From Planctomycetota bacterium (GTDB lineage Bacteria > Planctomycetota > Phycisphaerae > Sedimentisphaerales > Anaerohalosphaeraceae): DNA of 62,822 bases. Numbering within the stretch: the stretch's first letter is position 1; each line of letters begins with the position of its first letter. Position numbers and translations under genes: made by a program. The stretch lies in assembly GCA_016873215.1 (NCBI GenBank), contig VGXU01000009.1:1-62822 (forward strand), written 5' to 3'. Positions 1 to 62,822 of the stretch are shown here, piece after piece. The notes under the pieces were generated by a model. The model saw only the letters and a program-made list of their open reading frames with translations, did no database searches and was not told the origin of the DNA.

Positions 1-2
1 TC

Positions 3-1475
3 TTGTGCATATCCTTCAGTCGAACAACTTCCGCTTTGCTTAACTCAAATCCCTTCATGTCTTTATTATCGGACATTCTCGCCTATTTCAATAATTTTAC
101 CAGACTTTTCCAGTCAGGAACGGTATATGTCTATGGCGGCGGTGGCGGCGGCGGCCTTAATCCTGAAGATGCCGGTCTTGTCATGGCATGGGGTGAACTT
201 GGTTTACCATCCGGAAATTATTCCAGTGCGTGGGAATATGATTACCTGCTGGACCCGGATTTGAGTAATTCGACGATTACCGTAACGGTAACGCCTCCTC
301 AGTTTGGTGCAGCGGGCCAAATCAATGCTGTGTCATTCGGTATCAAAGACATTAACGGCAATATCCGTTCATGGTGGTGGAGCTGCCCGGCACCGATTCC
401 GTGGAACGCGCCGACGACTATCAAGATTGATACTTCCAAAGTCGGTGTTGCCGCAGCCAATCCCGTCGCAACAGGGTTTGCGAACAATCCGGCGTTCAAT
501 ATTAAGAATTCTCAGTTCTTTATCGTGGATGAGAATTTCAAGTGGATATTTGGACAAATGCCGGTTCCTCCGCCCGGCCAACCGCAATTTGGTGTGATGT
601 GGAACTATTGGCACAACCTTATCGTCACCCACAATCTACCCAGTAGCGGCGCCAACAGCAAGAACTTTATTAAGTGGAGTCAGCCGCCGGTCGTTCTCGC
701 AGAGGAACCTGGAATGATTATCGGCTGGGATGAGCGTTCCCTTTACTGGCAGCATCCAATTATGGCTGATGATTGGAAGTGCAGCGATAAACGACCAATC
801 ACGGATATTCACTGGTGGGGGTCATTCATCGGCTGGACACAGCCCACTCTGCCGCCGGTACTGCCGACTGCGTTCCATATCGGTATTTGGACTGATGTAC
901 CGAAAGGAGCGGATCCTCAGCATCCGTTCAGTCATCCGGGCAAGCTGATTTGGGAAAACTATTGCACCAACTGGGTGTGGAATTTTGCAGGCTTTGACAA
1001 AGACCCGCAAGGCAGACCTGAACGTGTCAATGAAGCCTGTTTCCAGTTTAACCAACTTTTATCGCAGGATGAATGGTTTTACCAAGAGCCAATGGCTGAC
1101 GGAATGCCCAATGTTTACTGGTTAAGTATTTCGGCGATTTATCCTCAGGAACAGCAGATGCAATTTCCATTCGGCTGGAAGACCCGTCCGAATTTCTACA
1201 ATGATGACGCTACGAGGATAGGAATGGTCATTGATCCAACGGGATTAAACATCTGGCCGCCGGTTATCGGTTCCCAATGGTCAAATGGTATGCCGATTGA
1301 GTATCCAGCCGGTACGTCCTGGGATTTGGCATTTGAGCTGACCACCAACGAACCGGCTTACACGGATAATCCTATTCCGGGGGATATTACCGGTCCTGTC
1401 GGTATTCCGGATAAAGTTGTTGACTTGCTTGACTTCGCACTAATGGCCAGTCACTGGTTAGAAACTGCACCATAA
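3..1475 (+). CDS. DUF7901-type secreted protein with split dockerin-like C-terminus (5' partial)
   Basis: The reading frame is open from the window edge, so the true start and any signal peptide are probably upstream; the in-window TTG at 3 and ATG at 57 are not convincing starts. After a Gly-rich stretch (about residues 45-52) comes a beta-rich domain. It is followed by the features of the planctomycete DUF7901 family: KWSQPPV near residue 225, ADDWKC, then PITDIHWWGSFIGW and FHIGIWTDVP. The C-terminus DLLDFALMASHWL is the first half of a dockerin-type calcium-binding pair. A TAA follows, yet the same frame continues with the second half (DLADFAIFAQQWL). The family is exported and is thought to take part in carbohydrate or surface functions in Phycisphaerae, but no catalytic role is known. 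Family assignment is by motif recall, not by search. Confidence 0.7.
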   Translation: MCISFSRTTSALLNSNPFMSLLSDILAYFNNFTRLFQSGTVYVYGGGGGGGLNPEDAGLVMAWGELGLPSGNYSSAWEYDYLLDPDLSNSTITVTVTPPQFGAAGQINAVSFGIKDINGNIRSWWWSCPAPIPWNAPTTIKIDTSKVGVAAANPVATGFANNPAFNIKNSQFFIVDENFKWIFGQMPVPPPGQPQFGVMWNYWHNLIVTHNLPSSGANSKNFIKWSQPPVVLAEEPGMIIGWDERSLYWQHPIMADDWKCSDKRPITDIHWWGSFIGWTQPTLPPVLPTAFHIGIWTDVPKGADPQHPFSHPGKLIWENYCTNWVWNFAGFDKDPQGRPERVNEACFQFNQLLSQDEWFYQEPMADGMPNVYWLSISAIYPQEQQMQFPFGWKTRPNFYNDDATRIGMVIDPTGLNIWPPVIGSQWSNGMPIEYPAGTSWDLAFELTTNEPAYTDNPIPGDITGPVGIPDKVVDLLDFALMASHWLETAP

Positions 1476-1559
1476 ACGTCAGGATGCAAAAGCGATTTGG
1501 CTGACTTTGCAATATTCGCTCAACAGTGGTTGTCCGCGGGTGTCGAAGCGAATTGTAAA
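1476..1559 (+). pseudogene. Orphaned second dockerin repeat after an in-frame stop
   Basis: Immediately after the TAA ending the preceding gene, the same frame reads a Cys, then KSDLADFAIFAQQWLSAG and another Cys. This is the expected second F-hand of a dockerin pair. The frame has no good stop before the transcription terminator at 1578, so the natural stop also appears to be lost. Either the gene has decayed at its 3' end, the stop is read through, or a base is wrong in the assembly. Confidence 0.6.
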
Positions 1560-1577
1560 GTGCAGATGTTTTTTATA

Positions 1578-1610
1578 AAGCCGGGCTCAGGAATGAGTCC
1601 GGCTTTTTTC
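1578..1610 (+). terminator. Rho-independent terminator of the DUF7901 gene
   Basis: Stem AAGCCGG-g-CTCA, loop GGAA, TGAG-t-CCGGCTT, followed by a run of six T. One mismatch pair in the stem. It lies just past the dockerin remnant. Confidence 0.85.
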
Positions 1611-1747
1611 TTAATATGTCCAGTTCATTATTCAAGGGATAACAATGAAAGGTATTTAGGAAATCAGCCGAGCAATCCGCTTGCAAAAACAGCCCTTTAA
1701 CGGTAGAGTATTACATTGCCCGAGGGAAAAGATGTGCCGGGCGATTT

Positions 1748-1834
1748 GGAGAGGTGTCGGAGCGGCTGATCGAGCTGGTTTCGAAAACCAGTGTGCCCTT
1801 ATGGGTACCGCGGGTTCGAATCCCGCCCTCTCCG
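1748..1834 (+). tRNA. tRNA-Ser (anticodon CGA)
   Basis: Cloverleaf folds by eye: acceptor GGAGAGG/CCTCTCC, anticodon stem CTGGT/ACCAG with loop TTCGAAA (anticodon CGA), a long class II variable arm, and T arm GCGGG-TTCGAAT-CCCGC. Discriminator base is G, normal for tRNA-Ser. CCA is not encoded. Confidence 0.96.
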
Positions 1835-2101
1835 TTATTTTTATACTCTTCACGATATCGGTACCCCCTTGGGAAAAGCGTCGATTTTCACAAACCTGAT
1901 TTTGACGGAAAACATAAAATCGAACAATCCCATCCCCGTCAGCGTTAACTAAAGATGAAAAGGATTTAGAGGTAACGCCGCGGACCTCTGTAAATTTAAT
2001 CTTGTTGCGGGAATAACGCGATGCGGATAAGATTCCCCTGCGGAGCAGAAAAAAAACTCCATCGAAAGCCGTTTTTCGGGAATGAGGTTTGCCGGTAAAA
2101 T

Positions 2102-2659
2102 ATGCCGTTTACGCCGTATCATTTTGGATTGAGCGCCCTGCCGGGATTATGGTCCCGCGGCCGGCTGGATATCGCCGTTCTTGTTGCGGCCAACGTATTG
2201 ATTGACACGGAGGTCCTGGCGGATTCGTTTTTCTCCCCTGGCTGGCCCGTTCATCAGCTTTGGCATTTTCATACGTTATTGGTCGGCGGTATCGCGGGAA
2301 TGACATTTGGGGCAATCGTGTATGGAATAAAACCATTTCGTCGCGGATGCCGCGGAGTGAATGCGGTGTTGGGATTTTCGCACGCACCGACATTGTTCTC
2401 AATGATTTTGTCCGGCCTTGTCGGCGCCTGGCTGCATGTTCTGATTGATGGATTTTATCATTATGACGTTCAGGTTTTCTGGCCGCTTCGCCGCAATTTT
2501 CTTTTCAACTGGGCCTATAACGGACATTGGTCTCGAATGAATGATATTCAGCACTGGATCATTTGGGGCTGTATCGTTGGCTGGGTTCTGGCCGGCCTTT
2601 TTACCATCTTCTTTTTGTTCCGAAAATTCCACCGGCCTAAAAAAGACCGCCCTGCTTAA
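2102..2659 (+). CDS. Membrane protein with conserved His/Asp, YdjM-like topology
   Basis: A 185-residue integral membrane protein starting MPFTPYHFG. It has about four hydrophobic segments (roughly 20-40, 60-80, 97-117, 155-175) and polar residues that could bind metal: HF at 7-8, VLIDTEV, HFHTLLV and HVLIDGFYHYD. This pattern resembles the YdjM-type membrane-bound metal-dependent hydrolases, but the match is only to layout and His/Asp placement. The next gene on the same strand is a clear paralogue with the same N-terminus and the same motifs. A weak GAGG lies upstream of the ATG. Function unknown. Confidence 0.75.
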   Translation: MPFTPYHFGLSALPGLWSRGRLDIAVLVAANVLIDTEVLADSFFSPGWPVHQLWHFHTLLVGGIAGMTFGAIVYGIKPFRRGCRGVNAVLGFSHAPTLFSMILSGLVGAWLHVLIDGFYHYDVQVFWPLRRNFLFNWAYNGHWSRMNDIQHWIIWGCIVGWVLAGLFTIFFLFRKFHRPKKDRPA

Positions 2660-2882
2660 CAAGGAACGTGACGACTTTTCTCATTCTTCCGTAAGTTGTT
2701 TCATTAAAAAGGGTTGCAAAACGGGAATCCGGCCCCGTAAATCTCTTTTTTCTTGCCACGAAAGGGTCTTGCTTTTTGAAAATGGAATGGGTATAATGAT
2801 CTGCTTTAGTATCAACTTCCTCTCGAACTCAATTTCTGAGAAGAAAATAAAACAACGTTTTTGTAAGGGTTAAATTACAGCA

Positions 2883-3491
2883 ATGCCTTATACGCCGTAC
2901 CACTTTGGACCCAGTGGATTAGTGGGTCTTGCGTTTCGGCGATGGATTGACGTGCCGGTGTTTGTGCTGGCCAACATCGCGATTGATTGCGAAGTGGTGA
3001 TAGACTGGATATTTCAGCCGGGCTGGCCGGTGCATCAGACATCCCATTTCCATACGCTGATTTTCGGAGCTGTTTTCGGCGCCGTGTATGGCGCAGCGAT
3101 GTATTGGATACGTCCGCTGCGTATATTTTGTGAGTCGAGTATGGGGTGGTTCGGTCTGCCTTACCGCGCGATTCTGAGTAAAATGATTTTCGCGGGTATT
3201 CTCGGCGTCTGGTTTCATCTTGCCATTGATTGTATTCACCACGAAGATGTTCAAATCTTCTGGCCGTTCCGTATGGATAATCCGATGTGGCGGTATGCCG
3301 TCGGTCCGCACCTGGAATATATCGCCGTACTCCGCAACTGGGTTGTGGCCGGGTGCACCACCTCATGGGCGATGCTGGCGGTATATTACGGCTGGCTGAT
3401 TGATATCTTTCAGGTTCGCAAACAGCGGATGCAGGCCGCCCGCAAAGCTCGTCAGCAGGCCGCCGGAGAATCATCACTGGCCGGCAATTAA
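2883..3491 (+). CDS. Membrane protein, paralogue of the upstream gene
   Basis: A 202-residue protein with MPYTPYHFGPSG at the start, then HFHTLIFGAVFG and HLAIDCIHHEDVQIFWPF. It therefore keeps all the His/Asp positions of the gene at 2102-2659 and is a tandem duplicate, diverged mostly in loops and in a basic C-terminal tail (RKQRMQAARKARQQ). The spacing of 223 bases and a separate ribosome site suggest its own or weak shared transcription. Its stop overlaps the convergent rsmD stop by four bases. Presumed inner-membrane, possible metal-dependent hydrolase; not established. Confidence 0.75.
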   Translation: MPYTPYHFGPSGLVGLAFRRWIDVPVFVLANIAIDCEVVIDWIFQPGWPVHQTSHFHTLIFGAVFGAVYGAAMYWIRPLRIFCESSMGWFGLPYRAILSKMIFAGILGVWFHLAIDCIHHEDVQIFWPFRMDNPMWRYAVGPHLEYIAVLRNWVVAGCTTSWAMLAVYYGWLIDIFQVRKQRMQAARKARQQAAGESSLAGN

Positions 3492-4129
3492 TCGGCCTGT
3501 TCGGCGTTTGGCGCCGCGCCCGAGGAATCCTTATCGTCCAGAGAAGATTTTCCGCCGTCATTTTTGCGGTAAAAACGAACGGTCATACTTCCCCAGCTTC
3601 GCATATCGATTTGAGTCAATTTGTCGTAGCGTTCCTGTGCCAGTGCCTGTTCATGGGTGCGAAGAATCACTAATCCATCGTCTTTGACCTGCTGACTGAT
3701 TAGAAACATCAGTTTTCCCACCCGGCTGTCCGCCTCGCAGTTCTCGCTCATCATATAAGGCGGGTCAACAAAAACAAGGTCGTAGAAACCGTGCTCCGGC
3801 GTCGGTGCTGCACCGACTTTCAGAACATTGGCGCAGACGGCCTTGGACTGGACCGCAAAATCCGCCTTGGCGATATTGCGTTTGAGAATCTCGATGACCC
3901 TGTAATCTTTATCAAAGAACGTCGCCCAGGCCGCTCCGCGCGACAGGGCCTCCAGCCCCATCGAGCCTGTGCCGCAGAACAAATCCGCCACGATACAGCC
4001 CTCTGGGTATCCCTTGCTGTAGAGGATATTAAACACCGATTCCTTGACGCGGTCGGTGATGGGCCGGGTGTCCATCCCTTCCGGACTGAACAGTTTCATC
4101 CCACGCTTGCTGCCTGCTATAATACGCAT
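3488..4129 (-). CDS. rsmD: 16S rRNA (guanine(966)-N2)-methyltransferase RsmD
   Basis: Starts MRIIAGSKRGMKL, the standard RsmD opening. The SAM-binding segment VADLFCGTGSMGLEALSRGA sits near residues 44-63 and the catalytic DPPY motif (LVFVDPPYMM) near 120. At 213 residues it is slightly longer than most RsmD because of an acidic low-complexity tail (DDKDSSGAAPNAEQAD). It methylates G966 of 16S rRNA during 30S assembly. AGGA six bases before the ATG supports the start. Convergent with the membrane protein gene at 2883-3491. Confidence 0.93.
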   Translation of the reverse strand: MRIIAGSKRGMKLFSPEGMDTRPITDRVKESVFNILYSKGYPEGCIVADLFCGTGSMGLEALSRGAAWATFFDKDYRVIEILKRNIAKADFAVQSKAVCANVLKVGAAPTPEHGFYDLVFVDPPYMMSENCEADSRVGKLMFLISQQVKDDGLVILRTHEQALAQERYDKLTQIDMRSWGSMTVRFYRKNDGGKSSLDDKDSSGAAPNAEQAD

Positions 4130-4271
4130 AATGATTTCCTATTGCCTGCAAACACACTACAGATGTTCTTCCTATTGTTTTCCCGTGTACAGAAAATGTA
4201 AAGAGAATTCTGTTTGTCTGTCGGGCGGCTTGCGCCGCCGCGATTCTACTGCGTCGCGGATGCCGAAATAA

Positions 4272-4300
4272 AAAACCCCCGTGGAGAGTACGGGGGTTTT
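4272..4300 (-). terminator. Rho-independent terminator downstream of alpha-glucan phosphorylase
   Basis: Stem AAAACCCCCGT / ACGGGGGTTTT with a seven-base loop. On the minus strand it is followed by a run of T, and the phosphorylase stop lies 26 bases before it. A-rich and T-rich flanks make it potentially bidirectional. Confidence 0.85.
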
Positions 4301-4325
4301 GGAAAAACTTATTTGGCGGTCGGTG

Positions 4326-6941
4326 TTATTTGACCGCGCCTTCCCAGAGAATCAACCCTGATTCATACGGTTCGACGAGATCTTCGTGCCGCGGCATAAT
4401 ACGCAGGCAGAATCCCTGCTGGCCGGAAACCCGGCACGGCAGAACGCCGGCAAAGGTGGCGATATTGTCCGGATTGAGCGAGCCTTCCACGTACTGCATA
4501 TCCGTAATCAAGCCGCTCTCAACACGTCCGACCGAATCGACCTGGCCATGATAAATCTGTACGGAAATATCCGTCGGCTTAAGCCGTCCCATACGCACCA
4601 GTGTCATAATCTTCAGTTCCCCGCCGACTTTCAGTTCCGGCTTATGGCCATTCCAACTGGCGTAAGGCTGTCCCTCGACGCTCTGAACCTGCACATCCAT
4701 AAATTGCAAATCGCCCCAGGCGGTACGGGTTGCGGCCTTCCACAGCGACAGTGCTTTGGCGCGGGCCATGGAATCGGCCGTTAATTCTTCCCATTTGGCG
4801 GCGGCGGGGTTATAAAATCTGCGGGTGTACTCGGCAATCATACGGCTGGTATTAAACCGCGGAGCGCACCATTTGACGGTGTTTTTCATCCGGCGAATCC
4901 ACCGTCGCGGCAGACGGTCTTTAGAGCGGGAATAGAACAACGGAACGATTTCCTGCTCCAAGAGATTGTAAATCGCCTGCGATTCGACCTGGTCCTGATA
5001 ACTCAGGTCGTCGTATTCCTCGCCGGCGCCGATAATCCATCCACCGTCGGGAATGTATCCTTCGCACCACCAGCCGTCGAGGGTACTCATATTCAGTACG
5101 CCGTTGAGCGCCGCTTTCATTCCGCTGGTGCCGCTGGCTTCCATGGGTCGGCGCGGATTGTTGAGCCAGATGTCCACACCCTGCACCATATACCGTGCGA
5201 TATCGATATCGTAGTCTTCGAGGAAAATCAGTTTTCTGCGAATCTGCGGATTTTCGCTGGCAAAGTGAACGATCTGCCGGATGAGGTCCTTGCCGGCGGT
5301 GTCGCGTGGATGCGCCTTGCCGGAAAAGATAAACTGCACCGGCTGTTCGGTGTTGCTCAGCAATTTCAGCAGGCGGTGCGGCTCTCGCAGCAGCAGATTG
5401 CCGCGTTTGTAGGTGGCGAACCGGCGGGCAAAACCAATCGTCAGGGCTTCGGGGTCAAGAATTTCCTCGGCCCAGCCTAATTCGGTATGGAACGCGCCCC
5501 GCCGCTGTAATTGCCGTTTGAGCCGGGCGCGAGCGAATCCGACCAGCCGTTCTTTACAGCGCTGGTGAATCCGCCACAGTTCCTCGTCCGGAATCTGGTC
5601 GATGTTGTGCCAGATGGATTTATCGACAATCTCATCCGACCAGTGAGCGCCAAGATACCGTTCGAGGAGTGAATTGATTTCGGCGCTAAGCCAACTTTGC
5701 GCGTGGACGCCGTTGGTAATCGAGGTAATCGGCACCTGGTCGTTGGGCAAATCGGGCCAGAGGCCGGCCCATATTTTGCGTGAAACTTCGCCGTGCAGCT
5801 GGCTGACACCGTTGCGATAACTGCTCATTCGCATCGCCAGCACCGGCATCTTGAAACTTTCATTGTGGTCGGCGGGATGAATCCGGCCCAGCCCCAAAAA
5901 CTGGTCTCGATGAATACCGAGCTTGCTGAAGTAGTGCCCGAAATATTTATCCATCATTTCGACCGGGAATTCGTCATTGCCGGCGGCTACCGGGGTATGC
6001 ACAGTAAAGACATTGCCGGCGCGGGTGACTTCGACGGCTTCTTCAAAGGTCATATTATGCAGACTGCGCATTTTACGGATTCGTTCGAGCGCCAGAAACG
6101 CGGCGTGTCCTTCGTTCATGTGACAGACCGTCGGCTCCAGCCCCATTGCATACAGGGCCTTTAAACCACCGATGCCCAGCACGATTTCCTGACAGATGCG
6201 GGTTTCGGTATCGCCGCCGTAGAGGGTTTGCGTAATAGTCCGGTCATTGACGCTGTTGGCCGGGACATTGGTGTCCAGAACATATAACGGTATGCGTCCG
6301 ACTTCGGCCCGCCAGATTTGGCATACGACGGTGCGTGCCGGCAACTGTACGCTGACAGTCAGGGGATGCCCGCTGGGCTTGGTGACCATCGCCAGCGGCA
6401 TATTATAAAAATCGTTGTCCAGATAAAGTTCCTGCTGCCAGCCGTCGGTGTTGAGATATTGACGGAAATAGCCTTTCTGATACATCAGGCCGACGCCGAC
6501 AAGCGGCACGCCGAGGTCTGATGCGCTTTTCAGATGATCGCCGGCCAGGATTCCCAGACCGCCGGAATATATGGGCAGCGACTCATGAGCTCCGAATTCC
6601 GCGCTGAAATACGCGATTAAAGGCTTTTTCGCCTTGGCTGAATAAATTTTGTCATACCAGGACGGCGCATTGAGCGTTTCCTGGAGCTTAGTCTTGGCCT
6701 GCTGAAGCTGATAGAGAAAACCTTCATTGCGGGCCAGATCCTCCAGACGCGCCTGTGAAACCATCCCGAGCATTTTCACCGGATTGTGAGCGCATTGTTT
6801 CCACAGGTCGTAATCAATCCGCCGAAAGATGTCGGTGATGTCCATGTGCCAGGACCAGAACAGGTTTGAAGCGACTACTTTTAAGTCCTGCAAGGGTTCC
6901 GGCAAAGAAGGCCTTACCGTAAAAGTTCGAACCGTTTGCAT
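4326..6941 (-). CDS. glgP: Alpha-glucan phosphorylase (glycogen phosphorylase family)
   Basis: A PLP-dependent enzyme that releases glucose-1-phosphate from glycogen or maltodextrins. The protein is 871 residues from the ATG at 6941. An alternative GTG at 6959 is disfavoured because the GGAAGGG ribosome site overlaps its second and third codons. Near the N-terminus is the DUF3417-like helical region typical of the short GT35 subfamily (NLFWSWHMD), then AEFGAHESLPIYSGGLG, CHMNEGHAAF and SITNGVHAQSW. The PLP-lysine region ASGTSGMKAALNG is near residue 605. The C-terminal extension includes a beta-rich domain. It forms a single-gene unit with its own terminator. Confidence 0.95.
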   Translation of the reverse strand: MQTVRTFTVRPSLPEPLQDLKVVASNLFWSWHMDITDIFRRIDYDLWKQCAHNPVKMLGMVSQARLEDLARNEGFLYQLQQAKTKLQETLNAPSWYDKIYSAKAKKPLIAYFSAEFGAHESLPIYSGGLGILAGDHLKSASDLGVPLVGVGLMYQKGYFRQYLNTDGWQQELYLDNDFYNMPLAMVTKPSGHPLTVSVQLPARTVVCQIWRAEVGRIPLYVLDTNVPANSVNDRTITQTLYGGDTETRICQEIVLGIGGLKALYAMGLEPTVCHMNEGHAAFLALERIRKMRSLHNMTFEEAVEVTRAGNVFTVHTPVAAGNDEFPVEMMDKYFGHYFSKLGIHRDQFLGLGRIHPADHNESFKMPVLAMRMSSYRNGVSQLHGEVSRKIWAGLWPDLPNDQVPITSITNGVHAQSWLSAEINSLLERYLGAHWSDEIVDKSIWHNIDQIPDEELWRIHQRCKERLVGFARARLKRQLQRRGAFHTELGWAEEILDPEALTIGFARRFATYKRGNLLLREPHRLLKLLSNTEQPVQFIFSGKAHPRDTAGKDLIRQIVHFASENPQIRRKLIFLEDYDIDIARYMVQGVDIWLNNPRRPMEASGTSGMKAALNGVLNMSTLDGWWCEGYIPDGGWIIGAGEEYDDLSYQDQVESQAIYNLLEQEIVPLFYSRSKDRLPRRWIRRMKNTVKWCAPRFNTSRMIAEYTRRFYNPAAAKWEELTADSMARAKALSLWKAATRTAWGDLQFMDVQVQSVEGQPYASWNGHKPELKVGGELKIMTLVRMGRLKPTDISVQIYHGQVDSVGRVESGLITDMQYVEGSLNPDNIATFAGVLPCRVSGQQGFCLRIMPRHEDLVEPYESGLILWEGAVK

Positions 6942-7224
6942 TACGAAAATCCCTTCCACATAATGCTATATTGCCATATTTATGATACCACGTTTTCCAG
7001 GCTGCCCACACGGACAGCCCTTCACAGCCACTACATCGGTATATACGTTTGTAATCTTAATAGGAAAAAATATTTTCACCCCTCCGAATACAATATCGGG
7101 ATTATTATAGGTCATTGACGCGGAATTGAAAAGCCCAAAACAGCGAGGAATCCGATAAAATCTATCCTGCTTTGAAAATATCCAGAATAGCTTCAACTCC
7201 GGGCGTTCCTGTTTTTGCATCCTT

Positions 7225-8556
7225 TCAGCGTATCACCCGTTCCAATAAGCGGTAGGGTTCAAAGAAAAATTTCTCCATCGCCGTGAGTTTTGTCCCGGCC
7301 GGTTTATCGGCGGGCAGCATTCGGAATATCAGCACCGCCGGCAGCCGCAAAAGGGTACTGAACAGAAAAATGCTGTGAAATTGGAAGGCGGTGAATTGCG
7401 GCAGCATCGGCCCCAGCCAGCCGCCAAGGGCCGAACCGGCAAAAAAGAATATCGACGCAATGGCATTCATATAAGAGATATACGCCAGCCGCTGCCCCGA
7501 AGGCAGTTCGCCGATACTGTAATTGAACGTCAGTAGTTGAAATCCGCCCCACCCGATCCCCGCCAGGATATTGAGACTGAGCAAATACCAGAAATTGCCG
7601 CTGATAAGCCAGCAGGCCGGCAAAAGCAAAATCACTACCGTGGCTAAACGCAGGGGGATAATGTTTCCCAGCCGGTCGGAAATCCGTCCCCAGATTCCGA
7701 GGCTCAGCATCGTTGTCAGGGGCATAATCAACTGAATACAACTATATTGAAAATAGGTGAACTTCAGGTTGTTGAGCATGTGGAGCGCAAAAAACGGCGA
7801 CGCGAAATACGCCCCGAAATAGGTAATGGAATACGCCATAACAAACCGGCCGTAGGAATGAGTATGCAATCGGCCAATAAAATCGGCAAATGAAATATGT
7901 CCCGCAGGCCGGGCATGGATTTCCGCCGGTTCATAATGCCAGAAAAATAAACTCGTCGCCGCCCAGCGTGCGACACTGGCGGACAGCCAGATAAACATAA
8001 ACACCAGAATCACGTCGCCAAAATGGTCAAGCATCAGCCCGGCCGCGACGGAGGCCAGAAATTGTGACAGCGTCATCAGGCTGGTGCGTGTGCCGAAATA
8101 GGACCCGCGGATTCGGCGCGGAACGATATAGCTCATCCAGTCCGCCCATGCGCCGGCGCTGATGCCCTGTCCCAGCGAAGCCAGAATCATCATCAGAATA
8201 CTAAACCATATCGCATAGTGAACAAACAAACGCCCCCCCACCGCAAAGGGGATTAAAAACAAGGCCTGAATAGCAGTTCCCAAAATCACCAGTTTTTTAT
8301 AGGTTTTGGCCCAGACCAGCATCTGCGGAGCCCAGACTTGAATAAGCCCGGTGGCCAGAAGATAAGTGCCAAAGCCAATACCGATAGCCAGTTTGCTGGC
8401 CCCCAGGTCGTTGAGATACGGCACATAGAACGTCTGTATCAGGCCGATGGCGACCATCGCCAGCACACCTTCGGCCACCGACAGCCGCATCGTCCACTGA
8501 CGCCTGTCGCGGTCGAGATAAGAAAAAAACGAGGTATCCTGTTCCATTTGACTCAT
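7225..8556 (-). CDS. MFS transporter
   Basis: A 443-residue protein with about twelve hydrophobic segments in two six-helix halves and a longer central loop near residue 200 (YEPAEIHARPAG). The first helix starts after a polar N-terminus, RQWTMRLSVAEG. Motifs such as WGRISDRLGN at the start of the second half match the MFS loop signature. Substrate cannot be predicted. It stands alone on the minus strand, divergent from the GntR operon, with a 200-base gap containing the operon promoter. The ribosome site is weak, so the start is the first in-frame ATG only. Confidence 0.85.
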   Translation of the reverse strand: MSQMEQDTSFFSYLDRDRRQWTMRLSVAEGVLAMVAIGLIQTFYVPYLNDLGASKLAIGIGFGTYLLATGLIQVWAPQMLVWAKTYKKLVILGTAIQALFLIPFAVGGRLFVHYAIWFSILMMILASLGQGISAGAWADWMSYIVPRRIRGSYFGTRTSLMTLSQFLASVAAGLMLDHFGDVILVFMFIWLSASVARWAATSLFFWHYEPAEIHARPAGHISFADFIGRLHTHSYGRFVMAYSITYFGAYFASPFFALHMLNNLKFTYFQYSCIQLIMPLTTMLSLGIWGRISDRLGNIIPLRLATVVILLLPACWLISGNFWYLLSLNILAGIGWGGFQLLTFNYSIGELPSGQRLAYISYMNAIASIFFFAGSALGGWLGPMLPQFTAFQFHSIFLFSTLLRLPAVLIFRMLPADKPAGTKLTAMEKFFFEPYRLLERVIR

Positions 8557-8691
8557 TTATTCACTTGCAAAGCAATGATAAAGGGATTCTTTATACCGTT
8601 CTTTTTCGGCAAAACAAGCCTGAATAGCACACAATAAAAATTTTTAATCCTTTTCACAAAAAGAGTTATGGATTTTACGAAAAAATTTTTG

Positions 8692-8719
8692 TTGACACCT
8701 CTTTTTTTTCATGTATCAT
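8692..8719 (+). promoter_or_regulatory. Sigma70-type promoter of the GntR-ABC operon
   Basis: TTGACA at 8692-8697 and TATCAT at 8714-8719, spacer 16. The operator at 8720-8742 overlaps the likely start site, fitting repression. Confidence 0.75.
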
Positions 8720-8742
8720 TTGTATTAGTATAAGTAGTACAA
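8720..8742 (+). promoter_or_regulatory. Palindromic operator for the GntR/YtrA-type repressor
   Basis: Inverted repeat TTGTATTA - 7 bases - TAGTACAA (one mismatch between arms). It lies directly after the -10 box and before the GntR gene. This is the usual form and location of a YtrA-family self-operator. Confidence 0.7.
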
Positions 8743-8757
8743 ATGAAAGGAAATTCA

Positions 8758-9147
8758 ATGTACTTCGCCATAAATTCGGCATCTGAGTTTCCCGTTTATC
8801 AACAGATTGTTGACCAGATAAAACGGGAGATTGCGTTGGGCCGGCTATCCTGCACTGACAAAATCCCTACGGTGCGTGAATTGGCGGCTCAACTGATAAT
8901 CAACCCCAATACCATCGCCAAGGCCTATCGAATCCTCGAACAGCAGGGAATTGTCGTGACGCGTGTGGGTTCCGGGACGTTTGTATCCGAGGCCGGCAGT
9001 TCACTCAGTCAGGACGCCCGCAAAACCCTTGTCTGCGGCAAACTTGAATTAGCCGCGGTTGAAGCAGCAACTTTGCGTATCTCCAAAACGACGGTAAGTG
9101 AATGGTTTGAAACAATACTGGGCAAATTCATGTTCAGAGAAGCCTAA
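8758..9147 (+). CDS. GntR-family (YtrA/YhcF-like) transcriptional regulator
   Basis: 129 residues from the ATG at 8758, chosen because AAAGGA lies eight bases before it; the ATG at 8743 has no ribosome site. It opens FAINSASEFPVYQQIVDQIK and has the winged helix with PTVRELAAQLIINPNTIAKAYRILEQQG, the classic GntR DNA-reading helix. The short helical tail is that of the YtrA subfamily, which normally represses its own operon of ABC transporter genes. The next gene begins ten bases downstream, consistent with co-transcription. Confidence 0.9.
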   Translation: MYFAINSASEFPVYQQIVDQIKREIALGRLSCTDKIPTVRELAAQLIINPNTIAKAYRILEQQGIVVTRVGSGTFVSEAGSSLSQDARKTLVCGKLELAAVEAATLRISKTTVSEWFETILGKFMFREA

Positions 9148-9157
9148 AGGAGACGTT

Positions 9158-10063
9158 ATGGAAAATGACGTAATACGTTTCGAAGGGTTGGTTAAGTATT
9201 TTGACGGACGTTGCGTCCTCGACGACATCGACCTGAAAATCCCCCGCAGCTGCATTTATGGACTTCTGGGCCGTAACGGCGCCGGCAAAACCACGCTGAT
9301 TCGTATTCTGCTGGGGCTGGAAGAGCCGACGCGGGGGCAGGCCTTGATTTTCGGTACGTCGGGCCGCGACTTAACCGCACGGCAAAAACACAGCATCGGC
9401 TATGTCGCTGAAGGCCATCATCTCATCGGCTATTATACGCCGTACAAATTGATGGCGACCTGCCGGGCAATGTGCGGCAAATGGGATATGGCAACATTCA
9501 ATAAGCTTCAGGAGTTATTCAATATCCCGATGGGCCGCAAAATCAAGCAGCTCTCCACCGGCATGCGGGCGCAACTCAATCTGGCAATCGCTTTGGCAAT
9601 GGACCCGGAGCTTCTCATTCTCGACGACCCGACGCTGGGCCTGGATACGATTGTCCGGCGGCAGTTTCTGGAGCTTGCGATTGAGGTCATTCAAAAAGAA
9701 GGACGCACCATCCTGTTCAGTTCGCACATTCTCGGTGACGTGGAGCGCATTTCCGACCGCATCGGCGTGCTGGTCTGCGGCAGATTAGTTGTCGATTGCG
9801 AGCTGGAGGAATTGAAGCGGCGGATTCGTAAATTCCGCGTCATTTTTGCCGAGACGCCGCCGGATGATTTATATTTGACGGAAATCATCCGCGCCGAACG
9901 GCATGGCCGGGAATTGCATCTGACGGCGGCCAACTGGAATGCACAAAAACATAAAATCATCGAGACCTTCCGCCCCGAAAGTGTCGTTGAAGTTCCGATG
10001 AGCCTGGAAGATATATTCGTCGAATGTACATCAACCGCAAACGGCAATACTTTGACCGAATAA
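9158..10063 (+). CDS. ABC transporter ATP-binding protein
   Basis: 301 residues from the ATG at 9158, preceded by AAAGGAG. Walker A GRNGAGKTT is near residue 40, the signature is LSTGMRAQLNLA, and Walker B is LLILDDPTLGLD. The H-loop follows in FSSHI. The C-terminal 80 residues form the small regulatory domain common in BcrA/YtrB-type ATPases. With the GntR regulator before it and a permease after it, this is a YtrABC-like export or cell-envelope stress system. The transported substrate is unknown. Confidence 0.92.
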   Translation: MENDVIRFEGLVKYFDGRCVLDDIDLKIPRSCIYGLLGRNGAGKTTLIRILLGLEEPTRGQALIFGTSGRDLTARQKHSIGYVAEGHHLIGYYTPYKLMATCRAMCGKWDMATFNKLQELFNIPMGRKIKQLSTGMRAQLNLAIALAMDPELLILDDPTLGLDTIVRRQFLELAIEVIQKEGRTILFSSHILGDVERISDRIGVLVCGRLVVDCELEELKRRIRKFRVIFAETPPDDLYLTEIIRAERHGRELHLTAANWNAQKHKIIETFRPESVVEVPMSLEDIFVECTSTANGNTLTE

Positions 10064-10077
10064 CAAGGAGACCATAT

Positions 10078-10698
10078 ATGTGGACATTAATAAAAAGAGA
10101 ATGCACAGAGGTTTTCACCTATGCCATCGTCATTGCGTTAATTGCAGCCGGCTCGATTTTAGCCGCAGCCTATTTGCAAAAAGATCGTGATTTAGGAGTG
10201 TGTATTTTTGGATTCTTCATATTGGAACTCATTCTGACCGCCGCGGGTGTCAGCCGGATGGTTCTCGACCGGACCCATGGATTTTCTACCTTTTACACCA
10301 GTCATCTGACTACACGCAAACACATCTTTGCCGCTCGTCTGACTGCCGGCCTCTGCCTGGTTGCGATATACTGTATCCCCGTCGCAATCTGGCTGTCCTA
10401 TCAAACCAAACTGGTTCATGCAGATTCCGGCTTTATGCTCAATCTGCCATCCTCTTTTATGCTCCGCCTGATACCGCTTGCCATACTGATGCTTGTTGCC
10501 AGTTTCAGTCTCGGCTTACAGATGGGACTTTCCAATAAACCCATCCTATACTCACTTGGACCATTGGTTTGGGTTGTACTGTTGTTCACCGTAGTAGTCA
10601 TCGGCGGATTTCGATACAGCACCATCGCAATTCTTTTGCTGCTCAACGCATCGCTGCTGTATGCCTGCCGCAAACACTATCTGACAATGTCCTTATAA
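10078..10698 (+). CDS. ABC-2-type transporter permease
   Basis: 206 residues from the ATG at 10078 (AAGGAG, seven bases upstream). It opens MWTLIKRECTEV, as many ABC-2 permeases do, and has about six membrane segments: residues 12-30, 40-60, 85-105, 120-145, 150-175 and 180-198. It follows the ATPase gene with a 14-base gap, so the two probably assemble into one transporter. It is shorter than most ABC-2 permeases and has no large extracellular domain. Confidence 0.8.
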   Translation: MWTLIKRECTEVFTYAIVIALIAAGSILAAAYLQKDRDLGVCIFGFFILELILTAAGVSRMVLDRTHGFSTFYTSHLTTRKHIFAARLTAGLCLVAIYCIPVAIWLSYQTKLVHADSGFMLNLPSSFMLRLIPLAILMLVASFSLGLQMGLSNKPILYSLGPLVWVVLLFTVVVIGGFRYSTIAILLLLNASLLYACRKHYLTMSL

Positions 10699-10716
10699 AA
10701 GAAGGGAAATTACAAT

Positions 10717-12426
10717 ATGCAGCCGCAAAAAAAATGGATTTATACACTCGCAATCGGATTTACCGTCGTGTTTTTCTGGTCTGTCATCTCCTATTGGGGC
10801 GATTGGATAATATACAAAAACATCATCGCTGCTGCTCACCGCTATCCATCTATGAGATTATACGAGCCGGATTTACTCAGGATAAAAACCGCAGACACTA
10901 AAAGCTATGAGCCGGGATGTTTTGATTTCCGTATTAATCTGGAAGAATTATTTTCGCGTCAAACCGGTTTAGGTATATCTGGAAATCGTTCATTCGAACC
11001 GGAAATCGAATTTTCCTATCCAACAGACAAGGGCTGTCGAGAATGCTTTGCCTATGATAAAAAAATAGGGCAATTTGTCATTCAGGACATTAATTACGAA
11101 CAAAAAGAACCCCTCCAGAAAATCGTGGGCTATATCGGCCCCAAGGGATACTCCGCGAACGTCAATCCCCAAGTGGGAACCTTTTCAAATCCGTTCTATG
11201 TCCACTGGCTCAGACTATCTCCCGGCGTAATGGCTCATATTGTATATGACAACATTTTGCGGCGTTTCTACCGCATTGAGATAAATTACGCCATACGCAA
11301 ACCAGATTCTAAAACCACGTTTTATATCATTTCCCCGGATTCTATCAAGGTTGTCGAGGGCCCCCAACTGCAAATTGATAAGACTATTGTGGATAGATGG
11401 AAATGGAAAAGAAATGGATATGATTTTTCCTTGTCATGGATGCCGCCTCAACAACGGATTCGCAAATTGAAACCGGATTATTCGGAGGGTCAATACGCCT
11501 CCGCTGACCCCAACAATCTGCCCGATGGGGCATACCGCGAAACGTTCATTCCTTTTGAGAATGCGCCCAAATCTTTTGCCTACAAAATTGATTTTCTCAT
11601 TCTTTGTGAGGACGGCAAAATCGATTCTATCGACGGCAACACCTTGACGGTAGCAGGATGTGCCGGCTATCTGCCCCAGGTTGGCTTTTATCAGCAATCG
11701 TTGTCCAATCACCCTCAAGACCTGGGCGATTATGATATCCTTGGCCTATATGACCCCAACGACAAGCACCTCGGAACCGCCGTCGCCGCCGTCAGCAGAG
11801 ATGGGCTTTCGATGCAAATCGTATTCTATGATGACAAGGGAAATTTAATAAAAACATCTCTTCCGCCCTGTTTTTACAGTGATGATAATAATTTTTCTGG
11901 ATTGTCTGTATTAACATCTATACCAAGAGGCCCCCTCTTGATAACCTTGCGCTATCTATGGGAAAATCTCCAGCCTCCTGTCCTGCGTCTGCTGGATTTA
12001 CCCGCCAGTCAGTGGTTTAACCCCGAGACCGGATACTCGCATTTATTTGTCCGCCCCAACAGTATGATTGGCTTGATGAAAATAGAGTTTGATAGTTTCA
12101 ATTTCTGGCTTCTGTGGCTCTTTTTGATGCTGCCGTCACTGGTATTGAGTCTCTTGCTGGCAACCTCCGCACGAATCAAAGCTGCCCAAATGGGCTATCC
12201 CGCCCTATCCAAGGATGGCTGGTTTGTTGCCATTCTGACCTTCGGCATCCCCGCTTATATCACGTTCCGGCTGATGCTGCCAAAGGAACGGATGATTACC
12301 TGCGCCAACTGCGGCAACCTGCGGCGGGTGGAGTTTGAAAATTGTCAATCCTGCAAACGCGACTGGCAAAAAACTAAATCGCTCACTACTCCTCCCGACT
12401 GGTCCGCCAAAGATACGGGCAAATAG
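10717..12426 (+). CDS. Large membrane-anchored protein with C-terminal zinc ribbon, GntR-ABC operon
   Basis: A 569-residue protein with one N-terminal membrane helix (residues about 8-28), then a soluble, probably periplasmic, domain of over 400 residues rich in beta strands and aromatic residues. Two C-terminal membrane helices follow (about 452-475 and 490-512). It ends with a cytoplasmic zinc ribbon, CANCGNLRR...CQSC. It is the fourth gene of the YtrABC-like operon (GAAGGGA before the ATG), so it probably works with the transporter. I do not recognise the family. Confidence 0.75.
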   Translation: MQPQKKWIYTLAIGFTVVFFWSVISYWGDWIIYKNIIAAAHRYPSMRLYEPDLLRIKTADTKSYEPGCFDFRINLEELFSRQTGLGISGNRSFEPEIEFSYPTDKGCRECFAYDKKIGQFVIQDINYEQKEPLQKIVGYIGPKGYSANVNPQVGTFSNPFYVHWLRLSPGVMAHIVYDNILRRFYRIEINYAIRKPDSKTTFYIISPDSIKVVEGPQLQIDKTIVDRWKWKRNGYDFSLSWMPPQQRIRKLKPDYSEGQYASADPNNLPDGAYRETFIPFENAPKSFAYKIDFLILCEDGKIDSIDGNTLTVAGCAGYLPQVGFYQQSLSNHPQDLGDYDILGLYDPNDKHLGTAVAAVSRDGLSMQIVFYDDKGNLIKTSLPPCFYSDDNNFSGLSVLTSIPRGPLLITLRYLWENLQPPVLRLLDLPASQWFNPETGYSHLFVRPNSMIGLMKIEFDSFNFWLLWLFLMLPSLVLSLLLATSARIKAAQMGYPALSKDGWFVAILTFGIPAYITFRLMLPKERMITCANCGNLRRVEFENCQSCKRDWQKTKSLTTPPDWSAKDTGK

Positions 12427-12438
12427 AATACGAGTAAT

Positions 12439-12464
12439 CCCCTCGCTGACGCTCGGGGCTTTTT
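12439..12464 (+). terminator. Probable terminator of the GntR-ABC operon
   Basis: Stem CCCC-tc-GC, loop TGAC, GC-tc-GGGG with a two-base internal mismatch, followed by CTTTTT. It lies 13 bases after the operon's last stop. Confidence 0.6.
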
Positions 12465-12571
12465 AGATCGGCTCGCTTCCGCTTGCCGCTGCTGTTTGTA
12501 TGGCACCCGTCTCCGGCATGGATATATTTGCTTCTTTTTAATCGGTGTCAATCTGTGAAATCGACGGTTTC

Positions 12572-12847
12572 TTAAAATGTGATATCAAAATCTTTCAGGT
12601 GGGAATTATAGACCATCGGTGAGATATCGATGCCGCGGATATGGCTGCCGAAATAATCCTGTATCTTCGCAAGACAACTCTGAATATCCCCCTCTTCACC
12701 CTGAATGACCGCTTCCACCGACCCATCGGGCTGATTGCGGACGTAGCCGGTGACGGGGAACTGCGACGCGATACGCTGCGTGGTATAGCGAAACCCCACG
12801 CCCTGCACGTGCCCCTTGAAAATAATGTGTTTAGCCGCCTGCGACAT
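12572..12847 (-). CDS. acyP: Acylphosphatase
   Basis: 91 residues from the ATG at 12847, seven bases after the upstream gene's stop. The catalytic pair of the family is present: Arg in HVQGVGFRY and Asn in GYVRNQPDGSVE. The Gly-rich loop and the C-terminal FDITF strand complete the ferredoxin-like fold. It hydrolyses acyl phosphates such as acetyl or carbamoyl phosphate. A longer frame extends upstream through the preceding gene, but acylphosphatase homology begins only at MSQAAKHI. The ribosome site is weak, so translation may be coupled to the upstream gene. Confidence 0.92.
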   Translation of the reverse strand: MSQAAKHIIFKGHVQGVGFRYTTQRIASQFPVTGYVRNQPDGSVEAVIQGEEGDIQSCLAKIQDYFGSHIRGIDISPMVYNSHLKDFDITF

Positions 12848-12854
12848 ATTTACT

Positions 12855-13829
12855 TTAGGGCTGCGCAAATATCTCATCCATGATTTTATCCGGTTCCGGG
12901 GCCGTGCCTTGCTTCCACGTTTTGACGAGTTGACCATCGATGAGCACCACAACATACGGGCTGGTAATCGCCCATTTTTGTGAGTCGGACAATTTCCCCC
13001 GCAGACAGACCGTATCCGCAGGCACCGGGCCTTTTTCGCTGTACGGCGGAATCGCCACAAACGCGAACTTCATACTGTCATCGCCGGAGGCCTTCATTTT
13101 GCGAAAGTACTGGTCATATCTGGGCACCATCGTCGCACAGGTCGGGCAGTCGTGATGATACATCAACACCACAACCAGCCCTTTTTTGAGCTGGTCGGCA
13201 ATATCAATGTATTGCAGCCACGACCAGAGTTCGGACTGTTTAATCGGCGTCACGACGGCATTGGGGTCGGCGGGTTTTATTCGCGGGTCTTCCATCACGG
13301 GTTTGACTGATTCATCCGGCCTGATACATATTGGTTTGAAAGCAACCAGCATAGGCGCCGTAAAAATCAGCGTCGCGAAAATCGGCGCCGCAAAAATAAT
13401 CGCATGCCATACTTTCGGCCACGGCGGCGGCAGCAGTTTATACTCGTCTCCCGGCCGATTCAAAAGCAGAATCAGAAACATCGGTACATCAATCAATCCA
13501 AGCGTAATCCACGGATTGACATGAATCTGTCCGAAACAGCCGCAGGATTCGGCGCCGATAACGCCCTTATACAGCGTGACGAAAATGAATCCAAAATAGG
13601 CCAGCGTCCCCGCCAGCCACGCGGCCCTGCGAAACAGCCCGCTGACCAACCAGATGCCTAAGCACAATTCCAAGGGGATTTGCAGCAGGAGAAATTCGTA
13701 GGATTCCCAGACGCCGTGCTCTGTCCAGCCGGGAATACAGACCACCAGCATCTCATGAATTTTAAGAATAGAAGCCGCAATTAAAACCAGCCCCCCAAGC
13801 GTCATCACAATTTTATTGGCGATTTTCAT
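12855..13829 (-). CDS. MauE/DoxX-like membrane protein with thioredoxin-like C-terminal domain
   Basis: 324 residues. The N-terminal half has four membrane helices and the MauE-like motif ESCGCFGQIHVNPW near residue 95, a redox-active cysteine pair seen in methylamine-utilisation and DoxX-related proteins. After another helix (about 145-165) and a linker comes a thioredoxin-like domain with MYHHDCPTCATMVPRYDQYF near residues 223-242. The CPTC centre makes it a likely thiol-disulfide or rhodanese-associated redox protein outside the membrane. It is co-oriented with acyP and ends seven bases before it. Confidence 0.82.
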   Translation of the reverse strand: MKIANKIVMTLGGLVLIAASILKIHEMLVVCIPGWTEHGVWESYEFLLLQIPLELCLGIWLVSGLFRRAAWLAGTLAYFGFIFVTLYKGVIGAESCGCFGQIHVNPWITLGLIDVPMFLILLLNRPGDEYKLLPPPWPKVWHAIIFAAPIFATLIFTAPMLVAFKPICIRPDESVKPVMEDPRIKPADPNAVVTPIKQSELWSWLQYIDIADQLKKGLVVVLMYHHDCPTCATMVPRYDQYFRKMKASGDDSMKFAFVAIPPYSEKGPVPADTVCLRGKLSDSQKWAITSPYVVVLIDGQLVKTWKQGTAPEPDKIMDEIFAQP

Positions 13830-14026
13830 ATTGAAAAGCCTGTAAAGAATTATGTTTCAGAAACAAAACCGCATTATAAACCCTTCTGATTACATCCAGA
13901 ATACACCGACAGAGCATACCCCGTTCACATAAAATTGTCAACCTGATGCCCGTTTTTATACTATTCAGTCAGAGATTCGTCCTTGTAAGAAAAAAATAAA
14001 TCAACCGGGTTTTTGTCGAAAAAAAG

Positions 14027-14055
14027 TTGTGAAAAAGAGAGCGATTTGCTACAAT
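14027..14055 (+). promoter_or_regulatory. Promoter of tRNA-Pro
   Basis: TTGTGA at 14027-14032, 17-base spacer, TACAAT at 14050-14055. The mature tRNA starts 14 bases later. Confidence 0.7.
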
Positions 14056-14068
14056 ACCGGCTGGAGTA

Positions 14069-14143
14069 CGGGGCGTGGCGCAGTTTGGCTAGCGCGCTTG
14101 ACTGGGGGTCAAGAGGTCGCAGGTTCAAGTCCTGTCGCCCCGA
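14069..14143 (+). tRNA. tRNA-Pro (anticodon GGG)
   Basis: Acceptor CGGGGCG/CGCCCCG, D arm GCGC/GCGC, anticodon stem CTTGA/TCAAG with loop CTGGGGG, T arm GCAGG-TTCAAGT-CCTGT with one G-U pair, discriminator A. The serine recombinase gene on the other strand ends inside its T loop. Confidence 0.96.
14119..14143. other. Candidate attachment site: tRNA-Pro 3' end
   Basis: The 3' part of the tRNA-Pro gene also encodes the last residues and stop of the adjacent recombinase. tRNA 3' ends are common integration cores. I searched by eye for a second copy of this segment at the other end of the accessory region (34.8-35.3 kb) and did not find one, so the boundaries are unproven. Confidence 0.4.
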
Positions 14144-15621
14144 CTTTTCTCAAATTTGGGCCGTTTGGCAAGAATGTCGAACGGCTTTCTCTTTGTAATG
14201 CAAAGACTTACATCACTTACAGCACGGTTCAAACTCAAGGATTCCAGAAGGTCGCGTTTAAGGGCATTGTTTGAACTTCGCCATAAATCGGCCGCTTTTT
14301 GGCTAAAATCGAATAATTGTATAGCGTTATTACCTTTGGATAGGTCAAAATTCCGGCTATTTTCAGTCGATTGAGTAAGTGTAGCCAGTTCGTTCTTAAG
14401 GGCGTTGGACTTGTTCTCGAATATCGCCTGATCTATTACCCCCGCCAGATATCCATTCAATAGCCGCTCTTGCATGTTCTCGAGTTCAGTTTTGCGTTTC
14501 TGAAAAGCTTTTTGCTGGCGAGAGGCTGCTTCGTTTATGTTGGCGAAAGCTGCTGTGAGTGCCTTGCGGAACCAGTCTGCATATTCAGGGGGCATGCGGA
14601 GCAATTCCAAATCCTTTACAACGGCCTCTTCGAGAACGTCTTGACGCCATCGAATCTTGGGGTGGTCGGCATCGGGGTGATTATTTGCACAGCGAAAATA
14701 AATATGTTCGTTGTATCCCCCGCCTTTGAGTTTCTTGCGGATACGCTCGCCGGTCATCGCTTTGCCGCAGTGTGCACAACGGAACAATCCTCCCGAAAGT
14801 GCGATATTGGTATTTCCGAAGCGACGATTCTTGCCATTAAGAATATCCTGGCAAAGCTCAAATGTCTGCCGGTCAATCAGAATTTTGTGTTTGCCGGGAT
14901 AGTATTTGTCTTTCCTTTTTATCTCGCCGATATAAAAACGGTTATTCAGTATGTGAGACAACGCCGTCCTGTTGAACCGAGGCTGGCTGGCTCTGAAAAC
15001 ATGCCCTTCGTTCAGAAGTTTGTCAGCCAGACTTTTGAACGTGTATTTCCCTGTTGAGTACAATTCAAACATCCGAACTATTGCACGGGATTTTTCAGGA
15101 TGTGGTACAATGGGTTCTTCCTTGTCATCAACATTGATATACCCATAGGGTGCAAGTCCTGTCGGCCAACCCTGCCTTACCTTTTCGTCCATGCCTTTGA
15201 GAACTTCAGCACGAAGGTTATCACTGTAATATTGTGCCACAGCAGCCATCACATTAAACGATAAAGCCCCGGCAGCACCGGGACCAAACTCATTGTCTAT
15301 AAAGGCAAGCTTGACCCCCAGTGTGTCTTCCAGTTCCTGCAATCTAACCGCATCCCGCATATTACGGCAGACGCGGTCAAGCTTGTGGGCAACGATGGCA
15401 TTGATCTTGTGCTTTTGGGTATTTTTCTGTACCCACCCGAACATCTGGTTAAAGGCGACACGTTCAGCACCACGTTTAGCAGATTCAGCTACAACGAATT
15501 CGTTTATAACGTTCCAATTTTCCCGCTGGGCTCTGTCCCGCATAGCCCGAAGCTGGGCATCAATGGAATAACCTTCACGTTGTTCACGCGAAGATACGCG
15601 AGCCCAAAGAACCACATTCAT
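14125..15621 (-). CDS. Large serine recombinase (site-specific integrase/resolvase family)
   Basis: 498 residues. The N-terminal resolvase domain has LWARVSSREQ with the nucleophile Ser10, then AHKLDRVCRN. A recombinase domain follows (about 150-260) and then a zinc ribbon: FRCAHCGKAM near 290 with a CANNHPDADH second half. A coiled-coil stretch precedes the C-terminus (about 365-430). The last residues, EKSRGDRT, and the stop are encoded inside tRNA-Pro, placing the gene exactly at one end of the accessory region. It would carry out integration or excision of the element. It overlaps the upstream 99-residue gene by four bases (ATGA). Confidence 0.93.
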   Translation of the reverse strand: MNVVLWARVSSREQREGYSIDAQLRAMRDRAQRENWNVINEFVVAESAKRGAERVAFNQMFGWVQKNTQKHKINAIVAHKLDRVCRNMRDAVRLQELEDTLGVKLAFIDNEFGPGAAGALSFNVMAAVAQYYSDNLRAEVLKGMDEKVRQGWPTGLAPYGYINVDDKEEPIVPHPEKSRAIVRMFELYSTGKYTFKSLADKLLNEGHVFRASQPRFNRTALSHILNNRFYIGEIKRKDKYYPGKHKILIDRQTFELCQDILNGKNRRFGNTNIALSGGLFRCAHCGKAMTGERIRKKLKGGGYNEHIYFRCANNHPDADHPKIRWRQDVLEEAVVKDLELLRMPPEYADWFRKALTAAFANINEAASRQQKAFQKRKTELENMQERLLNGYLAGVIDQAIFENKSNALKNELATLTQSTENSRNFDLSKGNNAIQLFDFSQKAADLWRSSNNALKRDLLESLSLNRAVSDVSLCITKRKPFDILAKRPKFEKSRGDRT

Positions 15622-15917
15622 AACGAATTTTTCTCCTTTTGCATCTTGACCAATACTTCTGCCACCTGTTTTACATTCATTAGAATTTCGATGGCTTCCT
15701 CGTTAGATATAACACGTTTGTAGGCTTTTGACCAGAGTTTTCTTGTTTCAAGCAGGAGTTCTTCGGATATCCACTGTGTTGATAAAGGCGATTTCTTGCC
15801 CGGTATTTGCGGCTCACCAGGTTTATTGTGATTATCAGGGTCATCCCAGCTGATTGTTTTGACCGATTCGGGATGGCTATCACAGGAAACTAAATTGTCG
15901 CCATTTTGTTTGAGCAT
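15618..15917 (-). CDS. Small hypothetical protein upstream of the recombinase
   Basis: 99 residues. The first 45 are polar and probably disordered (SWDDPDNHNKPGEP). The remainder, from about 48, is helical with SNEEAIEILMNVKQVAEVLVKMQ, which could be a coiled coil or a small helical partner domain. Its stop overlaps the recombinase start, so the two are translationally coupled. This arrangement suggests an accessory factor for recombination or regulation, but no family is recognised. Confidence 0.65.
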   Translation of the reverse strand: MLKQNGDNLVSCDSHPESVKTISWDDPDNHNKPGEPQIPGKKSPLSTQWISEELLLETRKLWSKAYKRVISNEEAIEILMNVKQVAEVLVKMQKEKNSL

Positions 15918-16070
15918 TAGTATAATTCAACTGTTTTCCGATGCATTTTTACCATTTAACGTCTATTTCATACCTGAATTTAATACAAATTATTCTTGTG
16001 AAATTTGCCCTGTTCTTGACACCAATTAAACATTTTCAAGACAAGATTTTTACGCAAATTAGACACCTTT

Positions 16071-16514
16071 TTACACTCCGTTTCGAAAGTATCTGAATAC
16101 CGCGGCTATCACTTTGCCGTCGATTTCAAGCTTCTGCCAGTTATCGGGGTAGAGGGCGACTATGGCTTTCCTGACTTTCGATGGGGATATTTTTAAGCCC
16201 GTCTGCTCAAGTGCTTCAGAAAGCTCTGTATATCTCGGGTCACAGGAGTCTTTGGGCTTTGCTGCAACCTCAGTTTTTTTAGTGTTGTAGAATATGATTT
16301 GGCGCCCGTTGTTGCCGATCCCGGTCTTTCGAATCTCGATGCATCTTTCCTGCAAATCTATGGGATAAAAGGGCCGCCGGGTATAAAGGCAGTATACCGG
16401 TTCAGGGAAGACGCCTGTTTTCTGGAGTTGGTAAAACCTTGCTCGAGAGAGCCCTAGCTTTTTGGCAAGTTCGCTCACCGAGCATATCGATTTGTGGTTT
16501 GTATTAGTGGTCAT
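16071..16514 (-). CDS. AlpA/MerR-like HTH DNA-binding protein
   Basis: 147 residues. Residues 11-45 form a winged-helix of the AlpA/excisionase type (SVSELAKKLGLSRARFYQLQ, then a PEPVYCLYTRRPFY wing). The C-terminal 60 residues (YTELSEALEQTGLKISPSKV) look like a second small helical domain. AAGGA eight bases upstream supports the start. The gene begins within the end of the RuvB-like gene (11-base overlap), so it belongs to the same transcript. Likely roles are excisionase or regulator of the element. Confidence 0.75.
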   Translation of the reverse strand: MTTNTNHKSICSVSELAKKLGLSRARFYQLQKTGVFPEPVYCLYTRRPFYPIDLQERCIEIRKTGIGNNGRQIIFYNTKKTEVAAKPKDSCDPRYTELSEALEQTGLKISPSKVRKAIVALYPDNWQKLEIDGKVIAAVFRYFRNGV

Positions 16515-17523
16515 TTTTGGTGTCCTTAATAATTTTATGGGATGTGTTCATAACATGCTCTTTGCCTTTTTGTGTGATTACCCGAATGGAATTATCCTTC
16601 ACTATAAAACCTTCTTGAATGAGGTATGGTTCAATAATTCTTTGAACGGTTAAACCGGGCAGCGATATTTTTGAACTCAGTACTCCAAGTGATGCTTTAC
16701 CGTACTCGCACAAAGCATTCAGATATGCACGGTCTGACGAGTCCAGCCCATTTTCATCGATTTGCAAAAGTACAAAAGCCTCGTTGGTATCATCAAGGGT
16801 GATTAGATTTCGGCCATGGCATTGGGCCACATGCCAACAGGTCTGAAGATTTCTATTGAGAGCCAGTCGGGGTGTCCTTTTGGCTCGTTGCGCTATGATT
16901 CTTATGACATCATCGGATTCATAAGCCCACCCCAAAGCATCAGCTCTCTGCCGTACGATTTCGACAAGATCCTCGATAGAGTAATAATAAAATGGGCAGG
17001 AAATCCTCATTCGATTTATCAGAGCACCCTGCAATTGATATTCATGAGTTGTTGCCAAAATCATTGTAAAGTTGGCAAGAGGTATAATATGGGAGTGTGC
17101 CGAGGCTATTCCGGCAGGAACATAAAGCTTTTTCTCGGAAAGCGCCGTCAGAAGTATGTGCTGGGATTTTGAATTCATTCCCTGAGCTTCATCGATGAAG
17201 ATGGTGGTATCGGCATCGGCATTTATTAAGATTGAAAATAACTCGGTTTTTTTGTTGACGGTGACTCCATTGCTCTCGATAAGACGTAAATTTCCTAATT
17301 CGGCGTGGATGGCCTTTGCCACCATAGTTTTACCTGTGCCGCTGGGTCCGGTCAGAAGCACCGGGCCAAAGTATAAGTCGCAAGGTCCATTATTTGCGCG
17401 AATATGGAAATGCGCCTCCAATTGGACTTTTAACATATTGATAACCTGCGGCTGGCCCTGGATTCGCGACAAGCTCGTTATTTTGATCTGATTGATATCT
17501 ATGCCATTATTATTCTTATTCAT
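16504..17523 (-). CDS. RuvB-like AAA+ ATPase
   Basis: 339 residues from the ATG at 17523, preceded by GGTGG. The order of motifs follows RuvB: LSRIQGQPQVINMLK, Walker A LLTGPSGTGKTMVAKAI (about 57-72), Walker B TTIFIDEAQGMN (about 113), and a sensor segment with TPRLALNRNLQ. A winged-helix end follows, with GLDSSDRAYLNAL and EPYLIQEGF. True RuvB drives Holliday-junction branch migration with RuvA. This copy is diverged, lies in a mobile region without ruvA or ruvC, and sits next to a HerA-type ATPase. It may act in recombination or replication of the element. Confidence 0.82.
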   Translation of the reverse strand: MNKNNNGIDINQIKITSLSRIQGQPQVINMLKVQLEAHFHIRANNGPCDLYFGPVLLTGPSGTGKTMVAKAIHAELGNLRLIESNGVTVNKKTELFSILINADADTTIFIDEAQGMNSKSQHILLTALSEKKLYVPAGIASAHSHIIPLANFTMILATTHEYQLQGALINRMRISCPFYYYSIEDLVEIVRQRADALGWAYESDDVIRIIAQRAKRTPRLALNRNLQTCWHVAQCHGRNLITLDDTNEAFVLLQIDENGLDSSDRAYLNALCEYGKASLGVLSSKISLPGLTVQRIIEPYLIQEGFIVKDNSIRVITQKGKEHVMNTSHKIIKDTKNDH

Positions 17524-17596
17524 AAGAACCACCGTTTGGAAACTTTTTGATTTTTAAACGAACGATTACTTCCGAATGGTACCCCGTCATATTTAT

Positions 17597-17763
17597 GGAC
17601 AAAATGGCGTTTCAGGACGGTAGCGGACGAAATCCTTTGGCTGTAAATCATTATATTTAATGCAGTTACAATCTTCATATTTTGGACGAAATCACCATTT
17701 CGTCCGTTTCGTCCGCATATTGTCCGGGTTTCGTCCAGCATTTAGTCCACCTCCGGACGAAAT
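17597..17763. repeat. GGACGAAA repeat cluster (iteron/operator-like)
   Basis: Non-coding gap between the HerA and RuvB-like genes. GGACGAAAT occurs at 17625, 17684 and 17755. The complement (A/G)TTTCGTCC occurs at 17697, 17706 and 17728, and a near copy, GGACAAAATGG, is at 17597. The copies at 17684 and 17697 form a perfect 9-base inverted repeat with a four-base loop. Such mixed direct and inverted arrays are typical of replication-initiator or partition-protein sites, or of multi-copy operators. The copy at 17755 lies inside the last HerA codons. Confidence 0.7.
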
Positions 17764-19895
17764 GGTTTTATTACTCTGGGCTGGCCCCGCCCAGCGATTT
17801 TGGATGTTTGGATATTGCCAGCCAGTTCCAGTTCGCCAATGAGTTCCTGCAATGTTCTTTTGCTGGTTATGCCCGTTATCTGGCTAAGCTGGGAGATATT
17901 CATGGCCTGACCGGTCTGCTTGTAATAATTTTCGATTGCTCCAAGTAAGTATCCGGCTTCTTCTGAAAGGGGTTTACGCGAGTCGGCTTTCTTGCCCAAA
18001 ATCTTCATGGTTTCCTGCTCGCTGAAGTCCCATACTTTTGAAAAAGGCGGACGCACCTTTGCCTCTATGCTGCCCCATGTCGGATTATAAAAAATACCTG
18101 TGCCGGGCTTTAAGCGTGTGATTTTATGGCCATCACCAATAAAGTCGGCTGCATAATCAATTTCATTGTCGGAGTTATGCATAAAGATTTTTGTTGTTGT
18201 GTTCTTGCGGATACTTGAAAAATCACGAGCAAAATCCTTAATACTCTGACTGGTAACATTAACAGAAATACCAAATTTTCGACCCTCTCTAATAAGTCGG
18301 TCAAGGGCTATTTCTGCCTGTTCTCCAGCTGTCTTTGCGTCTTCGGCAACACGTTTCTTGGTAAATCGGTGTGCTTCTTCGACCACAAAGAGTAATTTTG
18401 CGGTTGCCGACTCTTCGTTTGAACAGACTTTAAAGACAGCATTGATAATATCCGCAAAATATTCACACCGCTCTTCATCATCGAGATTTTTAAGGCAAAC
18501 AACTGACTTTCCAACTGCAAGCTCTCCGAGATTGGTCGGCAATTTTTGGCTGAATGAAAAACCCGGGGCATAATAGTTGAATGCGAATCCTCTGGCGGAA
18601 TCTTTTTTCAAACCAAATTCAGGATATTTAGCGATTATCTCTTCCCTGTCTTCTGGGACAAGCAATCCAGCAAATTGGTTTCCTGGGTCGATCACGAGGA
18701 CGCTTACACCCTCATAATTAGCTACTTCCTCTATAACCACCCGGCCAGTAAAACTTTTACCCGAGCCGGTAATCCCCGATGTGTAAAAATTGTTAAATTG
18801 AGCAAACGGAAGTATGCACGGTTTTTTTGTGGGCTGGCCGTTTGAAACAGATAAGCCAATATTTATCGGCATGTTGCGGGCAGGAATATTTTCAAGCAAT
18901 GAATCAGTCTTATCTGTTTTATCCATGCGACGCACCATTGCCGACACTACATGTGCCGCCAGCAGCTTTTTATCCTCCTTAACGCTGCCGTTTATCTCAA
19001 TATCTGCTTTGGCGGTGATCATGGTTCGCTCCGACATAGCATTCTGAAGCGTAGAAAAATATTTATCCACCCTGGCCATCTGCCGTGGGGCAAAACTACC
19101 ACCAAACCATTCCTCGATCCATGTGGTGAGAGGTTCCTTGGCTTCTTCGATATGGATATTTAACCTGCCTCCATTGAGTTTTTGCGATACCTGATAACGG
19201 TGCATGTCCTGCAATTCCTTTATAATGCTCGAAACCGCATCTTTGAAGTCGTAAGGATTGTCAACTGCCTGCAGATTTGAACTAAAGCTAAAGCTGTAAC
19301 ATGCGGCAGAACCTTTGTTTTGGTACTCTCTCTGGAGATTTTCAAACAGAGTCAATTTTTCCTTTTTTTGGCTTAGGTTTTCTTGTAATCCGGCTATATC
19401 CCTTTTGAGAGTATTACTCTGTTGCTTGATATATGTACCCATCAAGTCAGATGAATCAATTGTGAGCTTCATTAACTGTTCATTGCTGTGTAGTTGAGAT
19501 GTCTTGGCATTAAGTTGACGTTGTAAAGCCGCAATTTTCTCAACAGTTATATTTAGGTCTTGATCCTGTCCAAATCGACGCTGTATTTGAAGCATCGCCT
19601 GCTTTGATGTGATATCGCGAAAAGATGAAAAGGTTATGCGTATCTCCGGCAGACAAGACTCCAGAAAATCCTGTAAGGGTCCGATTTCGCGAGCCCAGCT
19701 TTCACCTTCGGTACTGATGGATTTGAGATAGTAATCCTTGAATCCCTTCAGAAGGCATTTTGACCCCAGTGGCAGCACTATGATTTGAATGTGGTGTTCA
19801 TGGTGCCACCACACCATAAGGTCAATACGATACCGCAGGCTTCCAATGTTGACAAAGCCAAGGCTGTTCAAGATTTCTTCAAACTTATCTGCCAC
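17742..19895 (-). CDS. HerA/DUF87-type ATPase with N-terminal coiled coil
   Basis: 717 residues. Residues 1-100 are an unrecognised globular domain, then a coiled coil (about 125-205). The HerA/FtsK-like ATPase has Walker A SGITGSGKSFTGR near 372 and Walker B LLFVVEEAHRFT near 503, followed by TSQSIKDFARD, the usual sensor region. A C-terminal winged helix (about 650-717, SQITGITSKRTLQELIGELE) could bind DNA. HerA ATPases pump or translocate DNA and often pair with nucleases. The gene starts inside the last codons of the Cys-rich gene, tying it to the ubiquitin-like cassette. Confidence 0.87.
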   Translation of the reverse strand: MADKFEEILNSLGFVNIGSLRYRIDLMVWWHHEHHIQIIVLPLGSKCLLKGFKDYYLKSISTEGESWAREIGPLQDFLESCLPEIRITFSSFRDITSKQAMLQIQRRFGQDQDLNITVEKIAALQRQLNAKTSQLHSNEQLMKLTIDSSDLMGTYIKQQSNTLKRDIAGLQENLSQKKEKLTLFENLQREYQNKGSAACYSFSFSSNLQAVDNPYDFKDAVSSIIKELQDMHRYQVSQKLNGGRLNIHIEEAKEPLTTWIEEWFGGSFAPRQMARVDKYFSTLQNAMSERTMITAKADIEINGSVKEDKKLLAAHVVSAMVRRMDKTDKTDSLLENIPARNMPINIGLSVSNGQPTKKPCILPFAQFNNFYTSGITGSGKSFTGRVVIEEVANYEGVSVLVIDPGNQFAGLLVPEDREEIIAKYPEFGLKKDSARGFAFNYYAPGFSFSQKLPTNLGELAVGKSVVCLKNLDDEERCEYFADIINAVFKVCSNEESATAKLLFVVEEAHRFTKKRVAEDAKTAGEQAEIALDRLIREGRKFGISVNVTSQSIKDFARDFSSIRKNTTTKIFMHNSDNEIDYAADFIGDGHKITRLKPGTGIFYNPTWGSIEAKVRPPFSKVWDFSEQETMKILGKKADSRKPLSEEAGYLLGAIENYYKQTGQAMNISQLSQITGITSKRTLQELIGELELAGNIQTSKIAGRGQPRVIKPFRPEVD

Positions 19896-20448
19896 GCAAC
19901 AACCTCAATTTAGCATATTCCAGTCTCATCCTGTTTATCTCTCGAATGGCGGCCAGTTGACCGCTGGTGCGGATGCGAGATGCCTGAATCTGGCCCATCA
20001 TTCTCGAACGTGCTGCCTGTAAACGCAGGGCATGGATATAATTGACTTGCCGCTGACGTATTGCCCAGTTTTCAAGAGCCGCTCTTCGCATAAGCATCTG
20101 GTCTTCTATGTACTGCCTCTGCTTAAGCTTGACGAGGCAGATTGGGCATACGGTAAAAGTGTGCGAGCCAACGAATCCTCTCCGGCAGTGGCCGCACAGC
20201 CTGCGGTTGCACACATGGCAATGCGTTTGGCAATGCGTACAACAGCTTCGTATTCCGCAATAGTCGCAGTGGCCGGTTAATTCAGCAACATCAGTAATTG
20301 GGCGTCTGCAATTGGGGCACCAGATCGCCGCCTGGCGCTGGGTATAGTACAATCTGTCATTACCATTGTCGGTTAGACGCTCGGAATTACCGTGTATGGT
20401 GCGTCCTGAAGCATCCACTATGATCCGCCTTTTAATAATATTTCGCAT
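19885..20448 (-). CDS. Cys-rich zinc protein, RING/treble-clef-like candidate
   Basis: 187 residues. After a 40-residue start, thirteen cysteines lie between residues 44 and 104, in CxxC pairs at 44/47, 61/64, 70/73, 77/80, 85/88 and 101/104, with interspersed His. This spacing fits two or three zinc sites of the binuclear treble-clef (RING/B-box/zinc-ribbon) kind. The rest (about 110-187) is a basic, Gln/Arg-rich helical tail. The gene directly follows the E1-like gene and overlaps HerA, so an E3-like or adaptor role in the conjugation cassette is plausible but inferred. AGGAG before the ATG supports the start. Confidence 0.75.
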   Translation of the reverse strand: MRNIIKRRIIVDASGRTIHGNSERLTDNGNDRLYYTQRQAAIWCPNCRRPITDVAELTGHCDYCGIRSCCTHCQTHCHVCNRRLCGHCRRGFVGSHTFTVCPICLVKLKQRQYIEDQMLMRRAALENWAIRQRQVNYIHALRLQAARSRMMGQIQASRIRTSGQLAAIREINRMRLEYAKLRLLRGR

Positions 20449-20480
20449 ACATCTACTCCTAAAAAATACTTCAGATTTAA

Positions 20481-21329
20481 TTATTCCTGAGAATTTTCAG
20501 TGGGCTGATCGTATAGGGCAGAACAGTCCGGACAATTGGGTTCTCGTTCCATCGGTAGTGCAATCGTCGTAAAAGAGAAGTTTGCCGGATGATTGCCCAG
20601 ATACTTGCGAAAGATATCTTTTCCGTTAAGCGTGTAGCTTGGATCAATTTTGGTCTGCAGAAGGTTACGATTACCAAGTTGTTCGAGGAGTTTTCCATAA
20701 CGGTTATCGGCGCCATGGGTCAGTAGCCCTAATGCGATTTGTCCGGCTACGGCGTCAACCATTCGTAAGTCAAATATTGTACTGCCATTACTGCTAACGT
20801 TGCTTTGACCTTTAGCAAAAGCCTGATATCTACTGGCACAAATGCATCGATAACAGGCAGGTGTCAGACCTGGATACCAATAAATAATCTCGCTGGCGCG
20901 GCCACCAGGATACAATCCTATGAACAGTGATGGCTTTCCCAATCTTATTGCTTCCCGATTACCTCGCGCATCGACAAGAAAAGAATCTGCCGAGTAGATA
21001 AACAGGTCGGTATGTCCAAAGAGCTGATCATGATCTTCCTCGGATAGCGCACAATAATTTAGGATGTGAGTTTCAGTCTCAATGTCAGGATTGGTTTTAT
21101 GCAATCTCTCTGCAGCAACTTCCACTTTACGGCGGGATATATGAGTAGAATTAAAATCCTGACGCGCAACATTGGACGGCGACACGCAATCGAAATCTAC
21201 AATACTGAAGCTGCCCACACCGCATTTGGCAAGATCGTCAATTAGCCTATAGGCTCCGCCAACCATAGTTACATGTTTTTGCTTTAAAGCCGCTACGCTT
21301 ACAGCTGATTCAATACGACTAAAGTCCAT
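20481..21329 (-). CDS. E1-like ThiF-family adenylyltransferase, cassette 1
   Basis: 282 residues. The nucleotide site is a variant Rossmann loop (MVGGAYRLIDDLAKCGVG, residues 22-39) followed by IVDFDCVSPSNVARQDF (43-59), which contains the Asp and the N-x-x-RQ signature of E1/ThiF/MoeB enzymes. A zinc pair is formed by CYRC (about 161-164) and CPDC near the C-terminus. The family adenylates the C-terminus of ubiquitin-like proteins. The cysteine in the ACYRCICA region could be structural or catalytic; this cannot be settled by eye. AAAGGA precedes the ATG. It lies between two JAMM genes and the Cys-rich gene on one transcript. Confidence 0.88.
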   Translation of the reverse strand: MDFSRIESAVSVAALKQKHVTMVGGAYRLIDDLAKCGVGSFSIVDFDCVSPSNVARQDFNSTHISRRKVEVAAERLHKTNPDIETETHILNYCALSEEDHDQLFGHTDLFIYSADSFLVDARGNREAIRLGKPSLFIGLYPGGRASEIIYWYPGLTPACYRCICASRYQAFAKGQSNVSSNGSTIFDLRMVDAVAGQIALGLLTHGADNRYGKLLEQLGNRNLLQTKIDPSYTLNGKDIFRKYLGNHPANFSFTTIALPMEREPNCPDCSALYDQPTENSQE

Positions 21330-21351
21330 AATCTTATCCTTTCAAAATTGG

Positions 21352-21891
21352 TTAAAAGAAGTTTATCCGGGCTTCTACAGCGATATCCGGGTTATCTCTG
21401 AAAACGACCATCATTCGCATGCGAAACTCATGTGGAATAATTAGTGGCGCTAAAAATACAGGCATTTCGGGATTGATAATTAGAAGTCTTTTTATGTAGG
21501 CCATATCTTCAGTGGTAAGTCTGTCTAATTTCCCTGGATGGCTGTGCGCTATACCTTTTAAATCTATACCAGCGGGTATCCACTCTTCCTTTAATTTCTT
21601 GACGATGGTTACACAGTCTGGGGCGTAACTGGTGCCTGTAATACTGCCGCCAGCATCGAAAAAGAAGTCGGTACCGTCGTTGCTGCCCAGCGGCCCCAGA
21701 ATCAACCCGCCTGTTTCTGCCGGCCTCGGACAAATCGAAAACATCATCTTGTCAAAGGTTTCACGAGTCATATTTACGACTGCATCACTTCTGTTGTCAT
21801 TTACCTTCTGCGGGGCATCACATTTACTGGACAACGGCTTGGGAGCCTCAATATTTAAATCGCTCTGCTTTGAAACATTATCATGGAACAT
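21352..21891 (-). CDS. JAB/JAMM metalloprotease, cassette 1 copy B
   Basis: 179 residues. A polar N-terminal 40 residues precedes the JAMM core: Glu59 in AETGGLILG, and the zinc motif H116-S-H118-P...T...D129 (IAHSHPGKLDRLTTED). These are all four catalytic or zinc positions of isopeptidases such as Rpn11 and bacterial Cap3/RadC-like JABs. It is expected to cut ubiquitin-like tags from substrates or mature a modifier. It is a close relative of the next upstream gene (shared SYAPD/TYAPD, EWIPAG/DWEPAG, GIAHSHPG). GAGGTG six bases before the ATG supports the start. Confidence 0.9.
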   Translation of the reverse strand: MFHDNVSKQSDLNIEAPKPLSSKCDAPQKVNDNRSDAVVNMTRETFDKMMFSICPRPAETGGLILGPLGSNDGTDFFFDAGGSITGTSYAPDCVTIVKKLKEEWIPAGIDLKGIAHSHPGKLDRLTTEDMAYIKRLLIINPEMPVFLAPLIIPHEFRMRMMVVFRDNPDIAVEARINFF

Positions 21892-21912
21892 GTTTACACC
21901 TCTGCTTTTTAA

Positions 21913-22467
21913 TTAATCTACAATTTCAAAATACGCCTGTTGAGCACGGTTCATTTGGTCACGAGAAACTACTAGTGGACGAATCGCATAGTGATGCGGC
22001 AAAACTATAGGGGCTACAAACGTCTTCATGTTCGGGTTGTTAACCATCAATCTTTTTATGTAGCTTATATCTGCACGAGTAAGGCTGTCGAGATTTCCAG
22101 GGTGAGAGTGAGCAATTCCTTTTATCTCCAATCCGGCAGGTTCCCAGTCTTCATGTAATTTCCGGTTTATTGTGAGATAGTCAGGAGCGTAGGTGCCGCC
22201 TGTTGAGGTTGCACTATGATCAAAATAGAATTCTGTGATGTAATCTCTTCCGACCGGTCCAACAAAAACACCGCCTTTTTCTGGCAATCTGGAACCAACT
22301 TGATTCATTAAATCATATACAGCCTTATGCTTAATCTTTATAGCCACCATCTTGATACAAACATCGCTTTCAGCAGTTTTAAGCCTTTCGATAGCCTGCC
22401 GTATGAGATGTTTCGTTTGCTCGCATCTCGTACATACACTTTTATAGTTATTTTTTTCTTCGCTCAT
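21913..22467 (-). CDS. JAB/JAMM metalloprotease, cassette 1 copy A
   Basis: 184 residues from the ATG at 22467, which has AGGTG upstream; an in-frame GTG nine bases earlier does not. A CTRC pair at 12-15 is an addition not present in its neighbour. Catalytic positions are Glu63 (PEKGGVFVG) and H120-S-H122-P...D133 (IAHSHPGNLDSLTRAD). Sequence similarity over the whole core to the gene at 21352-21891 shows a tandem duplication. The differing N-termini and the retention of both active sites suggest the two copies have separate targets, or that they pair. Confidence 0.9.
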   Translation of the reverse strand: MSEEKNNYKSVCTRCEQTKHLIRQAIERLKTAESDVCIKMVAIKIKHKAVYDLMNQVGSRLPEKGGVFVGPVGRDYITEFYFDHSATSTGGTYAPDYLTINRKLHEDWEPAGLEIKGIAHSHPGNLDSLTRADISYIKRLMVNNPNMKTFVAPIVLPHHYAIRPLVVSRDQMNRAQQAYFEIVD

Positions 22468-22484
22468 CTTAAACACCTGTAAAT

Positions 22485-22790
22485 TCAGCTTTGCGAGATG
22501 CCTGTTTTTCGATATTCAAGAAAATACTCCGCCCATTGTGCCGCATATTTTTCTGCTTCTGAACGCGACCTTGGTTCTTTTCCATCAACGAAGCAAATTA
22601 GCCCCGAATCCCATATATGAGTTTTGCGTGGGTTTGGATTTTGGCCGTTGAAAGATGGATGGTAAGTGCAGTAAATGTCGAAATAATTTCCACGATCAAC
22701 AAATCTAAAGCTGAAAAGGTGACGCCCGTCCTTTGAACAGTAAGTTATGGTCTTACCATGAAATTTTCCAGGTACTATTTTCGTGTTCAT
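22485..22790 (-). CDS. Small E2-like (UBC-fold) protein, cassette 1
   Basis: 101 residues from the ATG at 22790 (GGAG six bases upstream). The longer frame from 22841 lacks a ribosome site. The layout resembles minimal prokaryotic E2 proteins: beta strands with YCTYHPSF (His44), then THIWDSGLICFVDG with His58 and Cys66, then a helix with AAQWAEYFLEYRKTG. In E2 enzymes a His-Pro near strand 4 and a G-x-(I/V)-C-(L/F) cysteine mark the active site. The position beside E1 and JAMM genes supports the call. No search was possible, so this is a motif-level assignment. Confidence 0.55.
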   Translation of the reverse strand: MNTKIVPGKFHGKTITYCSKDGRHLFSFRFVDRGNYFDIYCTYHPSFNGQNPNPRKTHIWDSGLICFVDGKEPRSRSEAEKYAAQWAEYFLEYRKTGISQS

Positions 22791-22847
22791 ATTGATCTCC
22801 AAACATGGGCCGGAAGCTTTCACTCCCGGCCCGTTCTTCAAGAAACC

Positions 22848-23045
22848 TTAGAATACCACGTCCGTTTCAGAAGGCGGTATCAAGCCGTCAGGAGCCAACG
22901 CAGCTTCCATGTCCTCGCGAAAACCATCTTCCGGAAGAGGCACTGGAGGACAATCCCCAGAAGAATTGGCGACACATTTAGTGTGGAATGTGCCCGGTTC
23001 GATCTCACCACCGAAAAAAATCCCACAACACAAGTTCTTGTTCAT
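22848..23045 (-). CDS. Small Cys-containing hypothetical protein, cassette 1
   Basis: 65 residues, MNKNLCCGIFFGGEIEPGTF at the start and SETDVVF at the end. AAGGAAC lies at good distance before the ATG. Four cysteines are all in the first half. It is the first gene before the E2-like gene (57-base gap). It does not look like a beta-grasp modifier: it is too short, Pro-rich, and has no C-terminal Gly. It could be a substrate, toxin-like or regulatory peptide of the cassette; nothing more can be said. Confidence 0.55.
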   Translation of the reverse strand: MNKNLCCGIFFGGEIEPGTFHTKCVANSSGDCPPVPLPEDGFREDMEAALAPDGLIPPSETDVVF

Positions 23046-23181
23046 TTTTGTTCCTTTCGTAAATTAAGTTTTTATTTTCTTTAACGACCTATATAATTCA
23101 CCGGTAAATTTTTAATTAATCTTGTTTTTCACCATTTCATATAAGCAACGATGCGCCGCATTTTTCCACATTTTGACACAT

Positions 23182-23733
23182 TTAGATTTCATTATTTTCT
23201 GCCATTTTTTTTATTTCTTCCCGTGTCTCCTGCCTAAGCTGTCTATCGCGATCTTCCAGTCGTTTTTTAGCCCGATTAAGTAAGCCGTTTATCGTTGACC
23301 TTGCTTTTCCAATGTTCTTAGCAATTTGACCTTCAGTTAGGCCTTCTTGGTAATACATTTCAATTACAGCCCATTGCCCCTCAGTGAAGTCACTTTTCCA
23401 CAACTCGTATTTTTCAAAGATATCTTTTCGTCGTACCGTTTCTTTCCCCTGGTTGGTATTGTCATAAAACTCTGTCAAATTCTCACGCCGGCCCCTTCCT
23501 TCGTGAACGCTTGATAAAACAGCCTCAGCTTTCTCGCAAAGTGATAGGCATGACGATCTTTTATCACATGTATCGCAAGGCAATCGAGGCGAAGATGTGG
23601 GGGCATCTATACTGCAAAATCTTTTGGCAACATGAACGAATTTCTCGACAGTGGGGATTACGCTCAGCAGCCATTGCTTTGCTTCTGCTTCTGAGGATTT
23701 CTCAAAATCAAATTGTAAATTCAGTTCATGCAT
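23182..23733 (-). CDS. Sigma70-region-4-like HTH protein with Cys cluster
   Basis: 183 residues. A Cys cluster C53-x2-C56-x5-C62-x3-C66 sits in the first half and could bind zinc or an iron-sulfur centre. The C-terminal part (about 115-165) is a sigma-factor region 4 type helix-turn-helix: FTEGQWAVIEMYYQEGLTEGQIAKNIGKARSTINGLLNRAKKRL is the pattern, summarised by key parts EGLTEGQIAKNIG and STINGLLNRAKKRL. No region 2 is visible, so it is more likely a regulator than a full sigma factor. It is the most upstream clear regulator of the minus-strand cassette. Confidence 0.75.
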   Translation of the reverse strand: MHELNLQFDFEKSSEAEAKQWLLSVIPTVEKFVHVAKRFCSIDAPTSSPRLPCDTCDKRSSCLSLCEKAEAVLSSVHEGRGRRENLTEFYDNTNQGKETVRRKDIFEKYELWKSDFTEGQWAVIEMYYQEGLTEGQIAKNIGKARSTINGLLNRAKKRLEDRDRQLRQETREEIKKMAENNEI

Positions 23734-23769
23734 CGGACAATATTATTCGTTTGAGCGTTTTGCTTAATA

Positions 23770-24231
23770 TTAAGCCACTTCAGGCAGATAAAACGAATTC
23801 CCTGAGAATGGGTGGTAGATTGCTCTTTGTCGGTTGGCATACGCCGCATTTAAGGCAGCAAACATCCCTCGGATGGAGAGTGTAACATCCAGAAAGAAAA
23901 TGCCATTATCGCGCCATCCGCCAATGTAGTGACCCGGGCGATATAAGATATCTCCGTTTCGCCGCAACCAACTGGCAACTTCCATTAATCCCGGCCTTGT
24001 GTAGAATCTTTGTTCGCGGTCTTTCCGCGAAACAAGGAAGACGGATTTGTGAAAAGCTGGCGTTTGGAGGGTTTCCGGATCGATTGTAAAGCCATCCGGG
24101 TTTGCTGGAATTACAACTTTAGCAATGTAACTGGCTAATTTACCAACGCTGTGTGGAAATAAAGTAAGTTCTTCTGTATGGCATCTTTCAATCACATCCA
24201 ATGTAATCGTGTTTAACAGTCTCTGATTCAT
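23770..24231 (-). CDS. Conserved hypothetical protein
   Basis: 153 residues. The start is supported by AGGAGC six bases upstream. Visible pieces are a helical N-terminus, FLVSRKDREQRFYT, then RRNGDILYRPGHYIGGWRDNG and FFLDVTLSIRGMFAALNAA. The last parts recall proteins of unknown function found on actinophage and plasmid genomes, where a GGWRDG...FLDVS pattern recurs, but no function is known to me. It is 36 bases upstream of the sigma-like gene and so may head the whole minus-strand transcript. Confidence 0.65.
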   Translation of the reverse strand: MNQRLLNTITLDVIERCHTEELTLFPHSVGKLASYIAKVVIPANPDGFTIDPETLQTPAFHKSVFLVSRKDREQRFYTRPGLMEVASWLRRNGDILYRPGHYIGGWRDNGIFFLDVTLSIRGMFAALNAAYANRQRAIYHPFSGNSFYLPEVA

Positions 24232-24297
24232 TTTTTGCTCCTAAAAAGATTTTTGTTATTTATCCCACTCGGATTGGGGCTCTATAGGTATTCTTGA

Positions 24298-24319
24298 GAA
24301 CCGGTTCTGAACTGGTTCA
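24298..24319. promoter_or_regulatory. Two adjacent palindromes in the divergent promoter region
   Basis: GAACCGGTTC (24298-24307) is followed by TGAACTGGTTCA (24308-24319). The two GAAC(C/T)GGTTC units are 11 bases apart, one helical turn. A further inverted repeat, CATAACTT (24371-24378) and AAGTTATG (24392-24399), lies closer to the M48 gene. Position between divergent genes suggests regulator binding sites. Confidence 0.5.
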
Positions 24320-24506
24320 GAGGACTGGATATTCATATCTATTTGGATTGTTGACGCACCCATGTGTTTTCATAACTTATTTTCTTGAAACAAGTTATGT
24401 ACCTATCGATTGAGGGGTTTTTGCAGAAACTGCCGGATGGATTTATCAACAGGAATGTGGTAAAATCTGTTTGTATTTATGGAACTTTGATGCAGGATCA
24501 TAGTTA

Positions 24507-27500
24507 ATGCCGACGAAAGTAATAATTTTATGCTTGCTGTGTATAACTGCGGGATCGCCGTTTGCTGGCGCAGACGAGTCTTTCCCTCATAGTTCAGAAT
24601 CGGCTCAAATCCGCAGTTCGTTTTCTATATTCACGGAGTTGTGGACAAGAGGCGGCCGTTCCTCAACTCAAGGAGACGACAAGAATCTTAGTCAGAATTT
24701 GCAAAATAAAACGTATGCCTCACAGACAGTAAAACCGATTCTGGCAAAAATATCTTTAATTGATTGGGTAATTGCGATCATTGGGATTTCTATTCTTGTG
24801 TTTCTATGTGTGGCGTTCCTTTTTGGGGGAAAATCCGGTCTTCCCTCACTGCACGAAAGTTTTATTCAGGCAGGCATCTTACTATTACTTATCTTACTGA
24901 TATGCGGCGTTAATGTTACATGCTTTTATTGGATATATTCGAATGCATCTCGTCATGGACAATTGCCGGGAGCTATTTTTTATATTATGCCGTTGGCATT
25001 TTTGTTAGTTGTTATATTGGCATACAGGCCAACATATGCTTTGATTACAAAATATCATCTTCACTGCTTAAGGCGTGGTTCCAAAGAACCGCAGCAATCG
25101 ATCTGTGAATTAGTGAAGAGCATCGCTCATAGTATGGAAATAAAAGCCAGGATTTCTCCGATCAGTTCGAATATATCTGACATCTCACCATATGTGATCG
25201 GAACATCGAAGGAGTGTTATATTGTATTGCCATCGAATTATGACAGTCTGCTCGAAGGTGCCTGCGGAGATAATGGATTGAAGGAAGGGTTGGGTCGGCT
25301 TATTCTTTCCCATGAGCTTGCCCATATCAAGAACGGAGACATCTATCTCTTACCAATCTATTGGGTAATAACAAAACCGCTCAAATGGTTCTGCCTGGCA
25401 TCCATCGTCCTGTATTTTTGCATAAAGTATTGCATAAATCCATCTTCCACAGTTATGTTATTTGCCGGAAACCTCATACCACTGAATATCACAGTATTCT
25501 GCTTTTTATATATTTCCATAAGATACCTCCTAAAGAAGAGAGAACAATTGGCGGACGCTGTTGCGACCCTGTTTACACATCCTGACACAGTGCAACAATT
25601 AACCCTTGAGTCGGGCACCATGTTGGCACCACTTGAAATGTTTATATTTTCACTTATTACCAGGTCGCCTCTGAATAGGTTTTGTTTTGGTTATGCTTTG
25701 AAGGAGCAAAGTATAATTTGGGGATTTGCGTTGTTCAAAAAAAAGATTGCTGATTTTCGGCTGTCTTATGTAAATAGAGCCAGAGCCGTCGTTTCCAAAG
25801 AAAACGCCCTAAACGGTGTTTATCTGACCGTAAAAGAGATATTATTTATCGCAGCTGTGACAGCGATCACCTTTGCCGTAATTCGTTTTGTAAAATCAGG
25901 TTTAATTGTAAATCATTTAATTGCCTTTGGTCTGCCTGAAGATATTGGTGAAGGAGAATTGTTCACAGCAGGCGAGACGCTCTATCGTCAATATAAATGG
26001 ACAGGGATAAATCTATTTTGCAACATTGTCCTGTCTTTCATCGCTGCCACCTTCTTAATAATGCATCATCGGAATAGTCCTGGCAATCATAGCAAACTCA
26101 AATCAATAACAAGCTATATCCCGGCACTATTGTCAGAGTTAAAAACAACACCAATATGGATAATAAGAATACCGGCCATGTTGCTGACCAGGATATTTAA
26201 GTTTTTTGATAAAGGCACAGTTATTTTTTATGCAGTCATTTACTTATTGTTTTTCAACATTTTTATTTCCTGGATACCGAGTTTTTCATGGAAACCATTA
26301 ATGTTAAATTTCTCCTGGATGCAATTACGTCCCCCGGGAATTATATTGCTTCTGACTGTAATGGCAGTAACTTATTTGCTCACTCATCTTAAGTTCGAAA
26401 GACATTATTTCCCGCACACCACTATACGTCTGGCCTTGCCGTTTTCAATAGATATTGATATTGCCGCCTTTAAGATTCTAGTGCAGCTATTGTGTCTGGT
26501 ATTAATAACCGTTCTCTTTGTAAAAAGCGACACTTATTTGCCGGTGTTATCAAAGATAGCCATGGTAATGTTCGCGAACATGGCCACCGTATTCGCACTT
26601 GATACTTCGACTGTGCAACTGATTTCAAAACATAATTATATAAGGCAGGAATGCTTAATCTATCGAAGGATATTTCTGAAAAAACAATATTACTCTTTGC
26701 CAGTGATTCGAGATAATACGGTGTCTTCTCGCCTGACAAAGGAAATACTCATACATTTATTTATTACGTGGATAATCCCGTTTTGTCTGTTATATTTTTT
26801 AGGGTATATCCTCTTAATAAAATTTGACTTGTGGTATTTTAACAATATAGCCAGCCTGAAAGAATCTCTGAATGAAATAATTTCGGCGGTACCTCACCAG
26901 AGCCACCACGGAATCTTCAAGGTGTTATTTTTAATTTTCTTATGTAACCATGTTGGTCCGGACAAAATACCCCCCTCTTTAGCACTGTCGATGTCTATTG
27001 CAATATTAATTAGTCTTGCGGTAATAGCAATGATATTAATACAGTTTGCGTTTGAAGATAAAACTAAACAGCGTCTCAATAATATTAAACTGATGGGAAA
27101 CATCTCAAGACTTCTATGCGGCGGAGAACTTCCTGCATCACACGACAAAAAATATTTTGTTGAAAAAATACTGCCAAAATGTTCGCAAAAGCATCCCTAC
27201 ATCTTTGATATAGAAAAAGTCCCTCTGATGGCATCAACTTGCGATGCCATCCTTTTTGCGAAGAGAAATAATCTCGACAGCCGTTTAATGCCAAATATGA
27301 TCTGCTGGATAAAACAATGTATGTCCTCAAACGGAGGATTTGCTGTCCGGCCAGGGATACAACCTGATGCCTATCACACATGGGCGGCATTGTCTATGCT
27401 GCACGAAATTGGTCAATTAAATACATCATTGAAATCGGCAAATAATAGATGGTTAAAGAGACAGCTTTGTGAATTTATGGATTGCGATAATGAACAGATT

Positions 27501-27902
27501 ACTGATCGAGACTGGCTCTTCTATGCAGAGAATATGGTATTATCGGCATCTTTAACCGACGAAGGAGAAAGATTCACAAACGAAGAAATGAAATGGCTTT
27601 CGCGGACGGCATATTACAGATGGAAGCGTAATGAACAATCGCCGTTATGTACAAGATTATTTGTTACTATTATCAAAAATCTCGGTCTCTTCAACGATAC
27701 CTACGACGATGTGCTTGCGGAATGGCTGCATGACCATGAGAGAAAACTATCAAGCCTTTCGCCAAGGGCACAATTGGCAGATATAGTCGAATATATTACG
27801 ATAATTTCGTTTTTGTATCCGCAGGCATATCTGCAAAGGGAAAGTGTTGTCCAGGCCATGGACAATATTTTAAAATTACATAACCAGGCAAATATTAGTT
27901 GA
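24507..27902 (+). CDS. Giant membrane protein: M48 metallopeptidase fused to a cyclase-like repeat domain
   Basis: 1131 residues with a signal peptide (about 1-22) and many membrane helices (first pair near 90-110 and 118-142). Residues 180-360 hold an M48 (HtpX/Ste24-like) protease: LSHELAHIKNGD with H269-E-L-A-H273, and the third zinc ligand E346 in REQLADAVA. Further helices span 440-850. The cytoplasmic-looking C-terminal region (about 880-1131) contains NGGFAVRPGIQPDAYHTWAAL near 943, matching prenyltransferase/squalene-cyclase alpha-alpha repeats, with a further helical stretch after it. This combination is unusual. Divergent from the cassette 1 operon. AGGA lies ten bases before the ATG. 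Confidence 0.8.
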   Translation: MPTKVIILCLLCITAGSPFAGADESFPHSSESAQIRSSFSIFTELWTRGGRSSTQGDDKNLSQNLQNKTYASQTVKPILAKISLIDWVIAIIGISILVFLCVAFLFGGKSGLPSLHESFIQAGILLLLILLICGVNVTCFYWIYSNASRHGQLPGAIFYIMPLAFLLVVILAYRPTYALITKYHLHCLRRGSKEPQQSICELVKSIAHSMEIKARISPISSNISDISPYVIGTSKECYIVLPSNYDSLLEGACGDNGLKEGLGRLILSHELAHIKNGDIYLLPIYWVITKPLKWFCLASIVLYFCIKYCINPSSTVMLFAGNLIPLNITVFCFLYISIRYLLKKREQLADAVATLFTHPDTVQQLTLESGTMLAPLEMFIFSLITRSPLNRFCFGYALKEQSIIWGFALFKKKIADFRLSYVNRARAVVSKENALNGVYLTVKEILFIAAVTAITFAVIRFVKSGLIVNHLIAFGLPEDIGEGELFTAGETLYRQYKWTGINLFCNIVLSFIAATFLIMHHRNSPGNHSKLKSITSYIPALLSELKTTPIWIIRIPAMLLTRIFKFFDKGTVIFYAVIYLLFFNIFISWIPSFSWKPLMLNFSWMQLRPPGIILLLTVMAVTYLLTHLKFERHYFPHTTIRLALPFSIDIDIAAFKILVQLLCLVLITVLFVKSDTYLPVLSKIAMVMFANMATVFALDTSTVQLISKHNYIRQECLIYRRIFLKKQYYSLPVIRDNTVSSRLTKEILIHLFITWIIPFCLLYFLGYILLIKFDLWYFNNIASLKESLNEIISAVPHQSHHGIFKVLFLIFLCNHVGPDKIPPSLALSMSIAILISLAVIAMILIQFAFEDKTKQRLNNIKLMGNISRLLCGGELPASHDKKYFVEKILPKCSQKHPYIFDIEKVPLMASTCDAILFAKRNNLDSRLMPNMICWIKQCMSSNGGFAVRPGIQPDAYHTWAALSMLHEIGQLNTSLKSANNRWLKRQLCEFMDCDNEQITDRDWLFYAENMVLSASLTDEGERFTNEEMKWLSRTAYYRWKRNEQSPLCTRLFVTIIKNLGLFNDTYDDVLAEWLHDHERKLSSLSPRAQLADIVEYITIISFLYPQAYLQRESVVQAMDNILKLHNQANIS

Positions 27903-27910
27903 GGATGTCT

Positions 27911-29362
27911 ATGAATAAAGCGGATTCATTAAATTGTATCAGGCATATCGCAGAAAGTTTTATCGCAAAGCATGCTCCTGACGAAATTCGGTACTTCCCC
28001 ATAATTTGGAATCGCTTTTGCAGTGAAAATCTTTTTTCACAACGAACTTCACGGGTTTCCATACTCACTTTTGCGGAACAAAATAATATTGGGCTTATAA
28101 GTCCTTCCATGCTTTTTGTATTAAAAGGCGTGATGTTCGAACTTAAGACAAAGATCGACAAGCCTTCTTTGGAAAAAGTCAGAAATGCAGTGCGTACATG
28201 TGCGGTCGAGCTCGGAGCCTCCAATGATATTGCCGTATCATTGGAGCAGAATCTTTCGGTGATGATTTATGAAAATCTTCTTAATTTATCTGTTTCTACG
28301 GACACTATATGTAATCCAAAATTTCCTCAGAATCGTATTGTATCCGTTAATTCTATCAAAGACATCCGTATCGATGGCCAAAAAATAAAATTCGAAGCAC
28401 AACAGCCGTTAGCTCTGTTCCGTGAGCTTCTCCGTAAGAATAAGGTACATTGGAGCATTGCTTTTCTTCTGTTTCCTACATGGTGCAATAGCAAGGTCAA
28501 TGACCCGAAAGAGCAATTCAAGAAGCTTGCCTATAAAATGAATATGTTTATGCAGAATAATGGTCTTGATATAAAGATCGATTGGGAGAAGACCGATGAC
28601 GCGAAAGCAGAATATGTTAAACTTTCTGTTCCTGATAATGTCAGAATTTCCGGCGGTATCATCGAGTCTAAGAATTTAATAGAAACCGCTGAAAGCCTGA
28701 TGAAAGAAAATAGACATAAGGATGCCATAGATAATGCCATAAAAGCATTTAACAATGACTCGGTATGGTTAGCACCCATGATAGTATTTGCCGAAGTTAT
28801 TGCACATCTTGACCGGAAACAATTGTGTGATTTCCGAGAACACATAATAAAAATTCAAGGCAAGCTGAAATATCAATATGAACTAAGGGTCAATGCTGCC
28901 GGTGTTGCGGAAAAATATCCCCCGGAAGACAGACAGAATAAATATTTCCTGTTTGAAATTATGTATGATTATGCATCTGAAATAAATCAAATCGTGCGAG
29001 CTTCGAAAATTTTGGATACGGTGATTGAAAACGGCGACATAAGGCAAACTTCAGAGGAATTGGAATATGATTTAATTTGCAGTATCCTCAGAGAGATGAA
29101 AAATCTGTCTGGTGATGGCTTCAATTTGCAGTATACCCGCCTGCTCAATACCAAGTCCGTTAAAGAAGTGATACAGAATACGGTTGTTGCCTGCAGCAAA
29201 AATTTATCAGATTATGAAATAAAAAACGAGAATGTTTTAGGATATCTCTGGGAATATATACGTGAAATAATTAGCGGTTCTGTCGAGTACGAAAATATTG
29301 GACATCTTAAAGGACACTGGGTTAAAGCCCTCGAAAAACGTATTGAAAATGATCTTAAATAG
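27911..29362 (+). CDS. Hypothetical protein partner of the M48 fusion
   Basis: 483 residues from the ATG at 27911 (GAGG six bases upstream), starting eight bases after the M48 fusion stop, so surely co-transcribed. Residues about 255-310 (SLMKENRHKDAIDNAIKAF) look like a TPR-type helix pair, and the rest is mostly helical with no membrane segment or signal peptide. No catalytic motif is visible. It may be a cytoplasmic partner or regulator of the membrane protease. It overlaps the convergent gene at 29355-30140 by eight bases. Confidence 0.7.
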   Translation: MNKADSLNCIRHIAESFIAKHAPDEIRYFPIIWNRFCSENLFSQRTSRVSILTFAEQNNIGLISPSMLFVLKGVMFELKTKIDKPSLEKVRNAVRTCAVELGASNDIAVSLEQNLSVMIYENLLNLSVSTDTICNPKFPQNRIVSVNSIKDIRIDGQKIKFEAQQPLALFRELLRKNKVHWSIAFLLFPTWCNSKVNDPKEQFKKLAYKMNMFMQNNGLDIKIDWEKTDDAKAEYVKLSVPDNVRISGGIIESKNLIETAESLMKENRHKDAIDNAIKAFNNDSVWLAPMIVFAEVIAHLDRKQLCDFREHIIKIQGKLKYQYELRVNAAGVAEKYPPEDRQNKYFLFEIMYDYASEINQIVRASKILDTVIENGDIRQTSEELEYDLICSILREMKNLSGDGFNLQYTRLLNTKSVKEVIQNTVVACSKNLSDYEIKNENVLGYLWEYIREIISGSVEYENIGHLKGHWVKALEKRIENDLK

Positions 29363-30140
29363 GGTTTGCCTTCTTTGCCTCTTTATGCGATGTTTCAAGA
29401 TAACAAACATTTTCTGACCATTCCGGGTTAATTTTAACCATCCAATCTGCTTGTCCTGCATAACTCAGATAAACACCCCTTTGAGGAGGTCTGCCATATC
29501 GTTCTCTTCTTAATGAATACACCCCATGGAATTTATCATCTTTATTAATGAAATGGTCGGGATCGGCATTTAGTGTTCTGTAGGAACACACATGGGTGAT
29601 TCCCGGAATAATAACAGGTTTTACGCCGTAAGGCATCTCTGTATCTTTTTCCAATCCGGCATTTGTAATAAGCAGCCTTTCCTCAAGATCACCCTTGCTG
29701 AGTTTTAAATCATCGCGATGCTCAAGAATACTTTTTTTCAATGCGTTTGCCTCTTGAAGGTTGAAGCTGTATTGTCCTGCTTGTGTATCATATAAAACCC
29801 ATGCCATATCTTCAGCGAATTTATCATGCTGTGGCAAATTACCATTTTTAACCGCCTCATTTGACTGAAATGGCGTCAGAGGCCATACATTGTAACTTCT
29901 CAATTGAGAGTCGTTTGCTATCGTTGTTGCCAATCCGGATCGCTGGAGTATTCCAACGTATTCGACCAGTCCGGTATTTCTGTAAGGGATATAACCGCCA
30001 GTCCACTCAAATCGTTCGTTTGTTTTACGGATCAATTCTCTTGAAAACTCCTGATGCTGCCCATCGTGTGCCAGAATGAAAATATCGTTAGCGGCATTAT
30101 CATCTATGGGTGCATTTTTCATTTTTTCTCTGTTATGCAT
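29355..30140 (-). CDS. Hypothetical protein
   Basis: 261 residues of mixed alpha/beta character. The C-terminal part has RRERYGRPPQRGVYLSYAGQ and WMVKINPEWSENVCYLE, conserved-looking but not known to me. No signal peptide or membrane helix. A strong AGGAGG lies 15 bases before the first ATG, which is far, so the start may be the second ATG (MKNAPIDD, 18 bases further in). Codon use looks like its neighbours. Its role in the element is unknown. Confidence 0.65.
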   Translation of the reverse strand: MHNREKMKNAPIDDNAANDIFILAHDGQHQEFSRELIRKTNERFEWTGGYIPYRNTGLVEYVGILQRSGLATTIANDSQLRSYNVWPLTPFQSNEAVKNGNLPQHDKFAEDMAWVLYDTQAGQYSFNLQEANALKKSILEHRDDLKLSKGDLEERLLITNAGLEKDTEMPYGVKPVIIPGITHVCSYRTLNADPDHFINKDDKFHGVYSLRRERYGRPPQRGVYLSYAGQADWMVKINPEWSENVCYLETSHKEAKKANPI

Positions 30141-30328
30141 TTGGTCTTAAAATGTCCTCCTTGACAATCATCGCAAAAAGACTTTATAAACCTTTCGCTT
30201 TCTTACTCCTGTCCAGTAGTTACGAAGAGCAGATTTGGGAAACTGGCAGGAACAGATTATGAACAGGATTCAACAGTCGCTTGAAGACAAACTGCGTAAA
30301 ATTGACTCATGTAAATACCGCCAATCAG

Positions 30329-32305
30329 TTACCGATAGGGAGTCCCAAGTTTACCGGCCAGTTCAACCTGGATTCTATGGGGGATAATCAGCCCTTCCTG
30401 CCCCATGTTTTTTTGAATCTTTTCGAGGGCGGATTTATCGGTTGCGATGACGATAATTTTGTCATATTTGGCAGCTAAATCCTGCCGAATGTTTCGCAAA
30501 AAATCCGATTTTCCGGTCTCGATTTCAATGGCTATTTTCTCGTTATTCTTACGGGCAACGACATCGGTTCGGCCTGAGATTCGGGGGACCTCAAGTTCCA
30601 ACTGATATCCTTGTTCGGTGAAACGCTGGGCATAATATTGCTTCCAGTATTCATGAGCAATTGAGCCGTGCTGGGGAGCGGCATCGCCTAAATTTAAGGC
30701 ATCGTTGGCTTGTTTGGTCAGACGCAGGCAGGTTTTTCGGGTCTGGCCGATGTCCACCGTCTGGGATTCGAGCCAGCTCTGTTTTACAAGAAAATCCTTT
30801 AACCTATTGCCGAAACCGGTACTCATATGGAGCCGTTTATATCTTACCTTGACCCCATCGGCGGGAAAGGTAAGAATATCAATAAATAGCCTAAACGCAT
30901 CGTCGTTTAGGGCTATGTCAAGCTGCGGAATCCGTGGAACGCGGGCGGAATAAGTCTCTATGAAGGTATTCCGGCCTGAACCCGTTGATTTTGCCTGATT
31001 GATGGCGGAATACCTTGCCAGCATCGCATCTGTTATAGAACCTTTGTCAACTTTTACCAATGGAAATTGAACATGAATCGGGCTTGTCCACCTGTCCTGC
31101 AGTTTTACAATTCCCTGCCCCACAGGGAGTCTGCTAAGATGCATTTTTTCATCGGCATCCATCAGACAAACCGCAGCTGCTTTGTTAATATCTAACGGGT
31201 CTTTCTGATTTAAGAAGATACTTGTATAGGTATTTCCAAGTGCCGCAGAGGATAGCAGGTGCGGGTGCTGGTCGATAACGACAATGCCGATACCAAGCTC
31301 CCTACACTGACGAAACAACATTTCCAGAACGGTTTCATTGGCAGTTTGCTCACGTTTGTGTAAAACATGGTGAGCCTCCTCAACGAAGATAATCAATTTC
31401 AGCTTTTCACGATCCGGTGATTCTAATCTAACATAGTACAGCCACAGACACAATAATGGGATCAAAAACTTTTTACTTTCCTGAGCCAGTGCATCAAGCT
31501 CAATGACCGTATTTTCATGTAGCATCTTTTGGGCGAGCTGCTGTTGCGAAATCTGATCTTTGGATGAAATATCAGAAAATTCAAGACTTTCCAGTGCCCG
31601 CATTGCGGTGACCTTCCAGCCGCCCATACGGCTGCTGTCAGAGACTTTTTCTAGTTCAGTGATGATATCTTTGGTTGTGGGACAAAGATTGCCCTGAGCG
31701 TATATGGAAGCAATTGCTTTTCGCAGGATACTTCGTGATCCATCGCCGAGCGTAAAAGCCTGACTCATTACATCCACAAGCTGGTTGATATAAACATTGG
31801 ATTCAATTCCGGGCGGGACAACAAACGGATTGAATGGAAATTTTGACAAGGCTCTGCCGGGAGTATAGATATTAAGCATATTATTGAAATTTGGAATCAA
31901 ATGCCTGACCGTTCTTTTCCAGTCCATAAAGACAAATGGGATTCCTCTTTCAATAAGCTGGCTTAGAATATGAAATGTTACGTTGGTTTTGCCTGCGCCT
32001 GACCTGCCCAGGATAGCTGTATTTTGGATCATCTCGCCGTATGTAAGCCCCAATGGCCATTTTTCTTTATCGTAAATAATCGTTCCGAGATTAATTGGGC
32101 CATTCGACTTGTTTGCAGGGGGAAGCGATAGCAGGATTTTGTTGTGAAAGTCCCCAAAGGTCTTGTAGGCCGTCGAAATTATCTGTTTTTCAATGAGCAA
32201 CTTCAACTCCGGATCAGCCAATTCCCTCGCCCTTATCCACTGAGAAATCTTATCTGGCATAAGGGGTCTTAGTTTGGCTGCGGTTTTTTCAATATCCATG
32301 ATCAA
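30329..32305 (-). CDS. HerA-type ATPase with C-terminal restriction-endonuclease-like domain
   Basis: 658 residues. After about 75 residues, Walker A ILGRSGAGKTNVTF is near 98, DWKRTVRHLIP near 130, and Walker B LIIFVEEAHHVL near 305, with IVVIDQHPHLLS behind it. A winged-helix region (about 455-530) follows. The end (about 555-655) has the PD-(D/E)xK nuclease pattern: ISGRTDVVARKN, then IAIEIETGKSD and YDKIIVIATD. A HerA motor fused to a nuclease fits element defence or DNA processing. Archaeal HerA-family proteins have the closest feel. ATGA overlap with the upstream gene. Confidence 0.87.
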   Translation of the reverse strand: MIMDIEKTAAKLRPLMPDKISQWIRARELADPELKLLIEKQIISTAYKTFGDFHNKILLSLPPANKSNGPINLGTIIYDKEKWPLGLTYGEMIQNTAILGRSGAGKTNVTFHILSQLIERGIPFVFMDWKRTVRHLIPNFNNMLNIYTPGRALSKFPFNPFVVPPGIESNVYINQLVDVMSQAFTLGDGSRSILRKAIASIYAQGNLCPTTKDIITELEKVSDSSRMGGWKVTAMRALESLEFSDISSKDQISQQQLAQKMLHENTVIELDALAQESKKFLIPLLCLWLYYVRLESPDREKLKLIIFVEEAHHVLHKREQTANETVLEMLFRQCRELGIGIVVIDQHPHLLSSAALGNTYTSIFLNQKDPLDINKAAAVCLMDADEKMHLSRLPVGQGIVKLQDRWTSPIHVQFPLVKVDKGSITDAMLARYSAINQAKSTGSGRNTFIETYSARVPRIPQLDIALNDDAFRLFIDILTFPADGVKVRYKRLHMSTGFGNRLKDFLVKQSWLESQTVDIGQTRKTCLRLTKQANDALNLGDAAPQHGSIAHEYWKQYYAQRFTEQGYQLELEVPRISGRTDVVARKNNEKIAIEIETGKSDFLRNIRQDLAAKYDKIIVIATDKSALEKIQKNMGQEGLIIPHRIQVELAGKLGTPYR

Positions 32306-32697
32306 ATGTCAAGCTGCTGGTGCTTATTGATAAGCTCAAGGAGTCTGGTTTCAAGATTTTGAGTCTTTTCTTCCAGCTTAAGGCTTAAATTACGACGCTC
32401 CTTTTCGATATCGAACAGCCGCTGTTTTAGTTTATCCTTTTCCGGAAAATGATATGGTGCGTACCGTGGCTGCCGCTGTTCCATCTGCATCAGCTCGGTA
32501 TCCACATAACACTCGACTCTGAGTAGCCTGTGAAACTGCTCATCATGTCTCTCTCGAAGCCGTTGAATCTGATCTACAGTTAAGGCTATCTCCCGCCTGA
32601 CCATTGAAGGGATAGAGTCATCCCACGGTTGTTTTTGTGGGTATATCGCAAGCTGTTCGGCTTTTTCTTCCAATGTTTTTGCAAATTTTTTTGTCAT
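32302..32697 (-). CDS. Coiled-coil hypothetical protein
   Basis: 131 residues, almost entirely helical. There are two heptad stretches, one around ALTVDQIQRLRERHDEQFHR (about 43-62) and the other KLKQRLFDIEKERRNLSLKL (about 88-107). It is probably an oligomeric partner. Its stop overlaps the HerA-nuclease start (ATGA), so the two are made together, and it lies three bases after the stop of the winged-helix gene. Confidence 0.7.
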   Translation of the reverse strand: MTKKFAKTLEEKAEQLAIYPQKQPWDDSIPSMVRREIALTVDQIQRLRERHDEQFHRLLRVECYVDTELMQMEQRQPRYAPYHFPEKDKLKQRLFDIEKERRNLSLKLEEKTQNLETRLLELINKHQQLDI

Positions 32698-32699
32698 AG

Positions 32700-33317
32700 T
32701 CAGTTATCGCCTCTTTTATAAATAGGATTTGAACTGTTTTGTCCAATTTCAGCCTTTGAATTGATAAGCAGCTGTCTCAATATCCTGCCCAAATCGGTCA
32801 ATTCATATCTTAGGTGAGCCTTGTTTTTAACTTTGACGGGCTGGACTATTTTCCTTGCCAAAAAGAACCGGATAATATCCCGAATATTATTAGCGCTGAT
32901 TTTGATATTTGGCCTTTGTATTCGCAGGATTTGTTTGATTTTTGACGGCTGCATAGGTTCGGTCAGCGTTTTTATTACTGCCGATCTGTGATTGAAACAT
33001 ATCAAGCCGTAAAGCTGCCAGTCAATGTTCGGCAACTCGTATTCAGAGTAGGAAAGGTTCAATTGGCTGCATAATTCCATCTGGTATTTTTTGCCAAGTT
33101 CAGTCAGCCAATACAATCGGCTGTTGCCGGCTTCGGGATTAAGACATGTTATCAGGCTGTTTTTCGCGAATTTACCCATCAGGTATCCGCTGGTATCCTC
33201 CGGTATACCGGTTTTTGCAGCGGCTTGCTTAGCTGTAAGGGGCTGATTGAACGCCAGCATGATTTTCCGGTCGGTTTGGTTTTTTATTTCCGATGGGTAT
33301 ACTGTGCTATTTTCCAT
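32700..33317 (-). CDS. Winged-helix DNA-binding protein
   Basis: 205 residues with two wHTH-like segments. The first, about 12-70, has LTAKQAAAKTGIPEDTSGYL and a wing ending RLYWLTELG. The second, about 115-190, has SKIKQILRI and LRYELTDLGRILRQL. This tandem arrangement is common in archaeal-type and plasmid regulators. AGGACAAT before the ATG supports the start. It heads a three-gene operon with the coiled-coil and HerA-nuclease genes. The nested inverted repeats just upstream (33326-33369) could be its own operator. Confidence 0.75.
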   Translation of the reverse strand: MENSTVYPSEIKNQTDRKIMLAFNQPLTAKQAAAKTGIPEDTSGYLMGKFAKNSLITCLNPEAGNSRLYWLTELGKKYQMELCSQLNLSYSEYELPNIDWQLYGLICFNHRSAVIKTLTEPMQPSKIKQILRIQRPNIKISANNIRDIIRFFLARKIVQPVKVKNKAHLRYELTDLGRILRQLLINSKAEIGQNSSNPIYKRGDN

Positions 33318-33325
33318 ATTGTCCT

Positions 33326-33369
33326 ATTGAGCAATAGTCACTTGAGAGTGACAGTGGTGTTACTCAATA
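33326..33369. promoter_or_regulatory. Nested inverted repeats upstream of the winged-helix operon
   Basis: Outer arms TATTGAG (33326-33332) and CTCAATA (33363-33369) enclose inner arms GTCACT (33337-33342) and AGTGAC (33347-33352, four-base gap). Such a stacked palindrome in the promoter region is a good operator candidate for the divergent or adjacent regulator. Confidence 0.5.
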
Positions 33370-33476
33370 ATGACACAAACCAATGCTTTATAAATGTATC
33401 GGTTTCAGATTTTAGAATAAATTACGGTTAAACAAATCAGTTCAAAGTAATTTAAGCACGCTGTACATCATTTAGA

Positions 33477-33674
33477 ATGGAAATAAAAAAAACATGTGCC
33501 AACTGTATCCAGGAACTGGATATCGGAGTTGACACCCTCAGAGTTGACGAAGGGGTGATTGGTACCAAGGGATTTATTCCGTTGGAAAACACCTTATTCT
33601 TCTGCTGCGACAGGTGTCTTAGAGATTACTTCGATATGGGCGATCTGCCGAGTATGCCTGGACGATTTCCATAG
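33477..33674 (+). CDS. Small zinc-binding protein overlapping the integrase 3' end
   Basis: 65 residues. CANC at 8-11 and a second group, CCDRC, near 42-46, make a probable single zinc knuckle; between them is a short beta-rich segment (IGTKGFIPLENTLFF). Its last 56 bases run antisense to the end of the tyrosine recombinase gene. The Cys pairs and length are typical of real small proteins, but the ribosome site is weak. Confidence 0.45.
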   Translation: MEIKKTCANCIQELDIGVDTLRVDEGVIGTKGFIPLENTLFFCCDRCLRDYFDMGDLPSMPGRFP

Positions 33675-34809
33675 GAATTTTTTGTTTTTTATTTTCCTGA
33701 ACCTCATTTTTTAGGCTGATTTGCATATCAGCTATTTTTTTTATTAACTCTTTTACCAGTTCATTGGTTTTTTCCCTGTCTTTTTCCAGCAGTTCGATCC
33801 GTTTTTCGTACTTAGTTTTTTCCTCAGTGGTAACCATGTTTTCGTCATCAATGGCATCTGCCTGGCCGAGAAATTCAGAATAGTATCTTACTTCCTTTTC
33901 TTCCGACCAACCCATACGGTACATCAATCCTGTAACTGTAGGATATCTCTTTAGCCAGTAACAGCATGCATTGTGCCGAATGTCATAAAGCCGCATTTTA
34001 TCATAAGACTTTCTGGCAGGTGAATCTGATGCTCCGAACAGATTTTTTGCCATATTTCGGAGATATTTATTAAACGCTGCCGGCTCTTTAATAAAGATGA
34101 AGTCGTTAGGGCCAAGGTTGTGGTATTTGACAAATTCCCTGATAAATGAAGAGCAAAGTTTGAGCTTGATAATTCTGCCAAATGTTTTGGCATATTCTTT
34201 TCTGATATCCAGTTGTGTAAAATCGTTTGAAAAATCACTTATCCTGATCGAATAAGCTTCCGTAACTCGCATCCCTGTATCATACATAAGCCAAATCAAT
34301 GCTCTGTAATCCGAATTAGCCTGATTAGCTAAAGTTTTGAATTCGTCTTCAGTGAGGTACACCCATGAGGGTTTATGGCCGTCACTTCTTCTAAGGTCTA
34401 AAGCTATGTCATTTTGTGTTCTGCCCGTTCTTCTGAGCCAACCCCAAAATGCCTTAAAGTCTTTTACATATTCGCCCACAGCCAAATAGGCTTTTCCGTC
34501 TTTTCTCTTTAATGTTCCGCTCCTCATATCAAAAATTAATTTGTGAACATCATCTTTTGCAAGCAGATCCAAATTTTTATTAAAATACTCTGCGAAAAAT
34601 ATCATTTTGCCTCGTAGGCTATTCAATCGTACAACACTTCGTTCTCCTTTCCGTGAAACCGGAGAAACATTTTTTCCTATTTCCATGTCAGAAAGAAATG
34701 CCAGTATGAGATCAGAATTATATTTGGAAATACCTTTGATAGCATTCATGTTCTGTGCTTTCCATGCATCCCATCGCTCTTTATGATGGTAAGGATCTCG
34801 TTTCAGCAT
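33619..34809 (-). CDS. Tyrosine recombinase (XerD-like integrase) with C-terminal coiled coil
   Basis: 396 residues. The N-terminal SAM-like DNA-binding half (about 25-125) is followed by the catalytic domain: Arg181 in YDTGMRVTEAYS, Arg278 in LYDIRHNACCYW, Trp301 in MGWSEEKEV (the usual H/W position), and nucleophile Tyr309 or 310 in VRYYSEFLG. A long coiled coil, about 325-378, extends past the normal C-terminus, a feature of archaeal-type integrases. It marks the far end of the accessory region that starts at tRNA-Pro, so it could be the integrase of a second, nested element. Only a poor ribosome site is seen. Confidence 0.88.
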   Translation of the reverse strand: MLKRDPYHHKERWDAWKAQNMNAIKGISKYNSDLILAFLSDMEIGKNVSPVSRKGERSVVRLNSLRGKMIFFAEYFNKNLDLLAKDDVHKLIFDMRSGTLKRKDGKAYLAVGEYVKDFKAFWGWLRRTGRTQNDIALDLRRSDGHKPSWVYLTEDEFKTLANQANSDYRALIWLMYDTGMRVTEAYSIRISDFSNDFTQLDIRKEYAKTFGRIIKLKLCSSFIREFVKYHNLGPNDFIFIKEPAAFNKYLRNMAKNLFGASDSPARKSYDKMRLYDIRHNACCYWLKRYPTVTGLMYRMGWSEEKEVRYYSEFLGQADAIDDENMVTTEEKTKYEKRIELLEKDREKTNELVKELIKKIADMQISLKNEVQENKKQKIPMEIVQAYSADRPYRSNL

Positions 34810-35216
34810 AAAGTATTTAAATCAGCCCCCTTTATAATAAATGAACCGATTTGCATATTCCACTTATTATAACCAAAAGTTATACTACCGGTTGGGGCGT
34901 GAAACCTTTGGTAATTTTCTCGGGGATGTGGGTAATCATTTGGGAAACCTTCCGATGCCAACTGCTGTTTCATCAAAGGATTAGGCCAACATCTATATTT
35001 ATATTTTTCGTTTTTTGTAGGTAGTAGCAAAACTATTCAGTGCGAGTGTAGACTAAGCAGCAGGATTATATATACTATTTTCTTATGAAATTCTGATAAA
35101 AAATTTCTTTTTGGGTTAAAATTGATGATTGGCTTTGCTTAACTCTTATCAAAATTGCCGTCTTTGGAGTCATTTCGGAGACATGGATTTTGCCGGAATT
35201 CTTTGGTGTATCTTAA
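34810..35216. other. Intergenic stretch between integrase and efflux island
   Basis: About 400 bases with no supported gene. The 75- and 87-codon frames here lack ribosome sites and recognisable sequence. No tRNA, terminator or att duplication was seen by eye. It ends at the first copy of the ~110-bp repeat. Confidence 0.5.
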
Positions 35217-35325
35217 GGCAGAATATTGTAACACTCCTCAATCGAAAGAGAGTATCAACAGGGAATGCACGGTTCGCCTATGTGAAAGAGCTATATTACG
35301 TTTTCTCAGCCAGTCCCAAAACAAA
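35217..35325 (+). repeat. Flanking direct repeat, left copy
   Basis: The first 36 bases match 43275-43310 at 35 of 36 positions, and similarity continues more weakly for about 70 more bases up to a shared ACAAAAA. The right copy adjoins a group II intron maturase remnant. The two copies bracket the whole efflux island in the same orientation. Confidence 0.75.
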
Positions 35326-35339
35326 AACATCTCAATTCT

Positions 35340-35774
35340 TTATGACTTCACATCTGATTTTTCGTGACCGCCACTATGAACTGTCATGCTAATCTGAGAA
35401 TCCTTTGGCAAATCATTTGGGAGTTGTACTCTGAATCCTTTCCAGTCTGGACCTTTACCGGCACACTTACGGGGAACGAACAGATTGTCTGTTATTGTTT
35501 CATATCGAATAGAACCATCTGGATTTAACACCTGAATATCTACATGAGTCTTTATGGAAGCGGGGTTAATTCCTCTTTGTTTCAATACACCATAAGCCCA
35601 TGTTTGGCCAGCCTGCTGATAAACATCAGTCCATAGAATTTTGACTTTCTCACCATCATGCTTTTTGACTGAAACCAAACCTTTGTCAGCAAGGCTGATC
35701 TGATTTGTGGCACAGCCCGAAATGATGGTAGCCATAACACTAAAAGCTATTAAACCTAAAATCTTATTTCTCAT
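35340..35774 (-). CDS. Lipoprotein of unknown function
   Basis: 144 residues. Signal peptide of about 20 residues with lipobox ISGC (Cys21), so it is anchored in a membrane. The mature part is beta-rich: VKILWTDVYQQAGQTWAYGVL, then YETITDNLFVPRKCAGKGPDWKG is the region with the only other Cys. GGGAGA before the ATG is a good ribosome site. It is last in the efflux-island direction and may be an accessory of metal resistance or an independent gene. Family not recognised. Confidence 0.75.
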   Translation of the reverse strand: MRNKILGLIAFSVMATIISGCATNQISLADKGLVSVKKHDGEKVKILWTDVYQQAGQTWAYGVLKQRGINPASIKTHVDIQVLNPDGSIRYETITDNLFVPRKCAGKGPDWKGFRVQLPNDLPKDSQISMTVHSGGHEKSDVKS

Positions 35775-35834
35775 TTTATTCTCCCTTTTTGCAATAGTTT
35801 ACTGACTGATTATTTATTTATCATCTTTAGCTGT

Positions 35835-36176
35835 TTAAATAGCATTTTCCCCTTGTTCGCCTGTTCGTATCCTTACGGATTGTTCAAGCGGCAAAACATA
35901 TATTTTCCCGTCACCATGAAGGCCGGTATGAGCCGTTTCTTTGATAACTGAAACAACCTGATTAACAAGTTCCGAGTGACAGGCTATCTCTAACTTGATA
36001 TGAGGTATGTACTCTAGTGAAATCTCCGGTTCTCGGACTGCACCATTCCTGCTTCTGTCTCGTCCAAAACCGTGGACTTCTGAACTGCTGGCTCCGGTAA
36101 GTCCCTCAATTTTATGCAATGCCAGCATTACTTCATCAAATTTGTTTTTCTTAATAAATGCGATTACCATTTTCAT
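35835..36176 (-). CDS. PII-like signalling/metal-associated protein
   Basis: 113 residues. The ferredoxin-like PII fold is visible: MKMVIAFIKKNKFDEVMLAL, then a T-loop-like segment with VHGFGRDRS, and IKLEIACHSELVNQVV with ETAHTGLHGDGKIYVLPL at the end, the usual PII core. The uridylylated Tyr of GlnB is not evident. PII-like proteins are often encoded after CusA/CzcA-type pumps, where they may sense metal or nucleotide. Only 39 bases separate it from cusA, so it is probably the last efflux-operon gene. AAGGAA precedes the start. Confidence 0.85.
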   Translation of the reverse strand: MKMVIAFIKKNKFDEVMLALHKIEGLTGASSSEVHGFGRDRSRNGAVREPEISLEYIPHIKLEIACHSELVNQVVSVIKETAHTGLHGDGKIYVLPLEQSVRIRTGEQGENAI

Positions 36177-36215
36177 AATCAGATTCCTTTTAGTTGTTAT
36201 GCTTTTCTTGAATAA

Positions 36216-39200
36216 TCAATACTCCATAATTGTTTTATCCCGGTTGAAAATTATATAAAGCACGGGAAGTATAATAAGGGTCAGACACAATGAACTGACA
36301 AGCCCTCCAAAAATTACAGCCACCAAGGGCTTCTGGATTTCAGAGCCAGAACCAGTTGCGTAAAGCATCGGCAGAAGTCCTGCCAGCGTTGTCAACGATG
36401 TCATTATTAGCGGCCGCACCCGGAGTCGGCAAGCCTCTATAACTGCGTCGTATACTTTCTTGCCGCCTACCCGCAATTGATCAAAGAAACTTACTAGGAC
36501 TAATCCGTTCTCCACAGCTACTCCCAATAACGCAATAAAGCCTACCGAAGCGGCAACACTCAAATGAATATTAAGAAAGTAGAGAGCTAAAATGCCCCCC
36601 ACTAATGCGAAAGGCAGATTCACAAGGACCAAAACCGCACTTCTGAAAGAATTTAGTGAACTGAACAACATCAGAAAAATCAAAAGAATCGCTACTGGGA
36701 CTACCATTTTAAGACGCTCCATAGCCCGCTGTTGATTTTCAAACTGTCCACCCCAGTCAAGCCTGTAACCTTCAGGCAAGCTATTTTCTATTGATGCCAG
36801 CTTTTGTTTTGCTTCAGCAACAAAACTGCCTATGTCTCGCCCCCTTACATTGCACTCAACGATTAGTCTCCGTGTTGAATCCTCACGACTTATCTGGGCA
36901 GGGACCTCAATTTCCTGTATTGTTACCAAGTCTCCCAATGGAACATTGTAACCTGCTGGGGATGGAACCAGCATTCGTTCGATGACATCAATATCTTGCC
37001 GAGCCTCTAAAGGAAAACGCACCTGTACATCAAATCGTTTTTGACCTTCAAAAACTGTGGTCGCGACTCCGCCACCTATAGCTGTTCTGACCAACTGGTT
37101 GATATTCTCAATATTGACCATGTGGCGAGCCATGGCCTGACGGTCCATGTGCAATTCAATCTGAGAAAAGCCTGAAATTTGTTCTATTTTGACATCACTG
37201 GAGCCTTCAATTTCACTAAGAGCAGGAGCGATTTTCTCTGCGGTGTTTCGCAAAACTTCCATATCATCACCAAATATTTTTACAGCTATATCTGACTTAA
37301 TACCGCTGATAAGCTCATTGACTCGAAGGGCTATCGGCTGAGAAAATGCTGGTCTTATGCCAGGAAACATAGCAAGTTCACGGTTAATTGCCTGCACCAG
37401 TTCTTCTCTGGAACGGCCAAATCTTTTTTCATAATCAGGTTTTAGCATTATAAGTAAATCGCTCTGTTCCGGTCCCATTGGGTCCTCAGCTATTTCGGCA
37501 CGGCCTGTTTTGGAAACCACAGTTTCGATTTCGGGAAATTTGGCCAGTAACCGTTTTTCCATTTCAGTAGCTTGTAAAGCCGAGCCTTTAATGCTGGCCG
37601 TTGGCAGGCGGACGACATTTATTGCGATTGCACCTTCGTTTAGAGGTGGTAAAAACTCAGTTCCGAGTTCGGGCAACACAGAAAACGAAACAATCATAAC
37701 AACAGCAGCGACAGCAATGGTAATCCATCGTCCACGCACAGCTTTTGTCAGCACGGGCATGTATATACGCTGAATAAACCTTACCAGAAAATTTTCACCA
37801 CTGTCATTTCCTGTACGTTTGACCAGAATAGAACCAACAACAGGAACAATGGTTAAAGTTACCACTAATGATCCTATAAGGGCAAAGCAAATCGTCAACG
37901 CCAGCGGCTTGAACATCTTGCCTTCCATAGATTCAAGCGTAAACAGAGGAATGAAAACAACCAGGATGATCAGGATTGCAAATATTACCGGCCGAGCTAC
38001 TTCTCGTATTGCTTCGAAAGCGACGGGAACCCTTGAAGCGTTAGAATCTGCTTTTTCACGCATATGTCGAGCAATATTTTCAGTTACAACGATGGCACCA
38101 TCAACTATCATCCCGATGGCTATAACAAGTCCACCGAGACTCATAAGATTTCCGGTTATTCCCTGCCAGCCCATTATTAAAAAAGTTACTGCTGCTGTCA
38201 TCGGCAACGATATGGCTACCACAAAAGCGGCACGTATGTCCCACAAAACGATGAATATAACTAGTATGATAAGTATCACTCCCTGACATAGAGCAGTCGA
38301 TACGGTTCTGATGCATGCCTGTATAAGACTAGTCCGGTCGTAAAATGGTGAAATTTTCACTCCTGGTGGAAGCGATTTCTGGATTTGAGGGATTTCCGCC
38401 CGTACTCGGTCAACTACGTGCTTGGAGTTACTTCCCTTGAGCATGATTACCATGCCGATCACAGCTTCTCCTTTGCCATCTTTGGTAACCACGCCTTTTC
38501 TTGTCTGAGGGCCGATTTCTATTTCTGCAACATCTTTTAAATAAACCGGTGTGCCAGCTTTGGCCTTCAGCACAATATTCTCAAGATCAGAGATGCCATA
38601 AGCCAATCCTTTCGAAACAACATTGATCTGTTCCCAGTCTCTTTCTATGAAACTTCCCCCGGCGTTCGAATTGTTTGCTCTAAGAGCATTTAGGATTTCA
38701 TCCAATGAAATACCGTATTTGATTAACAAAGCAGGGTTTGGAATAATGTGGTATTGTTTGACAAAGCCGCCGAAGCTGTTGATTTCATTTACGCCGGACA
38801 GGCGGCGAAGCTGCGGGCTGATTGTCCAGTTCTGAATGGTCCTCAAGTCTGTAAGATTGTGTTCAGATTTGACCAGATTTGTTCCACATTTCGGGCACTT
38901 TCCATCAGTGTTAAACCATGCCTGCTCATGTTCTGGGCAGTAGAATCCATTTTCTAAAACATATTGATATATCTCTCCAAGTCCGGTAGAAATTGGTCCG
39001 AGTTCCGTTTCCGCTCCATCCGGCAATTCATCTTTCACCTGCGCAAGACGCTCGAATACCAGTTGACGGGCGAAATAAGTATCCACATGGTCTTCAAATA
39101 TTACTATCACCTGAGAAAGGTCTGTCTTGGAAATAGATCTTACCTGTTTGACATCCGGCAAGCCTGCCATATCAACTTCGATGGGGAAAGTTATCAGCCG

Positions 39201-39386
39201 CTCTACCTCTGCAGGGGTAAGACCAGGTGCTTCAGTCAAGATCATAACTTGCTCATTGGTTACATCCGGGAAAGCGTCAATTGGTAAGTTTTTCCAGGCA
39301 ACGATTCCTGCTACAAGGAATACGATGCCGCCAAGAATAACAAGTAGCCTTTGCTTAAGTATGAAATGTAAAAAATTATCCAGCAT
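36216..39386 (-). CDS. Heavy-metal RND efflux pump CusA/CzcA family
   Basis: 1056 residues with twelve membrane helices in the RND layout (helix 1 near 12-30). TM4 carries the heavy-metal motif IVDGAIVVTEN. The porter domain has an inserted metal-binding knuckle at about 147-170 (CPEHEQAWFN...CPKCGTN), which resembles the heavy-metal-binding domain usually found in the CusB partner. The pump exports monovalent or divalent metals across both membranes with the next two upstream genes. Start supported by AAAGGAA. Which metal is transported cannot be told from the sequence alone. Confidence 0.93.
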   Translation of the reverse strand: MLDNFLHFILKQRLLVILGGIVFLVAGIVAWKNLPIDAFPDVTNEQVMILTEAPGLTPAEVERLITFPIEVDMAGLPDVKQVRSISKTDLSQVIVIFEDHVDTYFARQLVFERLAQVKDELPDGAETELGPISTGLGEIYQYVLENGFYCPEHEQAWFNTDGKCPKCGTNLVKSEHNLTDLRTIQNWTISPQLRRLSGVNEINSFGGFVKQYHIIPNPALLIKYGISLDEILNALRANNSNAGGSFIERDWEQINVVSKGLAYGISDLENIVLKAKAGTPVYLKDVAEIEIGPQTRKGVVTKDGKGEAVIGMVIMLKGSNSKHVVDRVRAEIPQIQKSLPPGVKISPFYDRTSLIQACIRTVSTALCQGVILIILVIFIVLWDIRAAFVVAISLPMTAAVTFLIMGWQGITGNLMSLGGLVIAIGMIVDGAIVVTENIARHMREKADSNASRVPVAFEAIREVARPVIFAILIILVVFIPLFTLESMEGKMFKPLALTICFALIGSLVVTLTIVPVVGSILVKRTGNDSGENFLVRFIQRIYMPVLTKAVRGRWITIAVAAVVMIVSFSVLPELGTEFLPPLNEGAIAINVVRLPTASIKGSALQATEMEKRLLAKFPEIETVVSKTGRAEIAEDPMGPEQSDLLIMLKPDYEKRFGRSREELVQAINRELAMFPGIRPAFSQPIALRVNELISGIKSDIAVKIFGDDMEVLRNTAEKIAPALSEIEGSSDVKIEQISGFSQIELHMDRQAMARHMVNIENINQLVRTAIGGGVATTVFEGQKRFDVQVRFPLEARQDIDVIERMLVPSPAGYNVPLGDLVTIQEIEVPAQISREDSTRRLIVECNVRGRDIGSFVAEAKQKLASIENSLPEGYRLDWGGQFENQQRAMERLKMVVPVAILLIFLMLFSSLNSFRSAVLVLVNLPFALVGGILALYFLNIHLSVAASVGFIALLGVAVENGLVLVSFFDQLRVGGKKVYDAVIEACRLRVRPLIMTSLTTLAGLLPMLYATGSGSEIQKPLVAVIFGGLVSSLCLTLIILPVLYIIFNRDKTIMEY

Positions 39387-39404
39387 TGTAATTATTTCCT
39401 TTCA

Positions 39405-40796
39405 TCAATCAGCGCAGCCGGCGCCCATTTTTTCTCGTAGAATATCACTCTTGAGCATAAAAGCCCCGCGGGTAACTATGGTTGCCCCTGTTGGTACGCC
39501 GCTAAGTATTTCAGCAAAATCACCCTGTATTGAACCCACAGTGACATCTCTGCGGACCCACAAATCTTTCTTCCAGTGCTGGAATACAAAGGTTTCCCCT
39601 GCATCTGACATGATAGCATTACGTGGCACAGTGGTTATATGTCCCTCGCCAGGAATCATCACCCCCACTTCGGCAAACATACCAGGCCTTAGCTTGCTTT
39701 CTGGATTATTTACCTGTACGCGTATTTTCACGGTACGGGTATGTTCGTCCATCAAATTGCCTACCAGATCCACCACGCCTTCAAACTCATTTCCCTCAAA
39801 TGCCTTGACTTGTACTATAGCCTTCAGCGGTTGACTTTTCGCGAATTGTTCATGCAGTACCGCCAGGTCTTTTTCGTAAACATCGCACCAGGCCCACAAA
39901 TTTGAAAGATCAGCGATGGTGTAGAGACTTTCTGTGGTTTCAACCATTTTTCCGGCAGAAATATTCTGTGCGATTATCGTACCAGCCTGAGGGGCACGCA
40001 ATATCAGATTGGCAAATTCTCCATTTTCTTTCTCATCCTTGATACCCACAATTTGTTCGGCTCCCAGACCGAAAAGCCGCAACTTTTTGTCCGTTGCTGC
40101 GTAAGAGGCTTCTGCTGCTTTCAGTTCATTAAGTGCATTCAGATAATCGGCCTCACTTGTAATCTTTTTCTCATAAAGCTCTTTCTCTCGTCTGAAAGTT
40201 GCCTGTGTTAACTCGAGTTTTGCTTGAACCTCGAGAAAATCTGCTTTAGCCTGGCCTAAATCGGCGGAATGAATAACAGCCAAAATATCTCCCTTTTCCA
40301 CCTTTTCTCCCAGCAATTTCGATACCTGATCAACTCTTCCACCACACGTTGAGACTACATCCACAGTTCTTGTACGGTCAAGCTGTACCTGGCCTGTGAA
40401 TTTGAGCACTTTCTTGCGTTCAATATCTTCAACCACACCTGTCTGGATTAGTGACTTGGCAATGGATGGGTCTATCTTAACTGCCCCAACTTCAAAGCGA
40501 CAATTGTCGCAATCAATGATACGTACCTTATGTTCGCACATTACCTCTTCCAAATCGCTTAGTCGGTCCTCATTACATGTTACCGCGCAATCATCATGCT
40601 CTACATTCGCATTTTCTCCCTTGTGGGTTAAATGGTCAGCATGATCATCGTTTGCCAATTGCTTACAGGAATTTGACGTTCGTCCGACTATAATTCCTAA
40701 CACCAAAAAGATAATTGCCGCACTTAGGAAAACTTTGTGTTTGATTGCCAGCGACAGCATCTTGTCTTTAACCGTTAGCATTGCTTCATTTTTCAT
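39405..40796 (-). CDS. Efflux RND periplasmic adaptor (CusB/CzcB-like)
   Basis: 463 residues. An N-terminal membrane anchor (about 18-38), then a His/Cys/Asp-rich stretch with HADHLTHKGENANVEHDDC and CEHKVRIIDCDNCRFEVG (metal-binding candidates), then the standard hairpin: VDVVSTCGGRVDQVSKLLGE, a coiled coil (about 215-270), and the barrel-sandwich return LRAPQAGTIIAQNISAG. It bridges CusA and the TolC-like channel. AAAGGAA nine bases upstream. Cus and Czc adaptors commonly carry such His-rich N-terminal regions. Confidence 0.9.
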   Translation of the reverse strand: MKNEAMLTVKDKMLSLAIKHKVFLSAAIIFLVLGIIVGRTSNSCKQLANDDHADHLTHKGENANVEHDDCAVTCNEDRLSDLEEVMCEHKVRIIDCDNCRFEVGAVKIDPSIAKSLIQTGVVEDIERKKVLKFTGQVQLDRTRTVDVVSTCGGRVDQVSKLLGEKVEKGDILAVIHSADLGQAKADFLEVQAKLELTQATFRREKELYEKKITSEADYLNALNELKAAEASYAATDKKLRLFGLGAEQIVGIKDEKENGEFANLILRAPQAGTIIAQNISAGKMVETTESLYTIADLSNLWAWCDVYEKDLAVLHEQFAKSQPLKAIVQVKAFEGNEFEGVVDLVGNLMDEHTRTVKIRVQVNNPESKLRPGMFAEVGVMIPGEGHITTVPRNAIMSDAGETFVFQHWKKDLWVRRDVTVGSIQGDFAEILSGVPTGATIVTRGAFMLKSDILREKMGAGCAD

Positions 40797-40816
40797 CGCT
40801 TCGGTTCCTTTCTTTT

Positions 40817-42190
40817 TTACTTGTGAATATTTTCTATCGTATCAATGTTTTGACCAATTAGTCGTTCCACATCAGCCCTTGCTTTGTGGTAGGCCGCCAG
40901 TGCTTCAATATATTGAGCTTTTGCTTCGAACGAAGTCCGCTGTGCGTCAAGGACATGCAGATAATCCAGTTTGCCTTGGCTGTAGCCGGTCTTGGAAGCT
41001 TCAAAAACACTTTCCGCTCCCTGCAATACATTTTTCTCCAATTCTGTTGCCTCTGTATATGCATTGGAAAGCCCCTGATAGGCCTTGACTAATTCCATTT
41101 GTATTTTGGTCTGGGCTGCTCTTTGTTCTTCCCTAGCCCTGGCGAGTGTGTAAGCTGCCTCCAGTTTGCCAGCCTGATTTCTGTCTGAGATTGGCAAAGG
41201 AATCGAAATGCCAAATACTATTGCATTATCATCTGTTTCATTGAATCTTTGCAAACCACCACTTAGCGTAATATCTGAAATCGCTTTGGCCTTTTCCAAC
41301 TCTATAGAGGCTTTACCTTTATCGATTTCCAGAGCCCAGCGAGTAATATCCGGGTTCTGTGAAATCAAATTGGTCAATTGATCAATTGATGGCAATGGTG
41401 CCAGCGAATCAAGCTTACCTGCAACACTATCAAACTTGGGTTTTTGCCCGGCCCATGTAGACGCCAGTTGCTTACGAGCAAATTCGAGATTCTCTGCAGC
41501 TTGTCGGTGCTGTATCTTAACATTCGAATAGGTTACATCGGCCTTGGTCTTTTCCAAAGGTGAATCTTTGCCCGCATCAACTCTCTTGGCAACAGTACTC
41601 ACTAATTCCTCAGACAATTGCAGTAGTTCTTCAGTCAGCTTAAGTCGTTGTTGCGCAGCCAACACCTCAATAAAGGCTTTTGTAACGTCAGTAAACACAT
41701 CCAGTCGTTTGGCCTCATAACCCAATCCTGCCAGTTCTTTTGCAAGCGTTGCTAATTTTACCCGCTTACCACTTTTGTCTCCCAATTCTATTAACTGACT
41801 TAATGCAATCGTTGTCTCTGCAGCATCAAAACCGCTGCGTGTACCGGGGCCACCAACTTCCTCAACTTCGACCTCAAGTTCCGGGTTTGGCCAAAGGCTT
41901 GCCTGCAATTGCCTTGCCTCTGAGATACGAACATCCCAGGAAAAAGCTTTCAGTTCTGAATTATGCATCAATGCTAAAGCCAAAGCTTGGCGCAAAGTAA
42001 TAACGCCGGTTGGCTCGGCAATTCCAGAAGCTTCTGTAGCTTCCACTAGTTTTACAGGAGGCTGGAAAGTGCTGAATTCCTGTCCCAACAACCGAGGTTG
42101 TGGTAATACAGTTTCATTGTTCTGCTCCATACAGCCCGAAACACCAAGCATAAAAAGCATAATTAAGAACGGCAAAAATCTTGTAAGCAT
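40817..42190 (-). CDS. TolC-family outer-membrane efflux lipoprotein (CusC-like)
   Basis: 457 residues from the ATG at 42190 (AGGATT spaced correctly); the longer frame from 42271 has no signal or ribosome site. Signal peptide with lipobox VSGC (about Cys20). Two OEP repeats follow, each a long helical pair: LRQALALALMHNSELKAFSWDV and later IDQLTNLISQNPDITRWALEI mark the starts. It provides the outer-membrane duct for the CusBA pump. Gene order cusC-cusB-cusA-PII is as in known metal-efflux operons. Confidence 0.9.
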   Translation of the reverse strand: MLTRFLPFLIMLFMLGVSGCMEQNNETVLPQPRLLGQEFSTFQPPVKLVEATEASGIAEPTGVITLRQALALALMHNSELKAFSWDVRISEARQLQASLWPNPELEVEVEEVGGPGTRSGFDAAETTIALSQLIELGDKSGKRVKLATLAKELAGLGYEAKRLDVFTDVTKAFIEVLAAQQRLKLTEELLQLSEELVSTVAKRVDAGKDSPLEKTKADVTYSNVKIQHRQAAENLEFARKQLASTWAGQKPKFDSVAGKLDSLAPLPSIDQLTNLISQNPDITRWALEIDKGKASIELEKAKAISDITLSGGLQRFNETDDNAIVFGISIPLPISDRNQAGKLEAAYTLARAREEQRAAQTKIQMELVKAYQGLSNAYTEATELEKNVLQGAESVFEASKTGYSQGKLDYLHVLDAQRTSFEAKAQYIEALAAYHKARADVERLIGQNIDTIENIHK

Positions 42191-42336
42191 CACAGTAATC
42201 CTATAATATTTGATTTCTAAATTCGGATTCTTCCAACACACTCTAATTGACAGAGTATCAGAAGAAAGCAATTATCTGGCCATTTACAGTAACTATTTTG
42301 TAACAATGGCAGAAACAGAAATGTCTTTTTAGCAGA

Positions 42337-42732
42337 TCAAATTAGAAGAATTACTGTTTGTAGCGGTGTAAAGTAAAATGCGGAATCAAAAGTATTTGAA
42401 ATCGCACTATATGCAGAATAATTGAACGTGTCGGTGTGTGCAATTATAGTTGGGGTTGAAAAGGTGGAATCCGACTGTTTGGCTACACGAGTAGTCTTTT
42501 CTGTGTAGGTATAAATCGGAGTATCACACTGGCCGCATGAATTAGGGACGGGCTGAAACGGAACACAAAGGCAATCGTCACTACAATCTTCAGATCTAAG
42601 CCCAATCGAAGCGCACTTGTCCGGCCCAAAACACAGCACAGCCCTGTGTGCCAAATTGCCAAACACTAAAAGGCAGATAAGAACAATAAGGCATTTTTCA
42701 TATATCTGTTTCTTGGTTGTCTTCACAAACAT
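42337..42732 (-). CDS. Small Cys-rich exported protein of the efflux operon
   Basis: 131 residues with an N-terminal hydrophobic segment (about 13-32), then CFGPDKCASIGLRSEDCSDDCLCVPF, a cysteine-dense stretch seen in short proteins next to CzcC-type genes. The rest is Ser/Thr-rich, ending in a hydrophobic tail (about 115-131). The ribosome site is weak. It lies 146 bases upstream of the TolC-like gene on the same strand. It may bind metal in the periplasm; the role is inferred from cysteines and position. Confidence 0.65.
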   Translation of the reverse strand: MFVKTTKKQIYEKCLIVLICLLVFGNLAHRAVLCFGPDKCASIGLRSEDCSDDCLCVPFQPVPNSCGQCDTPIYTYTEKTTRVAKQSDSTFSTPTIIAHTDTFNYSAYSAISNTFDSAFYFTPLQTVILLI

Positions 42733-42926
42733 TCCGTTATTTTACCGTTTTCAAGCTCAAAATGCAAGGTTTAAGTGCTTGTTTTGCCCCAAAAACCTCA
42801 CTTGATTTACGCCTCGTTCCTATAAAAGTTCATTATAATTCATTGCCAATGCAGTTATATATAAGTGTTCCAGAAGGATTTTTGTCCCTATGCCAATCAA
42901 AATCAGTCCACCAAGGGCTTCGATGA

Positions 42927-43184
42927 CACCGATTAATTCGGAACTGGAGCAAAACCAAGGCATGGTGGCCAATTCTGGCGTCGAAAATGCGTGGCCACTA
43001 CCAGTACTATGGTGTCAGCGGTAATAGTCGCATGTTGGAAGTGTTCTATTATCGAGTGGTATGCATGGTACACAAGTGGCTAAATCGGCGCAGTCAGCGG
43101 AATCGATGGAGTTGGAAACGCTATTTGGAATACTTAAGGCGTTATCCATTGCCGGTACCACATATAATGCATAAGTTTTATTGA
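42927..43184 (+). pseudogene. Group II intron reverse transcriptase/maturase, C-terminal remnant
   Basis: The frame reads RGHYQYYGVSGN, then HKWLNRRSQRN and RRYPLPVPHIMHKFY before the stop. This is the maturase (X) domain end of a group II intron-encoded protein. A stop at 42924 and lack of any RT motif upstream show the rest is gone. Confidence 0.85.
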
Positions 43185-43386
43185 CCATCAGCGGTGCTGT
43201 GAGACATCCTGAAGAGCCGGATGCGGGAAATCTTCAAGTCCGGTTCTGTGAGGGGCGTTGAAGCTCTTTCGTATGGCAGAATATTGTGACACTCCTCAAT
43301 CGAAAGAGAGGAGTAACAGGGAATACAAAGTGTGCCTAAACGAAAGTGCCATAGTACGTCTACTCGACCAGAGCATGGAGGACAAA
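43185..43386 (+). repeat. Intron 3' sequence and flanking direct repeat, right copy
   Basis: A hairpin GAGCCGGA (43214-43221) / TCCGGTTC (43239-43246) follows the maturase stop, in the style of the conserved structure found with these introns. From 43275 on, the sequence repeats that at 35217 (35 of 36 identical at first). The remainder of the gap to 43535 has no supported gene. Confidence 0.75.
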
Positions 43387-43535
43387 AATTAGAGATAGGT
43401 CAACGCCCATAAAACCCTTTATATAATATCACCGGCAATTATTAAAGCACCGAGGTATTTTCTAATTATCCTGCAAATAAGATGAATCAATGCCTTGTTG
43501 TCATGAATATCACTTGTGGCGCGTATTTTTATACA

Positions 43536-44948
43536 TTATGATACCTCAGAGCAAAGTTCCTCTATGGTTTCACATTTTACCTTCTCTACTTGTTTTTCAT
43601 CTGCACCAAACAATAATTTCTCTTCGATGAATTTTGTCGAATACTTTCCTTTTTGAAAATCTTCCTGATCTAATACTTTCAAATGAAACGGTATCGTTGT
43701 CTTAATCCCTTCAATAGTAAATTCTCTCAACGCCCTTTTCATGCGTACAATTGCAGATTTTCTGTCTTCGGCGTGAACGATTAATTTGGCAATTAACGAA
43801 TCATAGTAGGATGGAATAGTATAACCTTCATAAAGATGTGTATCCAAACGTACTCCAGGCCCGCCAGGGTGGATAAATTTTGTTACCTTTCCGGGCGAAG
43901 GCATAAAATTATTATCAGGGTCTTCAGCGTTTATCCTGCATTCTATTGAGTGACTATTACAGGTAATATCTCTCTGGAGAATTGTAAGTTTTTTTCCTGC
44001 AGCAACTCTAATCTGTTCTTTAACCAAGTCCACTCCCGTAATCATCTCAGTGATAGGATGCTCCACCTGGATTCTTGTATTCATTTCCATAAAATAGAAA
44101 TTGTTTTGTCCGTCTAAGATAAATTCAACTGTCCCTACACTAAAATAGCCAACAGCTTTAGCTGCTTTTACTGCTACGTCACACATTTTTTCTCTTAACT
44201 TATTGTCTATGGCTGGCGAAGGCGTTTCCTCAATAAGCTTTTGATGTCGCCTTTGAATGGAGCATTCTCTTTCTCTTAGATGAATAGTATTGCCAAATTT
44301 ATCTGCAAGGATTTGAGCCTCAATATGACGAGCGTGGTCGATATACTTTTCGATATATACTTCGCTGTTCCCAAAAGCAGCATGGGCTTCAGTCCGTGCC
44401 ATATGAAATCCAGAAATCAGGTCTTTCCTGTTACGAGCGATCCTCATGCCTTTGCCCCCACCACCTGCAGAGGCCTTGACCATCACCGGATATCCAATCT
44501 TTTCGGCTGTCTTTATCGCTTCTTTTTCATCTATAATCACCCCATCACTTCCTGGGACAACAGGTACTTTTGCTTTCTTCATAGTTTCTCTGGCAACGGA
44601 CTTATCTCCCATCTTTCGTATTGCCTCAGGTGGAGGCCCAATAAAAGTTATATTATTGCTCTCACAGACTTCCACAAAATGGGTATTCTCCGACAAGAAT
44701 CCATAACCAGGATGGATAGCTTCAACATTAGCGATTTCAGCGGCACTCATAATGGCAGGAATGCTCAAATAACTTTCCTTACTTGGTGCCTTGCCAATAC
44801 AGATAGCTTCATCAGCAAATTTAGCATGCAAAGAATCTTTATCTGCCTCAGAATAGACAGCGACTGTAGTTATGCCCATTTCTTTGCAGGCTCTGATTAT
44901 TCTTAAGGCTATCTCGCCACGATTGGCTATGAGTACCTTTTCGAACAT
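43536..44948 (-). CDS. accC: Biotin carboxylase (AccC / pyruvate carboxylase subunit A type)
   Basis: 470 residues. ATP-grasp biotin carboxylase: [20 protein letters not shown] at the start, the ATP loop [14 protein letters not shown] near 165, then [18 protein letters not shown] near 285-303, and a C-terminal domain from about 330. It carboxylates biotin on a carrier protein, for acetyl-CoA carboxylase or a two-subunit pyruvate carboxylase. The nearby PEPCK and Re-citrate synthase genes favour an anaplerotic role, but no carrier or carboxyltransferase gene is in the window. GGAGG precedes the ATG. Confidence 0.93.
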
Positions 44949-44950
44949 TC

Positions 44951-45328
44951 CTAGGCCTCCTTCCGGCTATCCGATTTCTGAGATAGCTGTCTGTCCTGTA
45001 GCCAAATACCTAAATGTTCCACGACCTTTAATGGCAGTGAGTATCCAAGCAGTTTTACTCCTCCATACCTATCAAACCCTCGTATGTCTACTCTTGCATG
45101 TGTGAACATTGAAATAAGAATGCTTCCGAATTTATGCTCATTCATTGGCAGTTGTTTTTTCTTGACGTGCATGCCTTCATTTTTCCACCATCTTGCCAGA
45201 TCATTGACTTCATTAATCGGCATTTTCCAGCTAAAGTAACTATTTGCATTTGGTCTATCGAAATAACGAAGTTCGATGACATTATCTTCTAATTTTTTGA
45301 ACTTCACTCCCTTGTCTTGTTTACTCAT
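44951..45328 (-). CDS. Hypothetical protein between accC and the carbonic-anhydrase-like gene
   Basis: 125 residues from the ATG at 45328, chosen because AAGGA lies four bases upstream within the longer frame. Contains [17 protein letters not shown] and [15 protein letters not shown], then [20 protein letters not shown]. No transmembrane segment. It ends two bases before accC, so translational coupling is likely. No family recognised; the conserved-looking aromatic and basic residues suggest a real gene of planctomycetes. Confidence 0.7.
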
Positions 45329-45370
45329 TAATCCTTCCCTGAACATTTATTTATATTTGCATATCATTTT

Positions 45371-45943
45371 TCAACAATCCCTATATCCTTTCGTTAGAAC
45401 CAAGTTTGTACTTACAATCTTTTTCATAAACTCCTTATCGACTGAACTGGTTGTACCTACTGACTTTACTATATCTTCTCCAGACAAAACAGCAACAAGA
45501 GGAGGGACAAGAGCATTGGTAACTAAATCAACTCCCTGAACAACAGCACCTGTGCCAACGAATACTCCATCCCCTAATTTTGCTTTGAATATCGCTGCTC
45601 TAAATCCAATAAAGCAGCCGTGGCCAATAGTGCACGGTCCATGAATAATGCAGCCATGAGACAATGATGTCCGTGGGCTAATGGTTACTTGCGTACCTAC
45701 AAGTGCGTGAATAATTACACCATCCTGAACATTACATTCAGCCCCTATCTCAATAGGAAGAACCTCGCCCTTGTCATCAGTTTCATCTGCTCGAATAACC
45801 GCGTTTGGACCAATGTAAACATGAGGCCCGATACGAACATTACCAATTATCTGTGCGGTTAAATCTACATGGGCGGTTGAATCCACCTGCGGCCAATCAC
45901 CATTCGGATTCGGTCGGAGTAAGATGTCTAAGTTTTTTCTCAT
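45371..45943 (-). CDS. Gamma-carbonic-anhydrase-like hexapeptide-repeat protein
   Basis: 190 residues. A left-handed beta helix shown by repeated (I/V)GxxxxIGPN-type hexapeptides from about residue 28 to 145 (NVRIGPHVYIGPNAVIRADE, HGPCTIGHGCFIGFRAAIF), followed by a C-terminal helix. His residues in VIIHAL, LSHGCIIHGP fit the zinc ligands of gamma-class carbonic anhydrases such as CamH. The family also includes inactive acyltransferase-like members. AAGGAAATG gives a clear start. Carbonic anhydrase would supply bicarbonate for the adjacent biotin carboxylase, a plausible link. Confidence 0.82.
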   Translation of the reverse strand: MRKNLDILLRPNPNGDWPQVDSTAHVDLTAQIIGNVRIGPHVYIGPNAVIRADETDDKGEVLPIEIGAECNVQDGVIIHALVGTQVTISPRTSLSHGCIIHGPCTIGHGCFIGFRAAIFKAKLGDGVFVGTGAVVQGVDLVTNALVPPLVAVLSGEDIVKSVGTTSSVDKEFMKKIVSTNLVLTKGYRDC

Positions 45944-45997
45944 AGATCATTTCCTTACAAACACGCTCTTTTCGAAGGAATTATCTCTACACCTTTA

Positions 45998-47530
45998 TTA
46001 TTCAATCTTTACCATGTTGTCATCCAATATTTCTCCGCTTGCTCGACAAAGACGATCATTAATAGCCCTACCAACTCCCTTGTTTGGAACAGTAACAGCA
46101 AATATCATATCCAACCCTAAAGCGTCTAAACGCCGCATAGCAGCAAAAAGATTCGTCGCTGCTTCAACCAGATCACCGGTTTCAGAAAGGGTTTCAATTG
46201 CAGCAAATCCTTTCCGCTCTCTTGGCGGTTGAAGTGAGAGTAAACCGATTCGTTTATTCTCTGGAGACACCCTAACTTTACTGTGCAATACAACGGGTGT
46301 CCCGGGTGCATAATGCCGCGGCAATCTGCCGGGCGATAACGGACGAGAATCCATAAGATCAGCGATATCTAAGGGGCCGATGACTGATTCAATCTGCTCT
46401 ACTGTAATCCCACCGGGGCGTAGTACCACCGGCGGATCTATAGCAAACGAGATTATGGTTGATTCAACTCCAACGGAGCAACGACCACCATCAAGGATGA
46501 ACTTAACGTTCTTACCAAGTTGTTCTCGAACATGCTCTGCACAGGTAGGACTGACAGAACCAAAGAGATTTGCGCTGGGAGCGGCAATTGGTGTATCCGC
46601 CTGTCTTATCAATTCAAGAGCCATAGGATGAGAAGGCATCCTGATAGCGACCGTCGACAAACCAGCAGTGACGATGTCAGGGACAATCTCTGATTTAGGC
46701 AGGACAATTGTAAGCGGTCCCGGCCAACATTGTTCTGTTAGTTGCCGAGCCTTTGCCGGAAAATCTTCAACAAGTTGTTTCATCTGCTGCAGCGTCGCTA
46801 CATGAACAATCAGCGGATCAAAACTCGGGCGTTTTTTAATCTCGAATATGCGAGCCACCGCTTTCTGGTTCAATGCATCTGCTCCTAAGCCGTATACGGT
46901 TTCGGTTGGGAAAGCTACAATACCTCCTTCACGGATTAATTTTACAGCCTGTTTGATTTTTGAAGGTGCTTTATGCAGTAGGTTTGTGTTTGCTTTGCAA
47001 ATTATCCAATCTGCGGCTGCTTTTATATTCGGTAGTACTGTCACCTTATGAGACAGTTCTTTTTTATGCCTCTTCCCATGTCCGGTAAGAATATAGACAC
47101 CTTGACCCCCGACACCCCGGGCAAGCTCTACATCGCAGGGGTGATCACCGATAGCAAAAGACCTGTTTAGATCAATGTTATGAATTGCAGCAGCCTTCTT
47201 AAGGAAGAATGGATTGGGCTTGATACACTCGCATCCATCTTCTCTTTTATGAGGGCAAACATAGATATCCGCAATATCAATGCCTCTTTCTCGAAGAGAT
47301 GCCATGATGTGATTATTGACCTTTTCAACATCATCAGGACTAATAATACCTTTTGCAATTCCAGATTGATTCGTTACGATAAAAAGCCGATAGTCTTTCT
47401 GAAGTTTTTGCAATGCTTCGAAGGTCTCTGGGAAGAAAACAACCTCAGACGGGTCTTGCAGGTGGCCTTGATCTTCTATTATTGTGCCGTCTCTGTCTAA
47501 GAAAACCGCAGCTTTTTTATTGTTTCTCAT
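45998..47530 (-). CDS. Fusion of HAD heptose-bisphosphate-phosphatase-like domain and Sua5/YrdC tRNA-modification domain
   Basis: 510 residues from the ATG at 47530. Residues about 7-165 are a GmhB-type HAD phosphatase: FLDRDGTIIEDQG (nucleophile Asp), IVTNQSGIAKG, zinc motif CPHKREDGCEC, and GDHPCDVELARG. From about 190 comes full-length Sua5 (L-threonylcarbamoyladenylate synthase): GGIVAFPTETVYGLGADA, KKRPSFDPL, SANLFGSVSPT, VLRPGGIT and the C-terminal RLPRHYAPGTP region. Sua5 makes the t6A37 modification of ANN-reading tRNAs, while GmhB dephosphorylates heptose for LPS. Joining them in one protein is odd and probably reflects gene fusion. Confidence 0.88.
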   Translation of the reverse strand: MRNNKKAAVFLDRDGTIIEDQGHLQDPSEVVFFPETFEALQKLQKDYRLFIVTNQSGIAKGIISPDDVEKVNNHIMASLRERGIDIADIYVCPHKREDGCECIKPNPFFLKKAAAIHNIDLNRSFAIGDHPCDVELARGVGGQGVYILTGHGKRHKKELSHKVTVLPNIKAAADWIICKANTNLLHKAPSKIKQAVKLIREGGIVAFPTETVYGLGADALNQKAVARIFEIKKRPSFDPLIVHVATLQQMKQLVEDFPAKARQLTEQCWPGPLTIVLPKSEIVPDIVTAGLSTVAIRMPSHPMALELIRQADTPIAAPSANLFGSVSPTCAEHVREQLGKNVKFILDGGRCSVGVESTIISFAIDPPVVLRPGGITVEQIESVIGPLDIADLMDSRPLSPGRLPRHYAPGTPVVLHSKVRVSPENKRIGLLSLQPPRERKGFAAIETLSETGDLVEAATNLFAAMRRLDALGLDMIFAVTVPNKGVGRAINDRLCRASGEILDDNMVKIE

Positions 47531-47596
47531 AGCCACCTTCTTTTTGCTTATATACCGTCCACACAATTATCTTTAACCTGTTTTTGGCAAATCCAT

Positions 47597-48925
47597 TTAT
47601 CGCAGCGGTGGCAAATTATTGCCAAAAACTTTTTCAACCCAAGCAGTCATTTCTTCATTGGATATAACTGAAACTCTGTTATTGGAATACTCGGCATCAA
47701 TTCGGTCCTTTATTTTATCCACACGCCAATCGTGCTTTGATATTTCAATTTTGTATCGTGCTTCGATCCAGTGTTTAATACCGGCCGATCCGCTTTTGTC
47801 CGTAATGGCAACTCCAACCGGCCTGTTCAATAATTGTTTGGTGTCGAAACAATTATAAATCTCTTCATTTTTGAGCAAACCATCGGCATGAATGCCTGCC
47901 GCCGTAACGTTAAAACTGTTGCCAACCAGTGGATAATTATTCGGTATATTGAAACCCAATTCTTTTTGAGCATACTCGGCCAATTCGGTTATTGCTGCAT
48001 AGTTTACACCTTCAGTCATACCCTTTAACTGGGCATGTTCGATAACCATCGCTTCCAGTGGCGGATTACCCGTTCGCTCGCCGAGTCCGAATACAGTGCT
48101 GTTGGCGGCGCAACACCCATAAAGCCATGCTGTGGCGGCGTTCATTTGCACCTTGTGGAGGTCATTATGGCCGTGCCACTCCAGCCACTCACCTGGCACA
48201 CCAATTTCCCGAAGACCATGGACAAGTTTTGGAATGCTCCGTGGCAAAGCTACCCCTGTCCAAGCGACACCGAACCCGAGCGTATCGCAAAGCCGAATCT
48301 TGACCGGCTTATTGTACTCTTTGGCAAGTTTCATCAACTCAACAGAAAACGGCAGCACAAAACCATCATAATCAGCTCTTGTTACATCCTCGAGATGACA
48401 TCGCGGATTGATGCCGGCATCGAGAGCCGCTTTGGCAATATCAAGATAAGCATTCATCGCTTGATCACGGGTCTTTCGCAGTTTAAGGAATATATGATAA
48501 TCACTGGCCGATGTCAGGATACCGGTTTCCTGGAGCCCCATTTCGGAAACGAGTTTGAAATCTGCGGCCACCGCTCTTATCCATCCGGTGACTTCAGGAT
48601 ACCTATAGCCCCGCTGTTTGCAGAGTTCCACGGCTTTTCTGTCACGGTCAGAATACAAGAAGAACTCGCATTGGCGAATCAAGCCAGCTCCGCCGTCGAT
48701 TTTGTGCAGAAGATCATATATTCTGAGGATTTGTTCGGGCGTATATGGCGGTCGTGATTGTTGCCCATCCCTGAAGGTAGTATCAGTAATCCATATCTTC
48801 CCGGGAATCTCATACGGGACAAATTCATTATCAAACATTACCTTGGGGAATTCGGTATAGGGGAAAATCTCTCTGTATAAGTTTGGTCTATCTGTCTGTA
48901 ATAGCTCATGTATATTTTCAGCCAT
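47597..48925 (-). CDS. Re-citrate synthase-like enzyme (HMGL/isopropylmalate synthase family)
   Basis: 442 residues from the ATG at 48925 (GGGAG seven bases upstream). The N-terminus NLYREIFPYTEFPKV and ITDTTFRDGQQSRPPYT (about 46-62) agree with my memory of clostridial Re-citrate synthase (EC 2.3.3.3) better than with IPMS or homocitrate synthase. Other landmarks are IRQCEFFLYSDRDR, CHLEDVTRADYDGF, EWHGHNDLH and GLGERTGNPPLEAM. It condenses acetyl-CoA with oxaloacetate in anaerobes. The neighbouring aminotransferase and PEPCK use oxaloacetate or related acids, which fits. It overlaps no gene; its stop is 66 bases before the fusion gene's ATG. Confidence 0.82.
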   Translation of the reverse strand: MAENIHELLQTDRPNLYREIFPYTEFPKVMFDNEFVPYEIPGKIWITDTTFRDGQQSRPPYTPEQILRIYDLLHKIDGGAGLIRQCEFFLYSDRDRKAVELCKQRGYRYPEVTGWIRAVAADFKLVSEMGLQETGILTSASDYHIFLKLRKTRDQAMNAYLDIAKAALDAGINPRCHLEDVTRADYDGFVLPFSVELMKLAKEYNKPVKIRLCDTLGFGVAWTGVALPRSIPKLVHGLREIGVPGEWLEWHGHNDLHKVQMNAATAWLYGCCAANSTVFGLGERTGNPPLEAMVIEHAQLKGMTEGVNYAAITELAEYAQKELGFNIPNNYPLVGNSFNVTAAGIHADGLLKNEEIYNCFDTKQLLNRPVGVAITDKSGSAGIKHWIEARYKIEISKHDWRVDKIKDRIDAEYSNNRVSVISNEEMTAWVEKVFGNNLPPLR

Positions 48926-48938
48926 TTTGTATCTCCCT

Positions 48939-50249
48939 TCACCCTGACGCTTTTTGCATTTCGATGGCACATTGGTACATCTGATCGAAAAGCAGAGGGA
49001 TGTCATTCTCCTCTACACAAGAAAAGGCCACGCGAATATCCTCTTTTCCGGTAGCGATGACACCAATGCCGTATTTGTCCAAGAGGCTGCATCTGAATTG
49101 CTCGGCATCAATGCCATTGAGCTTCAAGCACATGAAATATCCTGAATTAAACGGGTACGGTGCCCAGACACTCGAATAACTTTTATTTGAAAGCACCTCT
49201 TTGACCTTGGCGGCTCTTGTTTTGAGTGTTGTGAATTTACACAACTTTTCTTCATTGTATTTTTCCGATAACATTGCTTTGAGAACAATGGTCTGCGAAT
49301 TAAGTGGGCAGTTTGAAATATTGCCGCGGATAGCCCCGCCTGTTTTTTTCTCAAGTGCATCGTACACTTCACTATTTCCAGAGGTCGTGGCAAATGTTAT
49401 AAAGCCAACACGAAAACCCCAGACATAGTCCTCTTTTGTTGCACCATCGAGCTTGACTGCCAGAAGCCGTGGATGTTGGTTAGCTAAATAAGCAAATACA
49501 GATTCTTTGCAGACATTGTCCTCGTAAAAAAGGCCAAAATAGGAATCATCACATACCGCCACAACGTTGCATCCTTCTTCAGCAACTTCTACAAGCACGT
49601 CACGAATAGCTTTAGCCTCGGATTTGGTTACAGAATAGCCCGTCGGGTTGTTTGGAAAATTTAAGATCACAATCAGTTTGCCTGAAGAGGCAGATTCCAA
49701 GGCAACCCGGCGAAGATCATCCGTATCAAAACCGTTGTTGTGCGAAAAGAATCTGTGGTGTTTTACATTAGCTCCGTGTCTTACTCCGAAAATCATGTTA
49801 TAATTGCCCCAAAACTGTTGAGGCAAGAGCAATATATCACCTCTGTCGACAAATAGATCTGCTGCCAGGCTCAGCCCATGTGTAATACCGCTGGTTACTA
49901 TAGGCAGACTTACACTTTTACCCTTTAGAGTGGGATTTTTGATTAGAATCTGTTCCATCCATTTATTACGCAATTCAGGTTTGCCGGTGGTTGGGGCATA
50001 AGGCAATAAATCATTTGGGATGTGGTCTGAAAATTGTTTCATAACAGATGGTAAAAACATTGCTTCTTTACCTTCCTTGGCAATTCCAATAGTTGCATTA
50101 AAATGAGTGGCTTTTTGTTTTGCTTCTGCAGTCTGACTGAGAATACCCTTTGGAAAGTACAGCTCTTTTCCCAGGGATGAGAGCATATTAAAAACATCAG
50201 GAGCGTTTGTCAGTATTGTCTGGTTTAAGTCTTCTGCCAATTTATTCAT
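48939..50249 (-). CDS. PLP-dependent aminotransferase, class I/II
   Basis: 436 residues. Fold-type I aminotransferase: NFPNNPTGYSVT near 205-216, DDSYFGLFYED, then PLP Lys in LDGATKEDYVWGFRVGF near 273. The C-terminal small domain includes NSGYFMCLKLNG and the arginine IRVAFS. Substrate is likely an acidic or aromatic amino acid, but the active-site environment is not one I can name. AAGGA is well placed. It lies 13 bases upstream of the Re-citrate synthase start, so the pair is one operon with PEPCK. Confidence 0.88.
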   Translation of the reverse strand: MNKLAEDLNQTILTNAPDVFNMLSSLGKELYFPKGILSQTAEAKQKATHFNATIGIAKEGKEAMFLPSVMKQFSDHIPNDLLPYAPTTGKPELRNKWMEQILIKNPTLKGKSVSLPIVTSGITHGLSLAADLFVDRGDILLLPQQFWGNYNMIFGVRHGANVKHHRFFSHNNGFDTDDLRRVALESASSGKLIVILNFPNNPTGYSVTKSEAKAIRDVLVEVAEEGCNVVAVCDDSYFGLFYEDNVCKESVFAYLANQHPRLLAVKLDGATKEDYVWGFRVGFITFATTSGNSEVYDALEKKTGGAIRGNISNCPLNSQTIVLKAMLSEKYNEEKLCKFTTLKTRAAKVKEVLSNKSYSSVWAPYPFNSGYFMCLKLNGIDAEQFRCSLLDKYGIGVIATGKEDIRVAFSCVEENDIPLLFDQMYQCAIEMQKASG

Positions 50250-50300
50250 AGTTACTATCCTTTTTAAAAGTAGTTTTTCATATAAGTATCTTAAGCGACG

Positions 50301-52175
50301 TTACAGCTCAAAAGGCGAAACATATTTTCCCTTTTCCTTCTGCAGCTGTTCCAGCCGGCTCCGCTGCTTTTCCAAAACATCGAACAAAACTGATGGGGCG
50401 CCGGAAACATTCTCATGATGAAATTTTACGATCCTGTCTATTTTCGCCAGATTTTCGGGTACCCGGATAGTAAACTGGCTGACATAGTCTTCTTTTGTGT
50501 ATTCCTTGTTGAGCACCTGTTTGAAAAGCTTTGCCAGGTCCTCGTATTTGGGGATCATGCCCGTTGGCGCAATGATTGCATCCACCTCATTGTGGACACG
50601 AAGCTCCATCCATTTTATCCAGACGTGCTTGTCGCGGACGCCATTGACGAACTTGCCTTGCGAATCCCTGAGGAAGTAATTGACTCCGAAGATCAAAGGC
50701 GGATTCTTGATCCCTTTGACGAAATCAAGATTATTTTGAATATATTTGCCCAATGGTATCGCAACGAAATCCTGAATACTCATAAGATTTATCTCGGGGA
50801 TACCTTCTTTGCCGACAATTGCAAAGGTTGTCTCTGTTTCAAGAGAAGCACCATAAGCAACTATACCATGAGCCCAGTCAAAGGCCTGCTGGACAGGTAC
50901 ATAACTTTTTGCATCACGACCACCATACATAATTCCGCTAAGCTCGACGCCTTGAGGATTGTCTAACTCGGAGTCGCAATTTGTCAAAGCCTTCAGGGTA
51001 ACGGCGTAACGGGCATTTTTATGGGCAAGGGGTATTTCATTTCCCTGCGAATCCTTTTTTCCCTTGACCCATTCGCCGGAAAAGTTGACGCCTTTATCGG
51101 GTGGTTCTGTGCCCATACCGAGCCAGTAGGGTTTTCCGTCGTTTATCAGTATGTTTGAAAATATGACTTCCTCTGGTTTGTTGAGAACTTCCCAGATAGC
51201 CGGATCGTCTTTCGAAGTAACATTCTGAATAATTCCGAAAATGCCTGATTCGGCATTTACTGCGCGGAATTGACCGTTGATATTGCGAAAATATGCGATG
51301 TCATCGCCCATGATTTTTTCTCCCGGCAGCATCGCAGTCGAGGTTTTACCGCAGGCGCTGGGGAAAGCACCTCCGAAATAGGTTTTTCGGCCATTGGGCC
51401 CAAAAATACCGGCCAGGAACATGTGTTCGGCAAGCCAACCCTGTGTGTCAGCCTGTCGAATCGCCAGTCTCAGGGCAAGCTTTTTGAGACCTACCGTATT
51501 GCCGGCATATTGGGTATTGACACTGTAAACCCAATCTTTTGTGTAATCTATGTATATTCGTTTATTGTTTTCATCAACGCTGACCATGTTTTTATCCAGC
51601 TTTCCCGCAGAATGAAGGAAGCGGAAGCAGTTGGCGTCCTCGGCTAATTTTCTGAACGGTTCATAAGCGGTCCGATAGAGCAGGCTCTCCGCGTGGGCAA
51701 CATACCACGAATCAGTAGCCTGCACACAGGGGATGCTGAAGGCCGAGCCGGCAGGGCCTAATGACAGAAACCTGACGATCATGGTCCTGCCCTTCATTGA
51801 GCCTTTGAGGAGTCCTCTTACCTCGGTCAAACCTTCCTCCCGCTCAATCTGATTAAGAGCCTTGCTGAGCGAATCAGTCTTAGGCACGAGATATTTTGTG
51901 ACTTCACGGTCGCGGCCCTGGTCATTCATTCCATCGAAGTGAATCGTATGGCCCTTTGTCTTCAAAGCCTTTTCTTCGCCATTTTTTATTGACATTTCGC
52001 GGACATAGGCGGCATCTTCATCTGAATCTGTAACGATATAAATGTTGTCCGGCTGACACAGCTTGATACTGTCTTCGATAAATTCATGAAATTTGCGGTT
52101 TGGAATCTGCGCCAGCTTCTGAATATGATCATCGGCCTTATTCCCTTTAAGTAGTTTGCTGTATGTTTCCTGCAT
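50301..52175 (-). CDS. pckG: Phosphoenolpyruvate carboxykinase (GTP)
   Basis: 624 residues from the ATG at 52175, the normal size for the GTP enzyme; the longer frame to 52229 has no better ribosome site than the AAAGGA used here. The active-site loop FGGAFPSACGKTSTAML with the catalytic Cys is near 272-288, and MGDDIAYFRNI and NWFRK-like FLRDSQGKF parts follow. It interconverts oxaloacetate and PEP, linking the citrate branch to gluconeogenesis. A 57-base gap to the chorismate synthase stop and the gene order suggest one transcript. Confidence 0.93.
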   Translation of the reverse strand: MQETYSKLLKGNKADDHIQKLAQIPNRKFHEFIEDSIKLCQPDNIYIVTDSDEDAAYVREMSIKNGEEKALKTKGHTIHFDGMNDQGRDREVTKYLVPKTDSLSKALNQIEREEGLTEVRGLLKGSMKGRTMIVRFLSLGPAGSAFSIPCVQATDSWYVAHAESLLYRTAYEPFRKLAEDANCFRFLHSAGKLDKNMVSVDENNKRIYIDYTKDWVYSVNTQYAGNTVGLKKLALRLAIRQADTQGWLAEHMFLAGIFGPNGRKTYFGGAFPSACGKTSTAMLPGEKIMGDDIAYFRNINGQFRAVNAESGIFGIIQNVTSKDDPAIWEVLNKPEEVIFSNILINDGKPYWLGMGTEPPDKGVNFSGEWVKGKKDSQGNEIPLAHKNARYAVTLKALTNCDSELDNPQGVELSGIMYGGRDAKSYVPVQQAFDWAHGIVAYGASLETETTFAIVGKEGIPEINLMSIQDFVAIPLGKYIQNNLDFVKGIKNPPLIFGVNYFLRDSQGKFVNGVRDKHVWIKWMELRVHNEVDAIIAPTGMIPKYEDLAKLFKQVLNKEYTKEDYVSQFTIRVPENLAKIDRIVKFHHENVSGAPSVLFDVLEKQRSRLEQLQKEKGKYVSPFEL

Positions 52176-52232
52176 TTTCTTTTTTCCTTTCTTAAAATCG
52201 GTTAGATTTTTCGATTTAGTCATTTTCAAGTT

Positions 52233-53564
52233 CTACCTGTTCACCTTATTCTTAAGCGATTGATAACCATAGTGTGCTATAAGATTGTCAAGTATGACCA
52301 TGGCAGTGTAATTTTCCGCAATCGGCCAGATTCGGGCAACAATGGTTGGGTCGCGTCTGGTAATGGCCGCCAGGTTTTTATTCTCAAGAGTATATTTATC
52401 AATGGTGTGCTGAGCTTTATCAATCGTTGGGGTCGGTTTGACTGCTAGCCTTATAATGATAGGCTGACCTGTTGAAAGTCCCCCTGTGATTCCACCAGCA
52501 TTATTTGAATCAAACACAACTTTTCCATTTTCGGCATGTATCTGGTCGTTACACTCATATCCCGTCATATCTTTAACAGCAAAACCAGCACCAACTTCGA
52601 CACCTTTAACTGCACCAATACCGAGCATTCGGCCCAATTCAGCATCAAGCTTACAAAAAACAGGCTCACCAAGACCCGCAGGAACGCCCGTAGCTACCAC
52701 TTCAACAACTCCACCGGCTGAGTCTCCTGTTGACGATATCTTATTGCACGCATCTGTCATTGCCTGTGCAGCATCGATATCGGGACAATTAACAATATGG
52801 TGTACTCCGTACTTTTCTTTAATGTCATCTGGATCGACTCTTGGTGTCTTGTCACGTATAGTATCTATTTCATCTTCGATCTCTGCGAAAACCCTGACTT
52901 TCTCGAGAAGCCGCATATCCATCGTAACACGACCTTTGACATAAATCTCCTGATAGAAAGGATCTAAATCATGACGCATCCGTTTATAAGTATTGGTATA
53001 TTCCAAAGCTTTTACATGATCCACATCCGGACATTTCACTGAAGCAAGCTCCTTGACATAAGAGAACACTTCGATACCGCATTTTTTCAGTATCTTCTTG
53101 GCGATGTATCCAGCCGCAACAATTGTTGATGTATATCTGCCACTAAAGATACCTGCGCCAATAGCATCATCGTCAGGGCCGTATTTCATAAACGATGCAT
53201 ACGAAGCATGACCTGGCCGGGGTGTACGATTAGTATCCTGATATTGTTTGATGTGAATAAAGTGTCGGTCCAGATTTGGGATCAGGATCGTAAGTGGTGT
53301 ACCGTTGGTATGGTTCTTGTTTCCAGCGTTTTCGACTGTATCGGCTGAATTTAAACCCGTATAAATAATTGGAAGATCAGGTTCTTTCCGCGGACTCGAT
53401 AACTCATCAGTTCCTGGTTTTCTAAGAAGCAAATCCCCGTAGATTTCCTGCTCGGTTAGTAACATCCCTGGCGGGAGACCTTGCACTATAGCAGTTAGGC
53501 CATCCTGGTACGAACCGCCAGCAACCGTAACCTGAAAATTTCTGCCTATATGACATCCGAACAT
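52233..53564 (-). CDS. aroC: Chorismate synthase-like protein, divergent
   Basis: 443 residues. The family frame is visible: LPPGMLLTEQEI, TGLNSADTVE, TPRPGHASYASFMKYGPDD (active-site His region), then SGRYTSTIVAAGYIAKKIL instead of the usual GGGRSSARET. Later parts GVPAGLGEPVF and GAVKGVEVGAGF are standard, as is NNAGGITGG. The N-terminal catalytic His of the ESHG motif appears to be replaced (GGSYQDG). Normal function is making chorismate from EPSP with reduced FMN. With these changes the activity is uncertain, though clostridial AroC proteins also depart from the proteobacterial pattern. AGGAG precedes the ATG. Confidence 0.75.
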   Translation of the reverse strand: MFGCHIGRNFQVTVAGGSYQDGLTAIVQGLPPGMLLTEQEIYGDLLLRKPGTDELSSPRKEPDLPIIYTGLNSADTVENAGNKNHTNGTPLTILIPNLDRHFIHIKQYQDTNRTPRPGHASYASFMKYGPDDDAIGAGIFSGRYTSTIVAAGYIAKKILKKCGIEVFSYVKELASVKCPDVDHVKALEYTNTYKRMRHDLDPFYQEIYVKGRVTMDMRLLEKVRVFAEIEDEIDTIRDKTPRVDPDDIKEKYGVHHIVNCPDIDAAQAMTDACNKISSTGDSAGGVVEVVATGVPAGLGEPVFCKLDAELGRMLGIGAVKGVEVGAGFAVKDMTGYECNDQIHAENGKVVFDSNNAGGITGGLSTGQPIIIRLAVKPTPTIDKAQHTIDKYTLENKNLAAITRRDPTIVARIWPIAENYTAMVILDNLIAHYGYQSLKNKVNR

Positions 53565-53592
53565 ACAGATATCTCCTGTATAATTTCACTTT

Positions 53593-53961
53593 TTAATTTG
53601 ACTGAATCTCTTTCGTTGTATTACTACTTATAGAAAACACAATCACACATTTATCTAATGCAGGATGGATACTTATACACGACTCTGTTATACGTTTGTG
53701 GGAAACCTTGTCCAACGCAGATTCAAGAATAAGTTTTGAGCCGTCATAACTGTCCTTATAAAACCTCTCCAGCCGGTCTCGTGATAATGCATCCTGAATA
53801 TATGCTGTTTCTGCTGGAGGGAAAGCCCTGTGCAAAGTTACAATAATACAGTCAGAATGAATATCCACTCTTATCGATTCCGGGTTCATTGACATATAGC
53901 TGGACAAGAAGCTTTTTGTTACGTCAGCAACTTGTTGTTGCAACTTTTTTTCATTATCCAT
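53593..53961 (-). CDS. DUF2294-like protein, divergent copy
   Basis: 122 residues with the same general plan as the gene at 54300-54677: QQQVADVTKSFLSSYMSMNPESIRV, then DCIIVTLHRAFPPAE and LDKCVIVFSIS at the end, the pattern ...HxDIS...G...VIVFTL. It differs enough to be a separate paralogue. Ribosome site GGGAAA. It ends 29 bases before the chorismate synthase ATG. Function of DUF2294 is unknown. Confidence 0.7.
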   Translation of the reverse strand: MDNEKKLQQQVADVTKSFLSSYMSMNPESIRVDIHSDCIIVTLHRAFPPAETAYIQDALSRDRLERFYKDSYDGSKLILESALDKVSHKRITESCISIHPALDKCVIVFSISSNTTKEIQSN

Positions 53962-54030
53962 TGCAATTTCCCATACAAAATCCTGTAATGCTTCAGGGCG
54001 TTATTGCAGACTTCTGATGCCAATAAAAAA

Positions 54031-54063
54031 GGCCAGTGAGTTTTAAATACAAACTCACTGGCC
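54031..54063 (-). terminator. Strong rho-independent terminator
   Basis: Perfect 13-base stem GGCCAGTGAGTTT / AAACTCACTGGCC with a short loop. On the minus strand it runs into a T tract (TTTTTTATT). The stem is long enough to work in both directions. Confidence 0.85.
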
Positions 54064-54130
54064 CGTATTTTGTTCAGCCACCTGCAAAAAACGCAGATCA
54101 CCGTCAACTTACATGCCATAATTTTGAGGC

Positions 54131-54173
54131 AAAAAAACCGGCGGAAGCACTAATTCATTGCTTACTACCGGCC
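54131..54173 (-). terminator. Second hairpin with T tract (terminator or attenuator)
   Basis: Minus-strand stem built from CCGG and AAGCA / TGCTT and CCGG with small internal loops, followed by seven T. It lies about 70 bases before the terminator at 54031, on the same strand. A further hairpin, GGCAA/TTGCC, sits near 54186-54200. The region between 53962 and 54299 has no supported gene. Confidence 0.65.
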
Positions 54174-54299
54174 TATTATCGAACAGGCAACCTCGATTGC
54201 CCCTTCTAAATCCGCCTCTTACTTTTACTTCAGGGCATTATAAGCAAACAGCCCAAAAAGACAAGTATTTTTTAAAATTTTTCTAATCCCCCTTTTTTT

Positions 54300-54677
54300 T
54301 CACTCGATTTGAGGAACGCTTTCAAGAGTGAATATAATTACCCTCTCACCAGTAATGGTACTAATATCCGTATGCAGACTTACCACCTTTTCCCCCAAAA
54401 CATCCATAATTATTTTATCCAGCAGTATTTTTGCCTTTTCCAGAAGTTCTATCCGAACTTGCTTTATTAAAGCTCTGCCCTTAAAGTTATCGTCGCTTTT
54501 GGCAAGCTGTTTTTCCGCAGGAGTCAATACGCCTCGAAGCCGCACAAGTACCATATCCCCAATGATATAGGTTTTTGTCTCATCAGGCCCGCGACCCATA
54601 TATTCCTTTTCGAACTTGATGATAGCTTCACTGATCTCAGCTTCTATCTGGCCTTTTGTTTTATTAGTTTTAGGCAT
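54300..54677 (-). CDS. DUF2294 protein
   Basis: 125 residues from the ATG at 54677. Key parts are KGQIEAEISEAIIKFEKEYMGRGP, then VLVRLRGVLTPAEKQLAK, LIKQVRIELLEKAK, and HTDISTITGERVIIFTLE, which match my memory of DUF2294 throughout. The family is cytoplasmic and of unknown function, found in Firmicutes and other anaerobes. The start is uncertain: the ribosome site near 54677 is poor and an in-frame ATG lies 39 bases upstream. Its paralogue follows after the double-hairpin region. Confidence 0.8.
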   Translation of the reverse strand: MPKTNKTKGQIEAEISEAIIKFEKEYMGRGPDETKTYIIGDMVLVRLRGVLTPAEKQLAKSDDNFKGRALIKQVRIELLEKAKILLDKIIMDVLGEKVVSLHTDISTITGERVIIFTLESVPQIE

Positions 54678-54747
54678 ATCTCTTATATACAAGCAATTAT
54701 CAACATTTTTCTGCAACAGCCTCAGGCTATCATAGTCAAAACGCTTT

Positions 54748-55539
54748 TTATGTCAAGGGCGATAGCAAAGAGTGAAATAAAAAGCCTTGATTTACGGAAA
54801 TTGCATCTTCATATGGACCAAATAAATCGAGGCGGTTCTCAATAAAATCTTCAAGCCGATTTTCAGCATCTTTGTGAGTGACGGGATAGAAGAAGTTATC
54901 GGTAGTACCCGGATTATTAGCAAAATTTTTGTTGATATAAACCTTTGCTTCCTCAATGAACTTATTTGTCTTTGGATATGAAATTTGCGGTATTTTTACA
55001 TCCTTTTTTAGCTTCTGGCGATTTTCCTTGTCAAAACTCCATTTGCCCCCTTTGGGTTTTCCGTTGTCCAGTAATATATCAAGCTTTTTTCTTTGGGAAA
55101 TATAGAAGCTGTTCATTGAGTAATGCTCTTTGTCACAAAAGAAATCTCTAAGATAAGTATCTTGGCATATGAATAATGGATTGCTTAAAAACTCAAATTC
55201 TATTGAAGCCTTTTTAAAAATTTTTTCCAGGCTTGCTTTTAAGTCATGATCAACAGGGTCATATAACAAGACCTGATTGAGATTATTGTTTTTAAGCCAT
55301 CCCCCGAGACCAGCTGATTGTGAGAGTGATTTACTATTCAAGTAAGAAACTCTGTGCTTTTTCTTTTCCAATAATTGCTGATAATATTTCAGGCTAGCTC
55401 GGTGAAAAACGAGCTTCATTTTGTGAAAATTAAAATCAGAAAAAAAGTGGCTGTGCTCAGCCAGAATGATGTGCTCAGAGGCATTGGGAGTCAGTGATTT
55501 GACCAACTGATTTGGTAATACTATAAAAGCTTTCGCCAT
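54748..55539 (-). pseudogene. Photolyase-related protein (DPRP, PF04244-like), truncated
   Basis: 263 residues. The N-terminal part has IVLPNQLVKSLTP, LAEHSHFF, KLVFHRASLKYY, LLYDPVD and FYISQRKKLDIL, characters of deoxyribodipyrimidine-photolyase-related proteins, with HKDAENRLEDFIENRLDLFGPYEDAIS at the point where the FAD-binding half begins. Full-length members are about 500 residues. Here the frame stops after FLFHSLLSPLT, and the next gene starts within 75 bases, so the C-terminal half with most flavin contacts is absent. It is probably a remnant, though a shorter variant cannot be excluded. Confidence 0.75.
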
Positions 55540-55923
55540 TTCTGGCCCCCCTTATTTAGTATTTCAGTCAAGCATAGCCTTAGAAACTAGCTTTATAGCT
55601 TTATTGTAAGCGATTTGAAACTAGAATCAAGAACTAAAGAACAGGAGCTAATTTTTGAGAAATATCCATACAACCAAGCTACAACCCAGAGACCAAATAG
55701 CGTGTGAAATTACAAATACCGCAAATACATAAGATTTTTAATATCAAAGACTTAAAAAAAACTCAAAATAAGACGAACGTTTTTAATATCCGTTAGCCTT
55801 ATGAATAGCAAGTTGCCGTTCAAAAGGCACATATTTTTCCAAATACTGTCATATTTTGGCAGTTTTATTCTCAAAAAGGCGAAATAGTTCAAATCTTATA
55901 AAGCCTCGAATAAATAAAAAAAG
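55540..55923. other. AT-rich intergenic stretch
   Basis: About 380 bases upstream of the photolyase-related gene with no supported gene, RNA or repeat. Likely holds the promoter of the minus-strand gene. Confidence 0.5.
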
Positions 55924-56031
55924 ATGGATTATGAAAATGATTTTCAAACAACCGTCTTAATGAAATTAGATGAATTGATGCAAATTGCAAAAGCGATAGA
56001 AAATTCTTCTCGACCTTTGCCTCAGGCATAA
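55924..56031 (+). CDS. Possible 35-residue small protein
   Basis: ATG to TAA encoding MDYENDFQTTVLMKLDEL and ending ENSSRPLPQA. It looks like one amphipathic helix. A perfect terminator hairpin follows 15 bases later, supporting a short transcript on this strand. The ribosome site is weak and no homologue is known to me, so it may be chance. Confidence 0.3.
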   Translation: MDYENDFQTTVLMKLDELMQIAKAIENSSRPLPQA

Positions 56032-56045
56032 TTCACGAAATAAAA

Positions 56046-56080
56046 AAACATGCGGTCTCGGTTGGTAAAACCGCATGTTT
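56046..56080. terminator. Bidirectional terminator at the edge of the second accessory block
   Basis: Perfect stem AAACATGCGGT / ACCGCATGTTT with a 13-base loop, A tract on one side and T-rich on the other. It ends the minus-strand cassette 2 block and could also end the small plus-strand frame. Confidence 0.85.
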
Positions 56081-56084
56081 ATCT

Positions 56085-56390
56085 TTATGAACAGGACTTC
56101 TCGGGCAGCTTCGCCTTATTCGGGGCAAAAATAGTGGTCTTGAGTTTGGATTTTTCCAATATCGTCGCATTGAATATGCTCCAGTCGCCGTAATAAACAC
56201 CGTCGTAATAGACCATATCCTCGTGAACGTATAGTTCATCGCAATTTCCATTGGACTTACCAAGCTTGATGTCCCATCCGTAGGTAGTATGTGAAAATAG
56301 GTATGGGCCAAAGACCGGACCATCGCTTCCCCAATCGTCCATGTCTTGCCCAGGATCGGTTCTGCCGTGAAACAGTCTTATATACACCAT
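56085..56390 (-). CDS. Small conserved hypothetical protein, cassette 2 block
   Basis: 101 residues, start supported by GGAGA eight bases upstream. It has many aromatic and acidic residues (MDDWGSDGPVFGPY, YVHEDMVYYDGVYYGDWSIF), like small proteins common beside plasmid ArdC/DUF2958 genes. One terminal Cys pair only. It is the last gene of the minus-strand block before the terminator at 56046. Function unknown. Confidence 0.65.
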   Translation of the reverse strand: MVYIRLFHGRTDPGQDMDDWGSDGPVFGPYLFSHTTYGWDIKLGKSNGNCDELYVHEDMVYYDGVYYGDWSIFNATILEKSKLKTTIFAPNKAKLPEKSCS

Positions 56391-56414
56391 TTTTAATTCT
56401 CCGATACTTTTGGG

Positions 56415-56618
56415 TTATTGATGTGAAGGGAAGAGGATAATACGTTTTTCATGCGGCTCTATTGCCAGACACAGTTGAGGATTGTCAAACACAGGCAAAA
56501 ACTCATTACCTTCCTCATCCGACGACAGCCAGACCTGGAAATCATCGGAAATCTCATTTCCAAATTCCTTCAATAGCTTTTTTAACGACGCAACTGTCAT
56601 AATGTTCTGTTTAGCCAT
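56415..56618 (-). CDS. Small hypothetical protein, cassette 2 block
   Basis: 67 residues. Very good ribosome site (GGAGGTGAT). Parts are ASLKKLLKEFGNEISDDFQVWL and CLAIEPHEKRIILFPS. It is similar in style to short beta-hairpin proteins of plasmids. It follows the 219-residue zinc-ribbon gene by 16 bases. No family known. Confidence 0.65.
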   Translation of the reverse strand: MAKQNIMTVASLKKLLKEFGNEISDDFQVWLSSDEEGNEFLPVFDNPQLCLAIEPHEKRIILFPSHQ

Positions 56619-56634
56619 ACATTATCACCTCCAA

Positions 56635-57294
56635 TCAACCAACGGGTTCTAAAACTTTAATTCTTTTGGGAACAAAGATTTCTTCTTCAACGATTCGGTA
56701 GCTTCGGCAGGTGTCAATGAAAGTCTCAACAATACTATCGCAGAGTCGGTCAAGTTCCTGTACCAGTTCAACCCTTTCCTTCAACTCAAACAGTCCCCAG
56801 TTATGGAAATCCTCGCCCATATCTACATCTTTACCCGGCCATGTGAAAACCTGCATATGAGTCTGCTTGAAATTGACTCTTTCTTTGGCATCACATCTTC
56901 CGCAAGCACCTTTTTGGCCTTCGGGAACAGCTTGATAATTCTTCTGGCCGCAGTGGGTGCAGTAGCTCTTATAGCCGCTGGGCTTTATGCCGCCTTGATA
57001 CAAGACCACATAACCGCCACTTCTGCCATTGATCCCTGCCTGCCAGAGCCAGTTATGCTTTCTGCCGAATTCTTCCAACAGGACACTGATCTTTTCCTGC
57101 CAAGTGGTAATTCCAAGCATTTCCCAAAATGTGTCACTGTCGATATCTGAAGGTTTATTAATGTTGTACAGCTTGATATTGTTGGCGTAGCTGGTTGAGC
57201 GGTTCCAGCTATTCATCGAATTGTATCGAAAGTGCTTTTTTAGAAACGCGATCATTTCGCCGCGTTTTTTGACATTTACTTCTTTGTAAAACAT
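56635..57294 (-). CDS. Hypothetical protein with central zinc ribbon
   Basis: 219 residues from the ATG at 57294 (GAGGTGATAATT upstream), not the GTG nine bases earlier. A helical N-terminus (MIAFLKKHFRYNSM), then a NWLWQAGINGRSGGYVVLYQGG segment, then zinc ribbon CTHCGQKNYQ...CGRCDAKE near 136-160, and a C-terminal helical half. It may bind nucleic acid or protein. Same transcript as its neighbours. Function unknown. Confidence 0.7.
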   Translation of the reverse strand: MFYKEVNVKKRGEMIAFLKKHFRYNSMNSWNRSTSYANNIKLYNINKPSDIDSDTFWEMLGITTWQEKISVLLEEFGRKHNWLWQAGINGRSGGYVVLYQGGIKPSGYKSYCTHCGQKNYQAVPEGQKGACGRCDAKERVNFKQTHMQVFTWPGKDVDMGEDFHNWGLFELKERVELVQELDRLCDSIVETFIDTCRSYRIVEEEIFVPKRIKVLEPVG

Positions 57295-57312
57295 AATTAT
57301 CACCTCATCAAT

Positions 57313-57585
57313 TTAATCCATTATTAACGCACCTTTTTTCATTGCCTCACCTATGTTGGTATAGGCACCATCAAGTATCTGGCTTTCGGTCAATTCCTGT
57401 TCACTGTCATCAATGAGATTTAGCACAAAAAAGCTGTTATCGTCAGGGTAATATTTGATATGCTTTGAGCTTCTCAGGCCACCATTGAGCAGGATGAAAC
57501 AATCCAGACCATTATCTGCCTTTGCCAGTTCTTTGAGTTGTTCTATCGTTTTTATTCGTTTATCTTTTATTTCTTGTTTTGTCAT
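57313..57585 (-). CDS. Small conserved hypothetical protein downstream of E1
   Basis: 90 residues. GAGGTG upstream. FILLNGGLRSSKHIKYYPD and LIDDSEQELTESQIL, NIGEAMKKGALI at the end form a pattern I associate with short proteins in the same kind of ThiF/JAB gene neighbourhoods of bacterial mobile elements. It follows the E1-like gene after the terminator at 57609, so expression may be read-through or separate. No biochemical role known. Confidence 0.65.
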   Translation of the reverse strand: MTKQEIKDKRIKTIEQLKELAKADNGLDCFILLNGGLRSSKHIKYYPDDNSFFVLNLIDDSEQELTESQILDGAYTNIGEAMKKGALIMD

Positions 57586-57608
57586 ATTTACACCTCACTA
57601 AAAAAGAG

Positions 57609-57642
57609 GCTTAGCGACAACGATAATAGGTCATCGCTAAGC
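57609..57642 (-). terminator. Terminator after the E1-like gene of cassette 2
   Basis: Stem GCTTAGCGA / TCGCTAAGC with a 16-base loop; on the minus strand it is followed by CTCTTTTTTA. It separates the core conjugation genes from the downstream small genes. Confidence 0.8.
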
Positions 57643-57648
57643 ACAGGG

Positions 57649-58302
57649 TTAACATTGTCCGACATTCATTTCACAAGCCAGCAGGTTGACCTGGATATCA
57701 GCATCGACGGGCAAGCTCCGCAGGTGCTTGGTAAACTGAGCCAGCATCAAGCCTGCCGCGATATTGGCACAGTAGATCGTACTTTTAGCGGTACAAGGGC
57801 CGGCCTGAGCCTGTTCCTGAGCAAATAAGGTCTGCGGATAATAGGTTCTGCTTTTTGAGTCGCAGGCGGTAATAATCCGCAATACCTCGGCACTCATCCT
57901 TCCATCGCAGAAGAAATCGGCCTTGTCTTTGACGGCATCCCAGATATGTTTTCTGGCGGTAATAGAATCGACGCAGCAAAAGACACAGTTTCCGATGGGA
58001 GCTGCGCGTTTGAAGCGGTCTAAAACAACTTCAACCGTCACATCAAAGCTCATTTGCCTGCATAATTCGCTGGTGGCATCGACTTTGGGCCTGTTCATAT
58101 CCTTTACAAAGTACCCCTGCGTTGCCAGATTATGGATTTCCACATGGTCAAAATCTATAAGCTGCAGATGCGGAATTCCAATTGCGGTAAGCTGCAATGC
58201 AACCTGTCTGCCGATGGCTCCAACGCCGATAACCGTTGCCTTGCATTCGTTGATCCTTTCATGCGGAACGATATCAGCCTGTCTTGAAAATTGTTCATTC
58301 AT
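57649..58302 (-). CDS. Compact E1-like ThiF-family adenylyltransferase, cassette 2
   Basis: 217 residues. Rossmann loop VIGVGAIGRQ (24-33), then LIDFDHVEIHNLATQGY (48-64), in which the N-L-x-x-Q-G-Y variant replaces the usual N-L-x-R-Q. A CGAP-free middle leads to GPCTAKSTIYCANIAAGLM with candidate catalytic Cys170. This variant is the one I know from short ThiF proteins coded beside JAB and beta-grasp genes in bacterial operons. It would adenylate and thiolate the modifier at 60092. Its ATG shares an A with the JAMM stop (TAATG), so they are coupled. Confidence 0.9.
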   Translation of the reverse strand: MNEQFSRQADIVPHERINECKATVIGVGAIGRQVALQLTAIGIPHLQLIDFDHVEIHNLATQGYFVKDMNRPKVDATSELCRQMSFDVTVEVVLDRFKRAAPIGNCVFCCVDSITARKHIWDAVKDKADFFCDGRMSAEVLRIITACDSKSRTYYPQTLFAQEQAQAGPCTAKSTIYCANIAAGLMLAQFTKHLRSLPVDADIQVNLLACEMNVGQC

Positions 58303-59036
58303 TAGAACACCTCGCTTTCATATTCGTCCCAGAAATTACTTCTTATCGCCAGTTCATCCATGAGGGCCTGCCGTTCCATTGGATCCATCAAGTCAATTTC
58401 AGTAAGCAAATCTTCCGAGGTAATACCCGATGTTTGGGTAAATTCAGGGCCGCCGAAAATATCGACCTTTTCTTTTGGTTTTGCGGATAGCTCTTTGACA
58501 GTAGGTACGAAGACTTCCTTGGTGACATCGGCCTTATATTGCTCTGTCCAGCTTTTAAAGTCAGAACTGTCGAATTGGCAGCCGTAATCGACATAGACGG
58601 GAATCTTCAAATCTCCACCAGGGCCGGCTTTGAAATGAAGCCGGGCATAGCTGCTTCCATCCTGAGCAAGAATAAACATGACCGACCAGTCGCAAGTGCC
58701 GAAAACCCTGTCAAAGGTCTCTTCATCGGTCATACTGGGGTTGGGTGAATCACCCGGATGAGTGTGCAGCCATATTCGTGCAAACTGTTCCGGCTTTCTT
58801 TTTTGTTCAACCTGATTCTCGAAGAAATCTGCAACGGAACTGTCGTCAAACGATACACTGACGACCGTAACCTTCTGTTTGACCAGGACAAAATCCGTTA
58901 CAAATAGCAAATCATTCGGTTTTGTAATTCCAAATCCGCCGACCTCGTTATCCGTCATATCCCGCATAAATACAAGCTTAGCCCACGCTGTCGGACTGAA
59001 CCGAAGGGATGGGCTCTGATTCTTGTTCTTCGCCAT
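58302..59036 (-). CDS. JAB/JAMM metalloprotease, cassette 2
   Basis: 244 residues from the ATG at 59036 (AAGGA eight bases upstream). It starts inside the 3' end of the E2-RING-like gene, with a 59-base overlap. Catalytic positions are Glu31 (NEVGGFG), H91-T-H93-P, S101 and D104 (LHTHPGDSPNPSMTDEETF). The C-terminal region beyond about 150 is an acidic helical extension with LLTEIDLMDPMERQ. It probably removes or matures the ubiquitin-like modifier. Different subfamily from the two JAMM proteins at 21-22 kb. Confidence 0.92.
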   Translation of the reverse strand: MAKNKNQSPSLRFSPTAWAKLVFMRDMTDNEVGGFGITKPNDLLFVTDFVLVKQKVTVVSVSFDDSSVADFFENQVEQKRKPEQFARIWLHTHPGDSPNPSMTDEETFDRVFGTCDWSVMFILAQDGSSYARLHFKAGPGGDLKIPVYVDYGCQFDSSDFKSWTEQYKADVTKEVFVPTVKELSAKPKEKVDIFGGPEFTQTSGITSEDLLTEIDLMDPMERQALMDELAIRSNFWDEYESEVF

Positions 59037-60000
59037 ATTCGTCTTCCTTTCTTTGTTCTTCACAGCTTTGACATAAGCCGTCGGTTAAACAATCTTTACA
59101 AAAGACTTCTTCGCAATCCTTACATTTCGCAGTACATCTATTGCAAACCGGTTGTCCGCAGTTTGGACATTCATAGGCACAGCCGAGACAAACCGTGGTG
59201 TCGCATTTCTGGCAATAGGTGCTGCAATGGTCACAGAAGTCATTTTCACAATACTCACAGTAATAGCTGTCTTCCGAACTCATGGAGCGTCCGCAGTCAT
59301 AACAGCCGCGACCTTCCCAATCATCGATGGCAACATAGGGACTGGAGGGGTTATAGTTTTCAAGAACACCGATAACCATCGTGAAGAAATCGCATAACCT
59401 TCCCTGTTCCAGCGCCTTACTGATAGCGGTATGACCATCACCTTCGCATAGTTTTTCATGGGAGACATGGGGATGGGTCACGTCCTCATCGGTAGCCGCA
59501 GGATTGGGATCCAATGCAATAACACTATAGGGTCTGTCCTGGTACAGTTTATTGAAATCATTTAGATGAAGCTGGATTTCAAACGGTCCAAAGGAAACGT
59601 TTTCAAGGACGATGGATTTGGTCATAACTGAAATTGTTTTTTCAGCTAAATTGAAGTTAAACTTCTCAAATTCCTGCTCCATCGCAAGCAGTTCCGAGAC
59701 AATATCCGACAGAGTTGGAATACAGACTTCATCGCGATTGATAAGCTCCTTGAATCGGCCCAGGTGATAACTGAAATCGTTCATATCCCTGCTGATTTTG
59801 TCTATCGTCTGCTGGGCAGCACAGAACCAGCTTTTCTCGATGGAGGTAAAAAACCGGTGCGAATCTTTGATGGCTTCGGAGCTTCGATAGCCGATATCTT
59901 CAAGCCTCGATTGTATGTCTTTTAGCCTGGCCTTTTTCAACTCCAAAAGAGCCGACAAAATACAGTTGGCCAGCTTGACAAGATTTTTTTGTTTTTTCAT
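58978..60000 (-). CDS. E2-like (UBC) domain fused to a binuclear zinc/RING-like region, cassette 2
   Basis: 340 residues. Residues 1-125 are helical. Residues about 130-232 look like a UBC fold: FGPFEIQLHL, then HPHV (176-179), Cys185 in KLCEGDG, and the ending PYVAIDDWEG (Trp228), equivalent to the E2 active-site His-Pro and Cys. Directly after this come ten CxxC pairs between 233 and 313 (233/236, 248/251, 256/259, 263/266, 271/274, 278/281, 286/289, 293/296, 301/304, 310/313), which fit several treble-clef or RING/B-box-like zinc sites. The tail is acidic. An E2 joined to an E3-like module would be a one-protein ligase. Assignment is from motif layout. Confidence 0.75.
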   Translation of the reverse strand: MKKQKNLVKLANCILSALLELKKARLKDIQSRLEDIGYRSSEAIKDSHRFFTSIEKSWFCAAQQTIDKISRDMNDFSYHLGRFKELINRDEVCIPTLSDIVSELLAMEQEFEKFNFNLAEKTISVMTKSIVLENVSFGPFEIQLHLNDFNKLYQDRPYSVIALDPNPAATDEDVTHPHVSHEKLCEGDGHTAISKALEQGRLCDFFTMVIGVLENYNPSSPYVAIDDWEGRGCYDCGRSMSSEDSYYCEYCENDFCDHCSTYCQKCDTTVCLGCAYECPNCGQPVCNRCTAKCKDCEEVFCKDCLTDGLCQSCEEQRKEDEYGEEQESEPIPSVQSDSVG

Positions 60001-60021
60001 AGATTACCTCTTGCGCAAAAG

Positions 60022-60062
60022 GAAGGCCTCCGTCTATAATCGAATACAGATCAGAGGCCTTC
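60022..60062 (-). terminator. Possible attenuator/terminator between modifier and E2-like gene
   Basis: Inverted repeat GAAGGCCTC (60022-60030) / GAGGCCTTC (60054-60062), 23-base loop, with a short T stretch after it on the minus strand. Could reduce expression of the conjugation enzymes relative to the modifier. Confidence 0.55.
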
Positions 60063-60091
60063 AGTTAATGGTGGTAGTTTTTGCGGTCTGT

Positions 60092-60322
60092 TTAACTCGA
60101 CAAAACCGCTCCTTCGATTTTTGTGGGCGTGATCGTAACGCGGTCGTTTTCCTGCAGGACGTAATCCTTCGGAACCGGCTGGCGATTGACGCGAATCATG
60201 TAATCGCTCGCATTGGCTCCGGACATCTTGATCTTGAAAAATTGTTCGACTGTTGTGTTCTCGGCGATTTCCAGATAATCTGCGAAACCTGCGCCGTCGT
60301 TGTTAATGTAGAGAATTCTCAT
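60092..60322 (-). CDS. Ubiquitin-like beta-grasp modifier (ThiS/MoaD-like)
   Basis: 76 residues. Pattern of a beta-grasp protein: MRILYINNDGAGFADYLEI (strands 1-2), TTVEQFFKI (helix), YMIRVNRQPVPKDYVLQ (strands 3-4) and NDRVTITPTKIEGA (strand 5). The end is IEGAVLSS, not the GlyGly of ubiquitin or ThiS. An internal Gly-Ala would be the nearest processing point for the JAMM enzyme. It lies upstream of the E2-RING-like, JAMM and E1 genes on one strand, as expected for a modifier. Start has AAAGGAAAA upstream. Attachment to proteins is inferred. Confidence 0.85.
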   Translation of the reverse strand: MRILYINNDGAGFADYLEIAENTTVEQFFKIKMSGANASDYMIRVNRQPVPKDYVLQENDRVTITPTKIEGAVLSS

Positions 60323-60486
60323 TGTTATTTTCCTTTCAATTTTATCATTTATTTGTTACTTTTATTTGAAACTCAAAATTAAACACTCAGAACTTAAAAC
60401 TATTTTTCGGCGGACTGCGCGTACTGTCACCGCAATTTGCTTGCATGTGCTTCCTTTCTAACATGGGGTTAATAAGAGACTTGAAT

Positions 60487-60507
60487 AAAGCACTCACACA
60501 GTGCTTT
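60487..60507 (-). terminator. Terminator after the 331-residue gene
   Basis: Stem AAAGCACT / AGTGCTTT with a five-base loop, just past the stop at 60536 on the minus strand. The T tract is short. Confidence 0.5.
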
Positions 60508-60535
60508 TAGTAAATTGAGGGAGGCAGGTTGAATG

Positions 60536-61531
60536 CTATGGCGTTGCAGGATTCAACATGCCTGCTGCATTTTCTTTGATTATCTGCCATACATCTTTTT
60601 GCTCATCAGAAATCGCCTGAGCATACTGGTCGCCGAATTTGAGCAAAAACTCATATGCTGCTTTATCGTTTTTCTTCTTTGACAAGATGCAGGCATCCAT
60701 GCATCGGCCATTCCACAGACCGCCATTCATATGGCCGGTGAATATCTTGCGTCCATGCTCTGCTATATACTCTGCTACGGCACAATAACGGCTGCAATCT
60801 TCTTGGGATTCTTCGATCCGGCAAGACTCCTTTGCATTTTCAAGGTTGATAATCTGAGGGTCTTCGCTGTTGATGTCGTTAAAAACAATCAGACGAAGCT
60901 TGTCTTCCCAAATCTCGATGCCAATCGGGAATCCATCGCCGTCTTCAGCACACTTTTCGCCGTAGCCCTGCGGATGAATCCATAGCTGCCCGTTTTCACA
61001 GACTAACTGAATAGGAATGGTCACCTTAGGACAATCCGCGGATTGCTCTTTTAGAATCATCCTGCCTTCCTGAACCGAAGCATCAGCAGGGAAATATTGT
61101 GCAATCGCTGATTTGGCCTGTCGGATTTCTTCAATCTCGTCAAGGTTTACTTGATTATCCAATCGGTACAGTAAATCCGAGGTGTAGGATACCAGTGTCT
61201 TGCAGGTATCCAATAAATCTTCGGTGGTACCGAGAAAATAACTTGGTTGATTTTGACATATCTGGGCATTCCGCAGCGCCTGCAGTACGGCTGCGACATC
61301 TTGTTTTGCACGTTCCATTACCCGGATTGCTCCGTCAAGTGTGCCTTCGCCGCCTTCGACGATTTCAACGACCATAAACCGAAACAATCCATCGCCGATG
61401 TCATTGGTTGTCACTCTTTCCAGCAGTGCCGCCAGATCACAGCAATCCCAGCCAGGGTCTATTGGCAGCAAATCCGAATGAGGGTACGCCTCGTAAATTA
61501 TCTGAGCAATATTGACTTGTTGTTGTGTCAT
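60536..61531 (-). CDS. Hypothetical protein of the cassette 2 block
   Basis: 331 residues, start supported by AAAGGAAAT. The N-terminus YEAYPHSDLLPIDPGWDCCDLAAL resembles proteins coded with DUF2958 and ArdC genes on plasmids. Residues about 70-150 are helical; the middle (about 160-235) is beta-rich with VTIPIQLVCENGQLWIHPQG. The last part contains FTGHMNGGLWNGRCMDACILS. No catalytic motif identified. It sits just upstream of the modifier gene, separated by a terminator-like hairpin. Confidence 0.7.
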   Translation of the reverse strand: MTQQQVNIAQIIYEAYPHSDLLPIDPGWDCCDLAALLERVTTNDIGDGLFRFMVVEIVEGGEGTLDGAIRVMERAKQDVAAVLQALRNAQICQNQPSYFLGTTEDLLDTCKTLVSYTSDLLYRLDNQVNLDEIEEIRQAKSAIAQYFPADASVQEGRMILKEQSADCPKVTIPIQLVCENGQLWIHPQGYGEKCAEDGDGFPIGIEIWEDKLRLIVFNDINSEDPQIINLENAKESCRIEESQEDCSRYCAVAEYIAEHGRKIFTGHMNGGLWNGRCMDACILSKKKNDKAAYEFLLKFGDQYAQAISDEQKDVWQIIKENAAGMLNPATP

Positions 61532-61544
61532 ATATTTCCTTTCA

Positions 61545-62057
61545 TTAAATTGAGGTTAAAAAAATGTTCAGGATTCCTATCTCGTGGGCAAACTGCCTTG
61601 ACTGCTCGCCGCCGACATCAATGCTTGTGAGTAATTCATTGAGCCTGTCAACAATTTCATCTCGGCTTATCAGGGTCATGTTGAACGGCTGGTAGTCATG
61701 CTCCGGTGCCTCTACTGGGTCGCCTTTGAGAGTTTCAAACTGCACATCGTCTCCGGCAACAAACTCTTGATGGATACAGGCAAATTTGCCCGACTCGTTC
61801 TTTCGGAACTTCTGGCAGACAAAACCAGTTGTAATCTTGTTGAACTCCATGGTGTCGGCCAAATCAATCGTAGCCTGCTTGCCTTTGCTGTCCATGACAA
61901 CAAGAACCGGAGCAAACGAATCCTTTGACTGCATCATCTGGAAAGCATTCTCGGCTGCCTGTTTGACATTGGATGCGCTGACATCGATTGAATACACAAC
62001 CCTGAAAAGCCCTTTTTCCTTTGGCGGAGGATTGATCGTGTATCTTTTCTTGGCCAT
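61545..62057 (-). CDS. Hypothetical protein upstream of the 331-residue gene
   Basis: 170 residues. Ribosome site GGAGG. The first 60 residues form a short beta-alpha unit (YSIDVSASNVKQAAENAFQMM) and a second one includes FVCQKFRKNESGKFACIHQ. It has no membrane segment. Thirteen bases separate it from the next gene and three from the DUF2958 gene's stop, so they are one transcript. Function unknown. Confidence 0.68.
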   Translation of the reverse strand: MAKKRYTINPPPKEKGLFRVVYSIDVSASNVKQAAENAFQMMQSKDSFAPVLVVMDSKGKQATIDLADTMEFNKITTGFVCQKFRKNESGKFACIHQEFVAGDDVQFETLKGDPVEAPEHDYQPFNMTLISRDEIVDRLNELLTSIDVGGEQSRQFAHEIGILNIFLTSI

Positions 62058-62060
62058 GAT

Positions 62061-62822
62061 TTAATCCTCCCTGAACATTTCCGGAGCGATTTCCTGCAAA
62101 GTTTTAGGCTGCCAGTGGATGTCGCGTTCTATAGGGAGTCCCATTTGGCCTCGAACTTCTTCCAGTTCGCTGAGCATAAAATAACCAAGCTCTTTCTCAA
62201 GTCCATCCACCAGGCCAAAGAACTGGAAATCAATTTCTGCCCCAGAATCATCTTTTACCGCTTCGCCCTCGGTGGCGTACCACGTCCATTGGGCATCGGG
62301 GGTGAAGAATTTCGCATACACAACAGCTTTTCCGCCTTTACCGTCCTGGGAATACAACGCGGGGAGTTTTTCCCGAATCTCTTTCGGCAAGAGCTTCATT
62401 CCGCGGATTTTATTGTTGCTGACAACCCGCTTTGCCTTTTCAACGGCAGCAGTATTTCCTATGGCAAGGGCATTGCCTTGGGGAAGATTCAATCCAGAAG
62501 CAAGTCCACCCAGGAAATTGGCCATATTCTCGGCCTGTTCTTTTCGGCTGACAGGATCGGACTCACAGGCAGGAATAGGCTGAGTTAAAAGCTCCACCTG
62601 TTCCGGCTCAAATTCCAGCACAACCCGGCCATTATCCTCACTGTACCACTCGAAGTACGGATAATTTACATAATCGACAGGTTCTTTTCCTGCGGTCATG
62701 TCGCCGACATTGCCTTTCTGAAGCAGGGAAAATCCTTCTAAATATTTGGTTGATTCTTCCTGGTTTGCAGATTCACCCTCACCCCCAAGCCGGACTCTTG
62801 CTCCGCGGATATCACGATGGAA
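62061..62822 (-). CDS. DUF2958-containing protein (5' partial, runs off the window)
   Basis: The frame is open to the window edge: 41 codons before the first in-window ATG (62699) have no stop, reading RGARVRLGGEGESANQEE and LLQKGNVGD, so the true start lies beyond 62822. The last 110 residues are a DUF2958 domain: MKLLPKEIREKLPALYSQ, AKFFTPDAQWTWYATEG, FFGLVDGLEKELGYFMLSELEEVRG and LPIERDIHW. DUF2958 proteins are found on plasmids and integrative elements, often near antirestriction ArdC genes, which supports the mobile nature of this end of the window. It may be the C-terminal part of a longer multidomain protein. Confidence 0.85.
   Translation of the reverse strand, partial: FHRDIRGARVRLGGEGESANQEESTKYLEGFSLLQKGNVGDMTAGKEPVDYVNYPYFEWYSEDNGRVVLEFEPEQVELLTQPIPACESDPVSRKEQAENMANFLGGLASGLNLPQGNALAIGNTAAVEKAKRVVSNNKIRGMKLLPKEIREKLPALYSQDGKGGKAVVYAKFFTPDAQWTWYATEGEAVKDDSGAEIDFQFFGLVDGLEKELGYFMLSELEEVRGQMGLPIERDIHWQPKTLQEIAPEMFRED

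Follow-up and report, generated by a model that had tools for sequence, protein, structure and literature searches.

We know of no modifier of E1-E2 conjugation enzymes that is not a folded beta-grasp protein, and this fold is thought to be necessary for recognition by such enzymes. Pup, a modifier of about 64 amino acids, is ligated via its C-terminal glutamate by PafA, without an E1, an E2 or a JAMM protease. Pup and UBact, both named as bacterial modifiers (PMC11354881), resemble the peptide examined for the current report in being small and in not having the beta-grasp fold.

The closest layout in the literature to the gene cassette described here is type 6e (Iyer, Burroughs and Aravind 2006, PMC1779556), in which a JAB-E1 fusion is accompanied by one to three tandem Ub domains of ~70-75 amino acids, at times joined in one protein with an E2/RWD domain. 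The two layouts have in common a fused or adjacent JAB and E1, a tandem-repeat precursor, an E2/RWD partner to which the precursor may be fused and, in some cases, a zinc-finger protein, but the repeats of type 6e are beta-grasp domains of 70-75 amino acids (Multi_ubiq, PF14452), whereas here the Ub domains are replaced by 11-mers (11-12 residues per unit). The ISG15-like BilABCD system also combines an E1, an E2, a JAMM and a JAMM-processed precursor (PMC11354881), but BilA contains two beta-grasp domains and BilD a catalytic Cys domain; here no folded modifier was found, and the E1 has no conserved Cys apart from zinc ligands. Type II CBASS (Cap2 E1-E2, Cap3 JAB) and E2-only CBASS likewise place conjugation enzymes and a JAB in one operon; unlike type II CBASS, the present cassette has E1 and E2 as separate genes, a peptide gene, and no CD-NTase among the genes scanned. 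Finally, the ThiF-like enzymes of RiPP synthesis (MccB, PaaA, GrcB and EnfB) are E1-fold adenylyltransferases that act on a short ribosomal peptide, although their clusters, as far as part of the source describes them (PMC12250964), have an N-terminal RiPP recognition domain and are without an E2 or a JAMM.

The window referred to below is the whole stretch of 62,822 nucleotides that was analysed, from a contig (VGXU01000009.1) of a Planctomycetota bacterium. Its cassette probably specifies protein conjugation in the manner of ubiquitin, with a peptide of about 11 residues taking the place of the folded beta-grasp modifier. The enzymes themselves are of a known kind; the novelty lies in the modifier.

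The cassette and its carrying element

The preliminary description of this DNA had recognized an operon for an E2-like protein, two JAMM proteases, an E1-like protein, a 13-Cys zinc protein and a HerA ATPase. The operon is real, with all of these genes on the minus strand and at or near the places where they had been reported; the 65-codon peptide gene was absent from that description's gene list. The features are as follows.

22848-23045, minus strand: peptide gene, 65 aa, proposed modifier precursor (MNKNLCCGIFFGGEIEPGTFHTKCV...; homologue in L042)
22983-23009, minus strand: peptide unit GEIEPGTFH, the motif common to the family loci
22807-22832, minus strand: G+C-rich hairpin in the gap from the peptide gene to the E2 gene, a possible attenuator or terminator by its folding energy
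22485-22790, minus strand: E2 (UBC)-like protein, 101 aa from ATG (AlphaFold model and VIA-align)
21913-22476, minus strand: JAMM protease 1, 187 aa from GTG, or 184 from the ATG at 22467 (motif and profile)
21352-21891, minus strand: JAMM protease 2, 179 aa (identity to JAMM 1; intact motif)
20481-21329, minus strand: E1-like adenylyltransferase, 282 aa, with two CxxC zinc pairs (Pfam ThiF, 1.8e-19)
19885-20448, minus strand: 13-Cys zinc protein with a long C-terminal helix, kept in L020, L042 and L062
17742-19895, minus strand: HerA-family ATPase, 717 aa (DUF87, 2.6e-7; 51% identity with the L042 HerA)
14125-15621, minus strand: large serine recombinase encoded on the carrying element (Resolvase, Recombinase and Zn ribbon domains)
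14069-14144, plus strand: tRNA-Pro(ggg) at the element's end (ARAGORN)

The 101-residue protein had been called E2-like from its sequence, and its AlphaFold model (pLDDT 75.5, pTM 0.68) does have a UBC-like fold: the VIA-align match list for the model is dominated by E2 enzymes at moderate Z scores of up to 5.6, the value for its best E2 match, an E2 associated with CdnG in Serratia (8yjy_B). The sequence has no match in Pfam, the E2 profile has none in the PDB, and Foldseek with the model alone gave no significant match (best E 0.7). Among 15 aligned E2s a His and a Pro are invariant, and each of the sequences has a Cys within its active-site region, though the alignment columns shift there; Cys66 and His58 are the putative catalytic residues of the window E2. 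Every locus with a readable flank has a UBC-fold protein with the conserved Cys and His. Cys-less E2 paralogs are also present in L043.

The two JAMM proteases are 41-48% identical to each other (48% over the shared stretch), with E...HxH...T/S..D motifs intact in both; across seven sequences, E66, H123, H125, P126 and D136 of the motif E...HxH(P)x7[S/T]x2D are invariant. Pfam alone matches JAMM-1 and JAMM-2 weakly (0.0016 and 0.012), and the JAMM family profile matches the solved proteases Pyrococcus JAMM1 (4.6e-4) and AMSH-like Sst2 (0.015). The HerA gene overlaps the gene of the zinc protein by 11 nt. The zinc protein, whose model is of low overall confidence (pTM 0.36), is a candidate E3-like protein or adaptor.

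The tRNA-Pro(ggg) gene overlaps the 3' end of the serine recombinase gene, and the cassette does lie on a recombinase-bearing element, as the mention of a tRNA-linked recombinase beside it had implied. The far end of this element is not fixed, because the tRNA end has no direct repeat that could be found within the window. A search of other genomes for the E1-JAMM-JAMM-E2-HerA neighbourhood, as the preliminary description had proposed, found it conserved in L020, L021, L042 and L062. In L042 it includes both the HerA, 51% identical to that of the window over its full length, and the element recombinase (73% identical); the cassette of L023 also adjoins a tRNA-Pro(ggg). Four scans of viral contigs yielded one relative, L062, in which no peptide is recognisable and a truncated E2, a JAMM, an E1 and the zinc gene are retained. 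Plasmid and phage searches with the JAMM 1 and JAB-E1 proteins detected no family member; what they matched, if anything, were general ThiF-type proteins (27-31% identity). Not every enzyme set has HerA as a partner: AAA_2 (ClpB-type) ATPases, T4CP-like ATPases and STAND-WD40 proteins are found in relatives. Directly downstream of the cassette in L022 there is a radical-SAM/short-peptide locus. The view that this is a conjugation-type enzyme set and not type II CBASS has held, since no CBASS components were found; in particular, no PADLOC model for a CD-NTase matched among the proteins of the cassette and of 24.5-32.3 kb. From its context, the cassette might function in defence or element control.

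A short conserved peptide beside the enzyme genes

The 65-codon ORF upstream of the E2 gene contains GEIEPGTFH, and in L042 a homologous peptide (MKGSASSLICVGQFFGPDIEEGTFH...) is encoded at the identical place in an identical gene order. Scored against a matrix from which the window was left out, the unit of the window outscores 20000 of 20000 shuffles. A second possible unit of the same peptide, VPLPEDGFR, was not significant (1836/20000 shuffles as good). The motif [DE]xxxxGT[FL]H adjoins E1/JAMM/E2 genes in 14 of the 15 loci with readable flanks, the window included (the flanks of L020 and L021 are unreadable, and these loci stand outside the count). Its carrier is a short ORF, or in one of the 14 loci the N-terminus of the E2, and in the 15th locus, L064, the sole trace is TEGTLHG at the E2 start. 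The motif-bearing loci span Planctomycetota, Bacteroidota and the Kiritimatiellota search group, and the density of the motif is 0.85 hits/kb within the cassettes versus 0.04/kb outside them, with none in six control loci. The peptide is, in short, conserved and linked to the E1, JAMM and E2 genes; no mention of the motif strings was found in open-licence PMC papers.

The unit is often repeated in tandem with 11-12 residues per copy, as exemplified by EDVVPPGTFHG, DDELPEGGFRG (four copies) and GGESVPSGTFR (five copies), and occurs singly in L016, L017 and L018. Acidic residues precede an ending in G-T-[FL]-H, or, in two loci, in G-T-F-R or G-G-F-R; since the L023 unit is GGFR, neither the T nor the H is absolute. 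The ORF of the window is followed by a hairpin (MFE -29.7 over the 70 nt past the stop, z -6.2), and 15 of the 16 peptide ORFs have a comparable hairpin after them, with z at or below -2.1.

The arrays hold up to five copies, each of them conserved, and it is the units and not the N-terminal leaders that are conserved. Between array copies, pS is 0.68 and pN 0.08 (synonymous versus non-synonymous sites differing), and the arrays of L023, L044 and L045 together exhibit 111 synonymous and 0 non-synonymous differences (the L015 array contributes nothing to this codon test). Because the copies differ almost exclusively at synonymous sites, each unit is selected as a peptide, as in polyubiquitin. 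The last copies stop precisely at the H or R in L022, L044 and L045 and carry 1-4 extra residues elsewhere (HA, HAG, HVL, HTGR, HSDN, RG). Such ends match the pattern of modifier precursors that are trimmed to a fixed C-terminus, and we count them in favor of a peptide modifier. Against a peptide modifier we count the tail of about 40 residues that the window and L042 have after the unit, unlike the near-exact ends elsewhere, together with the lone units of L016, L017 and L018, the variation of T and H, and the lack of a recognisable peptide in L062.

The unit can also reside on the E2 itself. In L047 the E2 N-terminus carries a fusion of three units (GGEExxPGTLH), and the E2s of L022 and L064 bear one N-terminal unit apiece (shuffle p about 0.005 in both cases). 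The N-terminus of the window E2 reads KIVPGKFHG and is tag-unit-like; its PGKFHG, taken alone as a unit, was not significant (1407/20000 shuffles, p about 0.07).

The search for a folded modifier

Units also lie inside some E2s or at their N-terminal start, and there are satellite arrays that have no nearby E1 (L060, L061). The units in general might be docking or regulatory motifs, with GT[FL]H bound non-covalently by the E1, E2 or JAMM, or else conjugation targets, and not the modifier; the true modifier would then be a beta-grasp protein from another part of the genome, such as the chromosomal ThiS that is present in the window genome. However, most arrays end at the H/R or at most 1-4 residues beyond it, and all of up to five copies are conserved. 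Moreover, the sole ThiS/MoaD-family match of the genome is on another contig (C54), beside a ThiF-type E1 match, as in ordinary thiamine synthesis. No recurrent Ubl-like gene of 60-110 aa was found by eye in 11 family loci of about 13 kb or more (L013-L018, L022, L023, L042, L045 and L047). We regard this explanation as quite unlikely.

No beta-grasp gene had been noticed between 14 and 30 kb of the window, and none was seen there in the present analysis; Pfam-type profile searches found no beta-grasp modifier among the ORFs around the cassette, and PF14452 has no match in the window genome. The preliminary description had also suggested looking for a conserved extra gene for a beta-grasp protein, and here it has to be amended: the additional gene that is conserved codes for a short repeat peptide instead. 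Profiles can miss small divergent Ubls, and the enzyme set and the JAB-E1 fusions are type 6e-like, so that one might suppose an ordinary Ubl operon of the type 6e, Bil or CBASS II kind, in which the beta-grasp gene has escaped recognition and the peptide gene is an unrelated neighbor. Yet it is the peptide, and no other small gene, that is common to the loci; no small folded ORF recurs, and chance cannot produce 4-5 perfect amino-acid repeats in which synonymous change is saturated. On the selection on the repeats and the density of the motif, this supposition is strongly disfavored and, in our estimation, has very little chance of being correct.

The E1-like enzyme and a proposed pathway for the peptide

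The E1 and JAMM genes are adjacent in the window and fused in L013, L014, L022, L023, L043, L044 and L045. The nucleotide loop of the window E1 is two residues shorter than in most relatives. In 17 E1s, R5, D45, D47, N53, K68, D115 and C159/C162/C266/C269 are conserved, and beyond these four zinc ligands no conserved catalytic Cys was found (best other column 9/17). The usual E1 thioester is therefore not supported, and a direct transfer from the adenylate to the E2 would be needed. The monophyly of the peptide-associated E1s is not firm, because the outgroups are long-branch.

That only zinc-ligand Cys residues are conserved in the E1s keeps open a RiPP-like pathway, in which the arrays would be multi-core precursors and the product a modified free peptide. 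The E1 would adenylate the cores as MccB, GrcB or EnfB do, the JAMM would remove leaders and separate cores, and the UBC-like protein would serve as a tailoring or carrier protein. ThiF-like enzymes do act on short precursor peptides, according to a review (PMC12250964), and the precursors in our loci are short and arrayed with a hairpin after them; a radical-SAM/short-peptide locus lies just downstream in L022. This pathway fits less well with the UBC-fold protein and its Cys/His in all loci with a readable flank, with the conservation of units but not of leaders, and with the usual partners, which are HerA, AAA_2, T4CP-like or STAND proteins, no dedicated exporter having been seen beside the cassettes when neighbourhoods were read by eye. 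The E2-unit fusions of L047, L022 and L064 also suit a modifier better than a product, and we think the RiPP-like pathway unlikely.

Under the conjugation of a peptide modifier, we infer the chemical steps, the cleavage site, the targets and the role of the motor as follows. The small peptide gene would be transcribed before the enzyme genes and, with the hairpin in between, probably in excess over them, and would supply one or several units as a precursor. The JAMM proteases might cut past the conserved His/Arg, whereby units would be freed or a tail trimmed, and may later strip tags off their targets. The short conserved peptide would be the substrate of the E1, which would adenylate the C-terminal carboxylate (His/Arg) of the freed unit; the UBC-fold E2 would take the peptide onto its cysteine and then hand it to a target amine, perhaps with the help of the zinc protein. 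HerA in the window and the AAA_2/T4CP-like motors of other loci are the likely acceptors or readers. In its full form, the proposal of E1-E2-JAMM conjugation with an unfolded 11-residue modifier made from a polyubiquitin-like tandem precursor, spread across phyla by mobile elements and coupled to AAA+/HerA-type motors, has in our view somewhat better than an even chance of being correct.

A short tandem peptide ORF that is followed by a hairpin and lies beside a JAB-E1 provides a simple signature for the search of further genome collections. Should the RiPP-like pathway apply instead, it would represent a recruitment of the E2 fold, which would also be new. If the peptide is indeed a modifier, it would account for bacterial E1/E2/JAMM operons that lack a findable modifier and would constitute a minimal genetically encoded tagging system; a conjugation cascade that operates on an 11-mer would mean that the beta-grasp fold is dispensable.

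A peptide gene beside the conjugation-type cassette

The preliminary description had set out six genes, and all six are present, as an operon on the minus strand:

22485-22790, minus strand: E2-like protein
21913-22476, minus strand: first JAMM protein
21352-21891, minus strand: second JAMM protein
20481-21329, minus strand: E1-like protein (ThiF family, 1.8e-19)
19885-20448, minus strand: 13-Cys zinc protein
17742-19895, minus strand: HerA ATPase

Relatives of the first JAMM protein and of the E1 were taken from genomes of the same phylum, and from named genomes (Phycisphaerales L020 and L021, Bacteroidales L022, Pontiellaceae L023). Others came from L023's own phylum and from Bacteroidota. 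The enzyme genes are adjoined by short ORFs that carry tandem repeats of a unit of about 11 residues, often with the motif [DE]xxxxGT[FL]H.

Peptide units and precursor ends in the window and in comparison loci (L numbers) from other genomes
L013: four units, all but the first EDVVPPGTFH; end HAG
L014: DEIPPGTFH twice; end HVL
L015: EELDSGTLH twice; end HA
L016-L018: single unit; end HTGR or HSDN
L022: four units of ~11 residues around EDIEPGTLH, two identical; end exactly at H
L023: DDELPEGGFRG, four identical copies
L042: single unit; gene order as in the window
L043: two units, one full and one degenerate
L044: GEEDAIPAGTFH, first copy variant, then three identical; end at H
L045: GGESVPSGTFR, five identical copies; end at R
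L047: GGEExxPGTLH three times; in-frame fusion to E2
Window, 22848-23045, minus strand: peptide gene; MNKNLCCGIFFGGEIEPGTFHTKC..., matching MKGSASSLICVGQFFGPDIEEGTFHLEE of L042

The window unit outscores all 20000 shuffles under a matrix built without the window. The precursors end mostly at the conserved His/Arg or 1-4 residues past it, the exceptions being those of the window and L042, with tails of ~40 residues. Of the 16 peptide ORFs, 15 have a strong hairpin 3' of the stop codon, with z from -2.1 to -6.2 (-6.2 for the window hairpin, 22832-22807), accompanied in six by a T-run; in its position between peptide and enzyme genes it would allow the peptide to be made in excess over the enzymes.

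Satellite arrays with no adjacent E1 gene were seen at L061 (3921-4112 and 8300-8569) and L060 (7875-8012), beside STAND-WD40 or AAA_2 genes, in two genomes with a full cassette nearby. On the viral-collection contig L062, a truncated E2, JAMM, E1 and zinc protein (5190-7442) stand beside methyltransferase and Vsr-like genes, and no peptide was seen. In L022, what looks like a separate RiPP locus (9544-10910) comes directly after the GTLH array: a short peptide rich in Cys and, behind it, a radical-SAM-like protein.

Selection on the repeated units

In frames of <=230 codons, the motif [DE]x(1-5)G[TG][FL][HR] has 36 hits within 42.6 kb of cassette sequence and 11 within 274 kb of sequence beyond the cassettes, or 0.85 versus 0.04 per kb. 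This density is descriptive, because the motif was defined after the arrays had been seen. The motif is absent from six control loci with other JAB/E1/multi-ubiquitin genes. The decisive test, independent of the motif definition, is the comparison of codons between array copies, which differ by 176 synonymous and 62 non-synonymous changes (pS 0.68, pN 0.079). The degenerate L022 array alone supplies 51 of the 62, and L023, L044 and L045 have 39, 14 and 58 synonymous differences, respectively, and no non-synonymous ones. Copies of such an age that their silent positions have diverged heavily, with the amino acids still identical, are being selected as peptides, each unit individually.

Partner genes, distribution and neighborhood

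The partner ATPases differ from locus to locus: HerA in the window, L021 and L042 (with a HerA-like P-loop protein in L043 recognized by eye), AAA_2/ClpB-type proteins in L022, L023, L043, L045 and L060, and a T4CP in L064. A STAND-WD40 protein adjoins L014, and a P-loop protein of L016 with no Pfam match precedes a replication-relaxation gene. The family is rare and patchy, occurring in 6 of 392 genomes of the phylum (the window genome counted), 4 of 17 in one genus, and, in two further groups, 6 of 388 in the first and 3 of 344 in the second; these counts include three hits that are distant outgroups (G262, G526, G884). The window and L042 elements share 73% identity in the recombinase and 51% in HerA. 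In two distant bacteria, tRNA-Pro(ggg) adjoins the L023 cassette (5270-5346) and the window element (14069-14144), suggesting a common integration site. To name the cassette "defence" would be premature.

A second HerA/DndH-like ATPase of the window (30329-32305, minus strand; PADLOC DndH 1.2e-14), with a nearby plus-strand pair (24507-27902, an M56-type peptidase region, and 27899-29362), could be another conflict system of the element that bears the cassette. A tyrosine recombinase-like gene (33619-34809) follows, and beyond it an RND-type metal efflux operon of inner-membrane pump, adaptor and outer-membrane factor (36216-42271, minus strand). The other conjugation-type cassette of the window (53600-62700, minus strand), near which no GTFH-type unit stood out, includes a DUF2958 protein and:

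58978-60000, minus strand: Cys-rich zinc protein
58302-59063, minus strand: JAB protein, weakly similar to Cap3
57649-58302, minus strand: ThiF-like protein

Enzymes and possible fates of the peptide

Both JAMM proteins fall below the Pfam cut-off, yet retain the metal-site E, HxH and D, and a profile of seven JAMM sequences matches Pyrococcus JAMM1 and the AMSH-like protease Sst2. Pfam and PDB sequence searches with the window E2 gave no match. Its AlphaFold model, built from four sequences (pLDDT 75.5, pTM 0.68), runs from a beta meander through an active-site loop to a long helix, with Cys66 and His58 positioned as E2 catalytic residues would be. Dominating the VIA-align list are the Serratia CBASS E2 8yjy_B (Z 5.6, 94 residues), UFC1 (Z 4.8) and, by the dozen, Ubc9/Ube2D-type enzymes. 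Because these matches reach only moderate Z values and come from a re-ranking of Foldseek candidates, we regard the UBC-type fold as well supported, not proven. Two E2-like paralogs in L043 (1710-2156 and 2831-3256), their catalytic Cys replaced, adjoin an active-looking E2.

All 17 aligned E1s have the arginine finger, the aspartates and residues N53, K68 and D115, along with two CxxC pairs for zinc, and the nucleotide loop is two residues shorter in the window clade. Peptide-associated E1s group together in the tree, except for the placing of unstable long-branch outgroups, and may have a single origin. No cysteine beyond the zinc pairs is common to the 17, and known ThiF-type enzymes modify short peptides (PMC12250964), so that a RiPP-like (peptide natural-product) pathway, instead of protein conjugation, stays the main rival to a ubiquitin-style role for the peptide.

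The reading of the peptide as a ubiquitin-style modifier draws on the type 6e Ubl operons, which combine a JAB-E1, a tandem-repeat modifier and an E2 at times fused to it (PMC1779556). The present family has the same layout, with JAB-E1 a single fused protein in seven loci, but 11-mers take the place of Ub repeats of 70-75 residues. Within the open-licence literature examined, the motif strings were found in no paper, and only folded modifiers are described for E1/E2 systems. On the strength of the type 6e layout we propose that a JAMM protein would cleave the precursor, that the peptide would then be adenylated and transferred by the E2, and that JAMM activity would take it off again.

Follow-up and report, generated by a model that had tools for sequence, protein, structure and literature searches.

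Several bacterial conjugation systems are tied to defence, namely Bil, Bub and CBASS Cap2-Cap3. A further operon class, type 6d, presumably corresponds to the PRTRC cassette. As set out for type 6d by Iyer et al. (2006), that operon combines a ubiquitin-like protein (Ubl), an E2, a JAB protease, an E1 and an alpha-helical protein (PMC1779556). The RING/UQ_con operon (Burroughs et al. 2011) is cited for Actinobacteria, Planctomycetes and Acidobacteria in PMC4197634, and in the Caldiarchaeum ubiquitin operon, according to the account in PMC5654768, Rpn11 removes a nine-residue tail from pro-ubiquitin.

The cassette described here occupies positions 57649-60322 on the minus strand of the window, by which we mean the whole 62,822-nucleotide stretch analysed. 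An earlier note had proposed a four-gene operon on one strand within 2.7 kb, and the ORF list bears this out, with genes for a 76-aa Ubl (60092-60322), a 340-aa protein joining an E2-like domain to a zinc array (58978-60000; hereafter the E2-zinc protein), a JAMM/JAB metalloprotease (58302-59036) and a 217-aa E1 (57649-58302). The JAB ATG at 59036, which gives a protein of 244 aa, has a good Shine-Dalgarno-like sequence, AAAGGAAG, in front; counted from it, the overlap with the E2-zinc gene is 59 bases, as first described, and it becomes 86 bases from the longer GTG start at 59063 (253 aa). The second overlap claimed, TAATG between the JAB and E1 genes, was read at their junction. Upstream, the same minus-strand run (60536-62699) continues with genes for proteins of 331 aa and 170 aa and a DUF2958 protein (62061-62699; Pfam E 1.3e-12), the last possibly longer, with the contig ending at 62822. 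Downstream (56635-57585, same strand) lie two accessory genes of 90 aa (57313-57585) and 222 aa (56635-57303).

For comparison of loci, 80 of 150 E1 relatives were kept. Relatives of the three upstream genes occur in 15/80, 14/80 and 22/80 of these loci, and those of the 90-aa and 222-aa genes in 6/80 and 10/80; gene maps show the latter two kept after E1 in some Phycisphaerae-type loci. Gene order was counted only where 3.8 kb or more of sequence lies upstream of E1, a limit that set aside 31 of the 80. All four cassette genes lie on one strand in 47 of the 49 loci that qualified, and 46 of the 47 complete loci have the window's gene order. Against the nearest relative (L046), dN/dS is about 0.07-0.12 in all four genes, indicating purifying selection. 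Because selection is purifying and gene order is kept, the cassette is more than a chance assembly. Its distribution is patchy and multicopy; it recurs in many related bacteria, and the set is then usually intact. Recombinase genes lie near the cassette in some loci, and one copy is on a chromosome labelled Heimdallarchaeota; searches of plasmid records and viral contigs found no relative of the E2-zinc protein. One named strain, Rhodopirellula solitaria CA85, also carries the cassette (L104), which opens its function to experimental test.

Alignments A2-A4 leave out loci in which a gene was truncated or could not be found, as well as L033 (a very long or partial reading); A2 also lacks L045 (partial), and A7 lacks L117, L094 and L106. 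Alignment A5 holds E2-zinc proteins that start by profile position 45 and reach position 300 (57 of 65 matches kept). Motif counts exclude partial proteins, which reduces the JAB set from 71 to 68 and the E2-zinc set from 63 to 57.

The Ubl matches Pfam ThiS, a beta-grasp family, with an E value of 3.3e-4, just under the cut-off, and 16 of 17 relatives match the same model at E<=0.1. Its conserved C-terminus reads TPtKI-x-G71-A72 followed by a tail of four residues. G71 and A72 are invariant in the 17 aligned sequences, and K-[IVF]-x-G-[AG] is present in 52/53 Ubl relatives, with tails usually of 0-9 residues. The Gly-Ala ending, in place of Gly-Gly, counts against a conjugated modifier. It also counts against a sulfur-carrier system, in which the Ubl, in the manner of ThiS/MoaD, would donate a thiocarboxylate towards a cofactor or small molecule, with the E2-like domain serving as a scaffold. 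That reading draws on ThiS being the best Ubl match, on the ThiF match of the E1 and on the E1-JAB-ThiS operons tied to sulfur metabolism in Table 1 (rows 4a-4e) of PMC1779556. We regard it as improbable, since an E2-like protein with an invariant cysteine accompanies the Ubl, and among the recurring neighbours with a scanned representative none was identified as a rhodanese, a cysteine synthase or a biosynthetic gene.

The JAB protein matches Prok-JAB (E 6.8e-4, under the cut-off), and its profile matches Rpn11 at 4e-4. Residues E40, H100, H102, S110 and D113 (numbered from the GTG start) are invariant in 19 aligned proteins, and the JAMM motif E...HxHP...SxxD is present in 67/68 full-length relatives. 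The E1 matches ThiF well above the cut-off (E 5e-22; 78.6 bits against 28.1), and its profile matches ThiF, UBA5/6/7 and bacterial BubCD (2.6e-12), with BilD matched weakly. The nucleotide-binding motif GxGxxGRQ and the pair C170-T171 are invariant in 18/18 aligned E1s, and GxG..GRQ and CT recur in 78/80 relatives. Cys170, a residue named in the earlier note, lies in GPCTAKST (codon 57793-57795) and is the predicted catalytic residue; the cysteine of the CT pair is taken to form the thioester by analogy with eukaryotic E1s. At 217 aa the protein has no room for a UFD or rhodanese domain.

To characterise the E2-zinc protein, we modelled it with AlphaFold from 58 sequences (mean pLDDT 90.5). 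The model opens with a helical hairpin (residues 2-88; 59737-59997) of helices 2-55 and 59-88, which resembles only generic coiled-coil or helical structures in a fold search. The hairpin swamped the search with the full-length model, where E2s appeared only at E 0.6-1.3, and residues 90-236 were therefore predicted alone (pLDDT 88.7). Each of the 50 matches listed for this fold by Foldseek, and each of the 50 listed by VIA, is either an E2 or a complex that includes one. The scores are modest: the best VIA match has a Z of 7.5 over 122 residues, under the tool's own mark of 8, rmsd is about 4 Å, and the best Foldseek E among the matches listed is 0.063. The region contains the motif T-H176-P-H178-V-x5-L-C185-x-G, in which H176, H178 and C185 are invariant in 58/58 proteins of A5; Cys185 (codon 59446-59448), already singled out in the earlier note, is the predicted active-site residue. 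HPH stands where the E2 motif has HPN, the oxyanion Asn being His across the family.

Sequence libraries find no E2 family here. Pfam E2 models (UQ_con and the Prok-E2 families) matched none of 21 full-length or 58 domain sequences, PADLOC E2 or Bil models matched 0/58 members, the E2-zinc protein matched no NCBIfam E2 family, and the E2 profile found nothing when run against PDB sequences. Prok-E2_D occurs in 2/294 genomes of the phylum, the window's genome not among them. When the E2 profile was aligned with that of UQ_con-matching E2s from other planctomycetes, HPH lined up with HPN, Cys with Cys and YNPSSP with YNIKSP. This hhalign pairing is weak (probability 6-10%, P 0.003-0.006); while 0/100 column shuffles reached its score, the best of them stood at 23.92 against 24.25. 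The weak sequence relation would suit a catalytically dead domain of the RWD/UEV type, with the E1 conjugating directly or via another partner, and inactive E2/RWD domains are described in bacterial polyUbl operons in PMC1779556. Invariance of Cys185, H176 and H178 in all 58 proteins is what an active site, rather than a scaffold, would show, which makes a dead domain unlikely. The earlier proposal of an E2-like domain thus survives the comparison set to refute it, for either an absence of UBC similarity or a non-E2 fold: the predicted fold retrieved only E2s among the matches listed and HPx...C is kept. An E2 (UBC-fold) domain in residues about 97-232 (59305-59712) is supported by the model. 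The domain is missed by Pfam and PADLOC, and such systems are therefore undercounted.

The E2 fold is followed directly by the zinc array (residues 233-313; 59062-59304), in which the ten CxxC pairs originally noted are all present. Its spacing, Cx2Cx11Cx2Cx4Cx2C(x3Cx2Cx4Cx2C)x3-x5-CxxC, recurs in most of the 58 proteins aligned in A5, and 19 cysteines are invariant in the arrays of 55 sequences. We take this spacing to differ from that of RING. The window's own array matched no RING, U-box or B-box model. Similarity to the Midline-1 B-box in the PDB is weak (E 9.7e-5), and among the 55 relatives ANCHR-like_BBOX matched 10, zf-B_box 2 and IBR 1, in both cases with scores of a kind that Cys-rich sequence inflates. 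These similarities point weakly to a B-box-like array and do not establish a RING. We put somewhat less than an even chance on a reading in which the cassette conjugates the Ubl, the last transfer is intrinsic to the E2, and the array is only structural or target-binding (B-box-like) or recruits nucleic acid or a partner. The B-box character of the matches favours it, as does the planctomycete UQ_con/RING operon, where separate Prok-RING_1 proteins stand beside an E2 that has a CxxC region at its C-terminus, so that a zinc-tailed E2 does not have to stand in for an E3. Against a purely structural array, gene maps yielded no separate E3 candidate recurring in the cassette, and the array is conserved as strongly as the E2 motif. 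An E3-like role for the array, and with it the single-chain E2-E3 proposed in the earlier note, is possible, but we hold it only tentatively.

Taken as a whole, the gene set and its order, the conserved catalytic residues and the E2-like predicted fold were obtained by computation, and they bear out the earlier view of a ubiquitin-like conjugation and deconjugation cassette of Ubl, E2 domain, JAMM protease and minimal E1. We think it likely that this cassette is self-contained, and infer all its chemical steps as follows. The JAMM protease would cut off the Ubl's short, variable tail, and the compact E1 would adenylate the exposed C-terminus at or beside Gly71-Ala72. Carried as a thioester on Cys170 of the E1, the Ubl would pass to Cys185 of the E2 domain and from there be joined to an amine of the target. 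The zinc array would most likely bind targets or help discharge, and a separate E3 gene would therefore be dispensable. The JAMM enzyme may also take the tag off targets. The fusion could serve as a natural minimal model of an E2 gaining an E3-like module.

Comparison with the described systems sets the cassette apart from each. Like type 6d as described in PMC1779556, it has separate E2, JAB and E1 genes and a small Ubl that stands alone and keeps a conserved Gly close to its C-terminus. The type 6d E2 has a His after the Cys and none before, whereas the window's E2 has HPH before C185; the type 6d JAB opens with an alpha+beta domain at its N-terminus, whereas the window's JAB begins almost at once, its conserved sequence starting at about residue 20 in 19 aligned proteins. 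An E2-zinc fusion is absent from the type 6d description in that source. The upstream His, the JAB without an N-terminal domain and the lack of a Prok-E2_D match rule out type 6d, and PRTRC was rejected at only 23.6 bits for NCBIfam PRTRC_ThiF against a cut-off of 144.75.

The planctomycete example of the RING/UQ_con operon that we found (L128) likewise has an E1, an E2 followed by a CxxC-rich region, a JAB and a Ubl-like protein. Its E2, which exceeds the UQ_con cut-off and has HPN, its separate Prok-RING_1 proteins, its 402-aa E1 and its Ubl, YukD-like by eye, are absent from the window's cassette. That assignment was set aside, as the window's E2 has no UQ_con match and no RING model was matched in the scanned neighbouring proteins. 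The Caldiarchaeum operon shares Ub, E1, E2 and a Rpn11-type JAMM, and differs, on the account in PMC5654768, in its separate small RING E3, eukaryote-like E1 and E2 and di-glycine ending. Bil, Bub and CBASS Cap2-Cap3 share an E1, an E2, a Ubl or target and a JAMM, and the E1 resemblance extends to BubCD and weakly to BilD; the window's E2 lacks the PADLOC E2 and Bil matches, and neither a CD-NTase nor a paired Ubl repeat was seen with the cassette.

We found no description of the cassette in the open-licence PMC literature searched, and an earlier account may exist elsewhere. It is plausible, though short of probable, that the cassette represents an undescribed Ubl-conjugation branch, probably on mobile elements of Planctomycetota and on the chromosome labelled Heimdallarchaeota, in which an E3-like, cross-braced zinc array is built into the E2, giving a minimal reversible three-enzyme tagging system (E1, E2-E3, JAMM) invisible to current profile libraries. 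Such a branch would add a compact bacterial ubiquitin-like pathway outside Bil, Bub, CBASS and the RING operon.

The ubiquitin-like conjugation operon proposed in the earlier note runs along the minus strand as four genes, whose coordinates we confirmed: a 76-residue ubiquitin-like modifier (Ubl, 60092-60322), a 340-residue protein joining a putative E2 domain to a zinc array (E2-zinc, 58978-60000), a JAMM protease (JAB, 58302-59036) and a 217-residue E1 (57649-58302). JAB starts at an ATG at 59036 with a good ribosome-binding site, which sets its overlap with E2-zinc at 59 bases, and the end of JAB and start of E1 share TAATG. Genes for 331-residue, 170-residue and DUF2958 proteins extend upstream to the contig end; 90-residue and 222-residue genes lie downstream. 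The source genome (2.69 Mb) is split into 123 contigs, and the window covers contig 9 in full. The contig end cuts off the locus, which lacks its upstream portion.

Within the class, E2-zinc matches occur in 19 of the 198 genomes searched, source genome counted; a 58-row profile matched 28 of 392 genomes of the phylum, the two sets being overlapping samples. Fourteen of the 28 had a match with E < 1e-70; the other 14 had weaker matches only, which include zinc-only and divergent E2-zinc proteins. No E2-zinc relative was found in the plasmid records and viral contigs searched. An E1 profile identified 150 relatives in a named genome collection, 80 of which were kept, 76 of them with Planctomycetota titles. 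Among the 49 of these loci with at least 3.8 kb upstream, Ubl, E2-zinc and JAB lie on the strand of the E1 in 47, and the order Ubl-E2zinc-JAB-E1 holds in 46 of these complete loci. The exceptions to the standard cassette are L076 (E1 alone), L078 (no Ubl found) and L114, a tandem expansion (2670-9984) in which one JAB and one E1 are preceded by three E2-zinc-like and two Ubl-like ORFs. A further divergent relative (L130, 3132-6281; L136, 7101-10001) has an E2-zinc-like protein with HPHPHV...PCLGN, followed by JAB and a 219-229-residue E1. Simple Nei-Gojobori counts against L046, whose E1 is 89% identical to that of the window, gave dN/dS of ~0.07 for E1 and Ubl, ~0.09 for JAB and ~0.12 for E2-zinc.

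Predicted active-site residues are conserved in nearly all relatives. In the E1, GxGxxGRQ and C170-T171 are invariant in 18 aligned sequences (78 of 80 by pattern), as are the JAMM residues in 19 aligned JABs (67 of 68 by pattern). Ubl G71-A72 is invariant in 17 aligned sequences, and K-[IVF]-x-G-[AG] occurs in 52 of 53 loci, mostly followed by 0-9 residues, with five Ubls stopping exactly at the motif; after maturation the Ubl may thus terminate in either Gly71 or Ala72. In E2-zinc, H176, H178, C185, G187, Y216, S220 and W228 are invariant in 58/58 proteins and P177 and N217 nearly so; the strict pattern HPHx(3-9)CxG is present in 56 of 57, failing in L112. The cassette is real and conserved, and probably functions as the predicted ubiquitin-like conjugation system.

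The main new result is the assignment of E2-zinc as a putative E2 from its predicted structure. The E2-like domain of the earlier note was not recovered by sequence: no Pfam E2 family was matched by 21 full-length or 58 domain sequences, no PADLOC E2 or Bil model by 58 sequences, and no PDB sequence by the E2-domain profile. The predicted fold, however, matches E2s. An AlphaFold model of residues 90-236, built from 58 sequences (pLDDT 88.7, pTM 0.83), has helix, strands, HPx-Cys loop and helices in E2 order, and each of the 50 matches listed by Foldseek, like each of the 50 listed by VIA, is either an E2 entry or a complex that includes an E2. Among the matches listed, the best Foldseek E value was 0.063 and the best Z 7.5 (rmsd 4.0 over 122), below the tool's safe level; we weight the call on the uniformity of both lists, not on score. 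E2 profile matches in other planctomycete loci (L128, L129, L131-L133) are proteins with HPN-x6-C, and the two scanned, L128 and L132, exceed the Pfam UQ_con cut-off. With hhalign, HPH of E2-zinc falls on HPN, C185 on the Cys and YNPSSP on YNIKSP (P 0.003-0.006; score 24.25 vs 11.6 for the reversed control and 23.92 for the best of 100 column shuffles), at most a suggestive bridge to UQ_con-type E2s at the profile level.

The zinc array comprises ten CxxC pairs with alternating x4/x3 spacing, and 19 of its Cys are invariant across 55 sequences. Its best matches are B-box domains (Midline-1, 9.7e-5); ANCHR-like_BBOX was matched by 10 of the 55 relatives (best 4.9e-5), the window's own array giving no match. 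RING matches were weaker, and the spacing pair2-x4-pair3-x3-pair4 resembles that of a B-box. We therefore describe the array as possibly B-box-like and do not accept the label RING E3; the single-chain E2-E3 role proposed in the earlier note is a possible one.

Two copies carry archaeal labels, L106 and L114, both on long branches of uncertain placement in a quick E1 tree. L106 (7503-10660) is a diverged cassette whose zinc array is longer and whose Ubl ends K-K-I-D-G-G-S-R; the 4.9-Mb chromosome that carries it has a Heimdallarchaeota label. A ribosomal protein S27e match on the same chromosome (E 6.5e-17; of 14 controls, the four named archaea and also Caulobacter were positive) makes L106 probably a real archaeal copy. 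The S27e search gave no match in L114, L122 or L072, which makes L114 only possibly an archaeal copy and is uninformative for the bacterial-labelled L122 and L072.

Neighbours, named by domain from one representative per family, form two recurring settings. In Phycisphaerae-type loci the cassette is preceded by genes for a GHKL-ATPase-like protein and DUF2958 and, in many, by multiple members of a ~107-residue family, and some have the 90-residue/222-residue genes 3' of it; Planctomycetia-type loci carry DUF1257, an AAA ATPase, DUF3150 and small genes before the cassette. A TOPRIM label given by eye in the gene maps had no Pfam support. The ~107-residue family counts 45 ORFs in 16 loci, many per locus (e.g. 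L059, L055, L065). Over the same 80 E1 loci, BLAST identified relatives of the window's 331-residue gene in 15. Elsewhere on the minus strand of the window, 30329-33317 holds ORFs of 658, 131 and 205 residues, the starts of the latter two resembling, by eye, cassette neighbours in other genomes (clusters c16 and c15; e.g. L052, L061, L070). Some cassette loci contain serine recombinases and members of an integrase family of phage type; together with multiple copies in some genomes (four in G141, five in G420) and a patchy distribution, this suggests that the cassette is mobile-element cargo.

A second ubiquitin-type cluster occupies 14125-22476 (minus strand). A ThiF E1 (20481-21329) adjoins two JAB-like ORFs, both below the Pfam cut-off (21352-21891 and 21913-22476), alongside a HerA-like ATPase (17742-19895), a RuvB-like AAA protein (16504-17532), a serine recombinase (14125-15621) and a Cys-rich 187-residue ORF.

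Compared with known systems, the cassette shares gene content with the type 6d operons of Iyer (PMC1779556), but lacks the E2 and JAB features given for 6d. A RING/UQ_con-type operon, with Prok-RING_1, UQ_con E2, JAB and ThiF, was found separately in planctomycetes. At L128 (1895-10179) it includes a YukD-like Ubl (by eye), a ThiF E1, a JAB and a UQ_con E2 whose C-terminus is rich in CxxC, as well as Prok-RING_1 proteins, of which one also carries a trypsin-like peptidase domain. PMC4197634 credits the RING/UQ_con operon, in Actinobacteria, Planctomycetes and Acidobacteria, to Burroughs 2011, and the L128 operon appears to be that system, from which the cassette described here is distinct.
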